NCBI GenBank assembly: GCA_017640665.1
Contig: JAEPQE010000002.1
Coordinates: 868,001 to 932,000, forward strand
Origin: Balneolaceae bacterium
Lineage (GTDB): Bacteria > Bacteroidota > Rhodothermia > Balneolales > Balneolaceae
Length of the DNA stretch: 64,000 bases
Reading direction: 5' to 3'
Made by a program: the position numbers and the translations under genes. Each line of letters begins with the position of its first letter. Position 1 is the stretch's first letter. Below, piece after piece: positions 1 through 64,000 of this stretch. Under the pieces are notes generated by a model. That model saw only the letters and a program-made list of their open reading frames with translations. It was not told the origin of the DNA and did not search any database.

Positions 1-430
1 ACACTTTAATTCCTGGTGATGCCTGCTTAATAGCAGATATAACTATTTCTGAGGTGGCTTTATCTTTAACAGCCTGATTGTACAAGGCACCGTGAGGCTT
101 TACGTGATGAAGTTCAACTCCAACTTCTTCCAGGCATTTTTTGAGCCTATTAATTTGACCAATAATACTATCTTTTAACAAATCAGGAGTGATATCCATC
201 ACTACTCTTCCAAAATTTTCCGGATCAGGATATCCGGGATGGGCACCCAGTGCAACGCCATGTTTTTGTGCTAACCTGATCGTTGCTCTCATTGACTCTT
301 CATCTCCGATATGTCCACCACAGGCAACATTGCATGAGGAAATGAATGGCATAATAGCTTCATCCAACTTCGCTCCATCTTTTGATTTCCATTCACCGAG
401 GTCACAGTTTAAATCGACATGCTTTTGCAT
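1..430 (-). CDS. pxpA: 5-oxoprolinase subunit PxpA (LamB/YcsF family), cut by window edge
   Basis: Reading the minus strand from the ATG at 430, the frame is open to the window edge (143 residues, C-terminus missing). It shows the LamB/YcsF signatures VDLNCDLGE (residues 5-13), SSCNVACGGHIGD (31-43), LGAHPGYPDP (61-70) and VKPHGALYN (110-118). In known systems PxpA acts with PxpB and PxpC as the cytoplasmic ATP-dependent 5-oxoprolinase that opens 5-oxoproline to glutamate; pxpB/pxpC would lie beyond the edge. The start overlaps the stop of the upstream transporter gene by one base (TAATG), so translation is probably coupled. The family call is firm; the presence of the partner subunits is inferred. 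Confidence 0.93.
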   Translation of the reverse strand, partial: MQKHVDLNCDLGEWKSKDGAKLDEAIMPFISSCNVACGGHIGDEESMRATIRLAQKHGVALGAHPGYPDPENFGRVVMDITPDLLKDSIIGQINRLKKCLEEVGVELHHVKPHGALYNQAVKDKATSEIVISAIKQASPGIKV

Positions 431-1662
431 TATAAGAATCCAAATACTGAGTTTAAGCTTCGAAAACTGATAAGAATGGCTACCAAAATCACAATCAATC
501 CAAGTACATTTTGTGTTACTGAATTGATGTAGCTACCAAGTAATGATTTTTTATTAACTAGATAAAGCAGGAATATTGCAATTAAAGGTAAGAGTATTCC
601 ATTTGCAACCTGTGCGAATTGAATCACCTGCACCGGACTTATTCCAAACATAGAAAAAAGCACTCCAATAAACAGGATACCCATCCAAACCACTTTGAAA
701 CGCTTTGAACCAAGACCTTCTTCCCATCCCAGAATACCTTTGGCCGCATAAGCCGCTGCCAGAGGAGCTGTAATGGCAGAAGAAATACCTGCTGCGAAAA
801 GCCCCAATCCCAAAAAATAGCCGGACCAACTTCCCAACAGAGGCTCTAATTGAATAGCCATATCTGCTGCACTGTTTATTGTTCGGTCTCCAAACAACGT
901 TGTGGCACTGGTTATTACAATGCTCATTGAGATAATTCCACCCAAAATGATTGCCGTGGCGTTTTCTTTTCTGAGATCACTAAGCTGATCCACATCTTTA
1001 TATTTCTTCTGAACGATGGATGCATGTAAAAATAAGTTGTACGGTACTACGGTGGTTCCAATTAAGGCAATTACTGTAAGCATTTGTTCTGAAGAGACTG
1101 AGGGAATTAAAAGTCCTCGTACAACTTCTGCCAGATCAGGGCCTGTAACAAACGCAGTAGTTAAAAAAACTAAGCTCATGACGAGTACCAAGCCAATCAA
1201 AAACCGCTCTATAAGCCTGAAGCTGCCAGTAATTAATAAGCAGAATGCAATTGCTCCAATTATAAGCGGCGATGCTGAAATATATATCCCGTTGATATGA
1301 GTTCCCAGATTAAAGAATAGTTCCTCAAAACCAAGTACAGCTCCTGAAATATTCCCTCCTTCATAGGCAGCATTTCCAAAAACTATCGCTCCAAGAACTA
1401 AAACAATTCCCAAAAATCTGGCTATAGGATGAGTAAGCTCTTTCCGGATTGCTTCTCCAAATCCTTTTTGTGTTACAAGTCCTAGTCTTGCCGTCATTTC
1501 CTGAAGAACAATAGTAGCAATCACAGAAAAAAGAATAGCCCATAGTAGCATATAGCCGGACCTCACTCCTGCCAACGTGCAAACCGTTACGGTTCCGGGA
1601 CCTATAAAAGCGGCTGTTACAAGGGTACTGGGACCAAAATATTTAGAAAGCATATTTTTCAT
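430..1662 (-). CDS. NRAMP-fold transporter with non-canonical substrate site
   Basis: A 410-residue polytopic membrane protein with about 11 hydrophobic segments, of the SLC11/NRAMP fold. Canonical Mn/Fe members carry DPGN in TM1 and an MPH motif in TM6, whose Asp, Asn and Met bind the metal. Here TM1 reads GPGT (residues 21-24) and TM6 reads VVPYNLFLH (205-213), so all three ligands are replaced. It sits directly between a CHASE histidine kinase (1-base gap) and pxpA (1-base overlap). I infer it is not a classical metal importer and may bring in 5-oxoproline or a related substrate for the oxoprolinase. Automatic annotation would probably call it a divalent metal transporter; the fold is likely right, the substrate doubtful. 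Confidence 0.85.
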   Translation of the reverse strand: MKNMLSKYFGPSTLVTAAFIGPGTVTVCTLAGVRSGYMLLWAILFSVIATIVLQEMTARLGLVTQKGFGEAIRKELTHPIARFLGIVLVLGAIVFGNAAYEGGNISGAVLGFEELFFNLGTHINGIYISASPLIIGAIAFCLLITGSFRLIERFLIGLVLVMSLVFLTTAFVTGPDLAEVVRGLLIPSVSSEQMLTVIALIGTTVVPYNLFLHASIVQKKYKDVDQLSDLRKENATAIILGGIISMSIVITSATTLFGDRTINSAADMAIQLEPLLGSWSGYFLGLGLFAAGISSAITAPLAAAYAAKGILGWEEGLGSKRFKVVWMGILFIGVLFSMFGISPVQVIQFAQVANGILLPLIAIFLLYLVNKKSLLGSYINSVTQNVLGLIVILVAILISFRSLNSVFGFL

Positions 1663-1663
1663 A

Positions 1664-3700
1664 TCAGGAAGCCTCTTTCAGATAGATTTTGAGTACCGAA
1701 TATATTTTCCAACTGGAATAGGGTTTTGTTATAAATTCTTTCATACCCAGTTCTTTTGCTTTCACCATCGCTTCTTGTGTTACATTTCCTGTTACAGTAA
1801 TTATTGGAGTTGTAATTCCAAGTGATTTAATTTCTTTAGTAGCTTCAAAGCCATCTTTTTTTGGCATGTGAATATCCATAAAAATGATATCGTACTTTTT
1901 TGCAGCTGCTTTACTAACAGCTACTTCTCCATTTTCGGCACGGTCTACTTTTACTTTATAGCGCTCCAGCACTTTTTCCAGTACAATCTGATTTAATTCT
2001 TTATCGTCTACAATAAGAGCTGAGTAGGAGGAGAAATTGATGGAAGAAGGGGTTTCAGGTGCCTTCTCTTTTGGTTCTTTTTGGACATCAACTATAGGGA
2101 AATTGATCTCTATTTCGAAGGTAGCCCCCCTTCCTTCCTCACTTTGCAGAGATATCTTACCTCCCATAAGTTGGAGTATTTGCTGGGTAATTGATAAACC
2201 CAGACCGGATCCTTCATACTCACGAGTTAAGCCTGAATCAATTTGGGTAAATCGTTCAAAAATATATTGCTGTTTATCCTTTGCAATACCAATACCCGTA
2301 TCAGTTAGCTTGATGGTTACATTCAAATGTTGATTAATCTGTTTGCTATTACAGATGATCTCCAGCCCTCCCTGCTCAGTAAATTTATATGCATTCCTGA
2401 TCAGATTGCCTAACACTTGGCTTAGTTTCCCCGGATCACCGATTAAACTAATACTTTCAAGCTCCGAGAAATCAGTATTCAGGTACAATCCCTTTTCTTT
2501 AAAAACAGGCTTATGCTGTTTAGCAATATTCTTCATCTGCTCTTTAAGGTTGAATTCAACCAAAGCTAACTCCAAACTTCCGGACTCGATTTTGTTAATG
2601 TCCAGAATATCTCCAATCAGGCTGATGATGTTATTCGAAGAAATTTCGAGCATGTCCACATACTTTTTTATTTCCTCTTTATCATCTTCATATTTAAGAA
2701 TCTCAATCAAACCCATGATCGCGCTTAGCGGAGTACGAATTTCGTGGCTCATATTAGCTAAAAATTCACTTTTAATTTTTGAAGAATCTTCGGCTTTCTT
2801 TTTCTCTTCGTTTAAAATTTCGTTCAGTTTGCCAAGCCTTTTAGTTGCGCTTTTTGATTCCTGAATAAAATAGGTAGCTATGGCCAGCAATAAACTAAGT
2901 ATTAACCCCAACCAGAGTGCTAATCCCATTCTTTTGAATACACTCTGTTCTATAATAGATTCATTTGGCTGTAACGTAAATGTCCAGAACTCATCATCAT
3001 TGAATAATTCTATCCGGGTTTGGAATACATAGTCTTCGAAATCCGACAACCGGGTTGAATCACCTTCGACATAAAACTCTGTATTGAACTCGTCGGTAAT
3101 TCGTACGTGGTATTCCTGATGTTCAGCGAGTATTCCATCAAAAACAGAGGTGAAATCCATTCCGGCTGTAATTGTACCTTGAAATGTTCCATCGTAATAC
3201 ACGGGGGCGTCAACCAAAAAAGCATTTGGCCCCTGTACCAACTCTGCCCATTCCGTAAAATTTATGGTAGAGTCTCTGGCTGATCGCTTCCAATCTGCAG
3301 CCCTGTATTCTATTCCACTTATATCAAGACCTATGGCATTTTCATTCCCCTCGTAAGGGTTTATTCTCTGAATAACCATATTTGAGTCGATCCATTCTAC
3401 AAATTGAAAAGCACTCAATTGCTTTCTTAAAAGCTGGGCATCATACTCCCAGTGCTCAAAATAAGCTCCATTGGTTTGTTCCAGCCTGCCTTTTACATTC
3501 TCCAGAGCCCTCACACTCTTAACTACTTCTTCTGAGAACTTTTCACTGATAAACTCCCCTGCCTGATTTACATTTATTTTTCGGGTTTCGACTAGTTTTT
3601 CATAATTGAGACGATACACAATTAATACAATTATACACGAAACAACCGCTACTGCCAGCGCTATACTTAGATGCCTAAATGAATTTTTTTTAGCAACCAT
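1664..3700 (-). CDS. CHASE-domain hybrid sensor histidine kinase / response regulator
   Basis: A 678-residue hybrid kinase. In order: TM1 (about 11-31), a periplasmic CHASE-type sensor domain (about 60-240, with the FVEWID...RINPYEGNENAIGLDI pattern near 100-127), TM2 (about 259-280), a short coiled coil, HisKA with phospho-acceptor His319 in ANMSHEIRTPL, HATPase_c (N-box NLIRNAYKF near 432-440, DTGIGIA near 467, GSGLGLSI near 497) and a C-terminal receiver with VDD (564-566), phospho-acceptor Asp609 in FMDIHMP and conserved Lys659. There is no DNA-binding output domain, so a phosphorelay partner elsewhere is expected. CHASE domains sense small extracellular ligands. Its stop lies one base before the NRAMP-like start, suggesting that the kinase senses or controls the transporter/PxpA function. 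Confidence 0.95.
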   Translation of the reverse strand: MVAKKNSFRHLSIALAVAVVSCIIVLIVYRLNYEKLVETRKINVNQAGEFISEKFSEEVVKSVRALENVKGRLEQTNGAYFEHWEYDAQLLRKQLSAFQFVEWIDSNMVIQRINPYEGNENAIGLDISGIEYRAADWKRSARDSTINFTEWAELVQGPNAFLVDAPVYYDGTFQGTITAGMDFTSVFDGILAEHQEYHVRITDEFNTEFYVEGDSTRLSDFEDYVFQTRIELFNDDEFWTFTLQPNESIIEQSVFKRMGLALWLGLILSLLLAIATYFIQESKSATKRLGKLNEILNEEKKKAEDSSKIKSEFLANMSHEIRTPLSAIMGLIEILKYEDDKEEIKKYVDMLEISSNNIISLIGDILDINKIESGSLELALVEFNLKEQMKNIAKQHKPVFKEKGLYLNTDFSELESISLIGDPGKLSQVLGNLIRNAYKFTEQGGLEIICNSKQINQHLNVTIKLTDTGIGIAKDKQQYIFERFTQIDSGLTREYEGSGLGLSITQQILQLMGGKISLQSEEGRGATFEIEINFPIVDVQKEPKEKAPETPSSINFSSYSALIVDDKELNQIVLEKVLERYKVKVDRAENGEVAVSKAAAKKYDIIFMDIHMPKKDGFEATKEIKSLGITTPIITVTGNVTQEAMVKAKELGMKEFITKPYSSWKIYSVLKIYLKEAS

Positions 3701-3809
3701 ATTTTTAAAGCCTCAACCCTAAGTGGATAATCGCTTTTATTTATCCCCGTATAAAATTATTATCTGCTTATGTATTTACCTAAGGAAGTAAAAGTATACA
3801 CCGAAATCA

Positions 3810-4235
3810 ATGTCTCAGAATAAAACCGTGCCAACCGGGCTAAGTGTTTCAGAGTATATCAACGCCATTGAACATCCACAAAGAAGAGAAGATTGTTGGG
3901 CTGTTCATGATCTTATGAAAAAAATAACAAGTAAAGAAGCTCTGATGTGGGGATCTTCGATTGTTGGCTTTGGTACCTACAAGTATAAGTACGAGAGTGG
4001 GCGTGAAGGTATTATGATAACCACGGGATTTTCGAACCGAAAACAAGCTATTACACTTTACATTATGGATGCATTCAAAAGACATAAAGAGCTGCTCGAA
4101 AAAATCGGGCCGCACAAAAGGGGAAAATCATGTTTTTACATAAAGAGGTTATCAGATATAGATATTGATATACTTTCTTTAATAATTTCTGAGTCGTTGA
4201 AAGCTGTTGAAAAAAAACATACTATTATTGATTAA
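3810..4235 (+). CDS. DUF1801 domain protein
   Basis: A 141-residue soluble protein matching the DUF1801 (YdhG-like) family: ALMWGSSIVGFGTYKY (around 48-63), an internal GFSNRKQAITLYIMD strand, and GKSCFYIKRLSDID towards the end. The family is small, cytoplasmic and of unknown biochemical role. The gene is divergent from the histidine kinase across about 110 bp, and its stop overlaps the start of the YwbE gene (TAATG). Family membership is clear; no function can be assigned from sequence. Confidence 0.88.
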   Translation: MSQNKTVPTGLSVSEYINAIEHPQRREDCWAVHDLMKKITSKEALMWGSSIVGFGTYKYKYESGREGIMITTGFSNRKQAITLYIMDAFKRHKELLEKIGPHKRGKSCFYIKRLSDIDIDILSLIISESLKAVEKKHTIID

Positions 4236-4426
4236 TGAACGGAACCATAAGGAGTAACATCACACCCGGTAAGGACGTGGCCATTGTTTTAAAAAAAGAT
4301 CAGAAATCAGGAACTTTAACGTATGGAATAGTTAAAGATATTTTGACTAATTCCCCCTCTCACCCTCATGGTATCAAAGTTCGTTTAACCGACGGACAAA
4401 TTGGAAGAGTAAAAGAAATAAGATAA
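4235..4426 (+). CDS. YwbE family protein
   Basis: A 63-residue protein with the YwbE (DUF2196) pattern: an N-terminal R.NI.PG..V.IVLKKDQ segment, TGLT-like GTLTYGIVKDILTNSP.HPHGIKVRL in the middle, and a G.IGRVKEI end. It resembles a single small beta-barrel domain. It starts inside the stop of the DUF1801 gene, so the two are co-translated. The function of the family is not established. Confidence 0.88.
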   Translation: MNGTIRSNITPGKDVAIVLKKDQKSGTLTYGIVKDILTNSPSHPHGIKVRLTDGQIGRVKEIR

Positions 4427-4435
4427 TATTCGCGA

Positions 4436-4876
4436 ATGGAAAACAGAATTGAGCTAAAAACGACCATTTCAACTTCACTCGAAAACGTTTGGGATGCATT
4501 AACTAATCCCGATAAAATTGAAGAATATATGTTTGGTGCCCGTTGCGAAAGTGACTGGAGGCCAGGGAGCAAAAGTAATTTTTTTGTTAAGCAGGATGAC
4601 AAAGAAGTTACCGTAGTTAAAGGTGAGGTGATTCGCTCAGAACCCCATAAATACCTTGAACACACTCTTTTTCCTGCCAACTCAAATATTGAAGACACCC
4701 TTGAGAACTACATTGTCGTGATTTATGAGCTGAATCCCATTTCAGATACCGAAACAGAGCTTACCATAACTCAAAAAGGTTATAAATACGTAGAAAACGG
4801 CATGGAACGCTATATCGAAACACAAAAAGGCTGGAAAGTTGCCCTTCCAAAGCTAAAAGAAGTTGCTGAAGGATAA
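4436..4876 (+). CDS. SRPBCC / AHSA1-type domain protein
   Basis: A 146-residue protein of the START/Bet v1-like fold. Visible features are the N-terminal TTISTSLENVWDALTNPDKIEEYMFG (the usual ligand-cavity opening), a central strand KGEVIRSEPHKYLEHT, and a C-terminal helix MERYIETQKGWKVALPKLKEV. Members are called activator of Hsp90 ATPase homologue 1-like, and most bacterial ones have no known partner. It starts 9 bases after ywbE and precedes a methyltransferase by 8 bases, so this is probably a small operon of housekeeping accessory genes. Confidence 0.88.
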   Translation: MENRIELKTTISTSLENVWDALTNPDKIEEYMFGARCESDWRPGSKSNFFVKQDDKEVTVVKGEVIRSEPHKYLEHTLFPANSNIEDTLENYIVVIYELNPISDTETELTITQKGYKYVENGMERYIETQKGWKVALPKLKEVAEG

Positions 4877-4884
4877 CTTCACGT

Positions 4885-5676
4885 ATGTTCGATTTTCACT
4901 CCGATAAATCCACCTATTTTAAGTATCAATATCGGACCGCTAAAGAATATATTATTCCGTTTCTGGAAGAATCATTTGAGCTGAAAACAGATTTTAAAGT
5001 GCTGGAAATCGGATGCGCTGAAGCAGGTGTGTTAAAGGCTTTTCTTGAACGAGGTCATCAGTGCGTTGGAATTGAGTTGATGGAATCGCGCGTGAAACTC
5101 GCCGAAGAGTTTCTGAAAGATGAGGTTAAAGCAGGTGATGTTCGGTTTATTGCCAAGAATATTTATGACATAGATATTCAAAAAGATATAGGGCATAAAT
5201 TCGACCTCGTAATCCTTAAAGATGTCATTGAACATATCCACAATCAGGAGCTATTCATTGGTAAACTGAAGGATTTTCTGACCCCAAACGGAAAGATATT
5301 CTTTGGTTTTCCACCCTGGCAGATGCCATTTGGTGGACATCAACAAAAGTGCAAAAGTAAACTTCTGAGCATGTTGCCCTACTACCACCTGTTACCAATG
5401 GGCGTATATAAAGGTGTGATGAAGGTTTTTGGAGAGACTGAAACAAAGATTGAAAATATGGCTGAAATCAAAGAAACCGGTATTTCAATAGAGCGATTTG
5501 AACGAATTTTTAAAGAAGAAGACTATGCTCAACTTCGACGCCAGCTTTTTCTGATCAATCCTATTTACAAGTATAAATTCAATCTGAAACCAAGACCCCA
5601 ATTCAGGTTTTTTTCTTCTATTCCGGTTTTCAGGAATTTTGTGAGTACCTGTGCCTATTATGTAATTGAGGTATAA
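4885..5676 (+). CDS. Class I SAM-dependent methyltransferase
   Basis: A 263-residue cytoplasmic protein with a Rossmann-type methyltransferase domain. Motif [11 protein letters not shown] lies at 39-48, the acidic ribose-binding residue is in [10 protein letters not shown] (about 56-65), and [13 protein letters not shown] (about 109-121) is the post-motif II segment typical of UbiE/Coq3-like folds (Methyltransf_11/23). The C-terminal third ([12 protein letters not shown] onward) resembles no substrate domain I recognise. The last codons run into the SD sequence of the VF530 gene. The substrate is unknown. Confidence 0.86.
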
Positions 5677-5677
5677 A

Positions 5678-5902
5678 ATGAGAAGTCAGCCAAATAATCC
5701 TCTTCATGGTATTAAGCTTAAGCAAATTGTCGAAGACCTCGTGGCCTATTATGGCTGGGATCAGCTAAGTTTTCATGTGGATATCAACTGCTTTAAAAAC
5801 GATCCTTCTGTTAAATCAAGTCTCCACTTTTTGCGCAGGCATCAATGGGCTCGTGACCAGGTTGAGGCGCTTTGGGTTGAAGTTTTTGCTTCTGAAGAAT
5901 GA
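5678..5902 (+). CDS. VF530 family DNA-binding protein
   Basis: A 74-residue protein matching the VF530 (DUF2132) family, named after a Vibrio fischeri protein with a small helical DNA-binding-like fold. It shows [29 protein letters not shown] and [20 protein letters not shown], which is essentially the whole family consensus. I chose the ATG at 5678 because a GAGGT SD motif (5668-5672) sits just upstream; a TTG at 5666 would add four residues. It is co-directional with the methyltransferase and ends where a tandem repeat begins. Confidence 0.9.
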
Positions 5903-5905
5903 GTC

Positions 5906-5931
5906 AATGTTCAATGTTCAATGTTCAATTA
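5906..5931. repeat. Short tandem repeat, TCAATGTT unit
   Basis: Three consecutive copies of an 8-base TCAATGTT unit followed by a partial fourth, in the convergent gap between the VF530 gene and the glycosyltransferase gene. It is a simple-sequence tract in non-coding DNA and copy number could vary between strains. Confidence 0.75.
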
Positions 5932-5974
5932 AAGATACTTCTTCATGCTCTATTCCCTGTTGGATATTGACAAT

Positions 5975-7081
5975 TCATAGTTTCGCAAGCGCTTTATCAT
6001 ACTTTCCAATCACGTCTCCCCAATCATATTTTTTAATAAGTGATTGATAATCTACTTGTCTTAAGTTCATAAAATGTTCGATAGCGGTTTCTAACCTGAT
6101 TTCCAGCTCGCCCTCTTCATACAGATATTCTCGCCGGATTTCCTCGGGAAAGTGTCCGGGGTAAGCGAGCCGGTTGGGTAAGATAGGATGACAGTTGCAA
6201 TACATCGCCTCAACTACACTTCCTCCGAAAAAGTCCTGATTGGACGTTACGGGAAGGATATCTGCTCTCCACAACCAACGGGCATACGTTTCAAAATTTT
6301 CGGCGTAGCCCCAATGGAGGATTTCGTCTGAAAGTTTTTCTTTAGCTTCATCAAAAACAGGTGGATTTACATCGTTCTGCTCTCCCAACACAACAAGCTT
6401 AAATGCTATGCCTTGTTCCTTTAACCGAAACAGGTGCTTAAAGAAAGTCTTTGGACGTTTATCGTATTCCCAACGATGGTTCCATAGTATCACCGGATCT
6501 GAATTCTTCTCTTTTTCCGACTCCTGAAACTCGTCGAAACGATTCAAATCCATTCCTAAATGAAGTACCTCGCTTTTCTTTTTGATGAGTTCAATATTAT
6601 CCTGCCCACGCTTATCAGGGAATTGCTTCAGGAAGTTTCGCAAAGCTCCTAAAAAAGAATCATGATGATATTCCGAATTAAAAAAAACCTTATCTGCAGC
6701 CAATGCCGAGGTATAATTGATAAATCCATAGTGATTATCCCGCTTCTTCTTCACATCACGATCCTGAGGTGACCAGGGATAGATAATTTGATTCTCATGC
6801 AAATAGATTGCTGTTGGGATGCCGATAGAGTTATCTCTCGTTAAAGCCAGAAAAGTAGTCAAGTCTAGCATAGAGGTAGCCAGAAGTACGTCCGGTTTCT
6901 GGCTCAATCCGTTGAACTGCTTAGCCAATGATACTGCACCGCCGTGCATTCGCCATTTCCAATGTCGGCCGGGTAAACTCAGAAACTCGATTTTATGAGA
7001 AGAATGCTTCTTGAACCCCTCCGCCCATTGCTTGTGTGAGCCTGAGAAAAAAGGTTCTAAAATTGTAATCTTCAAACTCAA
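5975..7081 (-). CDS. tRNA-queuosine alpha-mannosyltransferase-like glycosyltransferase (DUF3524)
   Basis: About 368 residues with the N-terminal DUF3524 domain (ITILEPFFSGSHKQWAEGF, then FLSLPGRHWKWRMHGGA) and a GT-B type C-terminal half (WNHRWEYDKRPKTFF, then NQDFFGGSVVEAMYCNCHPILPNR). This is the architecture of the tRNA-queuosine mannosyltransferase family (QTMAN/GTDC1), which adds mannose to queuosine at the wobble position. There is no ATG near the start; TTG at 7081 overlaps the GNAT stop as TTGA, with GGGAAG just upstream, and TTG at 7075 or 7093 are alternatives. Family membership is strong; the exact sugar is inferred from characterised homologues. Confidence 0.85.
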   Translation of the reverse strand: MSLKITILEPFFSGSHKQWAEGFKKHSSHKIEFLSLPGRHWKWRMHGGAVSLAKQFNGLSQKPDVLLATSMLDLTTFLALTRDNSIGIPTAIYLHENQIIYPWSPQDRDVKKKRDNHYGFINYTSALAADKVFFNSEYHHDSFLGALRNFLKQFPDKRGQDNIELIKKKSEVLHLGMDLNRFDEFQESEKEKNSDPVILWNHRWEYDKRPKTFFKHLFRLKEQGIAFKLVVLGEQNDVNPPVFDEAKEKLSDEILHWGYAENFETYARWLWRADILPVTSNQDFFGGSVVEAMYCNCHPILPNRLAYPGHFPEEIRREYLYEEGELEIRLETAIEHFMNLRQVDYQSLIKKYDWGDVIGKYDKALAKL

Positions 7082-7524
7082 TCGACTTCCCAATAGTAAA
7101 AATTATGGTCTGTATCTAATGTCCAGCCTGTGGCAGGATAAAGCTGATTTCCGATATGATTATCTTTTGCAGTTTCTAGCGTCATTCCTAAAGCTCCGGT
7201 TTTTCTGCAAAGCTCTTTGGCCGCGTCGATTAATGCCTTTGAGTGCCCCTGTGCTCTGTATCGCTTATCAACAAACAAATCGTTTAAGAGCCAGAGCCTC
7301 CCCATCCTAGTAGAGGAAAAGATGGGGTATAATTGTGTGAAGCCGGTCGCTATTCCTGCTGCATCTCTTGAGATGAAAATTACAGATTCTTCCTGCTCTA
7401 TTCGGGCTTTAAGAAAATCTCTACTCGCTTTTTTATTAGATTTTTGTTCATAGAAAACCCGATAGCCATCAAAGAGTACATTGAGTTCATCCAGATCTTG
7501 AAGGGTTGCTTGTTGTACTTTCAC
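7078..7524 (-). CDS. GNAT family N-acetyltransferase
   Basis: A 148-residue single-domain acetyltransferase. The acetyl-CoA pyrophosphate loop motif is RYRAQGHSKALI (residues 88-99), preceded by the strand LWLLNDLFVD and followed by the helix and strand LGMTLETAKDN, with YPATGW near the C-terminus as in many GNATs. Start is a GTG overlapping the stop of the ABM gene (GTGA). Its stop overlaps the mannosyltransferase start, so three genes are translationally coupled. The substrate cannot be read from sequence. Confidence 0.9.
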   Translation of the reverse strand: MKVQQATLQDLDELNVLFDGYRVFYEQKSNKKASRDFLKARIEQEESVIFISRDAAGIATGFTQLYPIFSSTRMGRLWLLNDLFVDKRYRAQGHSKALIDAAKELCRKTGALGMTLETAKDNHIGNQLYPATGWTLDTDHNFYYWEVD

Positions 7525-7826
7525 TGTAATCCCGCTCCTCCAATAATATCTACTTCAAAAGATTCAGGTTTACCATCAATAATAGGCATCGCTTTCCCAA
7601 TCAATTCTCTTACTCCGGGAATATTTAATGAATTATCATGATCTTCTTTAGATTCCCAAACCTCTGATACACAAATGACATCTGCATTTTGGGCTTCCTG
7701 ACCAACTACGTATATGTGACAACCTTTAGCACCTTTCATCAACTCAGCTGCTTCTGCAAGGATGGCAACCAGTTCGTCTCCCTTTCCCACCTTTGCTGTA
7801 AAACTACCTTGTAATCCGTATTTCAT
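7521..7826 (-). CDS. Antibiotic biosynthesis monooxygenase (ABM) domain protein
   Basis: A 101-residue alpha/beta-barrel protein of the ABM (PF03992) superfamily, most like the putative quinol monooxygenase group. It shows GKGDELVAILAEAAELMKGAKGCHIYVV, then VSEVWESKEDHDNSL and VRELIGKAMPIIDG. Members form dimers and may oxidise quinols or small aromatics without a cofactor, but many are uncharacterised. It lies between the FAD oxidoreductase (10-base gap) and the GNAT gene (4-base overlap) in one minus-strand operon. Confidence 0.88.
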   Translation of the reverse strand: MKYGLQGSFTAKVGKGDELVAILAEAAELMKGAKGCHIYVVGQEAQNADVICVSEVWESKEDHDNSLNIPGVRELIGKAMPIIDGKPESFEVDIIGGAGLQ

Positions 7827-7836
7827 ACTTAGCTCA

Positions 7837-9390
7837 TTAGTTTCTAGTTAACACTGCATTCGCGACCTTCTCTCCATCTATAGCTGCGGAAATGATTCCA
7901 CCTGCATAACCGGCGCCTTCACCGCAAGGAAATAAGCCTTTTATTCGGATATGTTCCAGTGTTTTTCGATCTCTGGGAATTCGAACGGGGGACGAAGTTC
8001 TCGTTTCAGGGGCATGGACTACTGCCTCGTTCGTCAGATATCCTTTCATGGATGTATCAAAGGCTTTGAAGCCGTTTTTCAAGGCTTGATGGATGAAATC
8101 AGGAAGTACTTCTTTAAGGTCAACAGATGTAATTCCGGGAGCGTAAGAAGTATCCGGTAAATCGTTGGAAACCTTTCCTTCAACAAAATCTATCAGTCGC
8201 TGCGCCGGAGCGGTTTGGGTTTGGCCTCCAGCAGCCCACGCCTTTTGCTCAATCGCTTTTTGAAACTCCATCGCTGCCAAAGATCCATGCTTTGCAAAGG
8301 GCTTGAAATCCCCTTCTCTCAACTCCACCACAATACCGGAATTGGCTGTGGAACGAGCTCTTCTTGAAGATGACCACCCATTGGTTACAATCTCGCCCGG
8401 ACTAGTGGCACAAGGCGCTACCACCCCACCCGGACACATACAAAACGAATAAACTCCTCGTCCACCCACTTGCTTTACAATGCTATATGGAGATGGAGGA
8501 AGAAACTCGCCCCGATCTTCACAACTATATTGAATCTGATCGATAAGTTGCTGCGAATGCTCCACACGGACACCAATGGCCAGGGGCTTCAGTTCTATCT
8601 CAATATTTTTTTGGTGAAGTAGCTCAAAGATATCCCGGGCTGAGTGTCCGGTTGCGAGAATTATATTATCGGCTTTAAATGCCTCTCCATCTTTAGATCT
8701 CACTCCTTTTATAGCATCTCCGGAGATCAGAAAATCAGTCACTCTTGTATTAAAATGAATTTCCCCACCCTGTGCTTTTATGCATTCCCGAATCTTAGCG
8801 ATAATTCCCGGTAGTTTGTTCGTGCCGATATGCGGGTGAGCCTCAACCAAAATATTTCGCACCGCACCGAATCCAACCAATAGTTTCAGAATCCGGTTTA
8901 CATCGCCTCGCTTTTTGGATCGGGTATAAAGCTTTCCATCGGAATAAGTTCCGGCTCCTCCCTCCCCAAAACAATAGTTTGAATCCTCGTTCACGATGTG
9001 ATCTACATTGATTCCCTTCAAATCTTTGATCCTTGCCCGAACATCTTTTCCACGTTCCAGAATCACTGGTTTTTTCCCTAGTTCAATCAATCGAAGTGCA
9101 GCAAATAAACCGGCCGGACCTGCCCCTACAATAATCACTTCCTCTGCACTGGAAACATCCGGATAGTCAGGTAAAGTGATAGGCTCTTCAACAAAATCTT
9201 CGTTTACGAATACCTTTACTTTAAGGTTGATAATTACCTGCTTCTGACGGGCATCAATAGATCGCTTAATAATTTCAATGTGCCGGATCTCGGATTCCGG
9301 GATTCCCTCCTGACCGGAAATAAAATTCCGAAGCTGTTCAGGCTGACCGGCTATCTCAGGTAAAACTCTGAGTTGTAGTTCTTTCTGCAT
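7837..9390 (-). CDS. FAD-dependent oxidoreductase (COG2509 type)
   Basis: A 517-residue protein. An N-terminal alpha/beta extension (1-80) precedes a dinucleotide-binding motif VIIVGAGPAGLFAALR (85-100), a VILERG strand end, GEGGAGTYSDGKLYTR, a second nucleotide region NIILATGHSARD and a C-terminal FPCGEGAGYAGGIISAAIDG that closes over FAD. This matches the large uncharacterised FAD-dependent dehydrogenase group COG2509, whose substrate is unknown. It is the first strong gene of the minus-strand operon running on to the mannosyltransferase. The flavin-binding call is firm. Confidence 0.9.
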   Translation of the reverse strand: MQKELQLRVLPEIAGQPEQLRNFISGQEGIPESEIRHIEIIKRSIDARQKQVIINLKVKVFVNEDFVEEPITLPDYPDVSSAEEVIIVGAGPAGLFAALRLIELGKKPVILERGKDVRARIKDLKGINVDHIVNEDSNYCFGEGGAGTYSDGKLYTRSKKRGDVNRILKLLVGFGAVRNILVEAHPHIGTNKLPGIIAKIRECIKAQGGEIHFNTRVTDFLISGDAIKGVRSKDGEAFKADNIILATGHSARDIFELLHQKNIEIELKPLAIGVRVEHSQQLIDQIQYSCEDRGEFLPPSPYSIVKQVGGRGVYSFCMCPGGVVAPCATSPGEIVTNGWSSSRRARSTANSGIVVELREGDFKPFAKHGSLAAMEFQKAIEQKAWAAGGQTQTAPAQRLIDFVEGKVSNDLPDTSYAPGITSVDLKEVLPDFIHQALKNGFKAFDTSMKGYLTNEAVVHAPETRTSSPVRIPRDRKTLEHIRIKGLFPCGEGAGYAGGIISAAIDGEKVANAVLTRN

Positions 9391-9423
9391 ACCCCAAGTT
9401 AAGAATTCTCTCAGAGAACCTGG

Positions 9424-10782
9424 CTACTGAATCCAAAAAGGTATTTCCACTTCATAAGAAAGTAATCTGTCTAATGAATCTCTTTCCGTATCAGCTTTAT
9501 CGATTACGGGTCTGTATACACCCAGTTCATATCTTCCTGAATTAAGCGTATCAGAAAGCATATACGTACTTCGAAAGCCGGCCTGCCCTGTTCTGTGATG
9601 GTTATAAAACAGGAAATCAGATTCCAAAGTATCTTCCCTGTTTATCGTAACCGAAAAAAATTGGTTCGCACATTCAATATTTTGCTGATTGGTCAATTTT
9701 CGGCGTTCATATCTATTTAGTGAATCTGCCGGAGCGGCTTCATCGCAGTACTTTCCAAGTTTTCGGTCCAGCATTTTGTTGTAAGGTATGAACAAAGAAA
9801 AGTATTCTCCTTTCTTTAGGTAAGGTGAACTAATGGATGCCTTCTCGAAAAACTTTCCATCAAACTCCGATTCATAATTTTCTGCAACAAGAGTAGATTC
9901 ACTTGATCGACTTGAATAAAAATCACGAGCTTCAACAAGGTTCACATTCATCAATTCGAAGGTAGAACTCATAAAAATTGCCATAAATAGTGCAAAGAAA
10001 ATCATCCCATAAATCTGGTTTTTCTTTTTTGGCAGATTTGAAGCAAAGCTCAAAATTAAAAACTGAATGGGTTTATAAATAAAAGGGTAGAATACTAAGC
10101 TGGCATACCAGGTTAGGTTAAAATGATACCTGGCAAATTTTTCCTGTTCCCGGTATTTTTTCGTATTCAAAACAAGGGATACAATTGACACACCAATCAG
10201 TAAAACTGCAGTACTGATCAAAATTACCGTTGAATAGAGATCAAATATCTCCTCGGAAACGAGCAATTTAACACCATTCATCAGTAGAAAGAATACGGCA
10301 TATAAGAATCCTACTCCAAACATATAAAGCACAAATAGAAAAGCGATTGAAAAGATTACGCTGGCAAGTCGGTCGGTAGCCAGCAGAAATGAGTCCTGGT
10401 TTCCCAGCCTCTTTTTCATTTCAGAGCGATAGAACTCGCTGTACTCAAGCTTATCATATTGGATACCATCACTAAATACAGACCTTAATCCAACTAGGCC
10501 AACCCAAAACGCCCGGACAATGAAGTGAAAAATGAATGCAAAATTAAGTACTTTCAGAGCTGTAAGCATCACTCCAACCACCAACATCGGCATCAATTCA
10601 TCAATAAAACCTGTGTCCAGCTGAAGGTTGTAACGGTAGTATTGATAAAAATCCATCACAAATTGCGGAATCTGAATAGTGGCATAAATCGCCAGACCGG
10701 AGATTAATAATTCCGGTTCCCAACTTTGTTCCGCCACACGTTGCAGCCAACTCCGATTATGCCCTGTATCTTCTTTTTCCAC
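9424..10782 (-). CDS. Integral membrane protein of unknown function
   Basis: About 452 residues. A soluble N-terminal stretch with RVAEQSWEPELLISGLAIYATIQ is followed by roughly six hydrophobic segments (for example LMPMLVVGVMLTALKVLNFAFIFHFIV, IFSIAFLFVLYMFGVGFLYAVFFLLM and VILISTAVLLIGVSIVSLVL). A final non-membrane domain of about 160 residues follows (AENYESEF to IPFWIQ). I recognise no family. The frame opens at an ATG at 10854, but that extra N-terminus looks non-coding; I prefer GTG at 10782, preceded by GGTGAGAG. It is followed after 33 bases by the FAD oxidoreductase and may be co-transcribed with it. Confidence 0.72.
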   Translation of the reverse strand: MEKEDTGHNRSWLQRVAEQSWEPELLISGLAIYATIQIPQFVMDFYQYYRYNLQLDTGFIDELMPMLVVGVMLTALKVLNFAFIFHFIVRAFWVGLVGLRSVFSDGIQYDKLEYSEFYRSEMKKRLGNQDSFLLATDRLASVIFSIAFLFVLYMFGVGFLYAVFFLLMNGVKLLVSEEIFDLYSTVILISTAVLLIGVSIVSLVLNTKKYREQEKFARYHFNLTWYASLVFYPFIYKPIQFLILSFASNLPKKKNQIYGMIFFALFMAIFMSSTFELMNVNLVEARDFYSSRSSESTLVAENYESEFDGKFFEKASISSPYLKKGEYFSLFIPYNKMLDRKLGKYCDEAAPADSLNRYERRKLTNQQNIECANQFFSVTINREDTLESDFLFYNHHRTGQAGFRSTYMLSDTLNSGRYELGVYRPVIDKADTERDSLDRLLSYEVEIPFWIQ

Positions 10783-10923
10783 GTCTCTCACCTTACCCTG
10801 TGATTTATAAATGAAGCACGAAGGTGCAGCAAAGCACAAAAAAAGGCAACCCAATCCTTAACTATTTTGAATGATTTATTTTATTTGATGGTTAACTCAA
10901 CATAACTAAACTAATTACAAGCG

Positions 10924-11673
10924 ATGAAAAACGTATTAACTACCCTTTTACTTCTCTCCATTCTAACGCTTCCAGTTTTTGCTCAGTTATCTAATTCACC
11001 TGATACTTTCGAAACTGATACTGGTGAACTTAATGTATATCCGATCAATCATGGAACCGTAGCTTTTACGTTTGATGGGAAAACAATTTTCGTCGATCCT
11101 TTTGGGGGAGCTGAGAAGTTCGCTGATTTCGAAGCACCGGATGTAATCTTTATCACTGATATTCATGGAGATCATCACAATCCCGAAACCTTAGGCGGAC
11201 TTGATACCGAGAATACTACTTTTGTTGTACCCCAGGCTGTAGCCGATGCCATGGATGGTAAATATGCAGATCAATTGGTGATCTTAGCGAATGAGGAAAC
11301 CAAAGAAGTGATGGGTATGAATGTGACTGGTGTGGCTATGTACAACCTGCCGGACGATGAATCCTCCCGTCATAAAAAAGGTCGTGGCAACGGTTATATA
11401 ATCGATTTTGGAGGAACACGGGTTTACCTATCCGGAGATACCGAAGATGTCCCTGAGATGCGAGCACTGGAAAATATCGATATCGCTTTTGTGTGCATGA
11501 ACCTGCCTTACACTATGGATATCTATCAGGCGGCAAGTGCTGTTGTAGAGTTTCAACCGGATGTGATGTATCCCTATCATCATCGCGGACAGGATATTCA
11601 GAAATTCAAAACGATCGTTGGTGTAGCCGGAATTGACACTGAGATAAGACTAAAAGACTGGTACCGTAATTGA
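10924..11673 (+). CDS. Secreted MBL-fold metallo-hydrolase (UlaG-like)
   Basis: A 249-residue protein with a signal peptide (residues 1-21, cleavage after VFAQ), so probably periplasmic. The metallo-beta-lactamase fold is visible: GTVAFTFDGKTIFVDPFGG, the metal motif ITDIHGDHHNPETL (canonical HxHxDH with the first His replaced), RVYLSGDTED with the bridging Asp, and the final PYHHRGQD histidines. It is closest to UlaG/YtnP-like metal-dependent hydrolases. It is divergent from the membrane protein gene across about 140 bp. The substrate is unknown. Confidence 0.88.
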   Translation: MKNVLTTLLLLSILTLPVFAQLSNSPDTFETDTGELNVYPINHGTVAFTFDGKTIFVDPFGGAEKFADFEAPDVIFITDIHGDHHNPETLGGLDTENTTFVVPQAVADAMDGKYADQLVILANEETKEVMGMNVTGVAMYNLPDDESSRHKKGRGNGYIIDFGGTRVYLSGDTEDVPEMRALENIDIAFVCMNLPYTMDIYQAASAVVEFQPDVMYPYHHRGQDIQKFKTIVGVAGIDTEIRLKDWYRN

Positions 11674-11875
11674 TTTAAATTCCAGTTCATCCTGATCCGT
11701 CAGCGAAGAATCTCAGCGGATATCCGGCAAGAGCCTTCAGAAGTATCCTCAGAATCACTTATTTCTCCAAAACCTTCTCCCCTAGACATTTACCTTCGAA
11801 TTATACAAATTAACCGAAAACCGGGGCTAAAATCGGGTTAAAGTACACTGCCCCATTCACTTAAATTATCGGGTT
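11674..11875. other. Intergenic gap upstream of the diheme cytochrome
   Basis: About 200 bases with no credible gene. The first part (CATCCTGATCCGTCAGCGAA, near 11688-11707) resembles the dispersed CATCCTGA...CGAAG-type intergenic repeats common in FCB genomes, but a single copy cannot prove it. The rest is AT-rich leader for the downstream gene. Confidence 0.4.
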
Positions 11876-12868
11876 ATGAAATTAATACTAAAAATCCTCG
11901 GGGGATTGATTGGGCTTATTATTCTCTTCCTTGGAGGAACACTCATCTATGTATCAACTGCTTTACCCAATGTAGAACCAGCACCAGACTTAACCATTGA
12001 GTTAACAGATGAACGTATCGCACGTGGAGAGTTTCTTGCCAATAATGTATATGTATGCATGGATTGCCACTCGGATAAAGACTATTCAAAATTTTCTATT
12101 GAAATTGATCCCGCCACGCTTGGCAAAGGTGGAAATCTATATGGGCTGGATCATGGTTTTCCCGGAGATTATTACGCCAAAAATCTTACTCCTTATCATC
12201 TTGGTGACTGGACCGACGGCGAAATATTCAGAGCTATTACCACCGGTGTAAGTAAAGACGGACATGCGCTTTTCCCAATTATGCCCTATACCAATTACCG
12301 CAGAGTTGATAAAGAAGATATTTATGATATTATCGCGTACCTGAGAACCCTCGACCCTATTGAGTATGATGTCCCTGAATCATCCTCAGCGTTCCCAATG
12401 AATTTTATTATCAATACTATTCCACAAGAAGCAGAATTTACCGAACGACCTGATATTAGTGACCGGGTAGCCTATGGAAAGTATTTAGTAACCGCCTCAA
12501 GCTGTGCAGATTGCCACACACCTATTGATGCACAAGGCACTCCTTTACCCGGTATGGACTTGGCGGGAGGAATGGATTTTCATGTTCCGGGTGGAACGGT
12601 TTACTCAGCTAATATTACTCCGCATGAAACAACCGGTATAGGCGCATGGACAGAAGAGATGTTCATTGCTCGTTTCAAGCAATTTCAGGATTCTACAAAA
12701 GCTATAAATCAGGATTTGGTTGAGCCCGGTGCTTTTCAGACCGAAATGCCCTGGCGTTATTACAGCAAAATGAGCGAAGAAGACTTAGGCGCGATCTTCG
12801 CCTACCTGCAAACACTCCATCCGGTGGAACATTCTATGACGAGGTTTGTGGCTGATTTAAAAGAATAA
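11876..12868 (+). CDS. Membrane-anchored diheme cytochrome c
   Basis: A 330-residue protein with an uncleaved-looking N-terminal anchor (about 4-28) and two cytochrome c domains. Heme sites are CMDCH (61-65) and CADCH (210-214), and each domain has a likely Met ligand (PIMPYTN near 134-140; EMPWRYY in the second). This is the pattern of the class I diheme cytochromes that serve as electron acceptors for periplasmic dehydrogenases. No dehydrogenase is adjacent, so the partner is unknown. It could feed the caa3 oxidase encoded further along. Confidence 0.9.
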   Translation: MKLILKILGGLIGLIILFLGGTLIYVSTALPNVEPAPDLTIELTDERIARGEFLANNVYVCMDCHSDKDYSKFSIEIDPATLGKGGNLYGLDHGFPGDYYAKNLTPYHLGDWTDGEIFRAITTGVSKDGHALFPIMPYTNYRRVDKEDIYDIIAYLRTLDPIEYDVPESSSAFPMNFIINTIPQEAEFTERPDISDRVAYGKYLVTASSCADCHTPIDAQGTPLPGMDLAGGMDFHVPGGTVYSANITPHETTGIGAWTEEMFIARFKQFQDSTKAINQDLVEPGAFQTEMPWRYYSKMSEEDLGAIFAYLQTLHPVEHSMTRFVADLKE

Positions 12869-12912
12869 TTCAAAAAATTATTTGTAGTGAGGTTTTTACA
12901 GCTCCTATTCCA

Positions 12913-12946
12913 AACCCATCGGTGTTAACTCTAAGGTAGATGGGTT
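12913..12946. terminator. Stem-loop in convergent gap (weak terminator candidate)
   Basis: AACCCATC (12913-12920) pairs perfectly with GATGGGTT (12939-12946) over an 18-base loop, between the cytochrome c gene and the convergent small secreted protein gene. There is no T-tract on the plus strand, so a bidirectional terminator role is a guess. Confidence 0.35.
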
Positions 12947-12952
12947 CTACAT

Positions 12953-13183
12953 TCAAAAAAAAGCCAGGAATATTTTTTCGGTTTGTTTGCCCACTTCAAA
13001 CCATACGGAGTTATGCCCCTCGATATGATATAAGAAAATGTCGTCATCAATAATCCGTTCATTAACGAAAGTAACATCATAAGAATAACCTGAGCTTACC
13101 AACCAATTCTTTGATTGAGCATTAAGCTGCATAACTGTAGTCAAAACCATTATGGCGGCTAAGCCTATTTTTATTGTTTTCAT
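12953..13183 (-). CDS. Small secreted protein of unknown function
   Basis: A 76-residue frame with a clear signal peptide (MKTIKIGLAAIMVLTTVMQLNAQ) and a short mature part of about 53 residues (WLVSSGYSYDVTFVNERII...HNSVWFEVGKQ). It lies 20 bases after the first PQQ-like lipoprotein gene on the same strand. I recognise no family. It might be a complete small exported protein or the front end of a degraded larger gene. Confidence 0.6.
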   Translation of the reverse strand: MKTIKIGLAAIMVLTTVMQLNAQSKNWLVSSGYSYDVTFVNERIIDDDIFLYHIEGHNSVWFEVGKQTEKIFLAFF

Positions 13184-13203
13184 AGCTTTCCATTAACTTA
13201 GTA

Positions 13204-14316
13204 TTAATCCTCCCTTAAATGCCATGGCTGGTAAGCAATAAGCTGATTACTGGTTTGGACAAATATTTTATCGGAAGAAGCGGCTACATGCCAAATAAAA
13301 CCTCCGGGAGATGATTCTTCATGTACTAACTCTCCGGTTTCTGCATCTACCACAAACAAACGATTATGATCGGAATGATAAATATAACCATTCAAATAGA
13401 CTGGCTTAATTAATCCAGCCGAGCTATTCCACTCAAAAGCCCATAGATTTTGACCGTTTTCTTTATTCAGCGCAATTAATTTACCCCCTGTATTCACATA
13501 TAAGTCTTTTGGTCCTAATACAAAAGATCTCGTAAGAATCTCGGAGTTAAAATATTCCCAAATAAGTGTTCCCGTTTCAGCATCTAAAGCTACAAATGTA
13601 TTTTCTGGAGAATTACCTGTAGTGCCTGCATATAAAACTCCATTTTCTAGAATAGGTGATGAAATACCAAATCCGCCTTTATCTGTTTCATATATCCATA
13701 AACTGTCACCAGCTTGAGAATCAAAAGCTCTTATTTTTCCTAAAGTTAATGCACCGTGTATAGTTTTTGCCTGTGCAAGGAAAAACTTAAAATCGCCATA
13801 TCCTACTGCTAAGGTTCCAAAATCAGCACTAAGTTTAAACCTAATTGAACCATCAGTATTAATCACATAGGCATCCAGTGTATCCCCTACAAATCCATAA
13901 CCATTATTTACAAGTGTATTTCTACCTCTTCTGAATGCGAGTATCCCATCCTCATTTGTTAAGGTATAAATGACTTCTCCTGTACTGGCACCCCATACTT
14001 TGAACTCTTCATAGTGATTGGATGCGATTCTTCCTGATGATTTATCATATAACAATATGGTACTTTCTAAATTTCTACTACCATCAATGTTAGTTCTCCA
14101 TAATTCACTTCCTTCATTTGCATCTAAGGAAACCAACTCGACTTCTCCTGCATAGACTATTTGAGAGTTTTTAATGACCAAAGGCTGTACGTTTGGTACA
14201 TCAACAATATTTGTTGTCTTAGACCAAAGAATTTCTAGTACTTGTTTTTTTTCAGACTCAACAGGTCCATTAAAGCAGGAGGATAAGATTATCAAAATAA
14301 AAACATATGTTTTCAT
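13204..14316 (-). CDS. PQQ-like beta-propeller lipoprotein, copy 1
   Basis: A 370-residue predicted lipoprotein (signal MKTYVFILIILSSC; Cys about 14). The mature part has repeated propeller blades of the PQQ/PF13360 type: VSLDANEGSELWRTN, VALDAETGTLIWEY, IALNKENGQNLWAF and FVVDAETGELVHEE. It lacks dehydrogenase catalytic residues, so a scaffold or binding role is more likely than PQQ catalysis. It is one of three tandem paralogues and shares an 86-base nearly identical block with copy 2 (13301-13386 versus 14858-14943). A hydrolase remnant lies just upstream. The family is similar in architecture to BamB, but genomic context gives no Bam link. Confidence 0.88.
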   Translation of the reverse strand: MKTYVFILIILSSCFNGPVESEKKQVLEILWSKTTNIVDVPNVQPLVIKNSQIVYAGEVELVSLDANEGSELWRTNIDGSRNLESTILLYDKSSGRIASNHYEEFKVWGASTGEVIYTLTNEDGILAFRRGRNTLVNNGYGFVGDTLDAYVINTDGSIRFKLSADFGTLAVGYGDFKFFLAQAKTIHGALTLGKIRAFDSQAGDSLWIYETDKGGFGISSPILENGVLYAGTTGNSPENTFVALDAETGTLIWEYFNSEILTRSFVLGPKDLYVNTGGKLIALNKENGQNLWAFEWNSSAGLIKPVYLNGYIYHSDHNRLFVVDAETGELVHEESSPGGFIWHVAASSDKIFVQTSNQLIAYQPWHLRED

Positions 14317-14370
14317 GGCTATTACTTTTTGAGTTTAGGGCTGTAAAACCCCAAACTTGATTAGATGAGA

Positions 14371-14697
14371 TTAGTTTCCACTGTTTCCATAATCATCTTT
14401 GATCCAGTTTGCGACCTCTTCCATAGAAGGATTCAAGTCTCCTTTTGCAAATTGACCTGGCAATGTGTAAGCCCGTTTGTGGTTCCTAAGCTCGAAATGA
14501 TTGTAACCGCCATCAGCGGGTACATCACTAAAATATTGGTTGTGGTCACCAATAAAGGCATCCCCCATACTCCACAAAACACTACTTATGTTTACTACAC
14601 CATCGTGCTTTTCGGGATAAGCGCCTACACGCACACTCCAAACCTCAAACAAGTTCCTGCAACCAAATTTCAATGCTTCAAACACCCGGGATTCCAT
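14371..14697 (-). pseudogene. C-terminal remnant of the secreted alpha/beta hydrolase
   Basis: A 108-residue frame whose last 80 or so residues copy the C-terminus of the intact hydrolase at 17056-18549 (YPEKHDGVVNISS.LWS.GD.F.GDHN.YFSD, then GGYNHFELRN..RAYTLP and NPSMEEVANWIKD). The catalytic N-terminal domain and signal peptide are absent, and homology stops abruptly near position 14622, after which the sequence is unrelated. The DNA shares a 35-base identical run with the intact gene. It is most simply a truncated duplicate left by the expansion of the hydrolase/propeller module. Whether it is translated is unknown. Confidence 0.8.
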
Positions 14698-14763
14698 TTC
14701 GATTTTTATTTGCGATTTGGCCTTTGGTGCTTGTTTTGTTCATTGGTATTTCATGCTTAAGCA

Positions 14764-15870
14764 TTACTCCCGCAAATGCCAGGGCTGGTAAGCAATAAGT
14801 TTGGAGCTCACTTGTACAAATATCTTGTTTGATGAGGCTGCTATATGCCATATAAAGCCTCCGGGAGATGGTTCTTCATGTACTAACTCTCCGGTTTCTG
14901 CATCTACCACAAACAAACGATTATGATCGGAATGATAAATATATCCTTCTAAGTAGATAGGTTTTACCAGTGTTGAGCTTGTCCATGAAAACTCCCAAAC
15001 AAAGCTTCCATTTTCTTTATTAAGGGCAAATATGGTCCCACCTGAATTAATATAAACGAATTTTGGACCGACTATAAAATTTCGTGTTAATATATTCGAA
15101 TTAGTGTATTCCCAAATTAATTCACCTGTTTCAGCATCCAAGGCTACAAATGTATTTTCAGGAGAATTACCTCTCGTTCCAACATATAAAGCTCCTTCTT
15201 CAATTTTAGGGGCTGCACTTACACCACTTCTTTCAGTGTTATAGACCCATAAACTGTCTCCAGTTTGTGCATTTAGTACCGTTACTCTTCCCAAAGTTAA
15301 GAGTCCTGTTACGTTAGTACCCTGTGCTACATATATTTTATTGCTATTATAAGCTAACCCTTGTACACCAAATTCATTATCCAAGTACTTTATTTTTTTA
15401 ATGTTACCTGACATATCCAAAATGAATAGCTTACTATTTTCGGATGTGAACGCAAATTTATTTAAAAAAGAAATATGCTTCCCAGTAAGTCTTGGTTTAA
15501 GGTCATTTGTTTCATAATCAAATTCCCATTCTAAGCTTCCATTAGAAATATTCCACGCTCGTATTTTATCGGTATGAGCAACAGCTACCTGATCACCGTT
15601 AATCAAAAAAACTCGCCCTTGAAGTATATTATCATCTTCAAACTGATATTTCCAGATTTCCTCTCCGGTATCTTTGTTTAAAGCATAAACAAATAGTCCT
15701 CCCGACATAATGATTTTATCCTCATGAACGATTGGCGGAGCATCTCCTGCTGTTCCATGATTAACACTCCAGAGTTGAAGTAACTCCACATCTTTTTTAG
15801 GCTCATCAGTTGGAGAACCAAAACAGGAAGTAAATAATACAATGAGTAAGATATAAATTAGCCTATGCAT
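14764..15870 (-). CDS. PQQ-like beta-propeller lipoprotein, copy 2
   Basis: A 368-residue predicted lipoprotein (MHRLIYILLIVLFTSC signal) with the same propeller blades as copy 1: VYALNKDTGEEIWKY, IRAWNISNGSLEWEF, VTVLNAQTGDSLWVY, VALDAETGELIWEY and FALNKENGSFVWEF. The C-terminal half is much closer to copy 1 than the N-terminal half is, and ends with the shared AYQPWHLRE tail. It lies 32 bases downstream of copy 3 on the same strand. The role is unknown; by analogy to other propeller lipoproteins it probably binds protein or surface ligands. Confidence 0.88.
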   Translation of the reverse strand: MHRLIYILLIVLFTSCFGSPTDEPKKDVELLQLWSVNHGTAGDAPPIVHEDKIIMSGGLFVYALNKDTGEEIWKYQFEDDNILQGRVFLINGDQVAVAHTDKIRAWNISNGSLEWEFDYETNDLKPRLTGKHISFLNKFAFTSENSKLFILDMSGNIKKIKYLDNEFGVQGLAYNSNKIYVAQGTNVTGLLTLGRVTVLNAQTGDSLWVYNTERSGVSAAPKIEEGALYVGTRGNSPENTFVALDAETGELIWEYTNSNILTRNFIVGPKFVYINSGGTIFALNKENGSFVWEFSWTSSTLVKPIYLEGYIYHSDHNRLFVVDAETGELVHEEPSPGGFIWHIAASSNKIFVQVSSKLIAYQPWHLRE

Positions 15871-15902
15871 CCTATTTAGATTTAATAAACTCCTCGCAAC
15901 AC

Positions 15903-17006
15903 TTACTCATCTCGCAAATGCCAGGGCTGGTAGGCAATGAGCTGGCTGCTAGTTTGGGCGAATACTTTATCACTGGAAGCCGCTACATGCCAGAAAAAGG
16001 TACCATCCGGTACGGGTTCGCGGTGTACGATTTCTCCTGTGGAATCGTCTACTATGACAAGCTCATTGCTGCGTACGTGATACACATATCTTTCTAAGTA
16101 CACTATATTACCGAAACTGCTGCCTTCAAAAGTAATTTGCCATGCTATGCTCCCATCACTTTTATTGACTGCATATAACCAACCGCTAGCATTAACATAT
16201 ATTTTACTTTGACTTGAGTGAATTTTGAAGGTTGAAAAACCTGATCTTTCCCAAAGCTTTTCTCCTGTTTCTGCATTGAGTGCAAAAACTCTACTTGGGC
16301 TCCCTAAATAAGTTCCGGCATAAACAACTCCATGTTCTACGATAGGGGCCGCCCATGAAAAGCCTCCCTGGTCAGTATCAAAGACCCACAGGCTGTCTCC
16401 GGTTTGGGCATCTAAGGCCGTTATTCTGCCTAAGGTTAAGGCTCCGGTTACAGTGTTTCGTTGTCCCAAATAGAGCCTCCCATTAGAATAAGTAATTCCT
16501 AAAATCCCATATTGTTTATCCATTTGTCTGGATAACATTTTCTCCCCGTTCATATTCAACGTAAAAAACTTTCGGTCAAAAGCACAAAAAGCATAGCCAT
16601 CTTTTGTAACACTATGATTTCCATTCTGCCTCGGCTCTATAATAGTATCATCATATTGATAGGTCCATATCAGATTTCCATTTAGTTTATTCCATCCCCT
16701 TATGCTCGTTCTGTGATTTGCAACAATTTGATTTCCTTTAATCAACAATTTTTGCCCTTTCAACTCGCTGTCATCATCAACTTCTGCTTGCCAAATTAGG
16801 CTTCCATCATCTTCATTTAATGCAAACAGGTATAAGCCTCCTGATGCATAAACTATATCTCCGGAGACTACCGGAGGCGCATCTCCTACAATTCCATGTG
16901 CATAATCCCAGATAATTTTTAATTCATTCTCCATGGGCGGATCTACAGGAGATTGAAAGCACGATTGTAGTAAAAATACAAGTGGCACAATTCTATATGT
17001 TTTCAT
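15903..17006 (-). CDS. PQQ-like beta-propeller lipoprotein, copy 3
   Basis: A 367-residue predicted lipoprotein starting at the ATG at 17006 (MKTYRIVPLVFLLQSC). The frame continues upstream, but that part overlaps the hydrolase gene and would remove the lipobox. Blades include LFALNEDDGSLIWQA, IRGWNKLNGNLIWTY, ITALDAQTGDSLWVF, VFALNAETGEKLWER and LYAVNKSDGSIAWQI. It is the most divergent of the three copies but ends in the same AYQPWHLRDE tail. It lies directly downstream of the intact hydrolase gene, mirroring the remnant-plus-copy-1 arrangement. Confidence 0.88.
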   Translation of the reverse strand: MKTYRIVPLVFLLQSCFQSPVDPPMENELKIIWDYAHGIVGDAPPVVSGDIVYASGGLYLFALNEDDGSLIWQAEVDDDSELKGQKLLIKGNQIVANHRTSIRGWNKLNGNLIWTYQYDDTIIEPRQNGNHSVTKDGYAFCAFDRKFFTLNMNGEKMLSRQMDKQYGILGITYSNGRLYLGQRNTVTGALTLGRITALDAQTGDSLWVFDTDQGGFSWAAPIVEHGVVYAGTYLGSPSRVFALNAETGEKLWERSGFSTFKIHSSQSKIYVNASGWLYAVNKSDGSIAWQITFEGSSFGNIVYLERYVYHVRSNELVIVDDSTGEIVHREPVPDGTFFWHVAASSDKVFAQTSSQLIAYQPWHLRDE

Positions 17007-17020
17007 TACCATAAAGTTAA

Positions 17021-17047
17021 AACCCCTCCCAGCAACCGGGAGGAGTT
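17021..17047 (-). terminator. Terminator-like hairpin between hydrolase and propeller copy 3
   Basis: On the minus strand AACTCCTCCC and GGGAGGGGTT pair (9 of 10) around a 7-base loop, followed by TTAACTTT. It lies between the hydrolase stop (17056) and the start of propeller copy 3 (17006) and may attenuate read-through. A related GGG/CCC hairpin occupies the corresponding junction before copy 1 (14331-14356). Confidence 0.5.
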
Positions 17048-17055
17048 GATTTATA

Positions 17056-18549
17056 TTAATTACCAAGGTCTTTAATCCAATCTTCCACAAATTCCATGGA
17101 AGGATTTTTATCTCCTTTCTTAAACCCTTTTTGCCCGTTTTTATCAGGAAGTGTATATGCCCTCGCATAATTCCGCAGCTCAAAATGGTTATAGCCACCG
17201 TCATGAGGAATATCGCTAAAGTATTCGTTATGATCACCAGAAAACGGATCCCCTTTACTCCACAACGCACTGCTTATGTTTACTACACCATCGTGCTTTT
17301 CGGGATATTTGATAGTATATGTTCTGGTGATATACTCCCCAAACGGATCTAATGAACAATCAATTGAATCGAATATCTGTTCGTTAAAGAATCTTCCGGG
17401 GGACTCCCCATCTCCTTCTTCTTCGCAAGGGGGCAGATACTCCTGGTAGGAAAATGTTTCGAATCGGTAGGAATTAATCATACTGCTCCAGATATTATCT
17501 ATCTGGTCTATTTCCTGTTTGGCTGTTTTCCAAAGTTCCCGTCTTTGCCGGTCTCTTTTAAAAGCATCTTCATGGGGCTGACATTTATTCCATAAATCAA
17601 ACCATCGTAAACTTGCTCTACAAGTCAAATTCAACGAATAGTTCCACTGGAAACTCGCATGGTATATATCTTCATGGACCTGAAAATACTTAGTCCGCAA
17701 GTCGCCTACTTGCTTTACCATTTTTACTTCGTCTTTCAGGCTTTCTTCGCTTGTGTAAATTTGACCTGCAATTCTTATGGGTACTTTAGACTTTTCTGAT
17801 CCAATAATAGAAAGATAATTAGGTGGATGCAGAGAGGCGTTATTTTTATTAAGAAGGTTAATTTCATCAATAAGTGAGCCTTCAACCCCAATTTTTTCAC
17901 TTACCTGATGCAATAGTATTTCTTCCGAATAGCCTAACGCAGAGTCTCGGGCTTCCGCAATATAGTCGGGAATTAATGATAACATTTCCGCTTTTTTAGT
18001 TCCATTTATCAGGTCTAGTGCATTAATAATGCTACCAACAACCGGACTTTGATAATTTTGCGCATCTTTTATTCTGGTCTTCATGAGAGTGAGCCTGCCG
18101 TTAATAAAAGTAGTATCAACATCGGTAGCAGGGGCACCTTGAACGGGACCTCCCACAGATACCACGGCAACTACATTAAACCCAGCAGCCCGGAGACTTG
18201 GATATAATTGCCTTGCAACAATACCTCCAAGGCTATGAGCTACAATAATCCATTGATCCAAAGCTGGGTTTCCTTTTGCACTCATATCAGAAATAAACCT
18301 TTGAAGTAATTGAAGTCGATTCTGATCACCTATTAAATCCGGTGTTTCGTAACTAAGCGCAACGTAGTCATCAAGAACAGGGTTGTCGCCACTAATCCAT
18401 TCTCCCGGCACACCGCTTTCTACTGTCCATTTCTCGGCATTGCCCTGGAAACCATGTATAAACACGCCTATTTTTTTCTGGGCTGTTACATTAACGCATA
18501 ACACCATACTTACTATTATTGCTAATAAAGATATTTTTCTTTTTCTCAT
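17056..18549 (-). CDS. Secreted alpha/beta hydrolase (lipase/PGAP1-like)
   Basis: A 497-residue protein with a signal peptide (MRKRKISLLAIIVSMVLCVNVTAQ). The N-terminal half is an alpha/beta hydrolase: oxyanion-hole strand IGVFIHGFQGNAEKW (27-41) and nucleophile elbow AHSLGG with Ser106, followed by VVAVVSVGGPVQGAPA as in lipases and PGAP1-like esterases. The C-terminal region (after about 420) has conserved PEKHDGVVN...SDIPHDGGYNHFELRN; its Asp/His residues could complete the triad. It is predicted to be exported and to act on an ester or lipid. The first gene upstream is a lipoprotein 10 bases away, and downstream lies propeller copy 3, so this is probably an operon. Confidence 0.85.
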   Translation of the reverse strand: MRKRKISLLAIIVSMVLCVNVTAQKKIGVFIHGFQGNAEKWTVESGVPGEWISGDNPVLDDYVALSYETPDLIGDQNRLQLLQRFISDMSAKGNPALDQWIIVAHSLGGIVARQLYPSLRAAGFNVVAVVSVGGPVQGAPATDVDTTFINGRLTLMKTRIKDAQNYQSPVVGSIINALDLINGTKKAEMLSLIPDYIAEARDSALGYSEEILLHQVSEKIGVEGSLIDEINLLNKNNASLHPPNYLSIIGSEKSKVPIRIAGQIYTSEESLKDEVKMVKQVGDLRTKYFQVHEDIYHASFQWNYSLNLTCRASLRWFDLWNKCQPHEDAFKRDRQRRELWKTAKQEIDQIDNIWSSMINSYRFETFSYQEYLPPCEEEGDGESPGRFFNEQIFDSIDCSLDPFGEYITRTYTIKYPEKHDGVVNISSALWSKGDPFSGDHNEYFSDIPHDGGYNHFELRNYARAYTLPDKNGQKGFKKGDKNPSMEFVEDWIKDLGN

Positions 18550-18559
18550 CTTCCTGCCC

Positions 18560-19492
18560 TCAATTTTTAATTATTTGTATGTTTTGCCTGGTCATCTTAC
18601 GCCGGGTTACTACATCCCAGGAATTATTGATCTCTCCAAAGTGCAGATACTCCTCGCTCGTTAATACGCTACTCCCATTTACATTGGCAAATCTGCTTTT
18701 TGTAATGGAATAATAATTCCCATCAGGCAGTACAGAGGCGTAAATGTTTATATTTCCATTTCTGAGATCCATTAAATACTGATGCTTGGCTATTCCAAGT
18801 TCAGCATCTTCCTGAGTTGCTTCTCGCTCATATCCAACATGGTATTCCCCTATTCTATTAAAACTAAGACCTGAAAGCTCCAATTTTTTAAGGTTTCCTT
18901 TTATCGACTGATTTGTATCTATACTGTCAGGATCATTATTTAAGGCATCAAGATCCTCGGGATTGATCCAATATTCATCTTTATTCAAGGATTGTTCAAA
19001 TACCAGTTTTCCTGATTTTGAAAAGTACCTGAGTGCTCCATTCTCCAATACCGTTCTTACAACAGGATCATAATCACTCCCATTTGCAGGCATATCCCCT
19101 TTTAATGAATGGTATATACTTTCCGGCATGTTTATTTCACCGTCCCCTTCAATAAATTCAGTAGCCATTGACATATATCCGTCTTCATCAAAAGCGAGTA
19201 CGTGCTTTGTTTTTTCGTAATCTACTAGTAGTTCTCCTCCATCAGAACTGACTTTAGAAAAACCGGCTGTTATGCCTTCCGGCCATTGTCTGGAGAAAGT
19301 CATCTCGGTTTGGTCATACGACTCTGCGTATTTCACATTGATGTTTAAATCTTCAAAAGATTTTACATCGGGTTCCTGCACACTAAATGGAGATTCCACC
19401 TGCGTACAACTTGCAATAATAATAGCTAATGCCCCAAACAAAGCAGTTGCTTTACCCGGTATGCCAACTATTGAGTTTACTCGTGTTTTCAT
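18560..19492 (-). CDS. Lipoprotein of unknown function
   Basis: About 310 residues from the ATG at 19492, which puts the lipobox in register (signal ending ALAIIIASC); a start at 19558 would add 22 non-signal residues. The mature part is rich in beta-strand and resembles a YD/MORN-like text-and-value pattern (DGYMSMATEFIEGDG, ENGALRYFSKSGKLVFEQ, NGNINIYASVLPDGNYYSIT), but I recognise no named domain. It is 10 bases upstream of the secreted hydrolase on the same strand, so the two are likely co-expressed. Confidence 0.75.
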   Translation of the reverse strand: MKTRVNSIVGIPGKATALFGALAIIIASCTQVESPFSVQEPDVKSFEDLNINVKYAESYDQTEMTFSRQWPEGITAGFSKVSSDGGELLVDYEKTKHVLAFDEDGYMSMATEFIEGDGEINMPESIYHSLKGDMPANGSDYDPVVRTVLENGALRYFSKSGKLVFEQSLNKDEYWINPEDLDALNNDPDSIDTNQSIKGNLKKLELSGLSFNRIGEYHVGYEREATQEDAELGIAKHQYLMDLRNGNINIYASVLPDGNYYSITKSRFANVNGSSVLTSEEYLHFGEINNSWDVVTRRKMTRQNIQIIKN

Positions 19493-19546
19493 GGTATTTT
19501 TATTTGTTCGATGATTCTGCCGGGTAACCGACAGAGTTATTGTTAA

Positions 19547-19579
19547 GGTGAAGGGCAAGTTGCTGCTTGTCCCTTCACC
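19547..19579 (-). terminator. Strong hairpin after the T9SS peptidase gene
   Basis: GGTGAAGGGCAAG (19547-19559) pairs with CTTGTCCCTTCACC (19566-19579) with one bulge and a 6-base loop. It lies downstream of the peptidase stop (19611, minus strand) and upstream of the lipoprotein gene, which fits a terminator or a processing hairpin. The minus-strand tail is TTAACAATAAC, not a clean T-tract. Confidence 0.5.
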
Positions 19580-19610
19580 ACTTTTATAGGTTGCCCTATA
19601 TTCTTTTCAA

Positions 19611-22232
19611 CTATTTAATAAGCGTCACCTTTGTTGTTTTATTAATAGTTCTGTTATTTCTTTCCCGCTTCAGGGCAGACCTGATAAAATAGATTCCACT
19701 GGCCAGGCCTTTAAAATCAAAACTCCGGGTGTGCTCTCCGCTTTCAAATCGCCTGGCTGGAAGGCTTAAAACCTTTCTTCCTAACAAGTCATACACCTCC
19801 CAACTCAATTCTCCAGCGTCAATAAGCGTAAATGTTATGCTTGTAGTGGGATTAAAGGGATTCGGATAATTATTTGAAGTAATAAACCCATCCGGTATAT
19901 CAATGCTCCACTCTTTTTCAGAGTAAAAATTATACTCGCCCTGATGTGACGTAAAATTTGCTTTAAACAGGTACTCTCCATCTGCCTGAACCGGAAAATT
20001 GAATTCGTATGTACCATCATTCTGACTACTGGAAAACGCTCCTTCATAAAAACTTCCATCGGGTAATTCCGCATATAGTTTCACTGAGTTTGTATCATGC
20101 TCAAAACCCGGATTAACATGTACCTTCACTTCGTTAAAATCATATTCAATATCCTGTATTGCAGCGATACCGATTGTGCTCTTTTGATTTATTACCACGT
20201 TTGCCTGGATCATGGGATTCCAGCCTTCGAGTTTAGCCTCACCAATACTCTTGTCGGATAACGCTTCCCATTCGCCATTGCTGAAGTAGAGACTACTGCT
20301 TTGGGTGCTTTTGTCCATTCCAAGAGCAATGTAATTCTGGTCATCAGCATCATTTCCAATTACCACAAGAATGCTGTCCTGAAGAAAAGCCAGTTGCTCG
20401 TAATATTCTTCTAAGGAAAACTCTTCTTTGACCAGTTTACCAACCTCACGGGTTATACTTATTACCTGCTTAGGTATTAACAATTGATCTGGCTTTCCGT
20501 TTTTATAGGAAAACACCTCCAGCTCAAAATCCCGTTCTTCATCTCCATCAATACCAGTACCAGATAACTCAGAAAGAAACACGTTTTTCAAAGTAATACC
20601 CTCCAGCCAATAGCTATGCTCATCAGGAGGAAACAAAACCCCTATTTTTTTATCCGGAGCATCCAACGTCAGATACGAGGCGTTTGCGTAAAAAACATCA
20701 TTTAAACCATCGCCATATTTCCACTTTTGTTGAACACCCGACTTCTCCCCTTCTACTTTTAGGTTAATTTCGAAGAGTGAACTGTCTTCTATAGCTTTTT
20801 GAAATGATGAAACCAACACCGATATGTTCCCATGACTATTCTCTCGGGCCAATATTTCCTGCCCAGAATTAATATTTTGGATAACATCGGAATCAGCATT
20901 GCCCGGATATGAAACTATTGCGTTGACCTTTGCTTCTTTATTTTGATTGCCGCCTTCTTCTATAACAAGCCGGGCACTTAATGGATATGAAAACAAAGCG
21001 TGACTCAGTTCCGGTAATTGCCCGTTTATCACGTCCGGAATTTCAGCGTTTTCGATAAGCGAGGTTTGAAGTATGTCTTTACGATCCGGATGTTGATATC
21101 CATATTCTCTGTGGACCTCTGTGTTATTAAATGCCATTGCAATGCCCCAGTTCCGGAACACATCTTCAAAAGACAAGTTAGAAAATGATTTTAGCACTTC
21201 TTTATATCCAAATACTCCTGAACTCTCATTCTGAATGAATTGCGGAAGTATCTCTGGTCCAAATTGTTCTACCAGGTAATGAGTCCAAAGTGAAGCCCGG
21301 GAGTAATCCGGGATTGGGTTTTCGTAATCCCAGCTGGTAAGTGCTCTTAACGGTGACTGGATATAACCCTCTGAGCCTCTGGGAGGGAAGCCTGCTATAA
21401 TTTCGATTGCTTCTGAAAAGCCTTCATTAGCAAACACAGTCTCCACCTGATTCCCTTCATAACCTGCATGAATTAAGTGCTGCGCCTCATGCACAAGTGT
21501 GGAAATAAGGCGGTCAGCGTGGATTTCATTTCCATGGAAGAGAGTGGGGAATAAATCCAGGTAAATGATGTCTCTCTCATTAGAATATTCATGTTCTATC
21601 AGATTTACAGGGTCAAAAAAACCAGCTACAAAACTACCCGTCTCCTGAAAGTTATCCTGGATGTCTAAAAGAATAATATCCAACACTCCATCGCCGTCTA
21701 CATCAGGAAAGTCCCCGGCATATTTATCCAAAACAGATAAAATCCCATAGCTTGAATTCACCGAGTTTACAGGGGTTTCTTCAAACAATCGTAAATCCAA
21801 CGCTGATAAGAATCCTTTAAATGAATCCGTAGCAGTTAACGAGTCAAACGCGTTAGACTCTACCCACAAATTTATATTCTCTTTTTGATAGGCCAGCGTT
21901 GTTGGTACAGATACCCATATTTGATTTCTTCGGATATCTCTTACAAAGAAATCTTTTGTATCCAGAACTTCATTCAGTTTACCTTTTTGTAGTCTTCGGC
22001 TTAACCCTTTTTTCAGACTTGAAGAAGCTGAAGTAATGTTGGCGTACGCTTTTTCTCTAAGAAGAACAGTGGTAATTTCTGTTTTGTGCGGGTTTGTGAT
22101 TTTCGCATACCGATATTCGTTTACTAAACCTGGATCAGATAAAGAAACAGCCTGCGCACTACTCTCTGTAATTATTAAACAAAATAATTGTACTACAATG
22201 ATACCAACTACCCTGTATCTACCCTGCCACAT
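19611..22232 (-). CDS. Secreted zinc metallopeptidase with type IX secretion sorting domain
   Basis: An 873-residue protein with an N-terminal signal (about 1-27). Residues 177-190 (DVDGDGVLDIILLD) look like a calcium loop. The gluzincin motif VHEAQHLIH has His248, Glu249 and His252, with NEGFSE giving Glu270 as the likely third zinc ligand. Long beta-rich domains follow. The end (about 795-873) is a Por-type sorting domain: NYPNPFNPTTSI, SWEVYDLLGRKV and LASGIYFIRS. In the family, such C-termini route proteins through the T9SS to the cell surface. It is closest in motif layout to M30/M6-like secreted peptidases, but the peptidase family is uncertain. Confidence 0.85.
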   Translation of the reverse strand: MWQGRYRVVGIIVVQLFCLIITESSAQAVSLSDPGLVNEYRYAKITNPHKTEITTVLLREKAYANITSASSSLKKGLSRRLQKGKLNEVLDTKDFFVRDIRRNQIWVSVPTTLAYQKENINLWVESNAFDSLTATDSFKGFLSALDLRLFEETPVNSVNSSYGILSVLDKYAGDFPDVDGDGVLDIILLDIQDNFQETGSFVAGFFDPVNLIEHEYSNERDIIYLDLFPTLFHGNEIHADRLISTLVHEAQHLIHAGYEGNQVETVFANEGFSEAIEIIAGFPPRGSEGYIQSPLRALTSWDYENPIPDYSRASLWTHYLVEQFGPEILPQFIQNESSGVFGYKEVLKSFSNLSFEDVFRNWGIAMAFNNTEVHREYGYQHPDRKDILQTSLIENAEIPDVINGQLPELSHALFSYPLSARLVIEEGGNQNKEAKVNAIVSYPGNADSDVIQNINSGQEILARENSHGNISVLVSSFQKAIEDSSLFEINLKVEGEKSGVQQKWKYGDGLNDVFYANASYLTLDAPDKKIGVLFPPDEHSYWLEGITLKNVFLSELSGTGIDGDEERDFELEVFSYKNGKPDQLLIPKQVISITREVGKLVKEEFSLEEYYEQLAFLQDSILVVIGNDADDQNYIALGMDKSTQSSSLYFSNGEWEALSDKSIGEAKLEGWNPMIQANVVINQKSTIGIAAIQDIEYDFNEVKVHVNPGFEHDTNSVKLYAELPDGSFYEGAFSSSQNDGTYEFNFPVQADGEYLFKANFTSHQGEYNFYSEKEWSIDIPDGFITSNNYPNPFNPTTSITFTLIDAGELSWEVYDLLGRKVLSLPARRFESGEHTRSFDFKGLASGIYFIRSALKRERNNRTINKTTKVTLIK

Positions 22233-22486
22233 AGTCTCGTGATTTGTATTGTCTTCACTTAACTAGTAAATGTCTATAAAACAGCACTTAGGCATATACT
22301 ATATTAACTGAGTATACCGACCGCTATTTGTTACAAAAAATTTTAAATCTTGTAAAACAGCTGTGCTAAATCCAAGGCAGCTTGTATCCACTAACAGTAT
22401 CTTTTACAAAAAGAATTGTTCCCTCCCCCAATTGGGTTATTTGAATACTGAGTCCTTATCTTTATAAAGACTATCCAAACCAGGCG
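22233..22486. promoter_or_regulatory. Divergent promoter region with CCCAATTGGG palindrome
   Basis: 254 bases between the divergent T9SS peptidase and TonB receptor genes, holding the promoters of both. A perfect 10-base palindrome CCCAATTGGG lies at 22427-22436, about 50 bases before the receptor start, and could be an operator. No confident -10/-35 elements were identified. Confidence 0.45.
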
Positions 22487-24658
22487 ATGCTAAAATCAAT
22501 TTCAGCAGTACTCTTTATTCTTTTGTTTTCTCTGCCCCTGTACGCTCAAAACAGCTTCAGGGCCTATATAATTGACCATGAATCCGAGGAACCCCTGATT
22601 GGTGTATCAGTATATTTTCCGGTGTTGGAAACCGGAGGAACCACAAACGGTGAGGGATATGTGGAGGTGAGGAACATTCCTGATGGAGAGCTTGAAATCA
22701 TCATTAGTTATGTGGGATATGAAACACTATCCACTACCCTTCTTTTCCCTCTATCTGACGAACTTCAGAACCAGGTTTTTGAACTGGATCATAGTCATGA
22801 AGAGTTCGAAGAAATAGTTGTGAATTCAACAAGAAGCAGCAGAACCATTGAAGACAGTCCAACAAGAGTTGAATTCATCGCCGGGGAAGAACTCGCGGAG
22901 AAAGGAAATATGAAGCCGGGTGATATCCGCATGTTGCTGAATGAAAGTACAGGGATTCAAACCCAGCAGACTTCGGCAACCAGTTACAATTCCAGTATCC
23001 GAATTCAGGGTCTGGATGGTAAATACACTCAGCTATTACGCGACGGGCTGCCTCTTTACTCAGGTTTCTCAGGCGGATTGAGCTTAATGCAAATCGCACC
23101 GCTTGATTTAAAACAGGTTGAAGTTATCAAGGGAGCTTCTTCCACACTTTATGGTGGAGGAGCTATATCAGGACTGGTTAATCTGATTACAAAATCCCCG
23201 GAAGACAAGCCGGAAATGAGCGTTATGTTGAATGGAACTTCAGCTGCAGGATTTGATGGGAGTGCTTTTTATAGTGAGAGGTATGGTACTCTCGGAACTA
23301 CTGTTTTTGCGTCCTATAACAAAGGTACAGCTTATGACCCAGCTGATATTGGGCTTACTGCAATTCCGGAATTTGATCGTTTTACTCTGAATCCAAAGCT
23401 TTTTTTCTATCTGGGAGAAACAACGTTGAATGTCGGAGTAAACATTGTTAGTGAAGAACGACTTGGTGGAAATATAGCCTTCATTGAAGGTGAAGATGTC
23501 GCTGACCCTTATTTTGAAGACAATGAGACTAACCGTATCTCCTCTCAATTTCAGCTGCAACATACATTTGATTCGAATACTGCCCTCACTTTAAAAAATA
23601 GCGTTAGTTGGTATGATCGATCGGTTGAAATTCCTGATTATATATTTTCGGGAACACAATTCTCATCTTTCAGTGAGGCAAACCTGAGCCTAACGAATGA
23701 AAATGCTGAATGGATTTTAGGATTAAATCTTTGGACTGATACCTTTGATCAATCAGAAGGCAGTAATGGAAACCCTTTGAATTTCTCTGATTTAACATTC
23801 GGAGTATTTGCTCAAAATACTACTCCACTCAATTCATTGTTTACCCTTGAAACAGGTTTTAGATTGGATATTCATGATGAGTACGGACTGTTTCCACTTC
23901 CCAGGATTTCATTACTTGCTGAACCAAATGAACAACTCACTTTCCGTTTAGGAGGAGGTTTAGGCTACAAAACCCCGACCGTTTTCACAGAAGATGCAGA
24001 ACGCATTCAGTTCAGAAATATCCTTCCTCTGGACACCAATAGTTTGGAAGAAGAACGATCAACCGGTGCCAATTTCGATATCAATTACAGGTATCCAATC
24101 ACCAGTGAACTCATCCTTTCGAGCAATATCCTGTTTTTCTATACCCGCATTGATAATCCTCTTGTTCTCACTCCTTCCGGATCAAATTTTGAATACACTC
24201 AACCGGATGGTTTTGTAGATACCAAAGGCGTTGAAGTGAACCTGAAATGGAGTTATAAAGATCTGAAGCTTTTTGTGGGCTATACTCATGCCAACGTACA
24301 GCAACACTATAATGGACAGGTTACCGATTTCCCACTGGTTGCTGAACACCGTCTGAACAATGTATTGATGTACGAGAAACACGGCGATTTCTGGATTGGT
24401 CTGGAGGCCTATTACTTCAGTCCACAGAAACTGGGAGATGGTTCGACCGGAAAATCGTATTGGATTACTGGTTTAATGACCGAGAAAAAGATTCTTGATC
24501 AGCTCTCTGTATTTCTGAATTTTGAAAACTTCCTTGATACCCGCCAAACCGCTTTTGATACTATTTACACAGGAAGTATTGATGATCCCGAATTCCGGGA
24601 TATTTATGCACCGGTTGATGGATTTGTGGTGAATGGCGGGGTTAAATTAACATGGTGA
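22487..24658 (+). CDS. TonB-dependent outer-membrane receptor
   Basis: A 723-residue protein. Signal peptide (1-20), a carboxypeptidase-regulatory-like domain (about 25-105, EEPLIGVSVYF...GYVEVRNIPDGELEIIISYVGYE), a plug domain (about 120-235, RMLLNESTGIQ, SIRIQGLDGKYTQLLRDGLPLY and VEVIKGASSTLYGGGAISGLVNLITK), then a beta-barrel of about 480 residues ending in VNGGVKLTW with a terminal aromatic residue. It is about the size of a siderophore/vitamin receptor and smaller than SusC. No ligand-specific gene is adjacent, so iron, cobalamin or copper complexes are all possible. Confidence 0.92.
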   Translation: MLKSISAVLFILLFSLPLYAQNSFRAYIIDHESEEPLIGVSVYFPVLETGGTTNGEGYVEVRNIPDGELEIIISYVGYETLSTTLLFPLSDELQNQVFELDHSHEEFEEIVVNSTRSSRTIEDSPTRVEFIAGEELAEKGNMKPGDIRMLLNESTGIQTQQTSATSYNSSIRIQGLDGKYTQLLRDGLPLYSGFSGGLSLMQIAPLDLKQVEVIKGASSTLYGGGAISGLVNLITKSPEDKPEMSVMLNGTSAAGFDGSAFYSERYGTLGTTVFASYNKGTAYDPADIGLTAIPEFDRFTLNPKLFFYLGETTLNVGVNIVSEERLGGNIAFIEGEDVADPYFEDNETNRISSQFQLQHTFDSNTALTLKNSVSWYDRSVEIPDYIFSGTQFSSFSEANLSLTNENAEWILGLNLWTDTFDQSEGSNGNPLNFSDLTFGVFAQNTTPLNSLFTLETGFRLDIHDEYGLFPLPRISLLAEPNEQLTFRLGGGLGYKTPTVFTEDAERIQFRNILPLDTNSLEEERSTGANFDINYRYPITSELILSSNILFFYTRIDNPLVLTPSGSNFEYTQPDGFVDTKGVEVNLKWSYKDLKLFVGYTHANVQQHYNGQVTDFPLVAEHRLNNVLMYEKHGDFWIGLEAYYFSPQKLGDGSTGKSYWITGLMTEKKILDQLSVFLNFENFLDTRQTAFDTIYTGSIDDPEFRDIYAPVDGFVVNGGVKLTW

Positions 24659-24666
24659 TCAATTTA

Positions 24667-24806
24667 CTGTCCCTCTCCGGAGAGGGACAGAGTCAAAACT
24701 TGTTTTGGCTCAGGGAGAGGACGGTGGTGGCTCGTTCTAAAGTGCCACCACCGTCCTCCCTCTGATTTTATGCTTGCATAAAATCGGTCTCCCTCCGAAG
24801 GGAGAC
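24667..24806. repeat. Cluster of perfect palindromes in a convergent gap
   Basis: Between the TonB receptor (plus) and M1 peptidase (minus) genes lie consecutive inverted repeats: a perfect 24-base palindrome made of CTGTCCCTCTCC and its complement (24667-24690); CAAAAC-TT-GTTTTG (24694-24707); a 15-bp stem GAGGACGGTGGTGGC (24717-24731) with its complement (24744-24758); GATTTTATGC-TT-GCATAAAATC (24764-24785); and GTCTCCCT-CCGA-AGGGAGAC (24787-24806). The block is more GC-rich than its surroundings. It resembles a composite REP-type element that may also terminate both genes. Confidence 0.8.
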
Positions 24807-24815
24807 AGTTGTCTG

Positions 24816-26462
24816 TTAATCCCCAAGTACATTCATACTTCCAATATAAAAATCGGGATCAACAGTAAGTTCTTTGCCGAAAGATTCCATTCCCTGCCAA
24901 CCCGTAGTAGGTGTTAAGCGGATTTCCTTTCCATCTAAAACGACATCGACTGGAGCATTAAATCCGGGAACAGCATTTCCCCACCGGTAGAGCAGATTCC
25001 CTTCTTTGAAGCTGTACTCGAGGATGGGAATTCGCGCATCTCTCAGATACTGATCAAATACCGGAGTTAAATCTCTGCCAAGTTTATCGCTTATGTAGTC
25101 TTCTATTTGTTGAGTAGAAACCGTTTGGTGATAGAATTCTTCGTTAAGCCCACGAAGCGTTTCCCTCCAGAGTGCATCGTTATTAAAAATCTGACGGATT
25201 AGATGGAGCATATTTCCTCCCTTATAATACATATCACCGGAGCCCTCGCTATGCACTCCATAATTCCCGATGATAGGAATGTCATTGCTTATTCTAAGCC
25301 TCACTCCTTTTTGGTATTCACTGGCCGCCTTTTTGCCAAAATGGTATTCCAGGAACAGATACTCCGAATAATGGGTGAAACTCTCGTGAATCCACATGTC
25401 TGCTATATCAGCGTAAGTAATGCTATTGGCGAACCATTCATGCCCGGTTTCATGTACTATGATGAAGTCAAATTTCAGTCCCCATCCAGATGCACTTAAA
25501 TCTGTTCCCAGATATCCGTTTTCATATCGGTTGCCATAAGTCACTGAACTTTGATGCTCCATCCCCAGATATGGAGCTTCCACTAATTTGTAACTGTCCT
25601 CATAAAATGGATATGGACCAAACCAGTATTCTAAGGCTTCCATAGTCCGGGGAGCTTCTGCAAATTGAGCGATCGCCTTCTCCTTATTATAGGAGAGCAC
25701 CCAATAATCCATGTCCAGCTCGCCCGCCTCTCCTTCATACATTTCCTTGAAATTCTCATAATCCCCAATATTGATATTCACCCCATAACTGTTGATAGGG
25801 TTGGAGACAAACCAATTCCAGGTTTTGGTGCCATCACTGTTTTCATTTACACTTCGAAGTCTTCCATTAGACACATCAACCAAATCTTCCGGAATGGTAA
25901 CGCTGATTAGCATGCTGTCTACTTCATCATAGGGATGATCTTTATTCGGCCACCAGATACTCGCTCCGATCTTCTGATTGGCATTCGCGATAAACGGTTT
26001 TCCATTTTGATCTCTGGCCCAGGTGATGCCTCCATCCCAGGGTGGTCGGGCCGCCACCAGCGGTTTACCTCCAAATTCAACTTCCAGTTCTTTTATTTCC
26101 CCAACTTCCTGATCATCAATCAGAGTAATAAACCATGCATTGCCCTCTTTCTCAACTTCGAGAACTTGTCCCGATTGAGTGACTTCCAGAACCTCCATCG
26201 GGGGTTGAAGATCGATCTGCATGCGATTGGTCGTAGAAGAGTCAACGCGATATTGAACCAGATTAGAGCCAAAAATAGTGCTGTCCTTTAGATTAACGGT
26301 AACATCCAGATGGTAGTAGGTCACATCCCACCATGCCCTTTCCTGTGTAATGGAACCACGAAGTGTATCCTGCCGGGTAAACTCCTTCTGGTTTTGAAAG
26401 AATTGGGCAAATACATGCTGTGAAAAGCCACATAAGAAGATTAGTACAAATACTTTTTTCAC
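24816..26462 (-). CDS. M1 family metallopeptidase (secreted)
   Basis: A 548-residue protein with a signal peptide (1-20). An N-terminal M1-like beta-saddle (TYYHLDVTVNLKDSTIFGSNLVQYRV) is followed by the catalytic domain with HETGH (His337, Glu338, His341) and Glu360 in IHESFTHYSEY, the standard gluzincin layout. The exopeptidase GAMEN motif reads GMEHQ (300-304), so aminopeptidase specificity may be altered. It ends without the large C-terminal helical domain of PepN, as in the shorter secreted M1 enzymes of the Bacteroidota. It is convergent with the TonB receptor gene. Confidence 0.92.
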   Translation of the reverse strand: MKKVFVLIFLCGFSQHVFAQFFQNQKEFTRQDTLRGSITQERAWWDVTYYHLDVTVNLKDSTIFGSNLVQYRVDSSTTNRMQIDLQPPMEVLEVTQSGQVLEVEKEGNAWFITLIDDQEVGEIKELEVEFGGKPLVAARPPWDGGITWARDQNGKPFIANANQKIGASIWWPNKDHPYDEVDSMLISVTIPEDLVDVSNGRLRSVNENSDGTKTWNWFVSNPINSYGVNINIGDYENFKEMYEGEAGELDMDYWVLSYNKEKAIAQFAEAPRTMEALEYWFGPYPFYEDSYKLVEAPYLGMEHQSSVTYGNRYENGYLGTDLSASGWGLKFDFIIVHETGHEWFANSITYADIADMWIHESFTHYSEYLFLEYHFGKKAASEYQKGVRLRISNDIPIIGNYGVHSEGSGDMYYKGGNMLHLIRQIFNNDALWRETLRGLNEEFYHQTVSTQQIEDYISDKLGRDLTPVFDQYLRDARIPILEYSFKEGNLLYRWGNAVPGFNAPVDVVLDGKEIRLTPTTGWQGMESFGKELTVDPDFYIGSMNVLGD

Positions 26463-26617
26463 TATAACAAACTTTTTATTCTGTTCTAATAATCAAATTA
26501 AACTCTAAATAACTCAGACCCAATTAGTTCGTACATTTTTTTACTCATTTGTTATGTTAATTGAGATTATTACTTTCATTTTCTTCCTTCTAAATTGTTG
26601 TAAAGATTCTCCATTAC

Positions 26618-29461
26618 ATGATCCGTATACTACATTTACTTCTTCTTTTACTTGCGTTCGAATCGAGTCTTTGTTTTGGTCAACTGAGTTTTCAAATCAG
26701 TAATTACGAAAAACCGGTAGATGGAGCAGGTAACCAGAATTGGGATATTTCCAGTGATGGAGATCAACGTATTTTTATTGCCAATAACTATGGTTTGTTG
26801 GTTTTAAAAAACACCAATGCTCAACTTTTTGGGACACAGCGACAAACCATATTCAGATCGGTAGCTTTTTTAGATAACCGCATCTACACCGGCTCTTTTG
26901 AAGATTTTGGATACTGGGCACCTGATAATAATGAAGGTTTAAAATACACATCACTTGCGGCCCGACTTGATAATCCGGATATGAATAACGACGCCATCTG
27001 GAAAATTGTCAAGCATGAAGGTAATATCTATTTTCACAGTTTTGGGTCAATCTACGGATTTGATGGAGAAAACGTATTCCGTTTAAGTACGTCTGGTACA
27101 TATATGTTTCTCTATAAAATTGAGGATAAGGTATACACTCAGAGAGTGGGGAACGGTCTCTTTACATTAGAGGGAAATGAATTTATACCTATTGAGGGGA
27201 GCGGTTTTCTTGAGAATGAAGAAATACGGTCATTAATTAAACTTCGCGATGGAAATTTAATGATTGCTTCAACAGATGGACTCTACCGCTTTGATGGAAA
27301 TAACTTTAGCGAACTGAACTTTGAAGGGTCCGAAGAATTAATTCAAAATGAAGTAAACGTTATTACTCAAACTCCGGATAAGATTATTATAGGCACTATT
27401 CTTAATGGCTTATATATTTTTGATCAGGATTTCAATTTACTTGAGAACATTACTACCGACGATCAACTTGAAAACGACACCATCTTATCTCTTGAAGCAG
27501 ATGATTTTGGAAATATTTGGGTCGGTATGGATCGAGGACTCGCATATATTGCATTTGATACCCCCCTGCAAAACTACACTGGTTCGAATAACGATATTGG
27601 CAGTGTGTATGCAGCCTCATTGTTTGAAAACGAACTTTACATTGGTACTAATCAAGGAATTTATTGGTACAAGAAAGATTCAAATGGAAATTTCTTTGAC
27701 CGAAAACTGATCCCGGGTTCTCAGGGGCAAGTTTGGTTCCTGGAAAAATTTGATGGGAAGCTCTATGGTGGGTTAAATGATGGAACCTACCTAATCAGTG
27801 ATAAATCTCTTTCAAAAGTAAGTGATATATCTGGAGGATATACGTTAAAATCTTACCCACAAAATAACCAGGATGTGCTTTTACAGAGCACTTACAGCGA
27901 TTTAGTTGTTTACAAAAAAGTACAAAACAGATGGCAACAATCTCATACTCTATCGGGGTTTCGTACACCTGCCCGGTTTATGGAATTTGACCACCTGGGC
28001 AATATTTGGCTGGGGCATACTGTAAAAGGTATTTACCAACTTCAACCCGATATATCTCTGACCACAATCAATAATATTTGGGAGCCGGGTTCAGAAGCCG
28101 GGTTAGTAGAGAGTACTAATCGTGTATTTAAATTTGATGGAAGGATTTTTACTTCGTTTTCGGATTCTTTGTATGAATGGGATCACGTGAACAAAACCTT
28201 TATTACTTACTCGGGACTGGATCCTTTTTTTACAACATCCGGGACTATAAAAAACATTCTACCTGCCGGAAACCATCGATATTGGGTGATCAAAGATTCT
28301 GAAATAAATTTGTTTGAAATACATTTTAATTCGGTAAAGCTTCTTTATACGCTGATTCCCGGAATGTATGGATTAGAGATGGTTGAGGGATATGAAAGTA
28401 TTATTCAAATTGATGATGATATTCATTTAATTAGCCTTGATGATGGGTTTGTAGTTTTAGACCTGGATAAGATAAACCGATCGAAGTACCCTCGATCTGA
28501 TGTTGAAATCGAATCTCTTATAGCCTCTAATGCAAATGGGAATCAATTAGAGATACGATCTGAACTCTCTTCAAAAGAATATGCTCTATCCAATTCATAC
28601 AGTAATATCTCTCTCTCCTGGTCCTCAACTCAAACAGTAGGAAATCAGGCCTTCTTCCAATATAAACTCAATGGACTCAATACAGACTGGAGCGACTGGT
28701 CACCAGAAAATAGCACTCGGTTTGAGCGTCTTCTGCCCGGATCTTATACATTCCAGGTACGATCTATTGGTGCCAATGGGGTAATAACCGATACCACCAA
28801 TGTGTTTTTTACGATTGGCCTTCCATGGTATCTTACTAAGGGAGCTTATTTATTTTATTTATTGATTGCCCTTTCACTCGCTTTTATGATCCGGTTATAT
28901 ATTTCCAGAAAACAATGGCGAAAACTTGGTAAAGAACTTGAAGAGAAGCATAAAAAAGCCCAACGGGATCGGGAAAAAGCCGAAAAGGAAATTATTAAGC
29001 TCACTAATGAAAAACTTCAGAATGAAATTGAACACAAATCAGCTCAATTAGCATCAAATACTATGGCTATGATGCGAAAGAACAACCTGCTCACTTCTCT
29101 TAAGGAAGAGCTTGACAGGCAAAAGAAAGAACTTGGTAAAAAGATGCCTTCAAGCTATTACAACAAAATCAATAAACTTATAGAACAAGGGATTGAAGAC
29201 GAACATGAATGGGAAGTTTTTGAACAATTATATGATCAGGCACATGGTGACTTCTTTAAAAGACTTAAGGAAAAACATCCGCAACTTACCCCAAGCGATT
29301 TAAGACTCTGCGCCTACCTGCGAATGAATCTCTCTTCCAAAGAAATTGCTCCACTACTTAATATTTCAGTTCGTGGTGTGGAAGAACGCAGATACCGACT
29401 TAGAAAAAGGCTTGATATTTCTACCGATGTAAACCTTACTGAATTGATTATGACGTTTTAG
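26618..29461 (+). CDS. Membrane-tethered propeller / Y_Y_Y / LuxR-type regulator
   Basis: A 947-residue one-protein sensor-regulator. Signal peptide (1-22), a long periplasmic part of two-component-regulator propeller repeats (for example LIKLRDGNLMIASTDGLYRF and LEADDFGNIWVGMDRGLAYI), a Y_Y_Y domain (about 660-735, FQYKLNGLNTDWSDWS...GSYTFQVRS), one TM helix (about 744-766), a cytoplasmic coiled coil (about 770-850) and a C-terminal LuxR-type helix-turn-helix (about 900-937, NLSSKEIAPLLNISVRGVEERR). There is no kinase or receiver domain, so signal passes directly from periplasm to DNA. Such proteins often control glycan loci; a role for the nearby PUL is inferred only from proximity. Confidence 0.88.
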   Translation: MIRILHLLLLLLAFESSLCFGQLSFQISNYEKPVDGAGNQNWDISSDGDQRIFIANNYGLLVLKNTNAQLFGTQRQTIFRSVAFLDNRIYTGSFEDFGYWAPDNNEGLKYTSLAARLDNPDMNNDAIWKIVKHEGNIYFHSFGSIYGFDGENVFRLSTSGTYMFLYKIEDKVYTQRVGNGLFTLEGNEFIPIEGSGFLENEEIRSLIKLRDGNLMIASTDGLYRFDGNNFSELNFEGSEELIQNEVNVITQTPDKIIIGTILNGLYIFDQDFNLLENITTDDQLENDTILSLEADDFGNIWVGMDRGLAYIAFDTPLQNYTGSNNDIGSVYAASLFENELYIGTNQGIYWYKKDSNGNFFDRKLIPGSQGQVWFLEKFDGKLYGGLNDGTYLISDKSLSKVSDISGGYTLKSYPQNNQDVLLQSTYSDLVVYKKVQNRWQQSHTLSGFRTPARFMEFDHLGNIWLGHTVKGIYQLQPDISLTTINNIWEPGSEAGLVESTNRVFKFDGRIFTSFSDSLYEWDHVNKTFITYSGLDPFFTTSGTIKNILPAGNHRYWVIKDSEINLFEIHFNSVKLLYTLIPGMYGLEMVEGYESIIQIDDDIHLISLDDGFVVLDLDKINRSKYPRSDVEIESLIASNANGNQLEIRSELSSKEYALSNSYSNISLSWSSTQTVGNQAFFQYKLNGLNTDWSDWSPENSTRFERLLPGSYTFQVRSIGANGVITDTTNVFFTIGLPWYLTKGAYLFYLLIALSLAFMIRLYISRKQWRKLGKELEEKHKKAQRDREKAEKEIIKLTNEKLQNEIEHKSAQLASNTMAMMRKNNLLTSLKEELDRQKKELGKKMPSSYYNKINKLIEQGIEDEHEWEVFEQLYDQAHGDFFKRLKEKHPQLTPSDLRLCAYLRMNLSSKEIAPLLNISVRGVEERRYRLRKRLDISTDVNLTELIMTF

Positions 29462-29615
29462 ATCAATATGATTCAAAATGAATAAGGATAAAAACTAGTA
29501 ATTGGTAATTACTGAAAAAATCATCCAGTAGCAGTATTGATTTAAAGGACAACGGTTGTTACAAAGCTGTAATCCTTGGGTAAATTCATAAAATCGATGT
29601 AACAAAACTTAGTTG

Positions 29616-29677
29616 CTGTCACCCTGAGCGCCCCGGTTTACTTATCTACTTAGTGTAAAATCGCGAAGGGTATCAAA
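29616..29677 (+). repeat. Left terminal inverted repeat of the GIY-YIG element
   Basis: Outer arm 29616-29633, 26-base spacer 29634-29659, inner arm 29660-29677. Both arms match the right terminus perfectly in inverted orientation. Confidence 0.85.
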
Positions 29678-29752
29678 CAAGAACAACGTTTCTATAAGTA
29701 ACTCCTACTACTTCTTTTGTAAGGACATCCCTCTTCGATGGTCTTACCTGGT

Positions 29753-30043
29753 ATGGCTAATACCTATTATGTATATATCCTTAGCAATTACTCCAAAATG
29801 CTCTATGTTGAGGTCACTAACGATCTGGAACGTAGAGTAAATGAGCATAAAAAGAAACTTTGTAAAGGATATACCAGAAAATACAACCTCCATCAACTGG
29901 TGTATTACGAGGAAACTGATGACATAAGAAGGGCAATAGAGCGGGAGAAACAACTCAAAGGATGGAGAAGGGAAAAGAAAACAGAACTCATTGAAGGGAT
30001 CAACCCTGGCTGGAAAGATCTGGCTGAAGGTTGGTATTCTTAA
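29753..30043 (+). CDS. GIY-YIG nuclease-family protein with altered YIG motif
   Basis: A 96-residue single-domain protein of the UvrC/UPF0213 GIY-YIG superfamily: YYVYILSN (about 4-11) as the GIY part, LERRVNEHKKK with the conserved Arg, and AIEREKQLKGWRREKK with the conserved metal-binding Glu. The second motif, normally Y-I/V-G, reads YVEVTNDLERR, so the glycine is replaced by glutamate. This may weaken or abolish cleavage. I chose the ATG at 29753; an ATG at 29738 would add five residues. It is the only gene within the 62-bp inverted termini. Confidence 0.85.
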   Translation: MANTYYVYILSNYSKMLYVEVTNDLERRVNEHKKKLCKGYTRKYNLHQLVYYEETDDIRRAIEREKQLKGWRREKKTELIEGINPGWKDLAEGWYS

Positions 30044-30065
30044 AAGAAACTGGAGATGTCCCATA

Positions 30066-30127
30066 TTTGATACCCTTCGCGATGAGTTGGTCAACTATAA
30101 TCCTAATCAGGGCGCTCAGGGTGACAG
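30066..30127 (-). repeat. Right terminal inverted repeat of the GIY-YIG element
   Basis: Mirror of the left terminus: inner arm 30066-30083, 26-base spacer 30084-30109, outer arm 30110-30127. The spacers of the two ends are unrelated in sequence but equal in length. Confidence 0.85.
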
Positions 30128-30253
30128 CATACCTGACTTCTCCAGGATGAAATTAATGCTTTGCTGGTCAATAATTTAGCCCGTCAACTTCTCATCTGTA
30201 TGCTTAAGAATCACAATGAGACAACTAAAAAGACAATTTTCTTCTACTAATTA

Positions 30254-31717
30254 TCATTCAATCTGTTTTTCATCGGCTTGCCAATTAAATCTTCTTACAG
30301 GAATGTTCATAGCATTCTCTTTTTCCATCACATCAAAAAGTCGGCTTCTCATTTCGTTTCTTAGTTCTATAAATCCCGGTACTTCAGCTAAGTTGTACCT
30401 CTCATCCGGGTCGTTTTCTAAATCATATAATTCATCTCTATCCCAAACTCCGTGATAGTAAATGTATTTGTACCGGTCTCCGCGAAGTGAAAACGTGGTA
30501 GGAGTATGAGGAAAAGCTGGTTCCCAATAGTATTCATATAAAAATTCTCTGTCGACTGTAGCTTCCTGATTTTTTAAAACAGGAAGAAATGAGAAGCCAT
30601 CCATATCTATCGTGCTTTCGGCCTCTAATACATCCAGAATAGTCGGAGCTACATCAATATTCCGAACAAGTTTATCCACACTGGTACCAGCTTCCAGGTA
30701 GCCCGGAGCCCAGGCAATCATGGGAACCCGAATTGATTCTTCGTAGGCATTTCTTTTATCGATAAGGCCATGCTCTCCATGCATAAAGCCATTATCTCCC
30801 ATATAAATAACGAGCGTGTTTTCATCTAAGCCGGATTCCACTAAATAATCAAGGATTCTTCCAACACTTTCATCTAAAGCCAGCAACGTTTCCAGATAAC
30901 TTTCATAAAACTCTTCAAAGTTCATGTCTCCATGATATGCGTAGTCTACCCCGTGCCAGCTGTTTCTCTGTGCCCTTACCCATTTGGGTTTAGTGCGGTA
31001 ATTGCGTTCAGTTTTATCCATGGTTTCAGGATATTCTATATCAATTTCACTGTATTCCCCTTTATGCCTTTCAGCTGGAATAAACTCAGCATGTACTGCT
31101 TTATGCGAAAGATAGAGGAAGAAAGGCTCTTCAGATTCTCCATTTCGTTCTTTCAGCCAATCAACAGCGAAATCGGTCAAAATATCGGAAGTATATCCGG
31201 TGTAGTTGTCTCTTTTTCCATCCACATTCAGTATTGGGTTCTGGTAAACTCCCTGACCTCTGAAGCTTACCCAATGATCCCAGCCTGACTTTGGATCATC
31301 TACACTTTCTCCCATGTGCCATTTCCCAATGAACGCAGTTTTGTATCCAGCCTTTTGTACATCTTCATTAAAAAAGCGGGTACCTCCGGGAATCGGACTC
31401 GTATTATCCACAATTTTATGAGTATGTGCATATTGGCCCGTTAAAATCGACGCTCTGCTGGGAGAACATAACGAAGTGGTAACAAAAGCGTTTTTAATAT
31501 GCACTCCTTCACCCGCCATCCTGTCCAGATTAGGAGTTTTTATGTATGAGGGAGCATCAGGGTGAAACCCCATAAAGTCGAATCTATGATCATCACTCAA
31601 TATAAATACGACATTCTGAGGTTCGTTATCCTGGGCTTTTACCGGAGTTATTAAAATCAAAACACCCAGCAGGATGATTGAAAAAACTTTGAAATTAATT
31701 TTTAGTTGATGCATCAT
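30254..31717 (-). CDS. Cys-type sulfatase (type I, S1 family)
   Basis: A 487-residue exported enzyme (signal about 1-29, ending TPVKAQ). The alkaline-phosphatase-superfamily metal site is visible at VVFILSDDHRFD (Asp42, Asp43). The formylglycine motif CSPSRASILTG has the catalytic Cys84, so maturation by an FGE or anSME is needed. IYMGDNGFMHGEHG (Asp/Asn metal ligands) and a DUF4976-type C-terminus (YYHGVWDRDELYDLENDPDE) complete the S1 sulfatase layout. Its maturase homologue is the next gene upstream, 20 bases away. As the last gene of the PUL it suggests that the glycan carries sulfate; the cleaved position is unknown. Confidence 0.93.
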   Translation of the reverse strand: MMHQLKINFKVFSIILLGVLILITPVKAQDNEPQNVVFILSDDHRFDFMGFHPDAPSYIKTPNLDRMAGEGVHIKNAFVTTSLCSPSRASILTGQYAHTHKIVDNTSPIPGGTRFFNEDVQKAGYKTAFIGKWHMGESVDDPKSGWDHWVSFRGQGVYQNPILNVDGKRDNYTGYTSDILTDFAVDWLKERNGESEEPFFLYLSHKAVHAEFIPAERHKGEYSEIDIEYPETMDKTERNYRTKPKWVRAQRNSWHGVDYAYHGDMNFEEFYESYLETLLALDESVGRILDYLVESGLDENTLVIYMGDNGFMHGEHGLIDKRNAYEESIRVPMIAWAPGYLEAGTSVDKLVRNIDVAPTILDVLEAESTIDMDGFSFLPVLKNQEATVDREFLYEYYWEPAFPHTPTTFSLRGDRYKYIYYHGVWDRDELYDLENDPDERYNLAEVPGFIELRNEMRSRLFDVMEKENAMNIPVRRFNWQADEKQIE

Positions 31718-31737
31718 AGTATCGATTAAATTATTGA

Positions 31738-32598
31738 TCAGTATTGCACATCTTTAACTGTTCTAAAACCCATGTTAAATGTAGCACTCTCTTTTGAATT
31801 GAACTGCCGGGCACTTACCCGGTAACCATGGCAATAGTCTTCGTGACATAAAAATGAGCCACCTCGTATTACTTTCTGAGCAGAATCGATGCTAAACATA
31901 TAGAATGCTGGATTACCTTCGTAAGGTTTATATGTGTCTGATGTCCATTCCCATACATTACCACCCATATCAGTTAGTCCTGCTTGTGTTTCCCCAAATT
32001 CACCAACCGGAGAAGTGTACAGAAAGTTATCTTCATTTGTATTTTCAACCGGAAAATCTCCCTGCCAGGTGTTCGCTTTAAACATTCCGGCTGTTTTCAA
32101 TTGATCTCCCCAACTATATTTGTTTCCCGAATCCTTTCCACCTTTGGCAGCATATTCCCATTCTATTTCAGTTGGCAGCCGTTTACCAGCCCACTTTGCA
32201 TAAGCATTTGCATCGTTCCAACTAACCTGGGTTACAGGATGATCATCCCCGGAACTATCTTCATTTTCTCCGTGAGGGTGTTTCCAATTGGCTCCTTTTT
32301 CTAAAACCCATCTACCTGTAGCAAAATCCAAAACTCCTGAATCTCCAAATTTTTCGGCTTCAGTAACATATCCCGTTGCCTGAACAAATTTCCTGAATTC
32401 AGCTACTGTAACCGGACTTTTATCAATAAAAAAAGGGGGTACCTTAGTTTTAAATGATGGTGTCTCATTGGGCATACCATGTTCTGAACCTATCGTAATT
32501 TCACCACCCTCAAAGTAAATCATACCTTCTAACTCGTCCACTTTCTGTATTGTACATGCCATCCAAAAAGTAACAGATAAGAAAAGAAGGTACTTCAT
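31738..32598 (-). CDS. Formylglycine-generating enzyme (FGE/SUMF1) predicted lipoprotein
   Basis: A 286-residue protein starting at the ATG at 32598, just after the upstream stop, with a lipobox (MKYLLFLSVTFWMAC, Cys15). The FGE-sulfatase fold is complete: EGMIYFEGGEITIGSE, VTVAEFRKFVQATGYVTEAE, PVTQVSWNDANAYAKWAGKRLPTE in two parts, GNVWEWTSD and the catalytic RGGSFLCHEDYCHGYR with Cys251 and Cys256. Both copper-binding cysteines are present, so I expect a true maturase and not a C-type lectin-like relative. Its predicted periplasmic lipoprotein location, next to the sulfatase, is unusual since most bacterial FGEs are cytosolic. Confidence 0.92.
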   Translation of the reverse strand: MKYLLFLSVTFWMACTIQKVDELEGMIYFEGGEITIGSEHGMPNETPSFKTKVPPFFIDKSPVTVAEFRKFVQATGYVTEAEKFGDSGVLDFATGRWVLEKGANWKHPHGENEDSSGDDHPVTQVSWNDANAYAKWAGKRLPTEIEWEYAAKGGKDSGNKYSWGDQLKTAGMFKANTWQGDFPVENTNEDNFLYTSPVGEFGETQAGLTDMGGNVWEWTSDTYKPYEGNPAFYMFSIDSAQKVIRGGSFLCHEDYCHGYRVSARQFNSKESATFNMGFRTVKDVQY

Positions 32599-32602
32599 CG
32601 CT

Positions 32603-33940
32603 TTATTGTTCAATTGTAAACCCAAGTTTTTTCAATCCGGCTTGTACCTCAGGTGCACTCATAAAAAGTTCCCATAATAAACCTGAACGGTAGTTCTCAA
32701 TCATTACAGGAATCGGACCCTGATCAATCGCAAGATACCTCGGTAAGTACCAATCGTTTTCAGGGCTAAATGCATCGTAAGGTCCAAATTCTCCTATTAG
32801 AGTGTCTGCTTCAGTGGTATAAAGAAACTTCAGAAATTTCATACTTTCTTCGGGTGTATATGGAAAGCTGGATAAAGCCGCTGTTGGAGAAATAACTCCC
32901 AGATCTTTATCCGGACGATGCCCCGAATATCCTTTCATAGAATAACTGGATGTCAATCCCCAAACACTATCTCCGTAGGCTTCAAACCCTTCGGGATTAT
33001 CCACACTGTATGCATGATGTATTTTTGCATGATTCTGATTCAGTTTCCAATAGTCTCCATATTGATCTTTCAAACCTTTAGGATTGAGCCCTAAATAAGA
33101 ATAATGTGCCCAAAAAAGCGGACCTACCGGAGCATCATCTGTATCATAATGATCGAGAATGGTTTTGTATCCATAAAATTCTCTATCCGTACTTATTACT
33201 CCACCTTTAGCCCAACCTTCATGGTAAACGGCTGGATCAATTGGATAAGTTGGAGATGAAGCAGCAAGTACATACATAATCAATGCTTCGTTATAACCAC
33301 GAACAGCAAAATTCATCCTCCAATCATGGTTTGGAGACCAATGCCAGTACAACACATTCTCTCCTCCTTTTGTATGCCAGTTCCATTCGACGGTTTCCCA
33401 TATTGCATTAATGCGGCGAACTAACTCCTGCTCTTTTTCATTTCCATCGATAAAGTATTGGCGAACTGTTAACAAACCTTGTATCAAAAACGCAGTTTCA
33501 ACTAAATCCCCACCATTATCATACCTACTGAATGCTTTTGTTTTTCCAGTATCTCCATACCACCAATGCGGATATACGCCATGAAAGCGGTCGGCTGTCT
33601 CAAGGAAAGTCAGAATTTTATCGTATCGCTCAACGGCTTCCTCTCTGGTAATGAAACCTCGTTCAATACCAACCAGAATAGCCATTACGCCAAAACCGGA
33701 CCCTCCGGAAGTAACCACATTCTTATCATTTTGAGGATAGATTCCATCCATGTGAGTCCGTTCCGGAGCCATCCCTGAAACTGGTTCCGCATTATCCCAG
33801 AAATACTGGAAGGTTTGGTACTGAACTTTAGTAAGAAGAGCGTCATCTTCTGACTCAGCAGTATTTTTTTTATTTGCCTGATTGGAGGAGCATGCTGCAC
33901 TTAGTAATAATGCAGATAAAACGAGTATTCGATTTCTCAT
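32603..33940 (-). CDS. GH144-type beta-1,2-glucanase/sophorosidase lipoprotein
   Basis: A 445-residue predicted lipoprotein from the ATG at 33940 (MRNRILVLSALLLSAAC). The rest is a single glucoamylase-like (alpha/alpha)6 domain of PF10091/GH144: VQYQTFQYFWDNAEPVSGMAPER, GGSGFGVMAILVGIERGFI, DRFHGVYPHW, LYWHWSPNHDW, RGYNEALIMYVLAASSP and AIDQGPIPVMIENYRSGLLW. Characterised GH144 enzymes cleave beta-1,2-glucan (endo-glucanase) or release sophorose. It sits between the GH3 gene and the FGE gene. It differs from the second GH144 protein in lacking Ig-like domains, so the two may divide endo and exo roles. Confidence 0.88.
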   Translation of the reverse strand: MRNRILVLSALLLSAACSSNQANKKNTAESEDDALLTKVQYQTFQYFWDNAEPVSGMAPERTHMDGIYPQNDKNVVTSGGSGFGVMAILVGIERGFITREEAVERYDKILTFLETADRFHGVYPHWWYGDTGKTKAFSRYDNGGDLVETAFLIQGLLTVRQYFIDGNEKEQELVRRINAIWETVEWNWHTKGGENVLYWHWSPNHDWRMNFAVRGYNEALIMYVLAASSPTYPIDPAVYHEGWAKGGVISTDREFYGYKTILDHYDTDDAPVGPLFWAHYSYLGLNPKGLKDQYGDYWKLNQNHAKIHHAYSVDNPEGFEAYGDSVWGLTSSYSMKGYSGHRPDKDLGVISPTAALSSFPYTPEESMKFLKFLYTTEADTLIGEFGPYDAFSPENDWYLPRYLAIDQGPIPVMIENYRSGLLWELFMSAPEVQAGLKKLGFTIEQ

Positions 33941-33972
33941 TGTTATTTTTAGTAGTTTTAGAATTATCAATT

Positions 33973-36279
33973 TCACTTTTCCCAAATCACACTTTGGCTT
34001 TGAACTTCATCTGAATTTCTTCCTACCATGATGATAAATTCCCCTGGTTCCCAGTCATATTTCATTGATTGGGCCATATTTTCGTAATCGTAGTTGTAAA
34101 ACTTTAAATCATCGGTAGTAATTGAAAATGAAACTGTTTTAGTAGTTCCTGCAGGTATAAACACCTTTTGAAAATCTTTTAGCTCTTTTACCGGACGGGT
34201 TATTGTTCCAACTACATCCCTGATATAAAGTTGAACCACTTCTTTTCCATCTGTTTCGCTTTCATTCGTAATGTTGATTGTTACGCTAAGCGATTCCTCC
34301 CCTTTTAAGGATGTTTTATTAAGGGTCATCTCCCCATACTTAAACTCACTGTAGCTTAAACCATAACCGAATGGAAACAAAGGCTCGTTAGAAACATCCA
34401 GATAGTTAGTCCGAAACTTCTGAAACCATTCTCCCTCAAGTGGACGCCCTGTATTTTTATGAGCGTAATAAATTGGAATTTGCCCAACGTTCTGAGGAAA
34501 AGTAGCGGTAAGCTTTCCCGAAGGATTGACATCTCCAAATAAGACATCCGCGATAGCGTAACCAGCCTCGCTACCCGCAAACCAAGCGTTTAAGATAGAG
34601 GGAACATATTCGGCTTCCCATGTTAATGCCAGCGGCCGACCGGTAAACAAAACCATTGCAACTGGTTTTCCTGTATCGAGTAATGCTTTCAATAGTCGTC
34701 TTTGTGTGTCCGGCATTTCTATATTAGTTCTGCTGGAACTTTCCCCGGACATTTCTGAAGCCTCGCCCACCGCTGCTATAATCACATCTGCCTTTTCGGC
34801 AATTTCGAGTGCTTCAGCAAGTATTTCTTCTTCCGGTCTGTTATCCCGGTATGTGTTCTTTCCAAAAATGCTGAATCGTGCTTCAAGTTCCGGATCACTT
34901 ACGAAGTTTGCTCCTTTAGCATAAAGCACATTAACGTTTTCGCCTGCAACCTCTTTTACTCCTTCCAGAAGAGTTATAGACTTTTGATGATCGCCCGCTA
35001 CGCTCCATGTTCCCTGCATGTTTTCTCTGTTATTCCCCATTGGACCAATAATCGCGATGGTCCCTTCCTTTTTAAGTGGCAAAATGTCGCCTTCATTCTT
35101 AAGTAACACCATCGATTCTGCCGCAATTTTTCGAGCTGCATTACGATTTGAATCGGTATAAACCTCCCTTCTCGCCCGATCCGGTTGGGCATAACGATAA
35201 GGATCATCAAATAGCCCCAGCTTGAATTTAGCCTCTAGTATTCTCCAGCAGGCTTTATTGATGTCCTCTTCAGTGATTTTTCCTTCTTCGAGTGATTTTT
35301 TAAGCGTAAGCAGGAAACCCTCGCCAACCATATCCATGTCAACTCCTGCTTTTAGTGCAAGAGCAGATACTGCTTCGAGGTCTCCAACACCGTGATCAAT
35401 CATCTCATTAATTCCTGTATAGTCACTAAGTACAAATCCATCAAAACCCCATTGATTTCTGAGCACCTCTGTCATCAGCCATTTATTTCCGGTTGCAGGA
35501 ATACCATCTACTTCGTTAAAAGATGCCATTACCGTTCCTACTCCTGCATCAATCGCTGCTTTATAGGGAGGAAAGTACACATTGTACATGGTCAGCCGAC
35601 TCATATCTACTGTATTATAATCCCGACCTGCTTCAGATGCCCCATACAATGCAAAGTGCTTCACACAGGCCATCAATGTATTTTCTTTAGAAAGATCATC
35701 TCCCTGATATCCATTAACCATTGCCTTTGCAATTTCGCTGTTTAGATATGGATCCTCCCCACCGCTTTCAGCTATTCTTCCCCAGCGAGGATCTCTGGAA
35801 AGATCAACCATTGGAGAGAATGTCCATGCGATGCCATCAGCTGAAGCTTCCTGGGCTGCAATTCTTGCTGACCGTTCTACTGCTTCTATATCCCAGGAGC
35901 AAGACAACCCCAATGGAATTGGAAATACGGTTTTATATCCATGTATTACGTCCATCGCGAAGAGAAGTGGAATACCTAAACGAGATTCTTCAACTGCCAC
36001 CTTCTGGACTTCCCTGATCCTTTCTACACCTCGAATGTTAAATAATCCACCAACCTTTCCTTCCTTAATTTTAGCAATTATTCCAGTGCTTTGAGCCAGA
36101 CCTGTACTTATATCTCCGGCAGCAGGAAGATTTAACTGTCCAATTTTTTCATCAAGCGTCATTAGTGCCAAAACAGAATCTACCTTTTGCTCTATTTTAA
36201 CTGATGAGTACTGAGCACTTATTGATGAACTGACTGACAAAAGTATTAGGGTTATTATTACAGTTATGACAGGTCGCAT
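33973..36279 (-). CDS. Glycoside hydrolase family 3 beta-glucosidase
   Basis: A 768-residue exported enzyme from the ATG at 36279 (AGAAGG upstream; signal peptide 1-23). The GH3 N-terminal TIM barrel has KHF and the nucleophile Asp286 in GFVLSDYTG; the alpha/beta sandwich has GEASEMSGESSSR with probable acid/base Glu513; a fibronectin type III-like domain ends the protein (EVVQLYIRDVVGTITRPVKELK). This is the BglX/periplasmic beta-glucosidase layout. Together with two GH144 enzymes it would hydrolyse sophoro-oligosaccharides to glucose in the periplasm. Exact linkage preference cannot be read from sequence. Confidence 0.94.
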   Translation of the reverse strand: MRPVITVIITLILLSVSSSISAQYSSVKIEQKVDSVLALMTLDEKIGQLNLPAAGDISTGLAQSTGIIAKIKEGKVGGLFNIRGVERIREVQKVAVEESRLGIPLLFAMDVIHGYKTVFPIPLGLSCSWDIEAVERSARIAAQEASADGIAWTFSPMVDLSRDPRWGRIAESGGEDPYLNSEIAKAMVNGYQGDDLSKENTLMACVKHFALYGASEAGRDYNTVDMSRLTMYNVYFPPYKAAIDAGVGTVMASFNEVDGIPATGNKWLMTEVLRNQWGFDGFVLSDYTGINEMIDHGVGDLEAVSALALKAGVDMDMVGEGFLLTLKKSLEEGKITEEDINKACWRILEAKFKLGLFDDPYRYAQPDRARREVYTDSNRNAARKIAAESMVLLKNEGDILPLKKEGTIAIIGPMGNNRENMQGTWSVAGDHQKSITLLEGVKEVAGENVNVLYAKGANFVSDPELEARFSIFGKNTYRDNRPEEEILAEALEIAEKADVIIAAVGEASEMSGESSSRTNIEMPDTQRRLLKALLDTGKPVAMVLFTGRPLALTWEAEYVPSILNAWFAGSEAGYAIADVLFGDVNPSGKLTATFPQNVGQIPIYYAHKNTGRPLEGEWFQKFRTNYLDVSNEPLFPFGYGLSYSEFKYGEMTLNKTSLKGEESLSVTINITNESETDGKEVVQLYIRDVVGTITRPVKELKDFQKVFIPAGTTKTVSFSITTDDLKFYNYDYENMAQSMKYDWEPGEFIIMVGRNSDEVQSQSVIWEK

Positions 36280-36307
36280 ACTATGTACCTTCTTTTGGTT
36301 AATTCGT

Positions 36308-38284
36308 TTATTCATAAGTAAAGCCCAAATTGTCCAAAGCGATCTGAACCTCAGGAGCCTGCATAAAAAGGTCCCATAACAATCCAGTTCTGTGGTTTTC
36401 AATCATAATGATAATCGGCCCCTGATCTATTGCCAATGTTGAACTTGCCCACCAACTTTCGGTAGGATTGAACGCGTCATAAAAACCATATTCGCCCCAC
36501 AATTTATCTCCTAAGGCATAGTAAAAATGATGCAAGGCTTCCATTGATTCGTCAGGGGTGTAAGGCATTGAAGAAAGTGCAGCGGTAGGAGTAATAGTAC
36601 CATTATCATTAGTTGGAGAATGAGCACTATAGCCCCCGTTTTGATCGCTGGCCGTTAATCCCCAACTTTCTTGCGAATACCCGACGAAACCTCTTGGATT
36701 CTCAATGCCGTGGGCTCTGTTTATCAGAGTATGATTTATATTCTGCTGCCAGTAGTCAGCATATTGATCCGAAAGGTTACGTGGATCTAATCCCAGAAAA
36801 GAATAGTGTGCAAAAAAGAGCGGGCCTCCAAAATCATACCCTACGGGTAACTCGATTCCATAATAACTATTCCCGTTTTCAATTGCTCCTGAACGAGCCC
36901 ACCCGTTATCATAAACTTCTTTATCAATAGCATAATCTTTAGATGAAGCGGCCAGTACATAAATAATCAAGGCTTCGTTATAGCCTCTGATCGGTAAGTT
37001 CATGTCCCATTCAAATTCCGGAGACCAATGCCAGTACAGCACATCCTGTCCTTCTTGTGTGAACCAGTCCCATTCTATAGAATCGAGCAACTCGTTAATT
37101 TTGGTGATCAACTCTTCTTCTGCTGTAATTGTATCATCAAGATATTCCCGCACCGTAATAAGTGCTTGTGCCATAAACGCTGTCTCAACTAAATCTGCAC
37201 CATTATCTTTGGCGCTGAATGGAATTACATCTCCGGTTGTACCGCTCATCCAATGCGGCCATACTCCATGAAACCGATCCGCATTTTCTAAAAAACTTAT
37301 GATGGTTTGAAGCCTGGTAATCCCTTCTTCTTTTGTTATAAAATCCCTCTCAATTCCAACCAGAATAGACATCACACCAAAACCACTTCCGCCTATTGTT
37401 ACAAGATCGCCTGAGCTATTTCTTTCTCTTGCAAGCCCGCTTACCGGATGCCCAAAATCCCAGAAATACTTAAATGTTTGTTCCTGTACTTTTGTAAGAA
37501 GTTCTTCGTCGGATATTAAAGGGAATTTCGGAGTTGGATCTAATCCTGTTTGAAACAAGGTCTCATAACCTTCAAATTCGAACCCATTTGCAGCTGTTAA
37601 ACTATTGCTCAATCTAAGAGTGAAATTCTTATAGTAATCCAGCGGCGAATCTGCTATAATATTTACTTTTGTGCTATCCTGAGATAATGTTTTTTCAAAA
37701 AGTGAAGAAGAAGTAATCGAAAAAAAGGATTCAAAATTCTGTGGATCCAGTGCTTCTGAAAAAGTAAATTCAATATCGACATTGTCGTATTCCACATCTC
37801 TTTTGGTGTTACCCGCAGATAAATTCTCCTCATTGATAGTAGCGGAAATTAACTGTAATACTCCATTTTCTGTGGTCAGGTTGTAGTCAATCCCTGGAAA
37901 ACCTGCCCCTTGCTCAGATGTCAACCCATCAGTAACAGAAAGCACATAATCAGTATTATATGATAATTCGTTTGAGGGCTCAGCGATTACTTTTTTGTTC
38001 TCATCTTCAAAACTAAAACTAAGTGATAGCTGTGAATTCGTTTCCGTTTTACGTAAAAGAATATTCTCCTCAACAATATCAGTATTAACAGGAGAGCTAA
38101 ATTGAAAAGTGAAAATTGCTCGCCTGCCTACGCCCTGATTTACTGAGTTGAAAGAAAGAGTACCGTCTTGAGTGGATGTCTTCAATAATTGAAAAATATC
38201 TGGTTCTGGTTCTACTCCTTTATCTTTGCAGCCCGTAAAAAAAACAAGAACCAATAAATAGTATATCATTCTACTCATATTCAT
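36308..38284 (-). CDS. GH144-type glucanase lipoprotein with two Ig-like domains
   Basis: A 658-residue predicted lipoprotein (lipobox VFFTGC, Cys19). Residues about 28-137 and 142-247 form two bacterial Ig-like domains of the SbsA/Big_5 type (NTDIVEENILLRK, ELSYNTDYVLSVTDGLTS). From about 258 there is a full GH144/PF10091 domain: LLTKVQEQTFKYFWDFGHPVSG, GGSGFGVMSILVGIERDFI, DRFHGVWPHWM, LYWHWSPEFEWDM, RGYNEALIIYVLAASS and LAIDQGPIIIMIENHRTGLLW. The Ig domains probably hold the enzyme away from the outer membrane. It starts just after a strong hairpin and is therefore the first gene of the enzyme part of the PUL. Confidence 0.88.
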   Translation of the reverse strand: MNMSRMIYYLLVLVFFTGCKDKGVEPEPDIFQLLKTSTQDGTLSFNSVNQGVGRRAIFTFQFSSPVNTDIVEENILLRKTETNSQLSLSFSFEDENKKVIAEPSNELSYNTDYVLSVTDGLTSEQGAGFPGIDYNLTTENGVLQLISATINEENLSAGNTKRDVEYDNVDIEFTFSEALDPQNFESFFSITSSSLFEKTLSQDSTKVNIIADSPLDYYKNFTLRLSNSLTAANGFEFEGYETLFQTGLDPTPKFPLISDEELLTKVQEQTFKYFWDFGHPVSGLARERNSSGDLVTIGGSGFGVMSILVGIERDFITKEEGITRLQTIISFLENADRFHGVWPHWMSGTTGDVIPFSAKDNGADLVETAFMAQALITVREYLDDTITAEEELITKINELLDSIEWDWFTQEGQDVLYWHWSPEFEWDMNLPIRGYNEALIIYVLAASSKDYAIDKEVYDNGWARSGAIENGNSYYGIELPVGYDFGGPLFFAHYSFLGLDPRNLSDQYADYWQQNINHTLINRAHGIENPRGFVGYSQESWGLTASDQNGGYSAHSPTNDNGTITPTAALSSMPYTPDESMEALHHFYYALGDKLWGEYGFYDAFNPTESWWASSTLAIDQGPIIIMIENHRTGLLWDLFMQAPEVQIALDNLGFTYE

Positions 38285-38391
38285 TTGGTTGCAAAGTTCA
38301 GGGGGATTTTTCTAATTATTAACTTTTGAAAATCAGTCGGGTGTTAAGCCTTATATTTTTCAAGACTTCCTGTAGCACTACTATAGATTAA

Positions 38392-38417
38392 AAAGAGGTG
38401 CCATAAAGCACCTCTTT
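38392..38417 (-). terminator. Intrinsic terminator / hairpin inside the PUL
   Basis: On the minus strand a perfect 10-bp stem AAAGAGGTGC/GCACCTCTTT encloses a 6-base loop and runs into a T-rich tail (CTTTTTAATC). It lies 17 bases after the stop of the LamG lipoprotein gene and 108 bases before the second GH144 gene, splitting susC-susD-LamG from the enzyme genes. Confidence 0.82.
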
Positions 38418-38433
38418 CATAACTTTCATACGA

Positions 38434-39705
38434 CTAGTTTTCAGAGTCGTACATTAACTGGATTTCCGTATCAGTAAGTACTTTGTGATAGATCTTGATA
38501 TCGTCTAACTGTCCTTTAAAGTGGTTTGCAGTTGTGTTGTCATATCCACCCCAAGGAGTATCATCCCACATGGTACCTGCACGAGAATGAACAAACCCTA
38601 ATGCTAGTTCATTTACCACATCTGGTTCTGATCCGGCATAGATCATACCAACGGTAGTCTTCTTTGGAGCATCATCTGGCCATAGGTCAAAATCAAAACT
38701 TTTCATCAACTCGCTGTTGTAGTAAAGTCGACCTTTCTTATCAGCACCTTCATAGGTATAAGTTATCTGAGTCCAGTTATCTTTCAAATAACCTTCCATC
38801 TGCTCCTGAGTTATGCTCTTAGCAAAATCCCAACCTTGCCAGCCGCCGTTGGTATTATCAGTAGCTTCAACCGGGAACCACATATCTTCAGCTCCGGTAG
38901 TGCCATCTCCGAATTCGTACTGTATGGCAAACTTGGCTCCATTATATCCTCCAAAGACCTCAAATTGAAGACCAAAGAATGCGCCCAGCCCCATTACAAA
39001 ATGACCTGCAGGATCTCCGTTTGCATTTACGTGCCCATCAGAATTGGTTTTCATCCAAAAGCTGATAGTAAAATCACTTGTGTTTACAAGAGCATCTGCT
39101 CCAGGAATTTCAATGATGCTGGTATTTCCATTAAAAGTAGCAGCTTTTCCTGCAGCTGCGTTTCTACTATCTGTATATGTAATATCTACTACTGCACTGG
39201 CTGAAGGATCGTAGTCTCCAACGATATCTTCAGCAGTATCCTCAAACGTCCAGTTAGCAATCATTCCTGAAGGACTAAAAGTGCCCGCAGTAGTGAATGT
39301 CCTTGTTGTAGAAGTAAGAGGCTGATCATCCATATTCAATAATCCCATAGAAATAGAGAATGAATAAAGGGTTCCTGAACCAAGTGTAGTGGCAGGAGTA
39401 ACTGTTAACATAGGTCCGTCAACTTCGATGGTTAGCTCGATATTTGCCTGATCATAATCCTGAACCAGTGTAATATTGCTGGAAGTTGCTGTTTCCGGCT
39501 TAATGTCGGAATTAAATGTAATAGTGATACTGGCATCGGCAGCCACATCTGATGGGGAAGTTGCTCCATTAAGATCAGCTCCACCAACTGTTATTGACTC
39601 AATGTTCAGGTCAACCGGACCATTATCATTATCACATCCCTGTGCTACGAAAACTGCTAACGTAAGCACCAAAGTGTACTTAAAAATTGTATTTATCTTT
39701 TTCAT
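38434..39705 (-). CDS. PUL surface lipoprotein: Ig-like plus LamG/concanavalin-like domain
   Basis: A 423-residue predicted lipoprotein (signal ending VFVAQGC). Residues about 30-135 are a Big_5-like domain (ADASITITFNSDIKPETATSSNITL, ...LGSGTLYSFSI). Residues about 145-420 form a LamG/concanavalin A-like lectin domain: WTFEDTAEDIVGDYDPSASA, NGNTSIIEIPGADALVNTSDFTISFWMK, and GQLDDIKIYHKVLTDTEIQ. No glycosidase residues are apparent. Its place directly after susD suggests a surface glycan-binding protein, as in many Bacteroidota PULs. The intact terminator directly after it marks the end of the binding/import transcript. Confidence 0.85.
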   Translation of the reverse strand: MKKINTIFKYTLVLTLAVFVAQGCDNDNGPVDLNIESITVGGADLNGATSPSDVAADASITITFNSDIKPETATSSNITLVQDYDQANIELTIEVDGPMLTVTPATTLGSGTLYSFSISMGLLNMDDQPLTSTTRTFTTAGTFSPSGMIANWTFEDTAEDIVGDYDPSASAVVDITYTDSRNAAAGKAATFNGNTSIIEIPGADALVNTSDFTISFWMKTNSDGHVNANGDPAGHFVMGLGAFFGLQFEVFGGYNGAKFAIQYEFGDGTTGAEDMWFPVEATDNTNGGWQGWDFAKSITQEQMEGYLKDNWTQITYTYEGADKKGRLYYNSELMKSFDFDLWPDDAPKKTTVGMIYAGSEPDVVNELALGFVHSRAGTMWDDTPWGGYDNTTANHFKGQLDDIKIYHKVLTDTEIQLMYDSEN

Positions 39706-39744
39706 GATTGATTGTTTTGTTTGAGGGTTAATACTTTTTATGAT

Positions 39745-41220
39745 TTACCACATGTCGTTTTGTTCAAGCGAACCTTGAGACAAATCTATTTCGCTTTGAG
39801 GTATTGGAAAGAACTCATGCTTTCCTTCTATGAAGCCCAAAGGTCCTAGTACTTCTGGTGCTCTACCTGTTCGTACTAAATCCCAAAACCTGTGGCCTTC
39901 AAGAGCAAGTTCCACTCTTCTTTCATGCAAAATGATATCTCTTAACAAATCTTTATCTGTTTCTGCTATATCCGGAAGAATTGAACCATCACCCTGACGA
40001 GCCCTTTCCCGAACTCTGTTTAAATAAACCAGGGCCTGTACGGGTTGATCATTTTCATTTAGAGCTTCAGCGGCCATTAATAAAACATCTGCAAACCGAA
40101 CGAGTCTTCGGTTATGCCCCCATTGTGTAGTTGTATTTGTTCCGGGATACCAAACTTTCTGGTTGTAACTTTCAATCTCAATTAAGTTACCACCTTCATC
40201 TCTGGTCTCATCAGGTGTGGATCCATCACCTAAAATGGTGATACCGTCAAGAACCTCTCCAAGTTCGATAATGGTATCTTCAAAACGTGGATCATCAGTT
40301 TCAAAAGTGGCACGTAAATCCATTGAAGGGCGATTGAACCCCCACCCTCTGTTTGGTGTACCACGAACTCCCTGAGTATTAGCATATTGATTTCCTTCCG
40401 GACTCCCGCTGGCTATGGCTCCAATTTCAAAAACCGATTCTACACCATGCTCTCCATTTACACCATTGGCATCAATAAAAACATCTTCAAGATCGTATTC
40501 ATTTGAATTAATGACTGCCAGTGACAGAGTCTCAACCTCATCAAATTCCCCTTTGAATAGGTGAACCCGGGCTTTCAAAGCCTGCGCTGCCCCCTTAGTT
40601 CCACGCCCCAACTGGTCTACTGAATATTCACTTTTAAGAGGGAGATTATCTATAGCAAATTGCAGGTCTGCTTCTAGAAGAGTATAGATTTCTTCTGCTG
40701 TTGATCTTTCTAATTTAAGATCAGGGTTGATCGTAGTTACCAGAGGCACTCCGCCAAAAGCACGAACCAGATCAAAATAATAAATTCCCCTCAGGAATCT
40801 GGCTTCTGCAATGTATCTGGTCTTTAGGGTTTCGTCCATTTCGATCTCTGGGACCTTTTCGATAACAATATTAGCTCGTCGGATTCCCTCATAAAGAGCA
40901 TTCCACCATCTGTCCAGTCCTGTTTGAGTAGCAGCAAAACTAAAGTCTTCAAATGGAGCCATCGAAGTAGATCCATCATCAGGATTACTTCCTTTTAGTC
41001 CATCATCCGACATCACATCAAGAACGGGAAAACCACCACTGTGGTAATGCCAGCTTCTCAGGGTGGAATACACCGCGTTAGTTGCTTGTAAAGCATCCGA
41101 AGCAGAAGTTGGAAAGGCCTCTTGTGTTAGTTCACTTTGAGGTCGTACATCTAGAAATCCTTCACAAGAAATAAGGATTAAACTTATGGATAGAATTAGT
41201 ATCGTTTTTTTAGTACTCAT
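39745..41220 (-). CDS. SusD/RagB-like nutrient-binding outer-membrane lipoprotein
   Basis: A 491-residue protein from the ATG at 41220 (MSTKKTILILSISLILISC lipobox). It has the SusD-like N-terminal domain and TPR scaffold (RYIAEARFLRGIYYFDLVRAFGGVPLV) and the typical C-terminal RLVRFADVLLMAAEALNE...YLNRVRERA, then ERRVELALEGHRFWDLVRTG and FFPIPQSEID. In known systems SusD caps the SusC channel and binds oligosaccharides at the cell surface. It begins 10 bases after the susC stop, the usual order. Naming is by family; the ligand is inferred from the GH144/GH3 enzymes downstream. Confidence 0.95.
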   Translation of the reverse strand: MSTKKTILILSISLILISCEGFLDVRPQSELTQEAFPTSASDALQATNAVYSTLRSWHYHSGGFPVLDVMSDDGLKGSNPDDGSTSMAPFEDFSFAATQTGLDRWWNALYEGIRRANIVIEKVPEIEMDETLKTRYIAEARFLRGIYYFDLVRAFGGVPLVTTINPDLKLERSTAEEIYTLLEADLQFAIDNLPLKSEYSVDQLGRGTKGAAQALKARVHLFKGEFDEVETLSLAVINSNEYDLEDVFIDANGVNGEHGVESVFEIGAIASGSPEGNQYANTQGVRGTPNRGWGFNRPSMDLRATFETDDPRFEDTIIELGEVLDGITILGDGSTPDETRDEGGNLIEIESYNQKVWYPGTNTTTQWGHNRRLVRFADVLLMAAEALNENDQPVQALVYLNRVRERARQGDGSILPDIAETDKDLLRDIILHERRVELALEGHRFWDLVRTGRAPEVLGPLGFIEGKHEFFPIPQSEIDLSQGSLEQNDMW

Positions 41221-41230
41221 TGCTCTTACC

Positions 41231-44200
41231 TTAAAATGTCGTGTTAAATCCAATTGAGATAACTCTTGGAATAGGATAAATACCTGTATCTATACCATTT
41301 GATAGTACATTTCCACTTCCAATCTCGGGGGTATAACCGGTATATTTTGCCCAGGTTAGTAGATTCGTAGCTTTTATATAAAACCTTGCGCGGTCTATAT
41401 CCAAACGCTCAAGCAATGATGTAGGAAGGCTATACCCCAGTATCAAACTTCGCAAACGAATGTAGCTTCCATCTTGAATGAAACGGTCTGATGGAAGGAA
41501 ATTATACCCTCCATAACTTGGCCTTGGTTCAGAATTTGAAGTTCCTTCACCGGTCCAACGATTCCATACGTGCTGCTCAAAGTTATATGGATCAGGCCGG
41601 ACAACATTCTTTCCATTGAATATTTCATTCCCATATTGCCCCTGAAAGTCAAAGGACATATCCCAATTTCTGAAATTCAGTGAAAAATTTGCACCAAATA
41701 CTAAATCAGGTGTTGGAGATCCTATATAAGTGCGGTCATCTCCATTAATCCTGCCATCCCCATTGGTATCCACAAAGCGAAGATCCCCAACATCTGCCTG
41801 AGATAAGTGAGGATAAGCGTCCAACTCAGCTTGATTCTGGAAAATTCCATCCGTTACATATCCATAAAAGGCTCCGATTGGAAGCCCAACTCTGGATTGG
41901 GTTACCAGTTGACCATTAGCAAGCGCACCCCCGAACAGGACTGAGTCAATGCCGCTATTTCCACCAATTGCAAGCACTTCGTTATGGATAGTATTGCCTA
42001 CAACATCGATCTCATATCCTACTTCACCGATGTTGTCCTCCCAACCCATTGAGAATTCTATTCCCCGGTTTACTACAGAAGCGGCATTGTACCGGATTCT
42101 CTGTCCTTGTCCATTTCCAAGATGCCCGGGAGTCGAAAGTTCAACAAGGATGTCATCGGTTTCCCGATTATAATAATCTAATTCCGCAGAAAGTCGTCCC
42201 TCAAAAACTGTCATTTCTAAACCGATATCGGTTTGTGTGGTAGTCTCCCATTTCAAATCTTCATTTCCAGACTTCCCATAGGTTGCTGCAATGTATGAGG
42301 CATCGGGGCTTCCGAATACTGCAAGCAGCCCCGAATTTACACGAGAGAATCGGTCGTAATAAGTAATTTTTTCATTTCCGATAATTCCCCAACTAGCGCG
42401 AAGTTTCAAGTTAGAAATGAAAGAAACCTCTTCCATAAACTTTTCTCTATCTATGTTCCAACCCAGAGCAAAAGAAGGGAAATAGCCCCACCGATTTTCT
42501 TCAGCAAATTTTGAAGACCCATCTCTTCTCATTGTGATGGTAGTGGTGTACTTGTCATCATAACTATATACCACGCGACCGAGAAAAGAAATCATATTGT
42601 AATACTGACCAGCATCAACACCATTAAAAATGGAATTCAGCTGGTTAATATTATTAGCTTCGTCTACAATATAAGATGGAAGCACGTACCAGAAGTCTTC
42701 ACCATCACGAATTACATTCTCACCTGATAACCTGATTATCTCCGATCTGGTTTGCTGCATGGTAAGTCCTGCAACAGCATTTACCGAATGTTTACCAAAA
42801 TCCTGAATATAGTTAGCTGTGTTCTCCCACAACCAGGTATAGTTATAGGTTTCCCCTTTAAAAATATCACTGAAATCGTTGTTTTGCTGAGAAGCTGTCC
42901 CATCGGGATTAAAGATGGTGAAGGCAGGTGTAAAATTCTCGGCTCTATTGATAGCACCATCTATTCCAAAACTGGTTTTTAATAATAATGTATTCGCGAT
43001 AATTCCTTCTGCATATACATTTCCTACTGCCCGTACGCCACGGTTATAGTTGTTTGAAAAATCAATGCTCGCGAGAGGGTTACCTACATTAAAAACCACT
43101 CCGTAGCTACCATCATCATAAAATGGCTCTAAAACCGGTTGAGCCCTGTATACTGCAAAAGTTGCGTTAGGGGCAATTCTTTGGGTGTAAGGAGAAACAG
43201 TAATGTTATTTCCTACCTTAAAGTCCTTACTGATCTTATAGGTATTGTTCAGTTTCAGCGAAATACGCTCATACTCAGAGCTCTCAATAATACCTTCTTG
43301 TTGAAAATATCCCAGACTTATATAGTAGTCTCCCCGCTCACTGGCACCACTCACTGAAATCTGATGATTCTGAATAAGTGCTGTACGAAAGACTTCGTCC
43401 TGCCAGTCGGTATCGGGTACTGCATCAACATTATTATAACTTCCTGAGCGAATTTCGTTTGCAATAATTGCAAATTGCCGTCCATTCAGAAGATCAATTT
43501 TTTTCTCTAATTGTTGTATTCCCGATTCACTTGAAACGAAGATTTGAGGGCGATCACCAATGCCAGACCCTGACCTTGTTTGAACTAATACAACTCCATT
43601 AGCCCCTCGTGATCCATATATAGCAGTTGCTGATGCATCCTTTAACACCTCCATTGATTCAATATCGCCAGGGTTTAAAAAAGAAATGTCATCTATAATC
43701 ACTCCATCCACTACATATATAGGAGATGAATTGTTGAAGGTACCTACTCCTCTTATTCTTACTGCTGCAGATGCCCCGGGCGCTCCTGAAGTGGTAGTAA
43801 TTTGAACGCCACTTACTTTGCCCTGAAGCGATTGCTCTGCATTTAAACTCGTTACTTTACCCAGATCTTCTGAGCTAACTCTCCCAATTGAGCCAGTAAC
43901 ATCTCTTTTACGTACAGCTCCATATCCAATTACAACAAGTTCATCTAGTGTCCCAACTACCGTTTCCAGTTCTACAGTAATTTCAGATTGTCCGGTTACA
44001 TCAACTTCTTTCGTTTGAAAACCTAAGAAGGAAAAGACCAGAATATTTTCTCCTTCATTTAATCGAAGAGTAAAATAGCCATCAACATTTGTAGAAGTTC
44101 CTCTGGAAGTGCCTTTAATAACGATATTAACTCCCGGTAATGTCTCCATTGTTTCGGCATCATAAACAGTCCCGCTTACCTGAGTTTGGGCCTGTGACGC

Positions 44201-44302
44201 AACACTAAAAAATGATACGAATACAATGCTTAACAGAGCGACTCCGAGGGCTTTAAGAATTGCTTTTCCGGGTAATGGCTTGATGGTTTGGATGTATTTC
44301 AT
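41231..44302 (-). CDS. SusC/RagA-like TonB-linked outer-membrane transporter
   Basis: A 1023-residue protein. Signal peptide (about 1-38), CarboxypepD_reg-like domain (about 40-115, SGTVYDAETMETLPGVNIVIKG), the SusC plug (about 120-235) with VIGYGAVRKRDVTGSI, SLQGKVSGVQITTTSGAPGA, VRIRGVGTFNNSSPIYVVDGV and ATAIYGSRGANGVVLVQT, then a 22-strand-size barrel ending in PRVISIGFNTTF with a terminal Phe. It is first in the minus-strand PUL transcript. Together with SusD it should import oligosaccharides in a TonB-dependent way. Confidence 0.95.
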   Translation of the reverse strand: MKYIQTIKPLPGKAILKALGVALLSIVFVSFFSVASQAQTQVSGTVYDAETMETLPGVNIVIKGTSRGTSTNVDGYFTLRLNEGENILVFSFLGFQTKEVDVTGQSEITVELETVVGTLDELVVIGYGAVRKRDVTGSIGRVSSEDLGKVTSLNAEQSLQGKVSGVQITTTSGAPGASAAVRIRGVGTFNNSSPIYVVDGVIIDDISFLNPGDIESMEVLKDASATAIYGSRGANGVVLVQTRSGSGIGDRPQIFVSSESGIQQLEKKIDLLNGRQFAIIANEIRSGSYNNVDAVPDTDWQDEVFRTALIQNHQISVSGASERGDYYISLGYFQQEGIIESSEYERISLKLNNTYKISKDFKVGNNITVSPYTQRIAPNATFAVYRAQPVLEPFYDDGSYGVVFNVGNPLASIDFSNNYNRGVRAVGNVYAEGIIANTLLLKTSFGIDGAINRAENFTPAFTIFNPDGTASQQNNDFSDIFKGETYNYTWLWENTANYIQDFGKHSVNAVAGLTMQQTRSEIIRLSGENVIRDGEDFWYVLPSYIVDEANNINQLNSIFNGVDAGQYYNMISFLGRVVYSYDDKYTTTITMRRDGSSKFAEENRWGYFPSFALGWNIDREKFMEEVSFISNLKLRASWGIIGNEKITYYDRFSRVNSGLLAVFGSPDASYIAATYGKSGNEDLKWETTTQTDIGLEMTVFEGRLSAELDYYNRETDDILVELSTPGHLGNGQGQRIRYNAASVVNRGIEFSMGWEDNIGEVGYEIDVVGNTIHNEVLAIGGNSGIDSVLFGGALANGQLVTQSRVGLPIGAFYGYVTDGIFQNQAELDAYPHLSQADVGDLRFVDTNGDGRINGDDRTYIGSPTPDLVFGANFSLNFRNWDMSFDFQGQYGNEIFNGKNVVRPDPYNFEQHVWNRWTGEGTSNSEPRPSYGGYNFLPSDRFIQDGSYIRLRSLILGYSLPTSLLERLDIDRARFYIKATNLLTWAKYTGYTPEIGSGNVLSNGIDTGIYPIPRVISIGFNTTF

Positions 44303-44605
44303 AAGTGTACGTTGAATTACTTATTCTCTCTCCTTTATAATCTAAATTCGCCCGAGATCAATTTACTTTGTATTTCTACTGTTTATCGAAACTCAAGGCG
44401 ATTCAGATTTTTAGGATAAAAAGCTTTTATGGATTCCAGATAAACACCTAAGTAAATATTGTTCACCATGCACACTATTACAAGCTGCATCAACACAATA
44501 AGATTACTACATAGCTTTGGAAGCGCTTTTTAGCACTACAACAATACTACGTCACTTGCTGGGAATTGGCTCTTAATTGGTTTTTAAAGAAGGTTTTGAC
44601 TACGG
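44303..44605. promoter_or_regulatory. Leader/promoter region of the PUL
   Basis: 303 bases with no gene, upstream of susC and downstream of the DUF420 gene (both minus). It must hold the susC promoter. Visible features are AAAGGAGAGAG on the minus strand about 26 bases before the susC start, rather distant for an SD site, and a near-palindrome ATAAAAAGCTTTTAT at 44416-44430. No confident promoter boxes were identified. Confidence 0.45.
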
Positions 44606-45175
44606 TTACCCAAAACTCTTCAACAGAATAAAAACCATCACCCCGGTAACAGAAACATATAGCCAAATAGGAAAGGTCCACTTAGAGACTTTGCGGTGAG
44701 TTTCAAACTTCCCTGAGAAGGCAAAGAAGAAACTTGTTAATACTAAGGGGACAACAAAAGCTGAAAGTACGATGTGCGTGATGAGAATAAAGAAATAAAT
44801 GGGGCGGATAACACCTTCTCCTTCGAATGGAGTGTCTCCCACAAAATTATGATAAATCACATAGCTCACCAGAAATAAAGAGGACGTGATAAACGCACTT
44901 ATCATATAGTTCATGTGTTTAGAGAAATTCCGGCGTTTTATCTCCCGGAAACCCAACAATAGAAAGATAGTGCTGAACGAGTTAAAGGTCGCATTCAAAA
45001 ATGAAAGGTTTTTTACCCAGGGAATTTCGGATGTTGCCGGAGCTTTGAAATAAATCAACCAGATCAGGAAGAGGAGCGCAGCCACACTCACTCCTATTAT
45101 CATAGATATCGCCCGCTTCGTATTAATTTGTTCAAAAGCCTTAATGCTTTCCGGTAGATTCAGATCATTAACCAT
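44606..45175 (-). CDS. DUF420 membrane protein (oxidase-assembly CtaM/YozB-like)
   Basis: A 189-residue protein with about five membrane helices, matching DUF420: LNATFNSFSTIFLLLGFREIKRRNFSKHMNYMISAF, YHNFVGDTPFEG and ILITHIVLSAFVVPLVLTSFFFAF, then HRKVSKWTFPIWLYVSVTGVMVF. The conserved His residues in TM loops are present. In Gram-positive bacteria the DUF420 protein CtaM is needed for heme-copper oxidase function. The gene lies next to, but divergent from, the act/cox operon, which supports a role in oxidase biogenesis. Confidence 0.87.
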   Translation of the reverse strand: MVNDLNLPESIKAFEQINTKRAISMIIGVSVAALLFLIWLIYFKAPATSEIPWVKNLSFLNATFNSFSTIFLLLGFREIKRRNFSKHMNYMISAFITSSLFLVSYVIYHNFVGDTPFEGEGVIRPIYFFILITHIVLSAFVVPLVLTSFFFAFSGKFETHRKVSKWTFPIWLYVSVTGVMVFILLKSFG

Positions 45176-45471
45176 TAATATAAATTCTAATCTTTTTCTC
45201 GTTTACTGAGTGCCTTAAAGTTACGGTAATCCTCAGGCATTATTCAGTTTATTTGAGAGTGAAACCAAGATTTTTATCTAAATGTTCTTATCTTCGGCAC
45301 GAAAAAAACTAACTAAAGTTAACACGGAATTTCTGAGTTTTATTTAGAACGAATTTAAATAAGAATTAGGGTCATCTTTAAGTACAATTCGAATCAAAAA
45401 TTCGATAGTTTTGCCCGGCTTCTTAATTAGAGTTAGCAACTCGGATCCACAAACTTAATCAGCAATTTTTT
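45176..45471. promoter_or_regulatory. Divergent promoter region of the act-cox operon
   Basis: 296 bases between the divergent DUF420 and actA genes, expected to hold the promoter of the 13-kb respiratory operon. A short inverted repeat TCGAAT-CAAAA-ATTCGA is at 45389-45405. I see no other gene and no confident promoter boxes. Confidence 0.45.
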
Positions 45472-46116
45472 ATGGCGCAGATTTTCCCGAAGTGGACAAA
45501 TCAAGTTCCTCGCAAAATACTTATTGGATTGATTGTCACAGCAAATGTGATAATTCTTGGGATTTGGTATTTTTTCTCTCCTAAATATACTGATGTTGGA
45601 TACGCTCCGACTCAACCCGTTCCTTACTCTCACAAAGTTCATGTAGACAAGCTCGGCCTCGATTGCCAGTATTGTCATACCTCTGTGTTTGAGTCGAAGC
45701 AGGCAAACATCCCTCCTACTCAAACCTGTATGAACTGCCACAGCCAGGTATTAACGGATAGCGAAAAACTTGAGCCTATCCGTGAAAGTTGGGAAACAGG
45801 TAAAGCGGTGGAGTGGGTGCGAGTTCATAATTTAGCTGACTATGCTTATTTCAATCACGCTGCCCACGTTAATGTTGGGGTTGGTTGTGAAAGTTGCCAT
45901 GGCCGTATCGATAAGATGGAAGTTGTTTATCAAACAGAACCTTTAAGTATGAGTTGGTGCCTGGATTGCCATCGTGAGCCTGAAAAATATTTACGCCCTG
46001 TAGAAGAAGTAACCACTATGGGCTATGAAGTAGAAGACCAAATTTTACTTGGAAGCGAATTAGTTAAGAAAAATAATGTAAGTCCTCCGCAATACTGCCA
46101 GGGCTGTCATTATTAA
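45472..46116 (+). CDS. actA: Alternative complex III subunit ActA (pentaheme cytochrome c)
   Basis: A 214-residue protein with one N-terminal membrane anchor (about 20-38) and five CxxCH heme sites: CQYCH, CMNCH, CESCH, CLDCH and CQGCH. Additional histidines (for example YSHKVHVD and FNHAAHV) can serve as distal ligands as in the cytochrome c3/c7 fold. This is ActA, the periplasmic pentaheme subunit of alternative complex III, which carries electrons from the quinol site to the cytochrome c domains. It is first in the operon, 32 bases before actB. Confidence 0.95.
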   Translation: MAQIFPKWTNQVPRKILIGLIVTANVIILGIWYFFSPKYTDVGYAPTQPVPYSHKVHVDKLGLDCQYCHTSVFESKQANIPPTQTCMNCHSQVLTDSEKLEPIRESWETGKAVEWVRVHNLADYAYFNHAAHVNVGVGCESCHGRIDKMEVVYQTEPLSMSWCLDCHREPEKYLRPVEEVTTMGYEVEDQILLGSELVKKNNVSPPQYCQGCHY

Positions 46117-46148
46117 TAACGAAGGATTTTGAACCTATACATCACCAG

Positions 46149-49100
46149 ATGAGCGAAGTAACACAGAATACCTACTGGAAAAGCTTAAACGAATTAGCTC
46201 AGAATAAAGAATATCAAAACTTTGTTGAACGGGAGTTCCCTGAGAATGCTACTGAATTAACCGATGGGGTATCACGTAAGGGGTTCCTTAGAGTGATGGG
46301 AGCCTCTATTGCTCTTGCAGGATTTGCAGCTTGCCGACGCCCTGTTCAAAAAATTCTGCCTTATTCCCGACAACCTGAAAATGTTGTGCCGGGCGTACCT
46401 TTATTTTATGCAACGTCAATGCCCTTTCAGGGAAGCCTGACTGGATTAATCGTAGAAAATCATGAAGGAAGACCAACCAAGGTAGAAGGAAATGACCTTC
46501 ATCCGGGAAGTTGGGGTAATACTAATGCCTACCATCAGGCAACTATGTTGGAGATGTACGACCCTGATCGTTCAACGTCTCCATTAAGAAATGGTGATAA
46601 AGCTTCCACTAACGATTTTGTTGTTTTTGCTCAGGAGTATTTCGCTGACCGGAACAAACGAGTGGCCTTTATTTCTGAAGCTAACTCCTCTCCTACCTTT
46701 CAGGCTCTTAAAGAAGGTGCTCTTCGTAAGTTTAATAACGCCAGTTGGGTTACCTACGAGCCTTTTGGAGAAGACAACAGTATAGAAGGAAACCGAATTG
46801 CATTTGGTAGTCGGCTCAGAACACATTACGATTACACCAATGCAGATATAGTAGTTTCGCTGGATGATGATTTTCTTGCTGCCACACATCCAAATAATGT
46901 AGAGTATGCAAAACAGGTTACTGGTCGGCGTAAAGTAACCAGCACCAGTGACGGTATGAACCGGATTTACTCGGTTGAAAACGGATTTACTTTAACCGGT
47001 TCTTTTGCTGATCACCGACTTCGTGTTAAGGCCAGTGAAGTTGAAGCATTTGCAAATGCACTGGCAGGAGCGCTTTCAAGCCGTATCAATGGATTGAATA
47101 CCTTCTCAGGTGTAAACAACCAATTTACCGGAAGTGATTTCTTAACTGCTATGGCTGACGACCTGGCTTCCAATGCAGGGAGAACAGCTGTTTCAATCGG
47201 GCTTTCTCATTCAGCAAATGCTCATGCAGTTGTAGCTGCCATAAATGTAGCATTAGACAATGTAGGCAGCACCGTAAACTATTTAGAAGTTCCATCGTTC
47301 GACAATCAGAATAACAAACAAGCTTTTGCTGATCTTGTTACTGAGATGAAAGCCGGAAATGTTGATGCCGTTGTAATGATTGGCACAAATCCAAGCCTGA
47401 CAGCTCCCGCAGATCTCGATTTTGCAAGTGCACTTGGCAATGTGGAAGAAACTATTCACTTCGGAACTTATCGCGATGAAAGTTCAAAAGGCGCAAGCTG
47501 GCATATAAGTCGTTCTCATTTCCTTGAGTCATGGGGTGATGGATATTCTTTCGGTGGTGCACGTTCTGTGATTCAGCCACAAATTCAGCCTTTACACGAC
47601 TCATTAAGCGAACTAGAATTCCTGAATGCGATTGTTTACGAAGAACGTGTTTCAGGATATGAGTTGGTTCAGAATACTTTTAAAGGATACTATTCTAGTA
47701 ATTTTGAAAATCGCTGGAAAGATATCCTTCACGATGGAATTGATATCAGAGACGGATACAGCAGAGCAAATGTAAGGCTCCGTTCTGTTTCTCCTGCTCA
47801 AACCTCTTCCGTTGATGGGTTAGAAATTGTAATTCGCCCGGATGCATCAGTTTATGATGGTCGTTTTGCAAATCTTGGATGGTTACAGGAGCTTCCTGAT
47901 CCAATGACCAAGATTACATGGGATAACGTTGCACTTATGAGCCCTGCAACTGCAGCTCAACTTGGTGTTGAAAATGAAGATCTTGTAAATATTGCAGTAA
48001 ATGGTACTCCGGTAGAAATAGCAGCCTGGATTCAACCGGGACATGCTGATGATTCCATTACCTTACATGTTGGATATGGAAGACAAGGAATTGGCCGGGT
48101 AGCTGATGTCGACTCCGACACCTCTCAACTTTTTGATAAAACAGTTACCGCCGGGGGCGTAAATGTATATCCTCTTCGCAGAACTGCAGGAATGCTCTTC
48201 ACAAGTGGAAGCATTTCCAAAGCAAGTGGAACTTACAGTATTTCTTGTGTTCAGGATCATCACAGCCTTGAAGGTCGTGATATGTATCGTCAGGCTTCTT
48301 TGAGTTATTATAAAGAGCATCCTGAATATGCATCTTTCAAATCTGTTCATAAATATGCAGTTCCCGGCATGAAGGAAGCTGCAGAAATGGGCGAAGATCA
48401 GCCGATTTCATTGTTTAATGAACAAACATACCCGGAAAGTGAACCACAATGGGGTATGGCTATAGATTTGAATTCTTGTTTCGGGTGCGGTGTTTGTGTT
48501 ATTGCTTGTCAGAGTGAGAATAACATCCCGGTTATTGGAAAACGTGAAGTTGGTCGTGGTCGTGAAATGCACTGGATCAGAAATGACCGTTATTATGTAG
48601 GTGACGAAAATGAGCCTCAGGCTGTTCACCAACCTGTACCATGTATGCATTGCGAATTAGCACCATGCGAGCAGGTTTGCCCGGTAGCTGCTACCACTCA
48701 CAGCCCGGATGGAATGAACCAGATGACGTACAACCGTTGTATTGGTACCCGATATTGTGCCAATAACTGTCCATTCAAAGTTCGAAGGTTCAATTTCTTC
48801 AACTATCCGAAAGAATATTTAACAACCGGAGAAGATCCGGATATCATCCAAATGGCAATGAACCCTGAAGTTACTGTGCGTTTCCGCGGGGTTATGGAAA
48901 AATGTACCTACTGTGTACAGCGTGTTAATCGTGCAAAAATCAGTGCCAAGATCGAAACAGGTTCTCCAAAACCTGCAGAAGGCACGGTAGTTACAGCATG
49001 TCAACAAGCATGCCCTGCTGACGCCATTTACTTTGGTGATTTAACCGATGAGAATAGCGAAGTTTCCAAAATTAAGCGTAACGAGCGTAATTATCTGATG

Positions 49101-49202
49101 CTTGAAGAGCTCAACGTTCGTCCGCGTACTTCTTATGTAGCAAAATTAACCAACCCGAATCCGGCATTGGTAGACGAAACTAAAATGGAACCTGCCCACT
49201 AA
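46149..49202 (+). CDS. actB: Alternative complex III subunit ActB (Fe-S / molybdopterin-like)
   Basis: A 1017-residue protein fusing a molybdopterin-oxidoreductase-like domain and an iron-sulfur domain. The N-terminus carries a Tat-variant signal ([21 protein letters not shown]). Residues about 60-740 form the molybdopterin-like part, which in this family binds no Mo cofactor. From 777 there are four cysteine clusters: [41 protein letters not shown] and CTYCVQRV...CQQACP, fitting three [4Fe-4S] and one [3Fe-4S]. In the known complex ActB conducts electrons from ActC/F to ActA. Its stop overlaps the actC start (TAATG). Confidence 0.95.
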
Positions 49203-50629
49203 TGAGTAAATACGAATACATACCTGAACCAGCGCTCGTAAAAGGCAATCACAGCTTTTCCAGCATAACTAAACTGGTTACTGATGTAAACTTAAGACCT
49301 ACTCCTAAACCATGGTATGCCGCCATGCTGCTAGCAAACGCTTTTCTGGGTGTTTTTCTGGTTGCAGTCGCTTACCTGATTTGGGAAGGAACCGGTATTT
49401 GGGGATTAATGAACCCTGTTGGTTGGGGTTGGGCGATTATTAACTTTGTATGGTGGGTTGGTATTGGTCACGCCGGAACATTGATTTCCGCAATTCTCTT
49501 CCTATTCAGGCAGGATTGGCGTACCGCTATTAACCGTTTTGCTGAAGCAATGACCATTTTCGCCGTAATTTGTGCGTTGATGTTCCCCGGAATTCACGTT
49601 GGTCGTATTTGGGTGATTTATTGGGTATTCCCGATTCCAAACCAAATGGCAATGTGGCCGAACTTCAACTCTCCCCTACTTTGGGATGTGTTTGCAGTAT
49701 CCACCTATTTCACTGTTTCTTTGCTGTTCTGGTATGTTGGATTAGTTCCTGATCTTGCTACTCTTCGTGATAAAGCAAAAGATAAAGTCAGAAAAATTGC
49801 TTACGGAATTGCAGCTCTTGGCTGGACCGGAAGTGGCCGTAATTGGTGGAATTATGAAAAAGCGTATATGATCCTGGCTGGTCTTGCTACTCCACTTGTA
49901 CTTTCTGTACACACGATTGTATCCTTTGACTTTGCCGTTTCTATGATACCCGGGTGGCACACCACCATTTTCCCTCCTTACTTCGTAGCCGGTGCAGTCT
50001 TCTCCGGTTTCGCGATGGTACTTACCCTAATGATTATCTGTCGTAAAATTTACGGCATGGAAGACATCATGACTGACGACCACATGGAGAAGATGAATAT
50101 CATTATTCTGGTAACTGGTTCGATGGTAGGTTTTGCGTACATGATGGAATTTTTCATCGCCTGGTACAGTGGCGTTGAGTATGAAAAAGCTATTTTTATG
50201 CTGCGAGCTACTGGTCCTTATGCATGGGCTTACTGGATAATGATGCTTTGTAATGTGATTTCACCACAAGTATTCTGGTCAAAAAAATTGAGACGAAATG
50301 TGAATTTTACATTCTTCATTTCAATTGTGGTAAACATTGGTATGTGGTTCGAGCGATTTGTGATTACTGTAACTTCGCTTGCCAACGATTATCTGCCGTC
50401 GTCATGGGATTACTTCTCCCCTACCATCTGGGACGTGTTAACTTATGTAGGAACCTTCGGGATTTTCTTCACATTATTCCTTGCCTTCCTGCGCTTCCTA
50501 CCAATGATTGCGATCGCGGAAATCAAAGCAGTTATGCCACAGGCAGATCCACATAACTATGATGAGGAAACCCAAGAATATCATCCACACGAAGTGGTAG
50601 TTCCTAAACCTCAAGCCGAGACGGTTTAA
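49202..50629 (+). CDS. actC: Alternative complex III subunit ActC (NrfD-like membrane subunit)
   Basis: A 475-residue integral membrane protein with about ten helices, of the NrfD/PsrC family: [68 protein letters not shown] and [20 protein letters not shown]. Conserved His residues and the loop [17 protein letters not shown] match ActC of alternative complex III, which supplies a quinol-binding site and a proton path. It overlaps actB by one base and precedes actD by 5 bases. The call is firm from both motif and operon order. Confidence 0.95.
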
Positions 50630-50634
50630 AGAAT

Positions 50635-51183
50635 ATGAGTACTAACGATCAAAACACTGAGTTATACGGTATCCTTGCTGAGTTCAAGAATCCAAAAGCT
50701 TTACTTGATGCTTCTGAAAAAGTAGTTGAAGCCGGATACGATAAATTTGATACCTACGCCCCTTTCCCAATTCACGGAATTGATAAGGCGATGAATCTCC
50801 CAAAATCTAAATTGGGATGGATCGTACTGGGTCATGGAATTCTTGGATTTACCGGAGCCATCGCTATGATGTATTTTATGTCAGTAATCGATTACCCAAT
50901 CAATATCAGTGGTAAACCATTTTTTAACGCGCCGGCATGGGTACCTGTAACTTTTGAGTTAACAGTACTTCTATCAGCATTTGGTGCGGTTTTCGGAATG
51001 TTTTTCTTAAACGGACTTCCAAGATTGAACAACCCTCTTTTTAATGTTGAACGCTTTAAAAAAGCAACTGATGATGGCTTCTTTGTTTGTATAGAAGCTT
51101 CTGACAGTAAATTTCAGGAAGATTTAGTGCGTCAGTTATTTGAAGAAGCAGGTGCTACTCATATTGAGGAAGTATATGACTAA
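50635..51183 (+). CDS. actD: Alternative complex III subunit ActD (DUF3341)
   Basis: A 182-residue protein of the DUF3341 family. It starts with YGILAEFKNPKALLDASEKVVEAGYDKFDTYAPFPIHGID and has two membrane helices (about 63-85 and 104-127), then LPRLNNPLFNVERFKKATDDGFF and a C-terminal soluble end FEEAGATHIEEVYD. In the solved complex ActD packs beside ActC/ActF and does not bind cofactors. The stop overlaps the actE start. Confidence 0.94.
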   Translation: MSTNDQNTELYGILAEFKNPKALLDASEKVVEAGYDKFDTYAPFPIHGIDKAMNLPKSKLGWIVLGHGILGFTGAIAMMYFMSVIDYPINISGKPFFNAPAWVPVTFELTVLLSAFGAVFGMFFLNGLPRLNNPLFNVERFKKATDDGFFVCIEASDSKFQEDLVRQLFEEAGATHIEEVYD

Positions 51184-52213
51184 GAGTAATCACGGAATAT
51201 CATCGTTCATGAACGCAAACGGAATTAAAAAAATCGCCGGTATATTTATACTAGGCGGTATATTAGTTGGATGCAGAGGTACTATTTCTGAAAAACCTCC
51301 AATCCATCCTAATATGAACATGGATCAACAACTGCGAAACGAGGCCCAGGAAGAAAATAACTTCTTTGAAGACGGTCGTTCCATGCGTCAGCCTGTTGAA
51401 GGAACAGTAGCACGTGGCTTCAGAAAAGCTGATTTAGCTTACTATGAGGGTGTAGATGAAAACGGCGATTGGGTTACTGAAGCCCCTGTTGAGTTTACTC
51501 AGTCTTTCCTATACAGAGGAAAAGAGCGTTATGAAATCTATTGTACCCCTTGCCACAGTATTACCGGGAACGGACAGGGTATAATAATGACCGGTGGCTA
51601 TGGATATGTTCCTGCTCCGACATTTCACCAGGATCGATTAAGGGAAGCTCCTGATGGAGAAATCTACTCTGCTATTTACAATGGGGTAAGAAACATGCCT
51701 TCTTATGCACATCAAATTAAAGTTGAAGACCGATGGGCTATTGTTGGCTACATCCGGGCTCTTCAAGCCAGTCAAAATGCTACAGAAGATGAAATGTCTG
51801 AGTTTGACATCAATTTAGATGAAATAAAAGCCGAATTCGAAGCTGAGCAACAACGACTAGCTGAACTTCAGGAAGCAAGAACAGCAAGCCAGGGTGAAGT
51901 TGTAGCAACTGCAGAACGTGGAAAAGAAGTTAGTACCCAGTGGGCCTGTCAAACTTGCCATTCCCTCGATGGATCAGTTGTAATTGGTCCGAGCTGGTTA
52001 AATTTATATGGAAGTGAAGGACAGGTAGTTACCCAGGATGGGGAAACTATCACAGTAACTAAGGATGATGAGTATCTCATCGAGTCAATTGTGAGTCCAT
52101 ATGCAAAAGTTACTGAAGGCTTTGATCCATTGATGGCAGATGCTTACGGATCACTTTCAGAAGCCGACCTTAAATCATTGGTAGAATACATTAAAACGCT
52201 GAGCGATAACTAA
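51176..52213 (+). CDS. actE: Alternative complex III subunit ActE with an extra cytochrome c domain
   Basis: About 345 residues from the ATG at 51176 (an 8-base overlap with actD), with a lipobox (GGILVGC; Cys33), or from the ATG at 51209 with the same lipobox. The first domain is the normal ActE monoheme site CTPCHS (Cys123, Cys126, His127; Met in VRNMPSYAH). After an Ala/Glu-rich linker, a second cytochrome c domain starts at ACQTCHSLDG (Cys258, Cys261, His262; Met in DPLMADAYG). The second domain resembles the one fused to CoxB in this operon. The usual ActE has one heme, so this is a domain fusion that would add an electron carrier next to the oxidase. Confidence 0.9.
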   Translation: MTKSNHGISSFMNANGIKKIAGIFILGGILVGCRGTISEKPPIHPNMNMDQQLRNEAQEENNFFEDGRSMRQPVEGTVARGFRKADLAYYEGVDENGDWVTEAPVEFTQSFLYRGKERYEIYCTPCHSITGNGQGIIMTGGYGYVPAPTFHQDRLREAPDGEIYSAIYNGVRNMPSYAHQIKVEDRWAIVGYIRALQASQNATEDEMSEFDINLDEIKAEFEAEQQRLAELQEARTASQGEVVATAERGKEVSTQWACQTCHSLDGSVVIGPSWLNLYGSEGQVVTQDGETITVTKDDEYLIESIVSPYAKVTEGFDPLMADAYGSLSEADLKSLVEYIKTLSDN

Positions 52214-52236
52214 GAGATTGCTTAAACACACAGAAA

Positions 52237-53442
52237 ATGAGTCATAAGCCTACAATTACCGATTCTTTACAATTTTCAGCTGATAGTAAAATACCTCAGG
52301 TTTTGCTTGGAGTTGGAGTAGTTGGACTGATCCTCAGTGCCATTGGATACTTCACAAATACTGATCAGTTCTTCTTTTCTTACCTGGTTAGTTTCACATT
52401 CTTTACAGGTATTGCTTTAGCTTCCGTGTTTATGGTGATGTTTCATCATATCACAAAGTCAAAATGGGGCGTAGTTGTACGCCGTATTCCTGAAGTGTTT
52501 GGATCTAATATCTGGATTTGGGCGATTTTTATTATTCCCGTGATTCTTGGAATTCATAATCTGTATCATTGGAGCCATGAAGACGCAGTTGCTGCCGATA
52601 AAATCCTCAAAGGAAAGTCTGCTTACCTGAACACTCCTTTCTTTATCATTAGGCAGGTAATTTACTTTGCAATCTGGGGATTTGTGGGTCACAAACTATA
52701 CAAAGCTTCTGTTGACCTTGAAAAGACCGGCGACTGGGGTATTACCTCTTTGATGAGGAAAGTAAGTGCACCAGCAATTCCAATTTTTGGACTATCAATC
52801 GCTTTTGCAAGCTTTGACTGGTTAATGTCACTTGACCCACACTGGTTTTCTACCATGTTTGGCGTGTACTTTTTCGCTATCAGCTTCCAGAGCTTCTGGG
52901 CAATTATGATTTTAATGGTATTCTTCCTTCAAAGAAACGGGTACCTCAAAAATACCATTGGTCAATCTCATATTTATGACCTTGGAGCATGGCTATTCGC
53001 ATTCACTGTATTTTATGCCTACATCGCATTCAGTCAGTTCTTACTGATCTATTACGCCAACCTACCGGAAGAAACGCTTTGGTTTTATCACAGACTTGAA
53101 GGCGGATATCAATATATCGCTTACGGATTGCTTCTTTTCAGATTTGCACTCCCTTTCCTTGTATTGTTGAACAGAGAACAGAAGCATAAACGATCGGTAT
53201 TGGCTTTTGTAGCTATTGTAGTGGTTACCATTCATTTTCTTGAACTACACTGGATCGTAAAACCCGCACTGCATCCTGAAGAAGCACATGGATTAAGCTT
53301 TAGCTGGATGGACTTTTCGACTTTCATCGGATTGGGGGGGATTTTCTTCTGGTTATTCTTCAACAGATTTAAACAAAACAGCATGATTCCTGAAAACGAC
53401 CCAAAACTGGATGAATGCTTAGAAAAAACTTATCACCATTAA
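52237..53442 (+). CDS. actF: Alternative complex III subunit ActF (membrane subunit)
   Basis: A 401-residue integral membrane protein with about ten helices. Diagnostic stretches are SASLDWLMSLDPHW-like FASFDWLMSLDPHWFSTMFGVYFFA, IYDLGAWLFAFTVFYAYIAFSQFLLIYYANLPEET, and FLELHWIVKPALHPE. This is ActF, the paralogue of the ActC membrane subunit in alternative complex III, which shapes the quinol site region and lacks cofactors. It starts 23 bases after actE and is followed by a short membrane protein. No truncation is seen. Confidence 0.94.
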   Translation: MSHKPTITDSLQFSADSKIPQVLLGVGVVGLILSAIGYFTNTDQFFFSYLVSFTFFTGIALASVFMVMFHHITKSKWGVVVRRIPEVFGSNIWIWAIFIIPVILGIHNLYHWSHEDAVAADKILKGKSAYLNTPFFIIRQVIYFAIWGFVGHKLYKASVDLEKTGDWGITSLMRKVSAPAIPIFGLSIAFASFDWLMSLDPHWFSTMFGVYFFAISFQSFWAIMILMVFFLQRNGYLKNTIGQSHIYDLGAWLFAFTVFYAYIAFSQFLLIYYANLPEETLWFYHRLEGGYQYIAYGLLLFRFALPFLVLLNREQKHKRSVLAFVAIVVVTIHFLELHWIVKPALHPEEAHGLSFSWMDFSTFIGLGGIFFWLFFNRFKQNSMIPENDPKLDECLEKTYHH

Positions 53443-53455
53443 TTGATTGATAGCT

Positions 53456-53842
53456 ATGTCTGCTGATCACATTGAACTTTCAAAAACGCGTATTTCAAAA
53501 GAAGCCGGAGAAGAGGTTACTCTTGAAACGGAAGATTCCTCTTTTGCAAGAGCTGTTAATCATGGTGTAAATGATGATTCCATGGACTATGGAAAATTAT
53601 ACTTCTGGTCAGGTCTTGGAACTTTTGCCGTTATAGTATTTGTTGTTGCATTGATGTTTTTTGCTCAATTCAGCTTTCTGAGTGCTCAGAGAAATGCATC
53701 TGCATCAAGTACCTATTTAGAGATAACAAAATTGAAAGCAGATCAAAATGAGCAACTCAATTCATTTGGTGTTGTTGATCTGGAAGACGGTGTTTACCAC
53801 ATACCCATAGACGAGGCTATTAATAAAGTAGCCGTTGATTAA
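53456..53842 (+). CDS. Small single-helix membrane protein of the act-cox operon
   Basis: A 128-residue protein from the ATG at 53456; a TTG at 53447 would add three residues. An acidic N-terminal region (1-48) precedes one membrane helix (about 52-72, LGTFAVIVFVVALMFFAQF) and a periplasmic tail ending DGVYHIPIDEAINKVAVD. The closing IPIDEAI motif recurs in small proteins next to bacterial oxidase loci, so a structural or assembly role in the complex is likely. It lies between actF and sco, and its stop is 8 bases before the sco start. Confidence 0.82.
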   Translation: MSADHIELSKTRISKEAGEEVTLETEDSSFARAVNHGVNDDSMDYGKLYFWSGLGTFAVIVFVVALMFFAQFSFLSAQRNASASSTYLEITKLKADQNEQLNSFGVVDLEDGVYHIPIDEAINKVAVD

Positions 53843-53849
53843 TTTTTAT

Positions 53850-54683
53850 ATGAAACGCATTGCGCTGTGTTCAACTTATTTGTTTGCAGTGCTCTTTCTC
53901 CCTTTTAATGCTGTTGCACAGCTTAATCAAGGACAGCCGGAGGCACTGCAAGGCGTCGGCATAAATGAACAACTGGGAGAGTATATCCCTTTCGATGCCA
54001 CTTTCGCTACTTCACAAGGAGACAGTGTTACCATTGGTTCATTACTGGAGGAAGGTAAACCGGTAATTTTAAATCCAATGTATCTGGAATGCCCTATGCT
54101 ATGTGGATTGGTTATTGATGGAGTTCTTAATGTAGCCGACCAATTAGCATGGTCTCCCGGAAATGATTACCAGATCATCTCTTTCAGCATCGATCCTGAA
54201 GAAACGCACGAGTTAGCCAATGAATACCGTAAAAAGTTCGTTTCAAAACTAAACAAAGACATCCCAGATAACGGTTGGTACTTTCTCACCAGTGAAAAAA
54301 AAGAAATTGATAAAATAATTGATGCCGTAGGTTTCCAATATAATGAGGTAGAGGGAACGGGAGAATATGCGCATAGTGCTGCAATCATTATGTTGAGCCC
54401 CGAAGGAAAAATTACCCGCTATCTATATGGCATCCAATACAATGAGTTTGATGTACGTAATGCACTCTACGAATCGGCAGATGGGCAAATCGGATCGACC
54501 CTCGATAAAGTACTGATGTATTGCTATCAATATGATCCAAATTCCAACAGTTATGTACCCATTGCAATCAATATTATGAAGATTGGCGGCTTGGCTACAC
54601 TAATAATTCTTGGTATCTTCCTGAGCCTTTTTTGGCTCCGCGAAAAAGGTAAAAAAGTAACTTCTAACATCGACTACCAATAA
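53850..54683 (+). CDS. SCO1/SenC family copper chaperone
   Basis: About 277 residues from the ATG at 53850 (the TTG at 53835 adds five). Signal peptide (1-24, ends AVAQ), then a thioredoxin-like SCO domain with ECPMLCG (Cys81, Cys85) and the copper-binding His175 in EYAHSAAI. A C-terminal membrane helix (about 240-260) tethers it on the periplasmic side, an arrangement opposite to typical N-anchored SCO proteins. SCO proteins deliver copper to the CuA site of subunit II. The gene overlaps coxB by one base, which fits that role. Confidence 0.94.
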   Translation: MKRIALCSTYLFAVLFLPFNAVAQLNQGQPEALQGVGINEQLGEYIPFDATFATSQGDSVTIGSLLEEGKPVILNPMYLECPMLCGLVIDGVLNVADQLAWSPGNDYQIISFSIDPEETHELANEYRKKFVSKLNKDIPDNGWYFLTSEKKEIDKIIDAVGFQYNEVEGTGEYAHSAAIIMLSPEGKITRYLYGIQYNEFDVRNALYESADGQIGSTLDKVLMYCYQYDPNSNSYVPIAINIMKIGGLATLIILGIFLSLFWLREKGKKVTSNIDYQ

Positions 54684-55624
54684 TGGGCAGACTATTCGAT
54701 TTTATGCTCCCGGAAAATAAATCTCCGCTTACGGCAGATCCAACCGACGGGCTCTTTCACTTCATTAATGAGGTGAGTTTAATATTTCTTGTAGGCATTA
54801 CAATCGCACTTATTTACTTCGCTTTCAAATACAAGCGAAAGTCCGATAATGACTATACTCCGGTAATTACACACAATAATACTCTGGAAATCACCTGGTC
54901 TGTAATTCCTCTTCTTATCACACTTGTCATTTTCGGATGGGGCTATTCAGGCTGGCTTAACCTAAAAGCAGTTCCTGATGATGCTTACGAAATTCAGGTT
55001 ACCGGATTCAAATGGAACTGGGCTGTTAATTATGAGAACGGCGCTCAGACTTTAAACGAGATTCACGTTCCTAAAGGACGTCCGGTAAAAATTGTTCTTC
55101 AATCGAGAGACGTTCTACATTCTTTCTTTGTTCCTGATTACAGGGTAAAGCATGATGCTGTTCCTGGTAGGTATACCTATGTATGGTTTCAGGCTGAAGA
55201 GGTTGGTGAGTCCGTTGTTTTCTGTACAGAGTATTGTGGTACAGAACATTCATATATGGATGCAAAAATCATTGTTCATGAACCGGAGGATTTTGAAACC
55301 TGGTTAGAAATTAATGGCGGAGGTCCTTCGGGAACACCTGTTGAACAAGGTGAAGCACTAGTTATGCAACAAGGATGTCAAACCTGTCATTCTGTAGACG
55401 GTTCAGCCGGACTTGCACCTACTTTCCAGGGATTATTTGGTCGAGATGAGCAGCTTGCTGATGGGAGCACTCTACAAGCTGACGAAAATTATATCAGAGA
55501 ATCGATTCTCGATCCGGGCGCTAAAATTGTAGCCGGATACGCAAATATCATGCCTCCTTATGAAGGAATTTTAAGCGACGATGAAATCACAAATATTATT
55601 GAATATCTAAAAACACTTGAGTGA
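54683..55624 (+). CDS. coxB: Cytochrome c oxidase subunit II (CoxB) with fused cytochrome c domain
   Basis: A 313-residue protein with two membrane helices (about 27-48 and 70-90). The CuA site is intact: His146, Cys181, Glu183, Cys185, His189 and Met192 in VLHSFF...[14 protein letters not shown]-terminal cytochrome c domain starts at [10 protein letters not shown] (Cys232, Cys235, His236) with a Met in NIMPPYEG. This is the caa3-type architecture, in which the heme c feeds CuA directly. It follows sco with a one-base overlap and is followed by coxA. Confidence 0.96.
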
Positions 55625-55625
55625 C

Positions 55626-57356
55626 ATGGCAGCAGCTGAAACGAATAATATGACTACACTACAAGTAAAGAGGTTTAAGCCTTCGGAAAACCCTACCAAT
55701 ACTTACCTAACTGATGAGAAAGGTGTTTGGGCATGGATGACGACCGTAGACCATAAGAAAATAGGTCTCATGTACCTGGCATCAGTGGCATTCTTCTTTG
55801 CTTTTGCAGGATTTTTAGCAATCGCATTGAGAACAGAATTATGGGAACCAGCAACTAACTTTATAGATGCAGATACTTATAATAAGTATTTTACTCTCCA
55901 TGGAGCCATGATGGTATTCTTCGTGTTGATACCGAGTATCCCTGCTGCTCTTGGAAACTTTGTATTGCCAATGCAGCTTGGTGCAAAGGATGTAGCCTTC
56001 CCTCGCCTTAACCTTGCAAGTTTCTATATTTATGTGATTGGCGCAATCTTCACATTCATTTCACTTGCATACAATGGTTTTGATACTGGCTGGACGTTCT
56101 ACACTCCATACAGTTCAACTGGTTCAACTGGTGTAATTTGGGTAACTCTTGGTGTATTTATCCTTGGGTTCTCCTCCATTTTAACGGGAACCAACTTCAT
56201 CACAACTATCCACAAGTTGAGAGCTCCGGGGATTACCTGGGATAAACTCCCACTTAATATCTGGGCATTATATGCTACTTCTATTATTCAGGTACTAGCA
56301 ACTCCGGTGTTGGCAATTACCATCTTGCTTCTCGCGATGGAGAATATTATGGATATCGGAATCTTCGATCCGGCTAAAGGTGGCGATCCGGTTCTCTACC
56401 AGCATTTCTTCTGGTTCTACTCCCACCCTGCTGTATATATTATGATTGTACCTGGATTCGGGATTATCTCTGAGGTGATTTCAACCTTTTCCAAGAAAAC
56501 TGTATTTGGTTACTGGGCGATTGCGCTTTCGTCGTTAGCAATTGCTTTTATTGGGTTCCTCGTTTGGGGTCACCATATGTTTACTTCCGGGCAATCAGCG
56601 GTGGCAACTACGGTATTCTCATTCCTTACTTTCCTCGTAGGTATTCCAACAGGTATCAAGATTTTCAACTGGATTGCGACCTTGTATAAAGGTTCCATCG
56701 ACATGAAAACCCCGATGTTGTATGTATTCATCTTTTTGTTCCTGTTCTCCATTGGTGGGTTTACAGGGATTATGCTGGGTGCTCTTTCAGTAGATATTCA
56801 CCTTCACGATACATACTACGTGGTTGCTCACTTCCACTATGTGATGATGGGCGGTACGCTTATCGCTTTACTTGCAGGGCTCCATTACTGGTGGCCAAAA
56901 ATGACTGGTAAGATGTACAATGAAACCCAAGGTAAAATTGCAGCTATACTTGTGTTCATTGGCTTTAACATGACTTTCCTTCCACAGTTTATTATGGGAG
57001 CACAGGGAATGCCGAGACGTTATTACAACTATATTGACCAGTTCCAGCCATTCCACCAAACATCAACCATTGGATCTTACATTTTAGGAGTAGCATTTTT
57101 ACTTATTCTCTACTATTTGGTGATGTCTCTCATTAAAGGAGAACAAGCCCCTTCAAATCCATGGAAAAGTCGTGCACTGGAATGGCAATCAACTTCTCCT
57201 CCGGATTTCCACAACTTCGCGCACACTCCGGTTGTGATTAATGGTCCTTACGACTACCACAAACCTATGGAAGAATTCCAACTTGGTTTAGCGGTTGAGC
57301 ACAACGGCCATGGTGAACATCACGAAGTTGAAACTGAAGAAACAGAAAAAGCTTAA
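55626..57356 (+). CDS. coxA: Cytochrome c oxidase subunit I (CoxA)
   Basis: A 576-residue protein with 12 membrane helices, from the ATG at 55626; the TTG at 55617 gives three more residues. Heme/CuB ligands are visible: [32 protein letters not shown] and [12 protein letters not shown]. The YSHP motif with Ala at the position of the D-channel Glu (GHPEV in A1 oxidases) marks an A2-type heme-copper oxidase, as in the Rhodothermus caa3 enzyme. It couples oxygen reduction to proton pumping in the inner membrane. Confidence 0.96.
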
Positions 57357-57379
57357 CTAACTAAAAACCGACACTATAA

Positions 57380-58045
57380 ATGGCGAATCATTCAGCATCT
57401 CACCCTGCTCACGTTCAGCACCATTTTGTAGATTCAGACCAGCAGTTTGAATCAGCAAAAATGGGGATGTGGGTATTCCTGGTGAACGAAATCCTCTTTT
57501 TCGGCGGGCTTTTCTGTGCGTACATCGTGTTCAGAGCCTGGTATCCCGATCTTTTTTCTCAAGCAGCTCTCGAACTAAACAAAGTATGGGGAGGTGTGAA
57601 CACAGTAGTTCTTATTGGTAGTAGTTTAACGGTAGCCATGGCTATCCGCTCTGCTCAAAAGAATCAAATTCGTGGGCTTCGAATTAACCTTCTGATTACT
57701 ATTGCACTTGCTTGTGTATTTATGGTGATTAAGTATTTCGAGTACGAACACAAATTACATCTGGGTATTGCACCTGGAATGTTCTGGAACCCAACTCCGG
57801 AAGTACTTGCAGAGTTAAGCCATCCAAAGGCGAATATATTCTTCGGTATTTATTATATGATGACCGGCGTTCACGGTTTACATGTTTTGGTTGGTATCGG
57901 TTTAATGATCTGGCTGTACATCCGTGCCGGTAAAGGTCACTTTAATAGCGAGTACTACACTCCGGTTGAAATCACAGGTCTTTACTGGCACTTGGTTGAC
58001 TTGATCTGGATTTTCCTATTCCCACTACTTTACTTAATTGAATGA
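57380..58045 (+). CDS. coxC: Cytochrome c oxidase subunit III (CoxC)
   Basis: A 221-residue membrane protein with five predicted helices, shorter than the seven-helix form. It shows the subunit III pattern KMGMWVFLVNEILFFGGLFCAYIVFR, LNKVWGGVNTVVLIGSSLTVAMAIR, YYMMTGVHGLHVLVGIGL and GLYWHLVDLIWIFLFPLLYL with the conserved Glu of HLVDLIW replaced by Asp. It follows coxA by 23 bases and overlaps nothing. It binds lipid and stabilises subunit I in known oxidases. Confidence 0.95.
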   Translation: MANHSASHPAHVQHHFVDSDQQFESAKMGMWVFLVNEILFFGGLFCAYIVFRAWYPDLFSQAALELNKVWGGVNTVVLIGSSLTVAMAIRSAQKNQIRGLRINLLITIALACVFMVIKYFEYEHKLHLGIAPGMFWNPTPEVLAELSHPKANIFFGIYYMMTGVHGLHVLVGIGLMIWLYIRAGKGHFNSEYYTPVEITGLYWHLVDLIWIFLFPLLYLIE

Positions 58046-58058
58046 GAGGTTTTTGACA

Positions 58059-58373
58059 ATGAGCGAACACAATCACGAACATCACGTTGCTACTGCTAAA
58101 CAACTATGGTTAATTGGTGGAGCATTATTTGTACTTACGATTTTAACGGTAGTGGTTTCTTCCATCCCGATCCCTGCCCCATTTGATATTATTACAGCAC
58201 TGGTTATCGCCTTTGGTAAAGCATATTTGGTAGCTGCTTTCTTTATGGGATTGTACTGGGATGTTAAATTCAACTCCATGCTACTTATTGGAGCACTCGT
58301 ATTCTTCATTCTGATGGTAACTGTAACCCTACTTGATACCATGTACCGACAGGATGTAGTCCCTTCTTTCTAA
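58059..58373 (+). CDS. coxD: Cytochrome c oxidase subunit IV (caa3 type)
   Basis: A 104-residue protein with three membrane helices, of the prokaryotic cytochrome c oxidase subunit IV family: LWLIGGALFVLTILTVVVSSIPI, ITALVIAFGKAYLVAAFFMGL and LLIGALVFFILMVTVTLLDTMY. GAGAGG at 58042-58047 precedes the ATG at 58059, which I prefer to the TTG at 58038 inside coxC. It is the last gene of the operon and is followed by a clear terminator. Confidence 0.93.
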   Translation: MSEHNHEHHVATAKQLWLIGGALFVLTILTVVVSSIPIPAPFDIITALVIAFGKAYLVAAFFMGLYWDVKFNSMLLIGALVFFILMVTVTLLDTMYRQDVVPSF

Positions 58374-58394
58374 AAGAAAGAGCTAACTAAATTC

Positions 58395-58428
58395 AAAGCC
58401 TCATGCTGTTAAAGTGTGAGGCTTTTTT
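58395..58428 (+). terminator. Intrinsic terminator of the act-cox operon
   Basis: AAAGCCTCA (58395-58403) pairs perfectly with TGAGGCTTT (58417-58425) over a 13-base loop, followed by a run of T. It stands about 20 bases after the coxD stop. Confidence 0.9.
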
Positions 58429-58530
58429 TGTCTCTGGAAATTGTTGGTAGTAGTTTAGACTGTTACAATAGCTGGAGGCGAAACTTCACAATAAACTAGA
58501 ATAAGTATAACTTATGAATTGTAGAATATT

Positions 58531-58962
58531 ATGATGAGTCGAAAATACTTATTGAAAATGGGAGTATCACTTTATCTGGGAGCTTTCTTTCTAATTATAC
58601 CAGTTGGTTTTATTCTACTTATTGTAACTCCTGATGTCTCTGATTTTGAGATTTTTAGTTATTTACTCTTTTCAAGTTTGCTTATGTATGGTGGGGGTAT
58701 AATTATTTATGCTCTAATTATTTTAATCGTGAAGCCTGAATGGATAAATAGGTACATGCTAATCTTTATTATGATATTTAGTGTCGAGCTTATTTACTTT
58801 ATTTTTAATGCAGACTTTTTTTTCATTGCTGTATCTAATAGCATTATCAAGTTTCAAAACTATAGTCTATTGGGGATATATTTAGCACTTCTTGCTAGTT
58901 ATATCATTAATGTATTCTTACTAAAATTTTATTTTAGTATTGAAGGAACCACATTGGAATGA
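58531..58962 (+). CDS. Small integral membrane protein of unknown function
   Basis: A 143-residue, very hydrophobic protein with four predicted helices (about 12-32, 40-62, 72-92 and 112-133) and few charged residues. I see no family motif, and its composition is more AT-rich than the operon before it. It has its own upstream gap after the cox terminator and lies before a toxin-antitoxin pair on the other strand. It may belong to the same mobile-gene neighbourhood; function unknown. Confidence 0.7.
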   Translation: MMSRKYLLKMGVSLYLGAFFLIIPVGFILLIVTPDVSDFEIFSYLLFSSLLMYGGGIIIYALIILIVKPEWINRYMLIFIMIFSVELIYFIFNADFFFIAVSNSIIKFQNYSLLGIYLALLASYIINVFLLKFYFSIEGTTLE

Positions 58963-58980
58963 CATACCGGAAGCTTAAGC

Positions 58981-59280
58981 TTACTTCCTCTCTTTCCAGA
59001 TTTTTGGGTCTTTTGCGGTATTGAAAACAGCCATTACAGTGATTAATTGTTTGTGTTCATCAATTAAGAAATGAATCATATATGGATACTTCTTTAACGG
59101 AAAACAGTGTATATCATCATAGCGTATTTGGAAGAAAGGGTTTTGTTCTAACTGAACAAGACATTCGTTTACAAAATCCTCGAATTGTTCTCCTAGTCCG
59201 GGCTGTTGCTCATCATAATAATCAATGGCTTGTTGTATATCCTGCATTGCCCTTGGATCAAGAACAGTGGTAAAAGCCAT
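58981..59280 (-). CDS. RelE/ParE-family toxin
   Basis: A 99-residue protein of the ParE/RelE toxin superfamily: DPRAMQDIQQAIDYYDEQQPGLGEQFEDFV at the start, then LEQNPFFQIRYDDIHCFPLKKYPYMIHFLIDE and a C-terminal VFNTAKDPKIWKER. Members inhibit translation (RelE) or gyrase (ParE); this one is closer to ParE by the RYD..PL.KYPY.I pattern. It begins one base after its upstream antitoxin gene, the standard two-gene layout. Confidence 0.88.
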   Translation of the reverse strand: MAFTTVLDPRAMQDIQQAIDYYDEQQPGLGEQFEDFVNECLVQLEQNPFFQIRYDDIHCFPLKKYPYMIHFLIDEHKQLITVMAVFNTAKDPKIWKERK

Positions 59281-59281
59281 G

Positions 59282-59494
59282 TTATGCGTCAGACTTAAAT
59301 TTGAATTGCTTTCGAGCTTCCTCCCGAGGGATCATATTTTCTTGTTTTACAGTTTGAATCCGTTCTCTGACAATAGCTTTGTGTTCTTCTGGAATTTCAT
59401 GTAGTTCTGTAGAAGCTTCCAGCCCCAACTGTTTGATAAGTTGCAAAACAAAATCTACTTTTTGATCAGGGACTTTTAGAATAATCTCTTTCAT
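59282..59494 (-). CDS. Antitoxin of the RelE/ParE-type module
   Basis: A 70-residue protein with an amphipathic helix (KVPDQKVDFVLQLIKQLGL) and a charged C-terminal half (HKAIVRERIQTVKQENMIPREEARKQF). It has no obvious AbrB, RHH or HTH domain, and is named by position: it ends one base before the toxin gene. It probably neutralises the toxin through its C-terminal helices and represses their shared promoter. Confidence 0.8.
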   Translation of the reverse strand: MKEIILKVPDQKVDFVLQLIKQLGLEASTELHEIPEEHKAIVRERIQTVKQENMIPREEARKQFKFKSDA

Positions 59495-59805
59495 AAATAA
59501 AACGATTAAATAAAATCTTCTAAATAATAGCTAATAAACACCAAAGAGGATAATTAGTTTTTGCTTGTATGCTTTTGATAAAATCGCTTACAGGAAGACT
59601 GCAATTTCTCATCGCTACGCTGCTGCTGCGCAATGCAGTTGGAAGCTCGAGCTTCCCAATGATATTATAATAGCAACTAATCCTGTAAGAAATGTTAAGA
59701 TCTGGTTCGAATGTCATACCTACACTTGGGCTTTTCTACCTTGTTCTAAACACAGTTGGAATTTGGTGCTTGGAATTTAGAACTTCTCACCAAAAAGGAG
59801 CCTGA
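59495..59805. repeat. Palindrome-rich intergenic region with REP-like element
   Basis: 311 bases without a gene, upstream of the toxin-antitoxin pair and the MBL gene. A perfect 16-base palindrome GGAAGCTCGAGCTTCC is at 59641-59656. It is flanked by a 9-base inverted pair CTTACAGGA (59587-59595) and TCCTGTAAG (59681-59689). A second pair, GTTCTAAA (59743-59750) and TTTAGAAC (59776-59783), encloses two TTGGAATTT direct repeats. This looks like a non-autonomous REP-type insertion followed by a simple AT-rich repeat. Confidence 0.6.
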
Positions 59806-59808
59806 TTG
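59794..59808 (+). promoter_or_regulatory. Strong SD deciding a TTG start
   Basis: AAAGGAG at 59794-59800 lies five bases before TTG at 59806 and supports this non-ATG start for the MBL hydrolase gene. Confidence 0.8.
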
Positions 59809-60681
59809 AGTTTATCGAAAACCACTCTCGGAGATTTTGAACTTTATACCATCGAAACAGGGGATATTAAGTTGGATGGTGGAGCAATGTTCGGGGTAGT
59901 TCCCAAAACCTTATGGTCGCGTGGAATTGAGCCCGATGAAAAGAATCGTATTTCCATGACGATGCGTTGTCTGCTTATCAAATCCAATCAAACCGGGAAA
60001 GTGTATCTGATTGATAACGGAGTTGGTAATAAGTTCAATGAGAAAATGATGGACATCTACCAAATCGACTTCTCTGAGAAAACGCTTGAAGGCTCACTAG
60101 AAGCTCAGGGGTTTACATTCGGAGATGTTACAGACATCATTTTCACCCATCTTCACTTCGATCATTGCGGAGGAACTTCTTTCTTTAATGAGGATGGGAA
60201 ACTTGATTACACATTCCAGAATGTGATCTACCATATCAATAAAAGGCATTGGGAAACGGCTACCAATCCTAATGCACGGGAGCAAGCCAGTTTTCTGAAG
60301 GAGAATATCGAACCTCTGAAAAATTCATCTGATGTGAATCTGTTGGATGATTATGTGGAGTTCGAACCTGGTTTAAGTACACTTATTGCAGATGGACACA
60401 CTTTAGGTCAACAACTTCCTAAGATTGAAACAGATGGAAAAACAATTGTTTTTGTCGCTGATCTACTTCCTACTCATGTTCATCTTCCTCTTCCCTGGGT
60501 GATGGGTTACGATATGCGACCGATTGACACCCTCAATGAAAAGAAGAAATTTCTTGATCAGGCTGTAGAGGAAAATTGGTATTTATTTCTGGAGCATGAT
60601 CTTGAGAAAGAAATCATTACCATTGGAAGCGAAAATGGAAGATACTTTGTAATAGATACGCTTACACTTTCTGATATTTAG
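59806..60681 (+). CDS. MBL-fold metallo-hydrolase
   Basis: A 291-residue cytoplasmic protein from a TTG start backed by a strong SD. The zinc motif FTHLHFDHCGG (HxHxDH) is intact, with further ligands in ADGHTLGQQLP and VFVADLLPTHVHLP. It belongs to the glyoxalase-II/lactonase-like group of the metallo-beta-lactamase superfamily; the GHT...HxH pattern and the N-terminal region (GGAMFGVVPKTLWSR) are typical of quorum-quenching-type and related N-acyl hydrolase folds. The substrate is not determined. It precedes the DUF4175 gene by 66 bases. Confidence 0.88.
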   Translation: MSLSKTTLGDFELYTIETGDIKLDGGAMFGVVPKTLWSRGIEPDEKNRISMTMRCLLIKSNQTGKVYLIDNGVGNKFNEKMMDIYQIDFSEKTLEGSLEAQGFTFGDVTDIIFTHLHFDHCGGTSFFNEDGKLDYTFQNVIYHINKRHWETATNPNAREQASFLKENIEPLKNSSDVNLLDDYVEFEPGLSTLIADGHTLGQQLPKIETDGKTIVFVADLLPTHVHLPLPWVMGYDMRPIDTLNEKKKFLDQAVEENWYLFLEHDLEKEIITIGSENGRYFVIDTLTLSDI

Positions 60682-60747
60682 TCGGCAATTTTAACCAACA
60701 TTTATAGTTTTTGATTAGGCAAAGCTGTTTCTTTCTAGTTAATACTT

Positions 60748-63700
60748 ATGGCCAACAAAAACTCCACACATACTTCTGATCAACTCCGGGAAAAATTGCT
60801 CGGAATCCATTCTTCTCTCCAAAGAAAAGAGCAACAAAATGCCCTATTTGGTGGCATAATACTCTTCCTGGTCTGGATTACAGCTCTGATTTTAATTGAA
60901 CAAATTTTCTACCTAGTTCCTTCTGTAAAAATCACCTTATTGATTTTACTTGTTGGAGTTACAGGCATAAGTATTTGGATGGGTTTACGATCTCTGAGGA
61001 GCACCTCTTTCATTGAGTTCTACCGATCATTCGCCAAAACCTCTAATCTTAAGGAACTCTCTTATGCATTAGATCTAGAGAAGTCTTCTAATGCTAACCC
61101 AAAGTTGGTTGAAGCTGCAATTTTCAAGAATCTGGAACAAGTCAATCCTCAAGTACTTAATGAAAGCCTGACTGCATTTCTTAGCAGTTCCCGGATTACG
61201 AGTGAGCTCAGATTGAAACAGAATATCGCATTAGCTTCACTTGTTATTTTGTTGATTACAGGATTTGGATTTCAATCTTCGTCTGCCAGATTAGTACAGT
61301 TTTGGGAAACCTTCGAAAAACCCAATCCATTTACTTTCTCTGTTCATCCTGGAAACATCACACAAGAACAAGGTACACCATTCACTGCATCTATTACTTA
61401 TAAAGACGCTTTACCGAAGAGAGTTTCGTTGATGGTTAAAACTCCGGTTGAGGATGATTTCCGATCACGTAATATGGATGCTTCCGGATCGACCTATTCT
61501 TCTATCCCATTCGATTTAAACAATAATCTGGAGTATTACATCGAGATGGACGGCTACAGCAGCCCGATTTATAACGCAAGTGTTCAACTTCGTCCCAGGT
61601 TTTCGCAACTTGAAGTGGTTATCACGCCTCCCGAGTATACCGGACTCGACTCTACCCTGCTTCGATATCCCTTTTCTTTAGTGCAGGGTTATCAAGGTTC
61701 TCAAATCAATATCTCAGGAGTGGCTAATAAATCTCTGAATGAGTTTTCACTTCTGAAAAGAAAGGGTCATGTTGATCTTCAAACGGATGATTCTCTCATT
61801 TTTAGTTTCTCTTATGAACTAGCCGATCCCGATACCCTTTCTTTTAATCTTGCTGATGAAAATGGATTAAGAAATCAGAATCCGTTTCAGTTTACTATAG
61901 AGCCTGTTCAGGATGAGTATCCTTATGTTGAGCTTCTTCAGCCTTCTGAGTCGTTTGAAGCAGTGGATCCATCTTTAATCGATCTTCTATTTCGACCTTC
62001 AGACGATTTTGCCCTTACTTCTGCTTCTCTGAACTATGAGCTCAGAAAGGCATTTGTTGAAGAACCCCTAACTGGTACGATCAAATTAAAACGACCGGGG
62101 AACGGGGTACTTCAATCATTCCCGTGGGACGTATCCGATCTGGAACTAAAACCAAAAGATGAGCTTTTGTTTTGGATTGAAGTTTCTGACAACGATGGAT
62201 ATCAGGGTTACAAAACTTCCCGGTCAGAACTAATCAGCCTTACTGTTCCTTCTTTGATCGATTATTTCGATGATTTAGGCGATCAGGAAGATGAAGTGGA
62301 AACCGACCTTGAAGGTATTTCAGAGGCTTTTGATGAGATGTCTGAACAATACGATACGTTTAAAGAGCAGCTAAAAGAAAATCCTGAGACTAACTTCGAA
62401 CAACAGCGCCAGCTTCAGGAAGTTCAGCGCCAACAAGAAGAAATTGAAGAACGAATCGAAGAATTAAATGAAAAGTTCGAGGAAATTAAAGAAGAACTGA
62501 GTGAGAACAATATGCTTTCAGAAGAAACGATGGAAGCGTATCAGGAGCTTCAGGAATTAATGGAAGAGATTGATGATCCGGCTTTCAGAGAAGCCCTTCA
62601 AAAGCTGCAGGAGCAAATGAGTGAAATGAGCCCTGAGCAGCTCCGTGATGCACTACAGGATGCTGAGTTTAATGAAGAATTGTACAAACAGCGTCTGGAG
62701 AGAACACTTGAGTTATTCAAACAGCTAAAGCTGAATTCTGATCTCGAAAAGCTTGCTGAAGCTTATGATGATTTAGCCCGGCAGGAAGAAGAGATGGAAA
62801 GTAGAACTGGTGATACTCAAGCGCAGGAAGAACAACGGAAATCTACCCTTGAACAAACTGAGCAACTGAAAAACCAGATTGAAGAACTCTCTGAAAATAC
62901 TACCAGCAAGACAGAAGAGCCTGTTAACGCTTATCAGGAAATGTCCCAAAAAGAGTTAGAAAGCATTCAACAGGAGTTGAAAAAAATGCTTGAAGAACTT
63001 CAAAAAGAAGGAGCTCAGCAAAACTCAGATTCCGATGAAAATAGTGATCAGAATAATTCTGAGAGTCAATCCGGAGATCAGTCACAGCAACAGAATCAGC
63101 AAAATCAACAGCAGCAAAAAAACCTGAAAGAGAGTTTCCAAAAATTAGCTGAGATGACCCGAAATACGATGGAGCAGATGCAACAACAGCAGATGAATGT
63201 GAATATAGCCGGTCTTCAATATATTTTGTATTCGTTGTTAAACCTTTCTGTTGAGCAGGAGGATCTGGTTGAATATGCGAGTTCTACAGAGAACCGAAGT
63301 CAGGCCTATATCGAGTATGCCAGAGAACAAAAGAATGTAGAAGACATATTTATATCGTTATCTGATTCACTTTTTGCTTTGTCAAAAGACATTCCACAAT
63401 TCTCAAATCAGATCAACGAAAAAAAAGAAGAAGTTGAACGTTTGTTGACTAATTCGCTGGAGCAGATGGCCGAGCGGAACCAAAACCGGGCTTCTGTTGC
63501 TACACGTCAGGCAATGGGTGGAATCAATGAAATTGCATTTATGATTGCTAATCTATTGGAGCAACTCCAGAATTCTTCCAGCGGTGGTGGGGGGAGCGGT
63601 GGAATGAGTATGCAGCAGATGATGGAGCAAATGCAACAAATGGGCGAGAATCAACAGCAGTTGAATCAGCAGATGCAGGATTTGATTAACGACATGCAGG

Positions 63701-64000
63701 GTGAACGACTCACTCAGGATCAAATGGATCGCCTCAATCAACTTTCAAGACAACAGAATGCGATCAGGCAGCAACTCCAGGAGCTTCAAAGAAACGGAGA
63801 ACTGGAAGGCGGAGACAAACTTGGTAGTGAGATTGAGCGCATGATTGAAGAAATGGAAGACACCATCAACGATCTTCGTGGCGGAGCAGTAGATCCAACT
63901 TTGATAGAACGCCAGCAAAATATTCTTTCACGAATGCTTGAAGCTGAACAAGCATTACAAGAGCGAGATGAGGAAGAGAAGCGTGAAGGAACTACCGGTC
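60748..64000 (+). CDS. DUF4175 family protein, 3' end outside window
   Basis: The frame opens with the ATG at 60748 and stays open to the window edge (1084 codons). Two N-terminal membrane helices (about 33-52 and 59-76) and a third (about 160-177) precede a large periplasmic beta-rich part (RPRFSQLEVVITPPEYTGLDS). From about 511 it becomes a long coiled coil rich in Glu, Gln and Met (LEGISEAFDEMSEQYDTFKEQ, then ELQEVQRQQEE). Two tracts (about 772-818 and 950-990) are very Gln/Met-rich. This matches the DUF4175 family, of unknown function, often near aerotolerance/Bat genes. The end lies outside the window. Confidence 0.9.
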   Translation, partial: MANKNSTHTSDQLREKLLGIHSSLQRKEQQNALFGGIILFLVWITALILIEQIFYLVPSVKITLLILLVGVTGISIWMGLRSLRSTSFIEFYRSFAKTSNLKELSYALDLEKSSNANPKLVEAAIFKNLEQVNPQVLNESLTAFLSSSRITSELRLKQNIALASLVILLITGFGFQSSSARLVQFWETFEKPNPFTFSVHPGNITQEQGTPFTASITYKDALPKRVSLMVKTPVEDDFRSRNMDASGSTYSSIPFDLNNNLEYYIEMDGYSSPIYNASVQLRPRFSQLEVVITPPEYTGLDSTLLRYPFSLVQGYQGSQINISGVANKSLNEFSLLKRKGHVDLQTDDSLIFSFSYELADPDTLSFNLADENGLRNQNPFQFTIEPVQDEYPYVELLQPSESFEAVDPSLIDLLFRPSDDFALTSASLNYELRKAFVEEPLTGTIKLKRPGNGVLQSFPWDVSDLELKPKDELLFWIEVSDNDGYQGYKTSRSELISLTVPSLIDYFDDLGDQEDEVETDLEGISEAFDEMSEQYDTFKEQLKENPETNFEQQRQLQEVQRQQEEIEERIEELNEKFEEIKEELSENNMLSEETMEAYQELQELMEEIDDPAFREALQKLQEQMSEMSPEQLRDALQDAEFNEELYKQRLERTLELFKQLKLNSDLEKLAEAYDDLARQEEEMESRTGDTQAQEEQRKSTLEQTEQLKNQIEELSENTTSKTEEPVNAYQEMSQKELESIQQELKKMLEELQKEGAQQNSDSDENSDQNNSESQSGDQSQQQNQQNQQQQKNLKESFQKLAEMTRNTMEQMQQQQMNVNIAGLQYILYSLLNLSVEQEDLVEYASSTENRSQAYIEYAREQKNVEDIFISLSDSLFALSKDIPQFSNQINEKKEEVERLLTNSLEQMAERNQNRASVATRQAMGGINEIAFMIANLLEQLQNSSSGGGGSGGMSMQQMMEQMQQMGENQQQLNQQMQDLINDMQGERLTQDQMDRLNQLSRQQNAIRQQLQELQRNGELEGGDKLGSEIERMIEEMEDTINDLRGGAVDPTLIERQQNILSRMLEAEQALQERDEEEKREGTTG

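Follow-up and report, generated by a model that had tools for sequence, protein, structure and literature searches.

The window, by which we mean the whole stretch of 64,000 nucleotides analyzed here, comes from a Balneolaceae genome of 3.8 Mb (G000). At positions 30254–44302, its minus strand carries a single co-directional set of eight genes, transcribed in the order susC, susD, a Big_5/Laminin_G_3 lipoprotein gene, GH144a, GH3, GH144b, FGE (the maturase), and a sulfatase gene. These genes, the codon of the expected formylglycine residue, and a linked regulator are located as follows.

41231–44302 (−): SusC/RagA TonB-dependent outer membrane transporter, 1023 aa (TIGR04056, 840.5 bits; cut-off, 368)
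39745–41220 (−): SusD-like surface lipoprotein (PF07980, 114.9 bits; PF14322, 92.8 bits)
38434–39705 (−): putative surface glycan-binding lipoprotein with Big_5 and Laminin_G_3 domains (Pfam)
36308–38284 (−): GH144a, lipoprotein with N-terminal Big_5 domains (PF10091, 256 bits)
33973–36279 (−): exported GH3 beta-glucosidase of the BglX type (NF011678 BglX, 892.5 bits; cut-off, 666)
32603–33940 (−): GH144b, lipoprotein (PF10091, 258 bits)
31738–32598 (−): FGE with a lipoprotein-like signal and both active-site cysteines (PF03781, 247 bits)
30254–31717 (−): S1-type formylglycine sulfatase, 487 aa, with a signal peptide and no lipobox (PF00884, 198.5 bits)
31466–31468 (−): codon of Cys84 (CSPSR), the expected formylglycine residue, conserved in all 26 aligned homologues
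26618–29461 (+): linked sensor-regulator with a Reg_prop propeller, Y_Y_Y, a transmembrane helix recognized by eye, and a weak C-terminal HTH

The genes named in the original prediction (two GH144 genes, GH3, a Cys-type sulfatase, FGE, and susC) were all found by Pfam on the minus strand, exactly where they had been placed. The locus combines a susC/susD pair with co-directional CAZyme genes, the arrangement that defines a polysaccharide utilization locus (PUL) in Bacteroidota, and the only glycosidases detected in it with Pfam were GH144 and GH3. The SusC protein contains plug and CarboxypepD_reg domains (Pfam). Several of the listed open reading frames began with TTG and were too long, and ATG starts were set at the signal peptides instead; for susD, the ATG at 41220 was chosen, which gives a lipobox ending in LILISC. 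With the ATG starts, the intergenic gaps are 10, 39, 149, 28, 32, 4, and 20 bp, a layout that would fit a single transcript. Scans for promoters (31 promoter-like sites versus 41 expected) and terminators (14 terminator-like sites versus 11.6 expected) were uninformative.

The sensor-like regulator of 947 aa, which was absent from the original prediction, is convergent to the locus. At its C-terminus, matches to GerE (16.4 bits) and Sigma70_r4_2 (19.9 bits) were both below the cut-off. We counted it as part of the system because, of 44 related genomes, 10 have homologues scoring >300 bits within the stretches fetched from them. Between the regulator and the sulfatase, positions 29738–30043 (+) encode a small GIY-YIG protein (PF01541, 47.8 bits). 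In a sister species, a gene directly downstream of the sulfatase (L039:5138–5968) encodes a protein with TIR_2 and Mrr_cat domains, which is likely to function in anti-phage defence.

The two GH144 proteins of the locus, the only ones found in the genome, exceed the PF10091 cut-off and are homologous to GH144 enzymes over their full length. GH144b matched an endo-beta-1,2-glucanase structure (PDB 5gzh) with 591 bits, the alignment extending across 425 residues (32–456); 5gzh and 5gzk are the GH144 endo-beta-1,2-glucanase of Chitinophaga, the founding work on which is not known to have considered a sulfatase. GH144a matched PDB 4gl3 (545 bits) and the same endo-beta-1,2-glucanase, 5gzh (506 bits), and the GH3 protein matched PDB 3u48 (1171 bits) and 5xxl (1068 bits). 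In a tree of 153 GH144 rows, 33 of which came from sulfatase loci and to which some loci contributed two rows, GH144b fell within a 13-row clade with full support, in which 9 rows came from loci that have one or other type of sulfatase; GH144a was placed among 20 rows, 4 of which were from sulfatase loci. From these counts, the second GH144 protein, GH144b, tends to accompany the sulfatase.

No PF00884 protein other than the sulfatase was found in the genome. The enzyme is of the Cys type (motif LCSPSRA), with the C-X-P-S-R signature and the metal and catalytic residues of S1 formylglycine sulfatases: D42, D43, C84, R88, G94, H209, D308, N309, and K321 are invariant in all 26 aligned relatives, the nucleophile, catalytic, and metal residues having been mapped from the list in PMC6388578. 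In an AlphaFold model (pLDDT 81, pTM 0.86), the best Foldseek matches were S1_11 carbohydrate 6-O-sulfatases (BT3177, BT4656, and BuS1_11), and the best PDB sequence match in phmmer was also S1_11 (266 bits, versus 133 bits for phosphonate monoester hydrolases). However, the identity to these S1_11 enzymes is about 30%, and an S1_25 module is equal in fold, the VIA fold scores placing S1_25 (Z 43.5) level with S1_11 (42.6 and 42.4) and phosphonate monoester hydrolases at Z 35.6. Moreover, the context of the S1_11 enzymes is GlcNAc or L-galactose, whereas that of the window sulfatase is a glucan. In the PDB sequence alignment, H404 and the two residues flanking K321 (D320 and R322) would fit the S1_11 triad, but H404 is replaced by Q or A in other members. 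The His and Asp/Arg of this triad hold O3 and O4 (PMC10154612).

The FGE contains a PF03781 domain and both of the active-site cysteines (RGGSFLCHEDYCHGYR; CHEDYC), a pair that is the hallmark of the enzyme. Four PF03781 proteins (five rows) were found in the genome, and only the one in the locus has the two-Cys site; the anaerobic maturase model TIGR03942 had no match in this genome. The original prediction took the FGE as a further sign of a decorated glycan. It does lie in the locus, but an FGE beside a Cys-type sulfatase is expected in any aerobe, so its presence alone carries no information on the glycan. The window FGE belongs to a clade of five (support 100/100), all of them in GH144 loci. 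No sulfatase was found beside the other four, its closest relatives (G052, G057, G059, and G064), in the stretches seen (L060, L063, L068, and L070), and these four genomes carry sulfatases elsewhere. With a home-made lipobox rule, a lipoprotein-like signal such as that of the window FGE was called in 22 of the 33 two-Cys FGEs examined, so export seems to be common in this group, and the exported FGEs would act in the periplasm. In G026, whose sulfatase orthologue is also of the Cys type (L052:14474–15940), neither a two-Cys FGE nor an anaerobic maturase was found. The ulvan system of Formosa agariphila is similar in that its sulfatases were activated by a co-expressed FGE of the same organism, although the polysaccharide is a different one (PMC8511951). 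Further sulfatase–FGE pairs without GH144 were seen at L138:9230–11825 (G039) and L139:9361–11927 (G038), and the pairs suggest that sulfatase and FGE travel as units.

To describe the linkage from the GH144 side, we surveyed 58 stretches from 44 Balneolales genomes, leaving out long cyclic-glucan-synthase frames, and, more widely, one GH144 locus from each of 40 genomes of other orders of the phylum. Neighbouring genes were identified from phmmer scores against the window proteins, an approach that can overlook distant sulfatases, and many of the fetched stretches stop at contig ends, so all counts of absence are upper bounds. Within the order, a sulfatase was present in the GH144 loci of five genomes (G011, G017, G026, G034, and G039) and absent from those of up to 39 of the 44. 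Three of the five (G039, G026, and G034) had orthologues of the window sulfatase (76–87% identity), that of G034 being split across two contigs, one of which ends beside GH144b while the other runs on to the regulator; the sulfatases of G011 and G017 were of a different type. The sulfatase locus of G011, from the same family group, matches that of Fodinibius roseus DSM 21986 exactly. Outside the order, 7 of the 40 GH144 loci contained a sulfatase, and up to 33 lacked one; the enzyme belonged to the window type in G155 and G276 (751 and 745 bits) and to the other type in the remaining five loci (249–288 bits). One member of the other type shared 34% identity with the window sulfatase and was likewise of the Cys type. 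Because most GH144 loci lack a sulfatase, the core pathway would not need desulfation. Furthermore, 19 of the 44 Balneolales genomes had orthologues of the glycan-binding protein scoring >450 bits in the GH144 loci fetched, and only 3 of these 19 had the window-type sulfatase, indicating that the sulfatase is probably an accessory on a core that functions without it.

In the reverse direction, GH144 and GH3 adjoin 6 of the best 80 sulfatase homologues in named genomes. The six are from two Gammaproteobacteria, Exilibacterium tricleocarpae and Lysobacter chinensis (both 65% identical), together with a Great Salt Lake MAG (GSL.Bin8), Marinoscillum furvescens (L170), a Saprospiraceae MAG, and a Bacteroidia MAG. 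The gene order varies among the sulfatase–GH144 loci. In Lysobacter, GH144, GH3, the sulfatase, and FGE are consecutive, whereas in G155 the order is GH144–GH144–FGE–GH3–sulfatase; the complete set is thus found in at least three lineages. When GH144 linkage was mapped as a label on a tree of 104 sulfatase rows, it required 5 changes, versus a mean of 10.6 after shuffling, and none of 500 shuffles was as low, the shuffles ignoring the relatedness of near-copies. In a paralogue control, none of 10 loci of the closest paralogous sulfatases (55–62% identity) from the same bacterial family contained GH144. In both G000 and G026, the sole sulfatase found is co-located with GH144. This genomic evidence indicates that the sulfatase does not adjoin the GH144 genes by coincidence. 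The 55–62% identical sulfatases were also considered as a clue to the substrate and proved unhelpful, the one context annotated in detail (L133) containing a UDP-glucose dehydrogenase, a 3-keto-disaccharide hydrolase, and GFO/IDH/MocA proteins.

A second candidate decoration-removing enzyme recurs at other GH144 loci. An EEP-family Exo_endo_phos protein (PF03372; L070:10361–11395), which resembles a solved mannosyl-6-phosphatase, was found in or beside the GH144 loci of L070, L068, L060, L063, L064, L074, L055, L092, L084, L294, L310, L311, L285, L300, and L147. It adjoins FGE in G059, G064, and G052, and partly in G057. No Balneolales stretch was seen with both EEP and a sulfatase, and the two occur together in Lysobacter and in L294, L310, and L311 of the phylum sample. 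This distribution would be compatible with beta-1,2-glucans that bear either phosphate or sulfate.

Taken together, these features make it fairly probable that the locus is a PUL for a sulfate-bearing beta-1,2-glucan. The original prediction had proposed a sulfated or otherwise decorated glucan, and it is strengthened by the persistent linkage of the sulfatase to GH144 and GH3 in distantly related bacteria with varying gene orders and by the finding of no other sulfatase in this genome; the backbone and the sulfate themselves we infer from the enzymes encoded. The surface proteins and GH144a would bind and cut the polymer outside the cell, SusCD would take in the oligosaccharides, and GH144b would trim them after import. 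In the periplasm, the lipoprotein FGE would oxidize Cys84 of the Sec-exported sulfatase to formylglycine, and the sulfatase would then strip the sulfate, perhaps from O6 (a weak guess from the S1_11-like fold of the model), thereby unblocking the chain, from which GH3 would release glucose. The periplasmic sensor-regulator would turn the locus on. The sulfatase and GH144b, here also with FGE, look like an accessory module, as relatives keep the PUL core without it. We know of no naturally sulfated beta-1,2-glucan, and none was found in our literature search.

Alternatively, the substrate may be a mixed sulfated marine polysaccharide, in which GH144 and GH3 cut beta-1,2-gluco-linkages while the sulfatase acts on a different sugar. 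S1_25 and S1_11 relatives do act on other sugars, by their descriptions, and extra open reading frames are present in the L210 and L170 loci, those of L210 encoding a GH43-like and two esterase-like proteins. In addition, a GH144 homologue lies in a PUL with Bxy_22780, a beta-1,2-galactosidase inactive on beta-1,2-gluco-oligosaccharides (PMC11739564). However, the restriction of the window locus to GH144 and GH3, the closeness of GH144b to a solved endo-beta-1,2-glucanase, and the recurrence of the glucan-only enzyme set across many sulfatase loci make such a glycan unlikely. It is less likely still that the S1 enzyme acts on an anionic ester other than sulfate, for instance on phosphodiester groups attached to osmoregulated periplasmic beta-1,2-glucans. 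These periplasmic glucans carry charged substituents (phosphoglycerol and succinyl), and the recurrence of the EEP sugar-phosphatase-like protein at other GH144 loci makes a phosphate decoration plausible. Formylglycine enzymes of SulfAtlas S1_0 are known as phosphonate monoester hydrolases and phosphodiesterases (PMC5066984). Nevertheless, carbohydrate sulfatases outscored phosphonate monoester hydrolases both in fold (Z about 42 versus 35.6) and in sequence, and every published sulfatase catalytic residue is kept. That the sulfatase and FGE are passengers with an unrelated substrate beside an ordinary beta-1,2-glucan PUL is very improbable: most GH144 loci do lack both, and the pair lies at the promoter-distal end, beside the GIY-YIG frame in the window or the TIR/Mrr gene in the sister species, as at an insertion site, but the co-location of sole sulfatases with GH144, the recurrence of the linkage, in altered gene orders, among distant phyla, and the paralogue control all argue against it.

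The sulfate-bearing beta-1,2-glucan that we favour as substrate has a precedent in the literature. Lapebie et al. 2019 (PMC6499787) described a gain of a sulfatase in marine GH144 PULs and proposed an unknown sulfated counterpart of the terrestrial glucan, the same inference as ours, so the central idea of the original prediction had already been published as a hypothesis. The cluster of Maribacter dokdonensis 62-1 (PMC8072126) likewise combines GH3, two GH144 genes, susCD, and a sulfatase, and the window locus shares with these marine Bacteroidota PULs the presence of SusCD, GH144, GH3, and a sulfatase in one locus. Unlike the window locus, which has its own maturase, these descriptions (PMC6499787 and PMC8072126) mention no FGE in the parts available, and they cover Bacteroidota, whereas the window sulfatase type recurs in Gammaproteobacteria. 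Among open-access titles and abstracts, in which subscription papers are largely missing, we found no published experimental test of the hypothesis. What appears to be new here is the in-operon maturase with a GH144-specific FGE lineage, the spread of the sulfatase–GH144 association to Gammaproteobacteria, the related GH144 copy common to sulfatase loci, and the recurrent sugar-phosphatase at other GH144 loci.

If the proposal is true, saline waters contain a sulfated beta-1,2-glucan that feeds unrelated bacteria but has never been isolated. With its only detected sulfatase and its own maturase in the locus, the window's genome offers a clean system for finding this glycan. More tentatively, natural beta-1,2-glucans of saline habitats may commonly be anionic, either sulfated or phosphorylated, with bacteria of at least two phyla having exchangeable decoration-removing modules round a constant GH144–GH3 core; these modules would be the sulfatase, alone or accompanied by an FGE lineage of its own, the EEP sugar-phosphatase, and esterases. 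The sulfated glucan could then be a major polymer whose chemistry has yet to be described, perhaps a cyclic or periplasmic glucan of bacteria. When open reading frames were clustered and their N-termini inspected by eye in 20 neighbourhoods of the PF10091 proteins of about 2900 aa, no conserved sulfotransferase-like neighbour was evident. These neighbourhoods (L252–L271) contain the cyclic-glucan-synthase-like genes of relatives, with a regulator-like gene of about 385 aa downstream in 18 of 20 and a gene of about 890 aa, perhaps encoding a P-type ATPase, in 14 of 20, both identities being judged by eye. In the window itself, the locus is adjoined at positions 45472–52213 (+) by multihaem cytochrome, Fe-S, and NrfD genes, a set that resembles alternative complex III.
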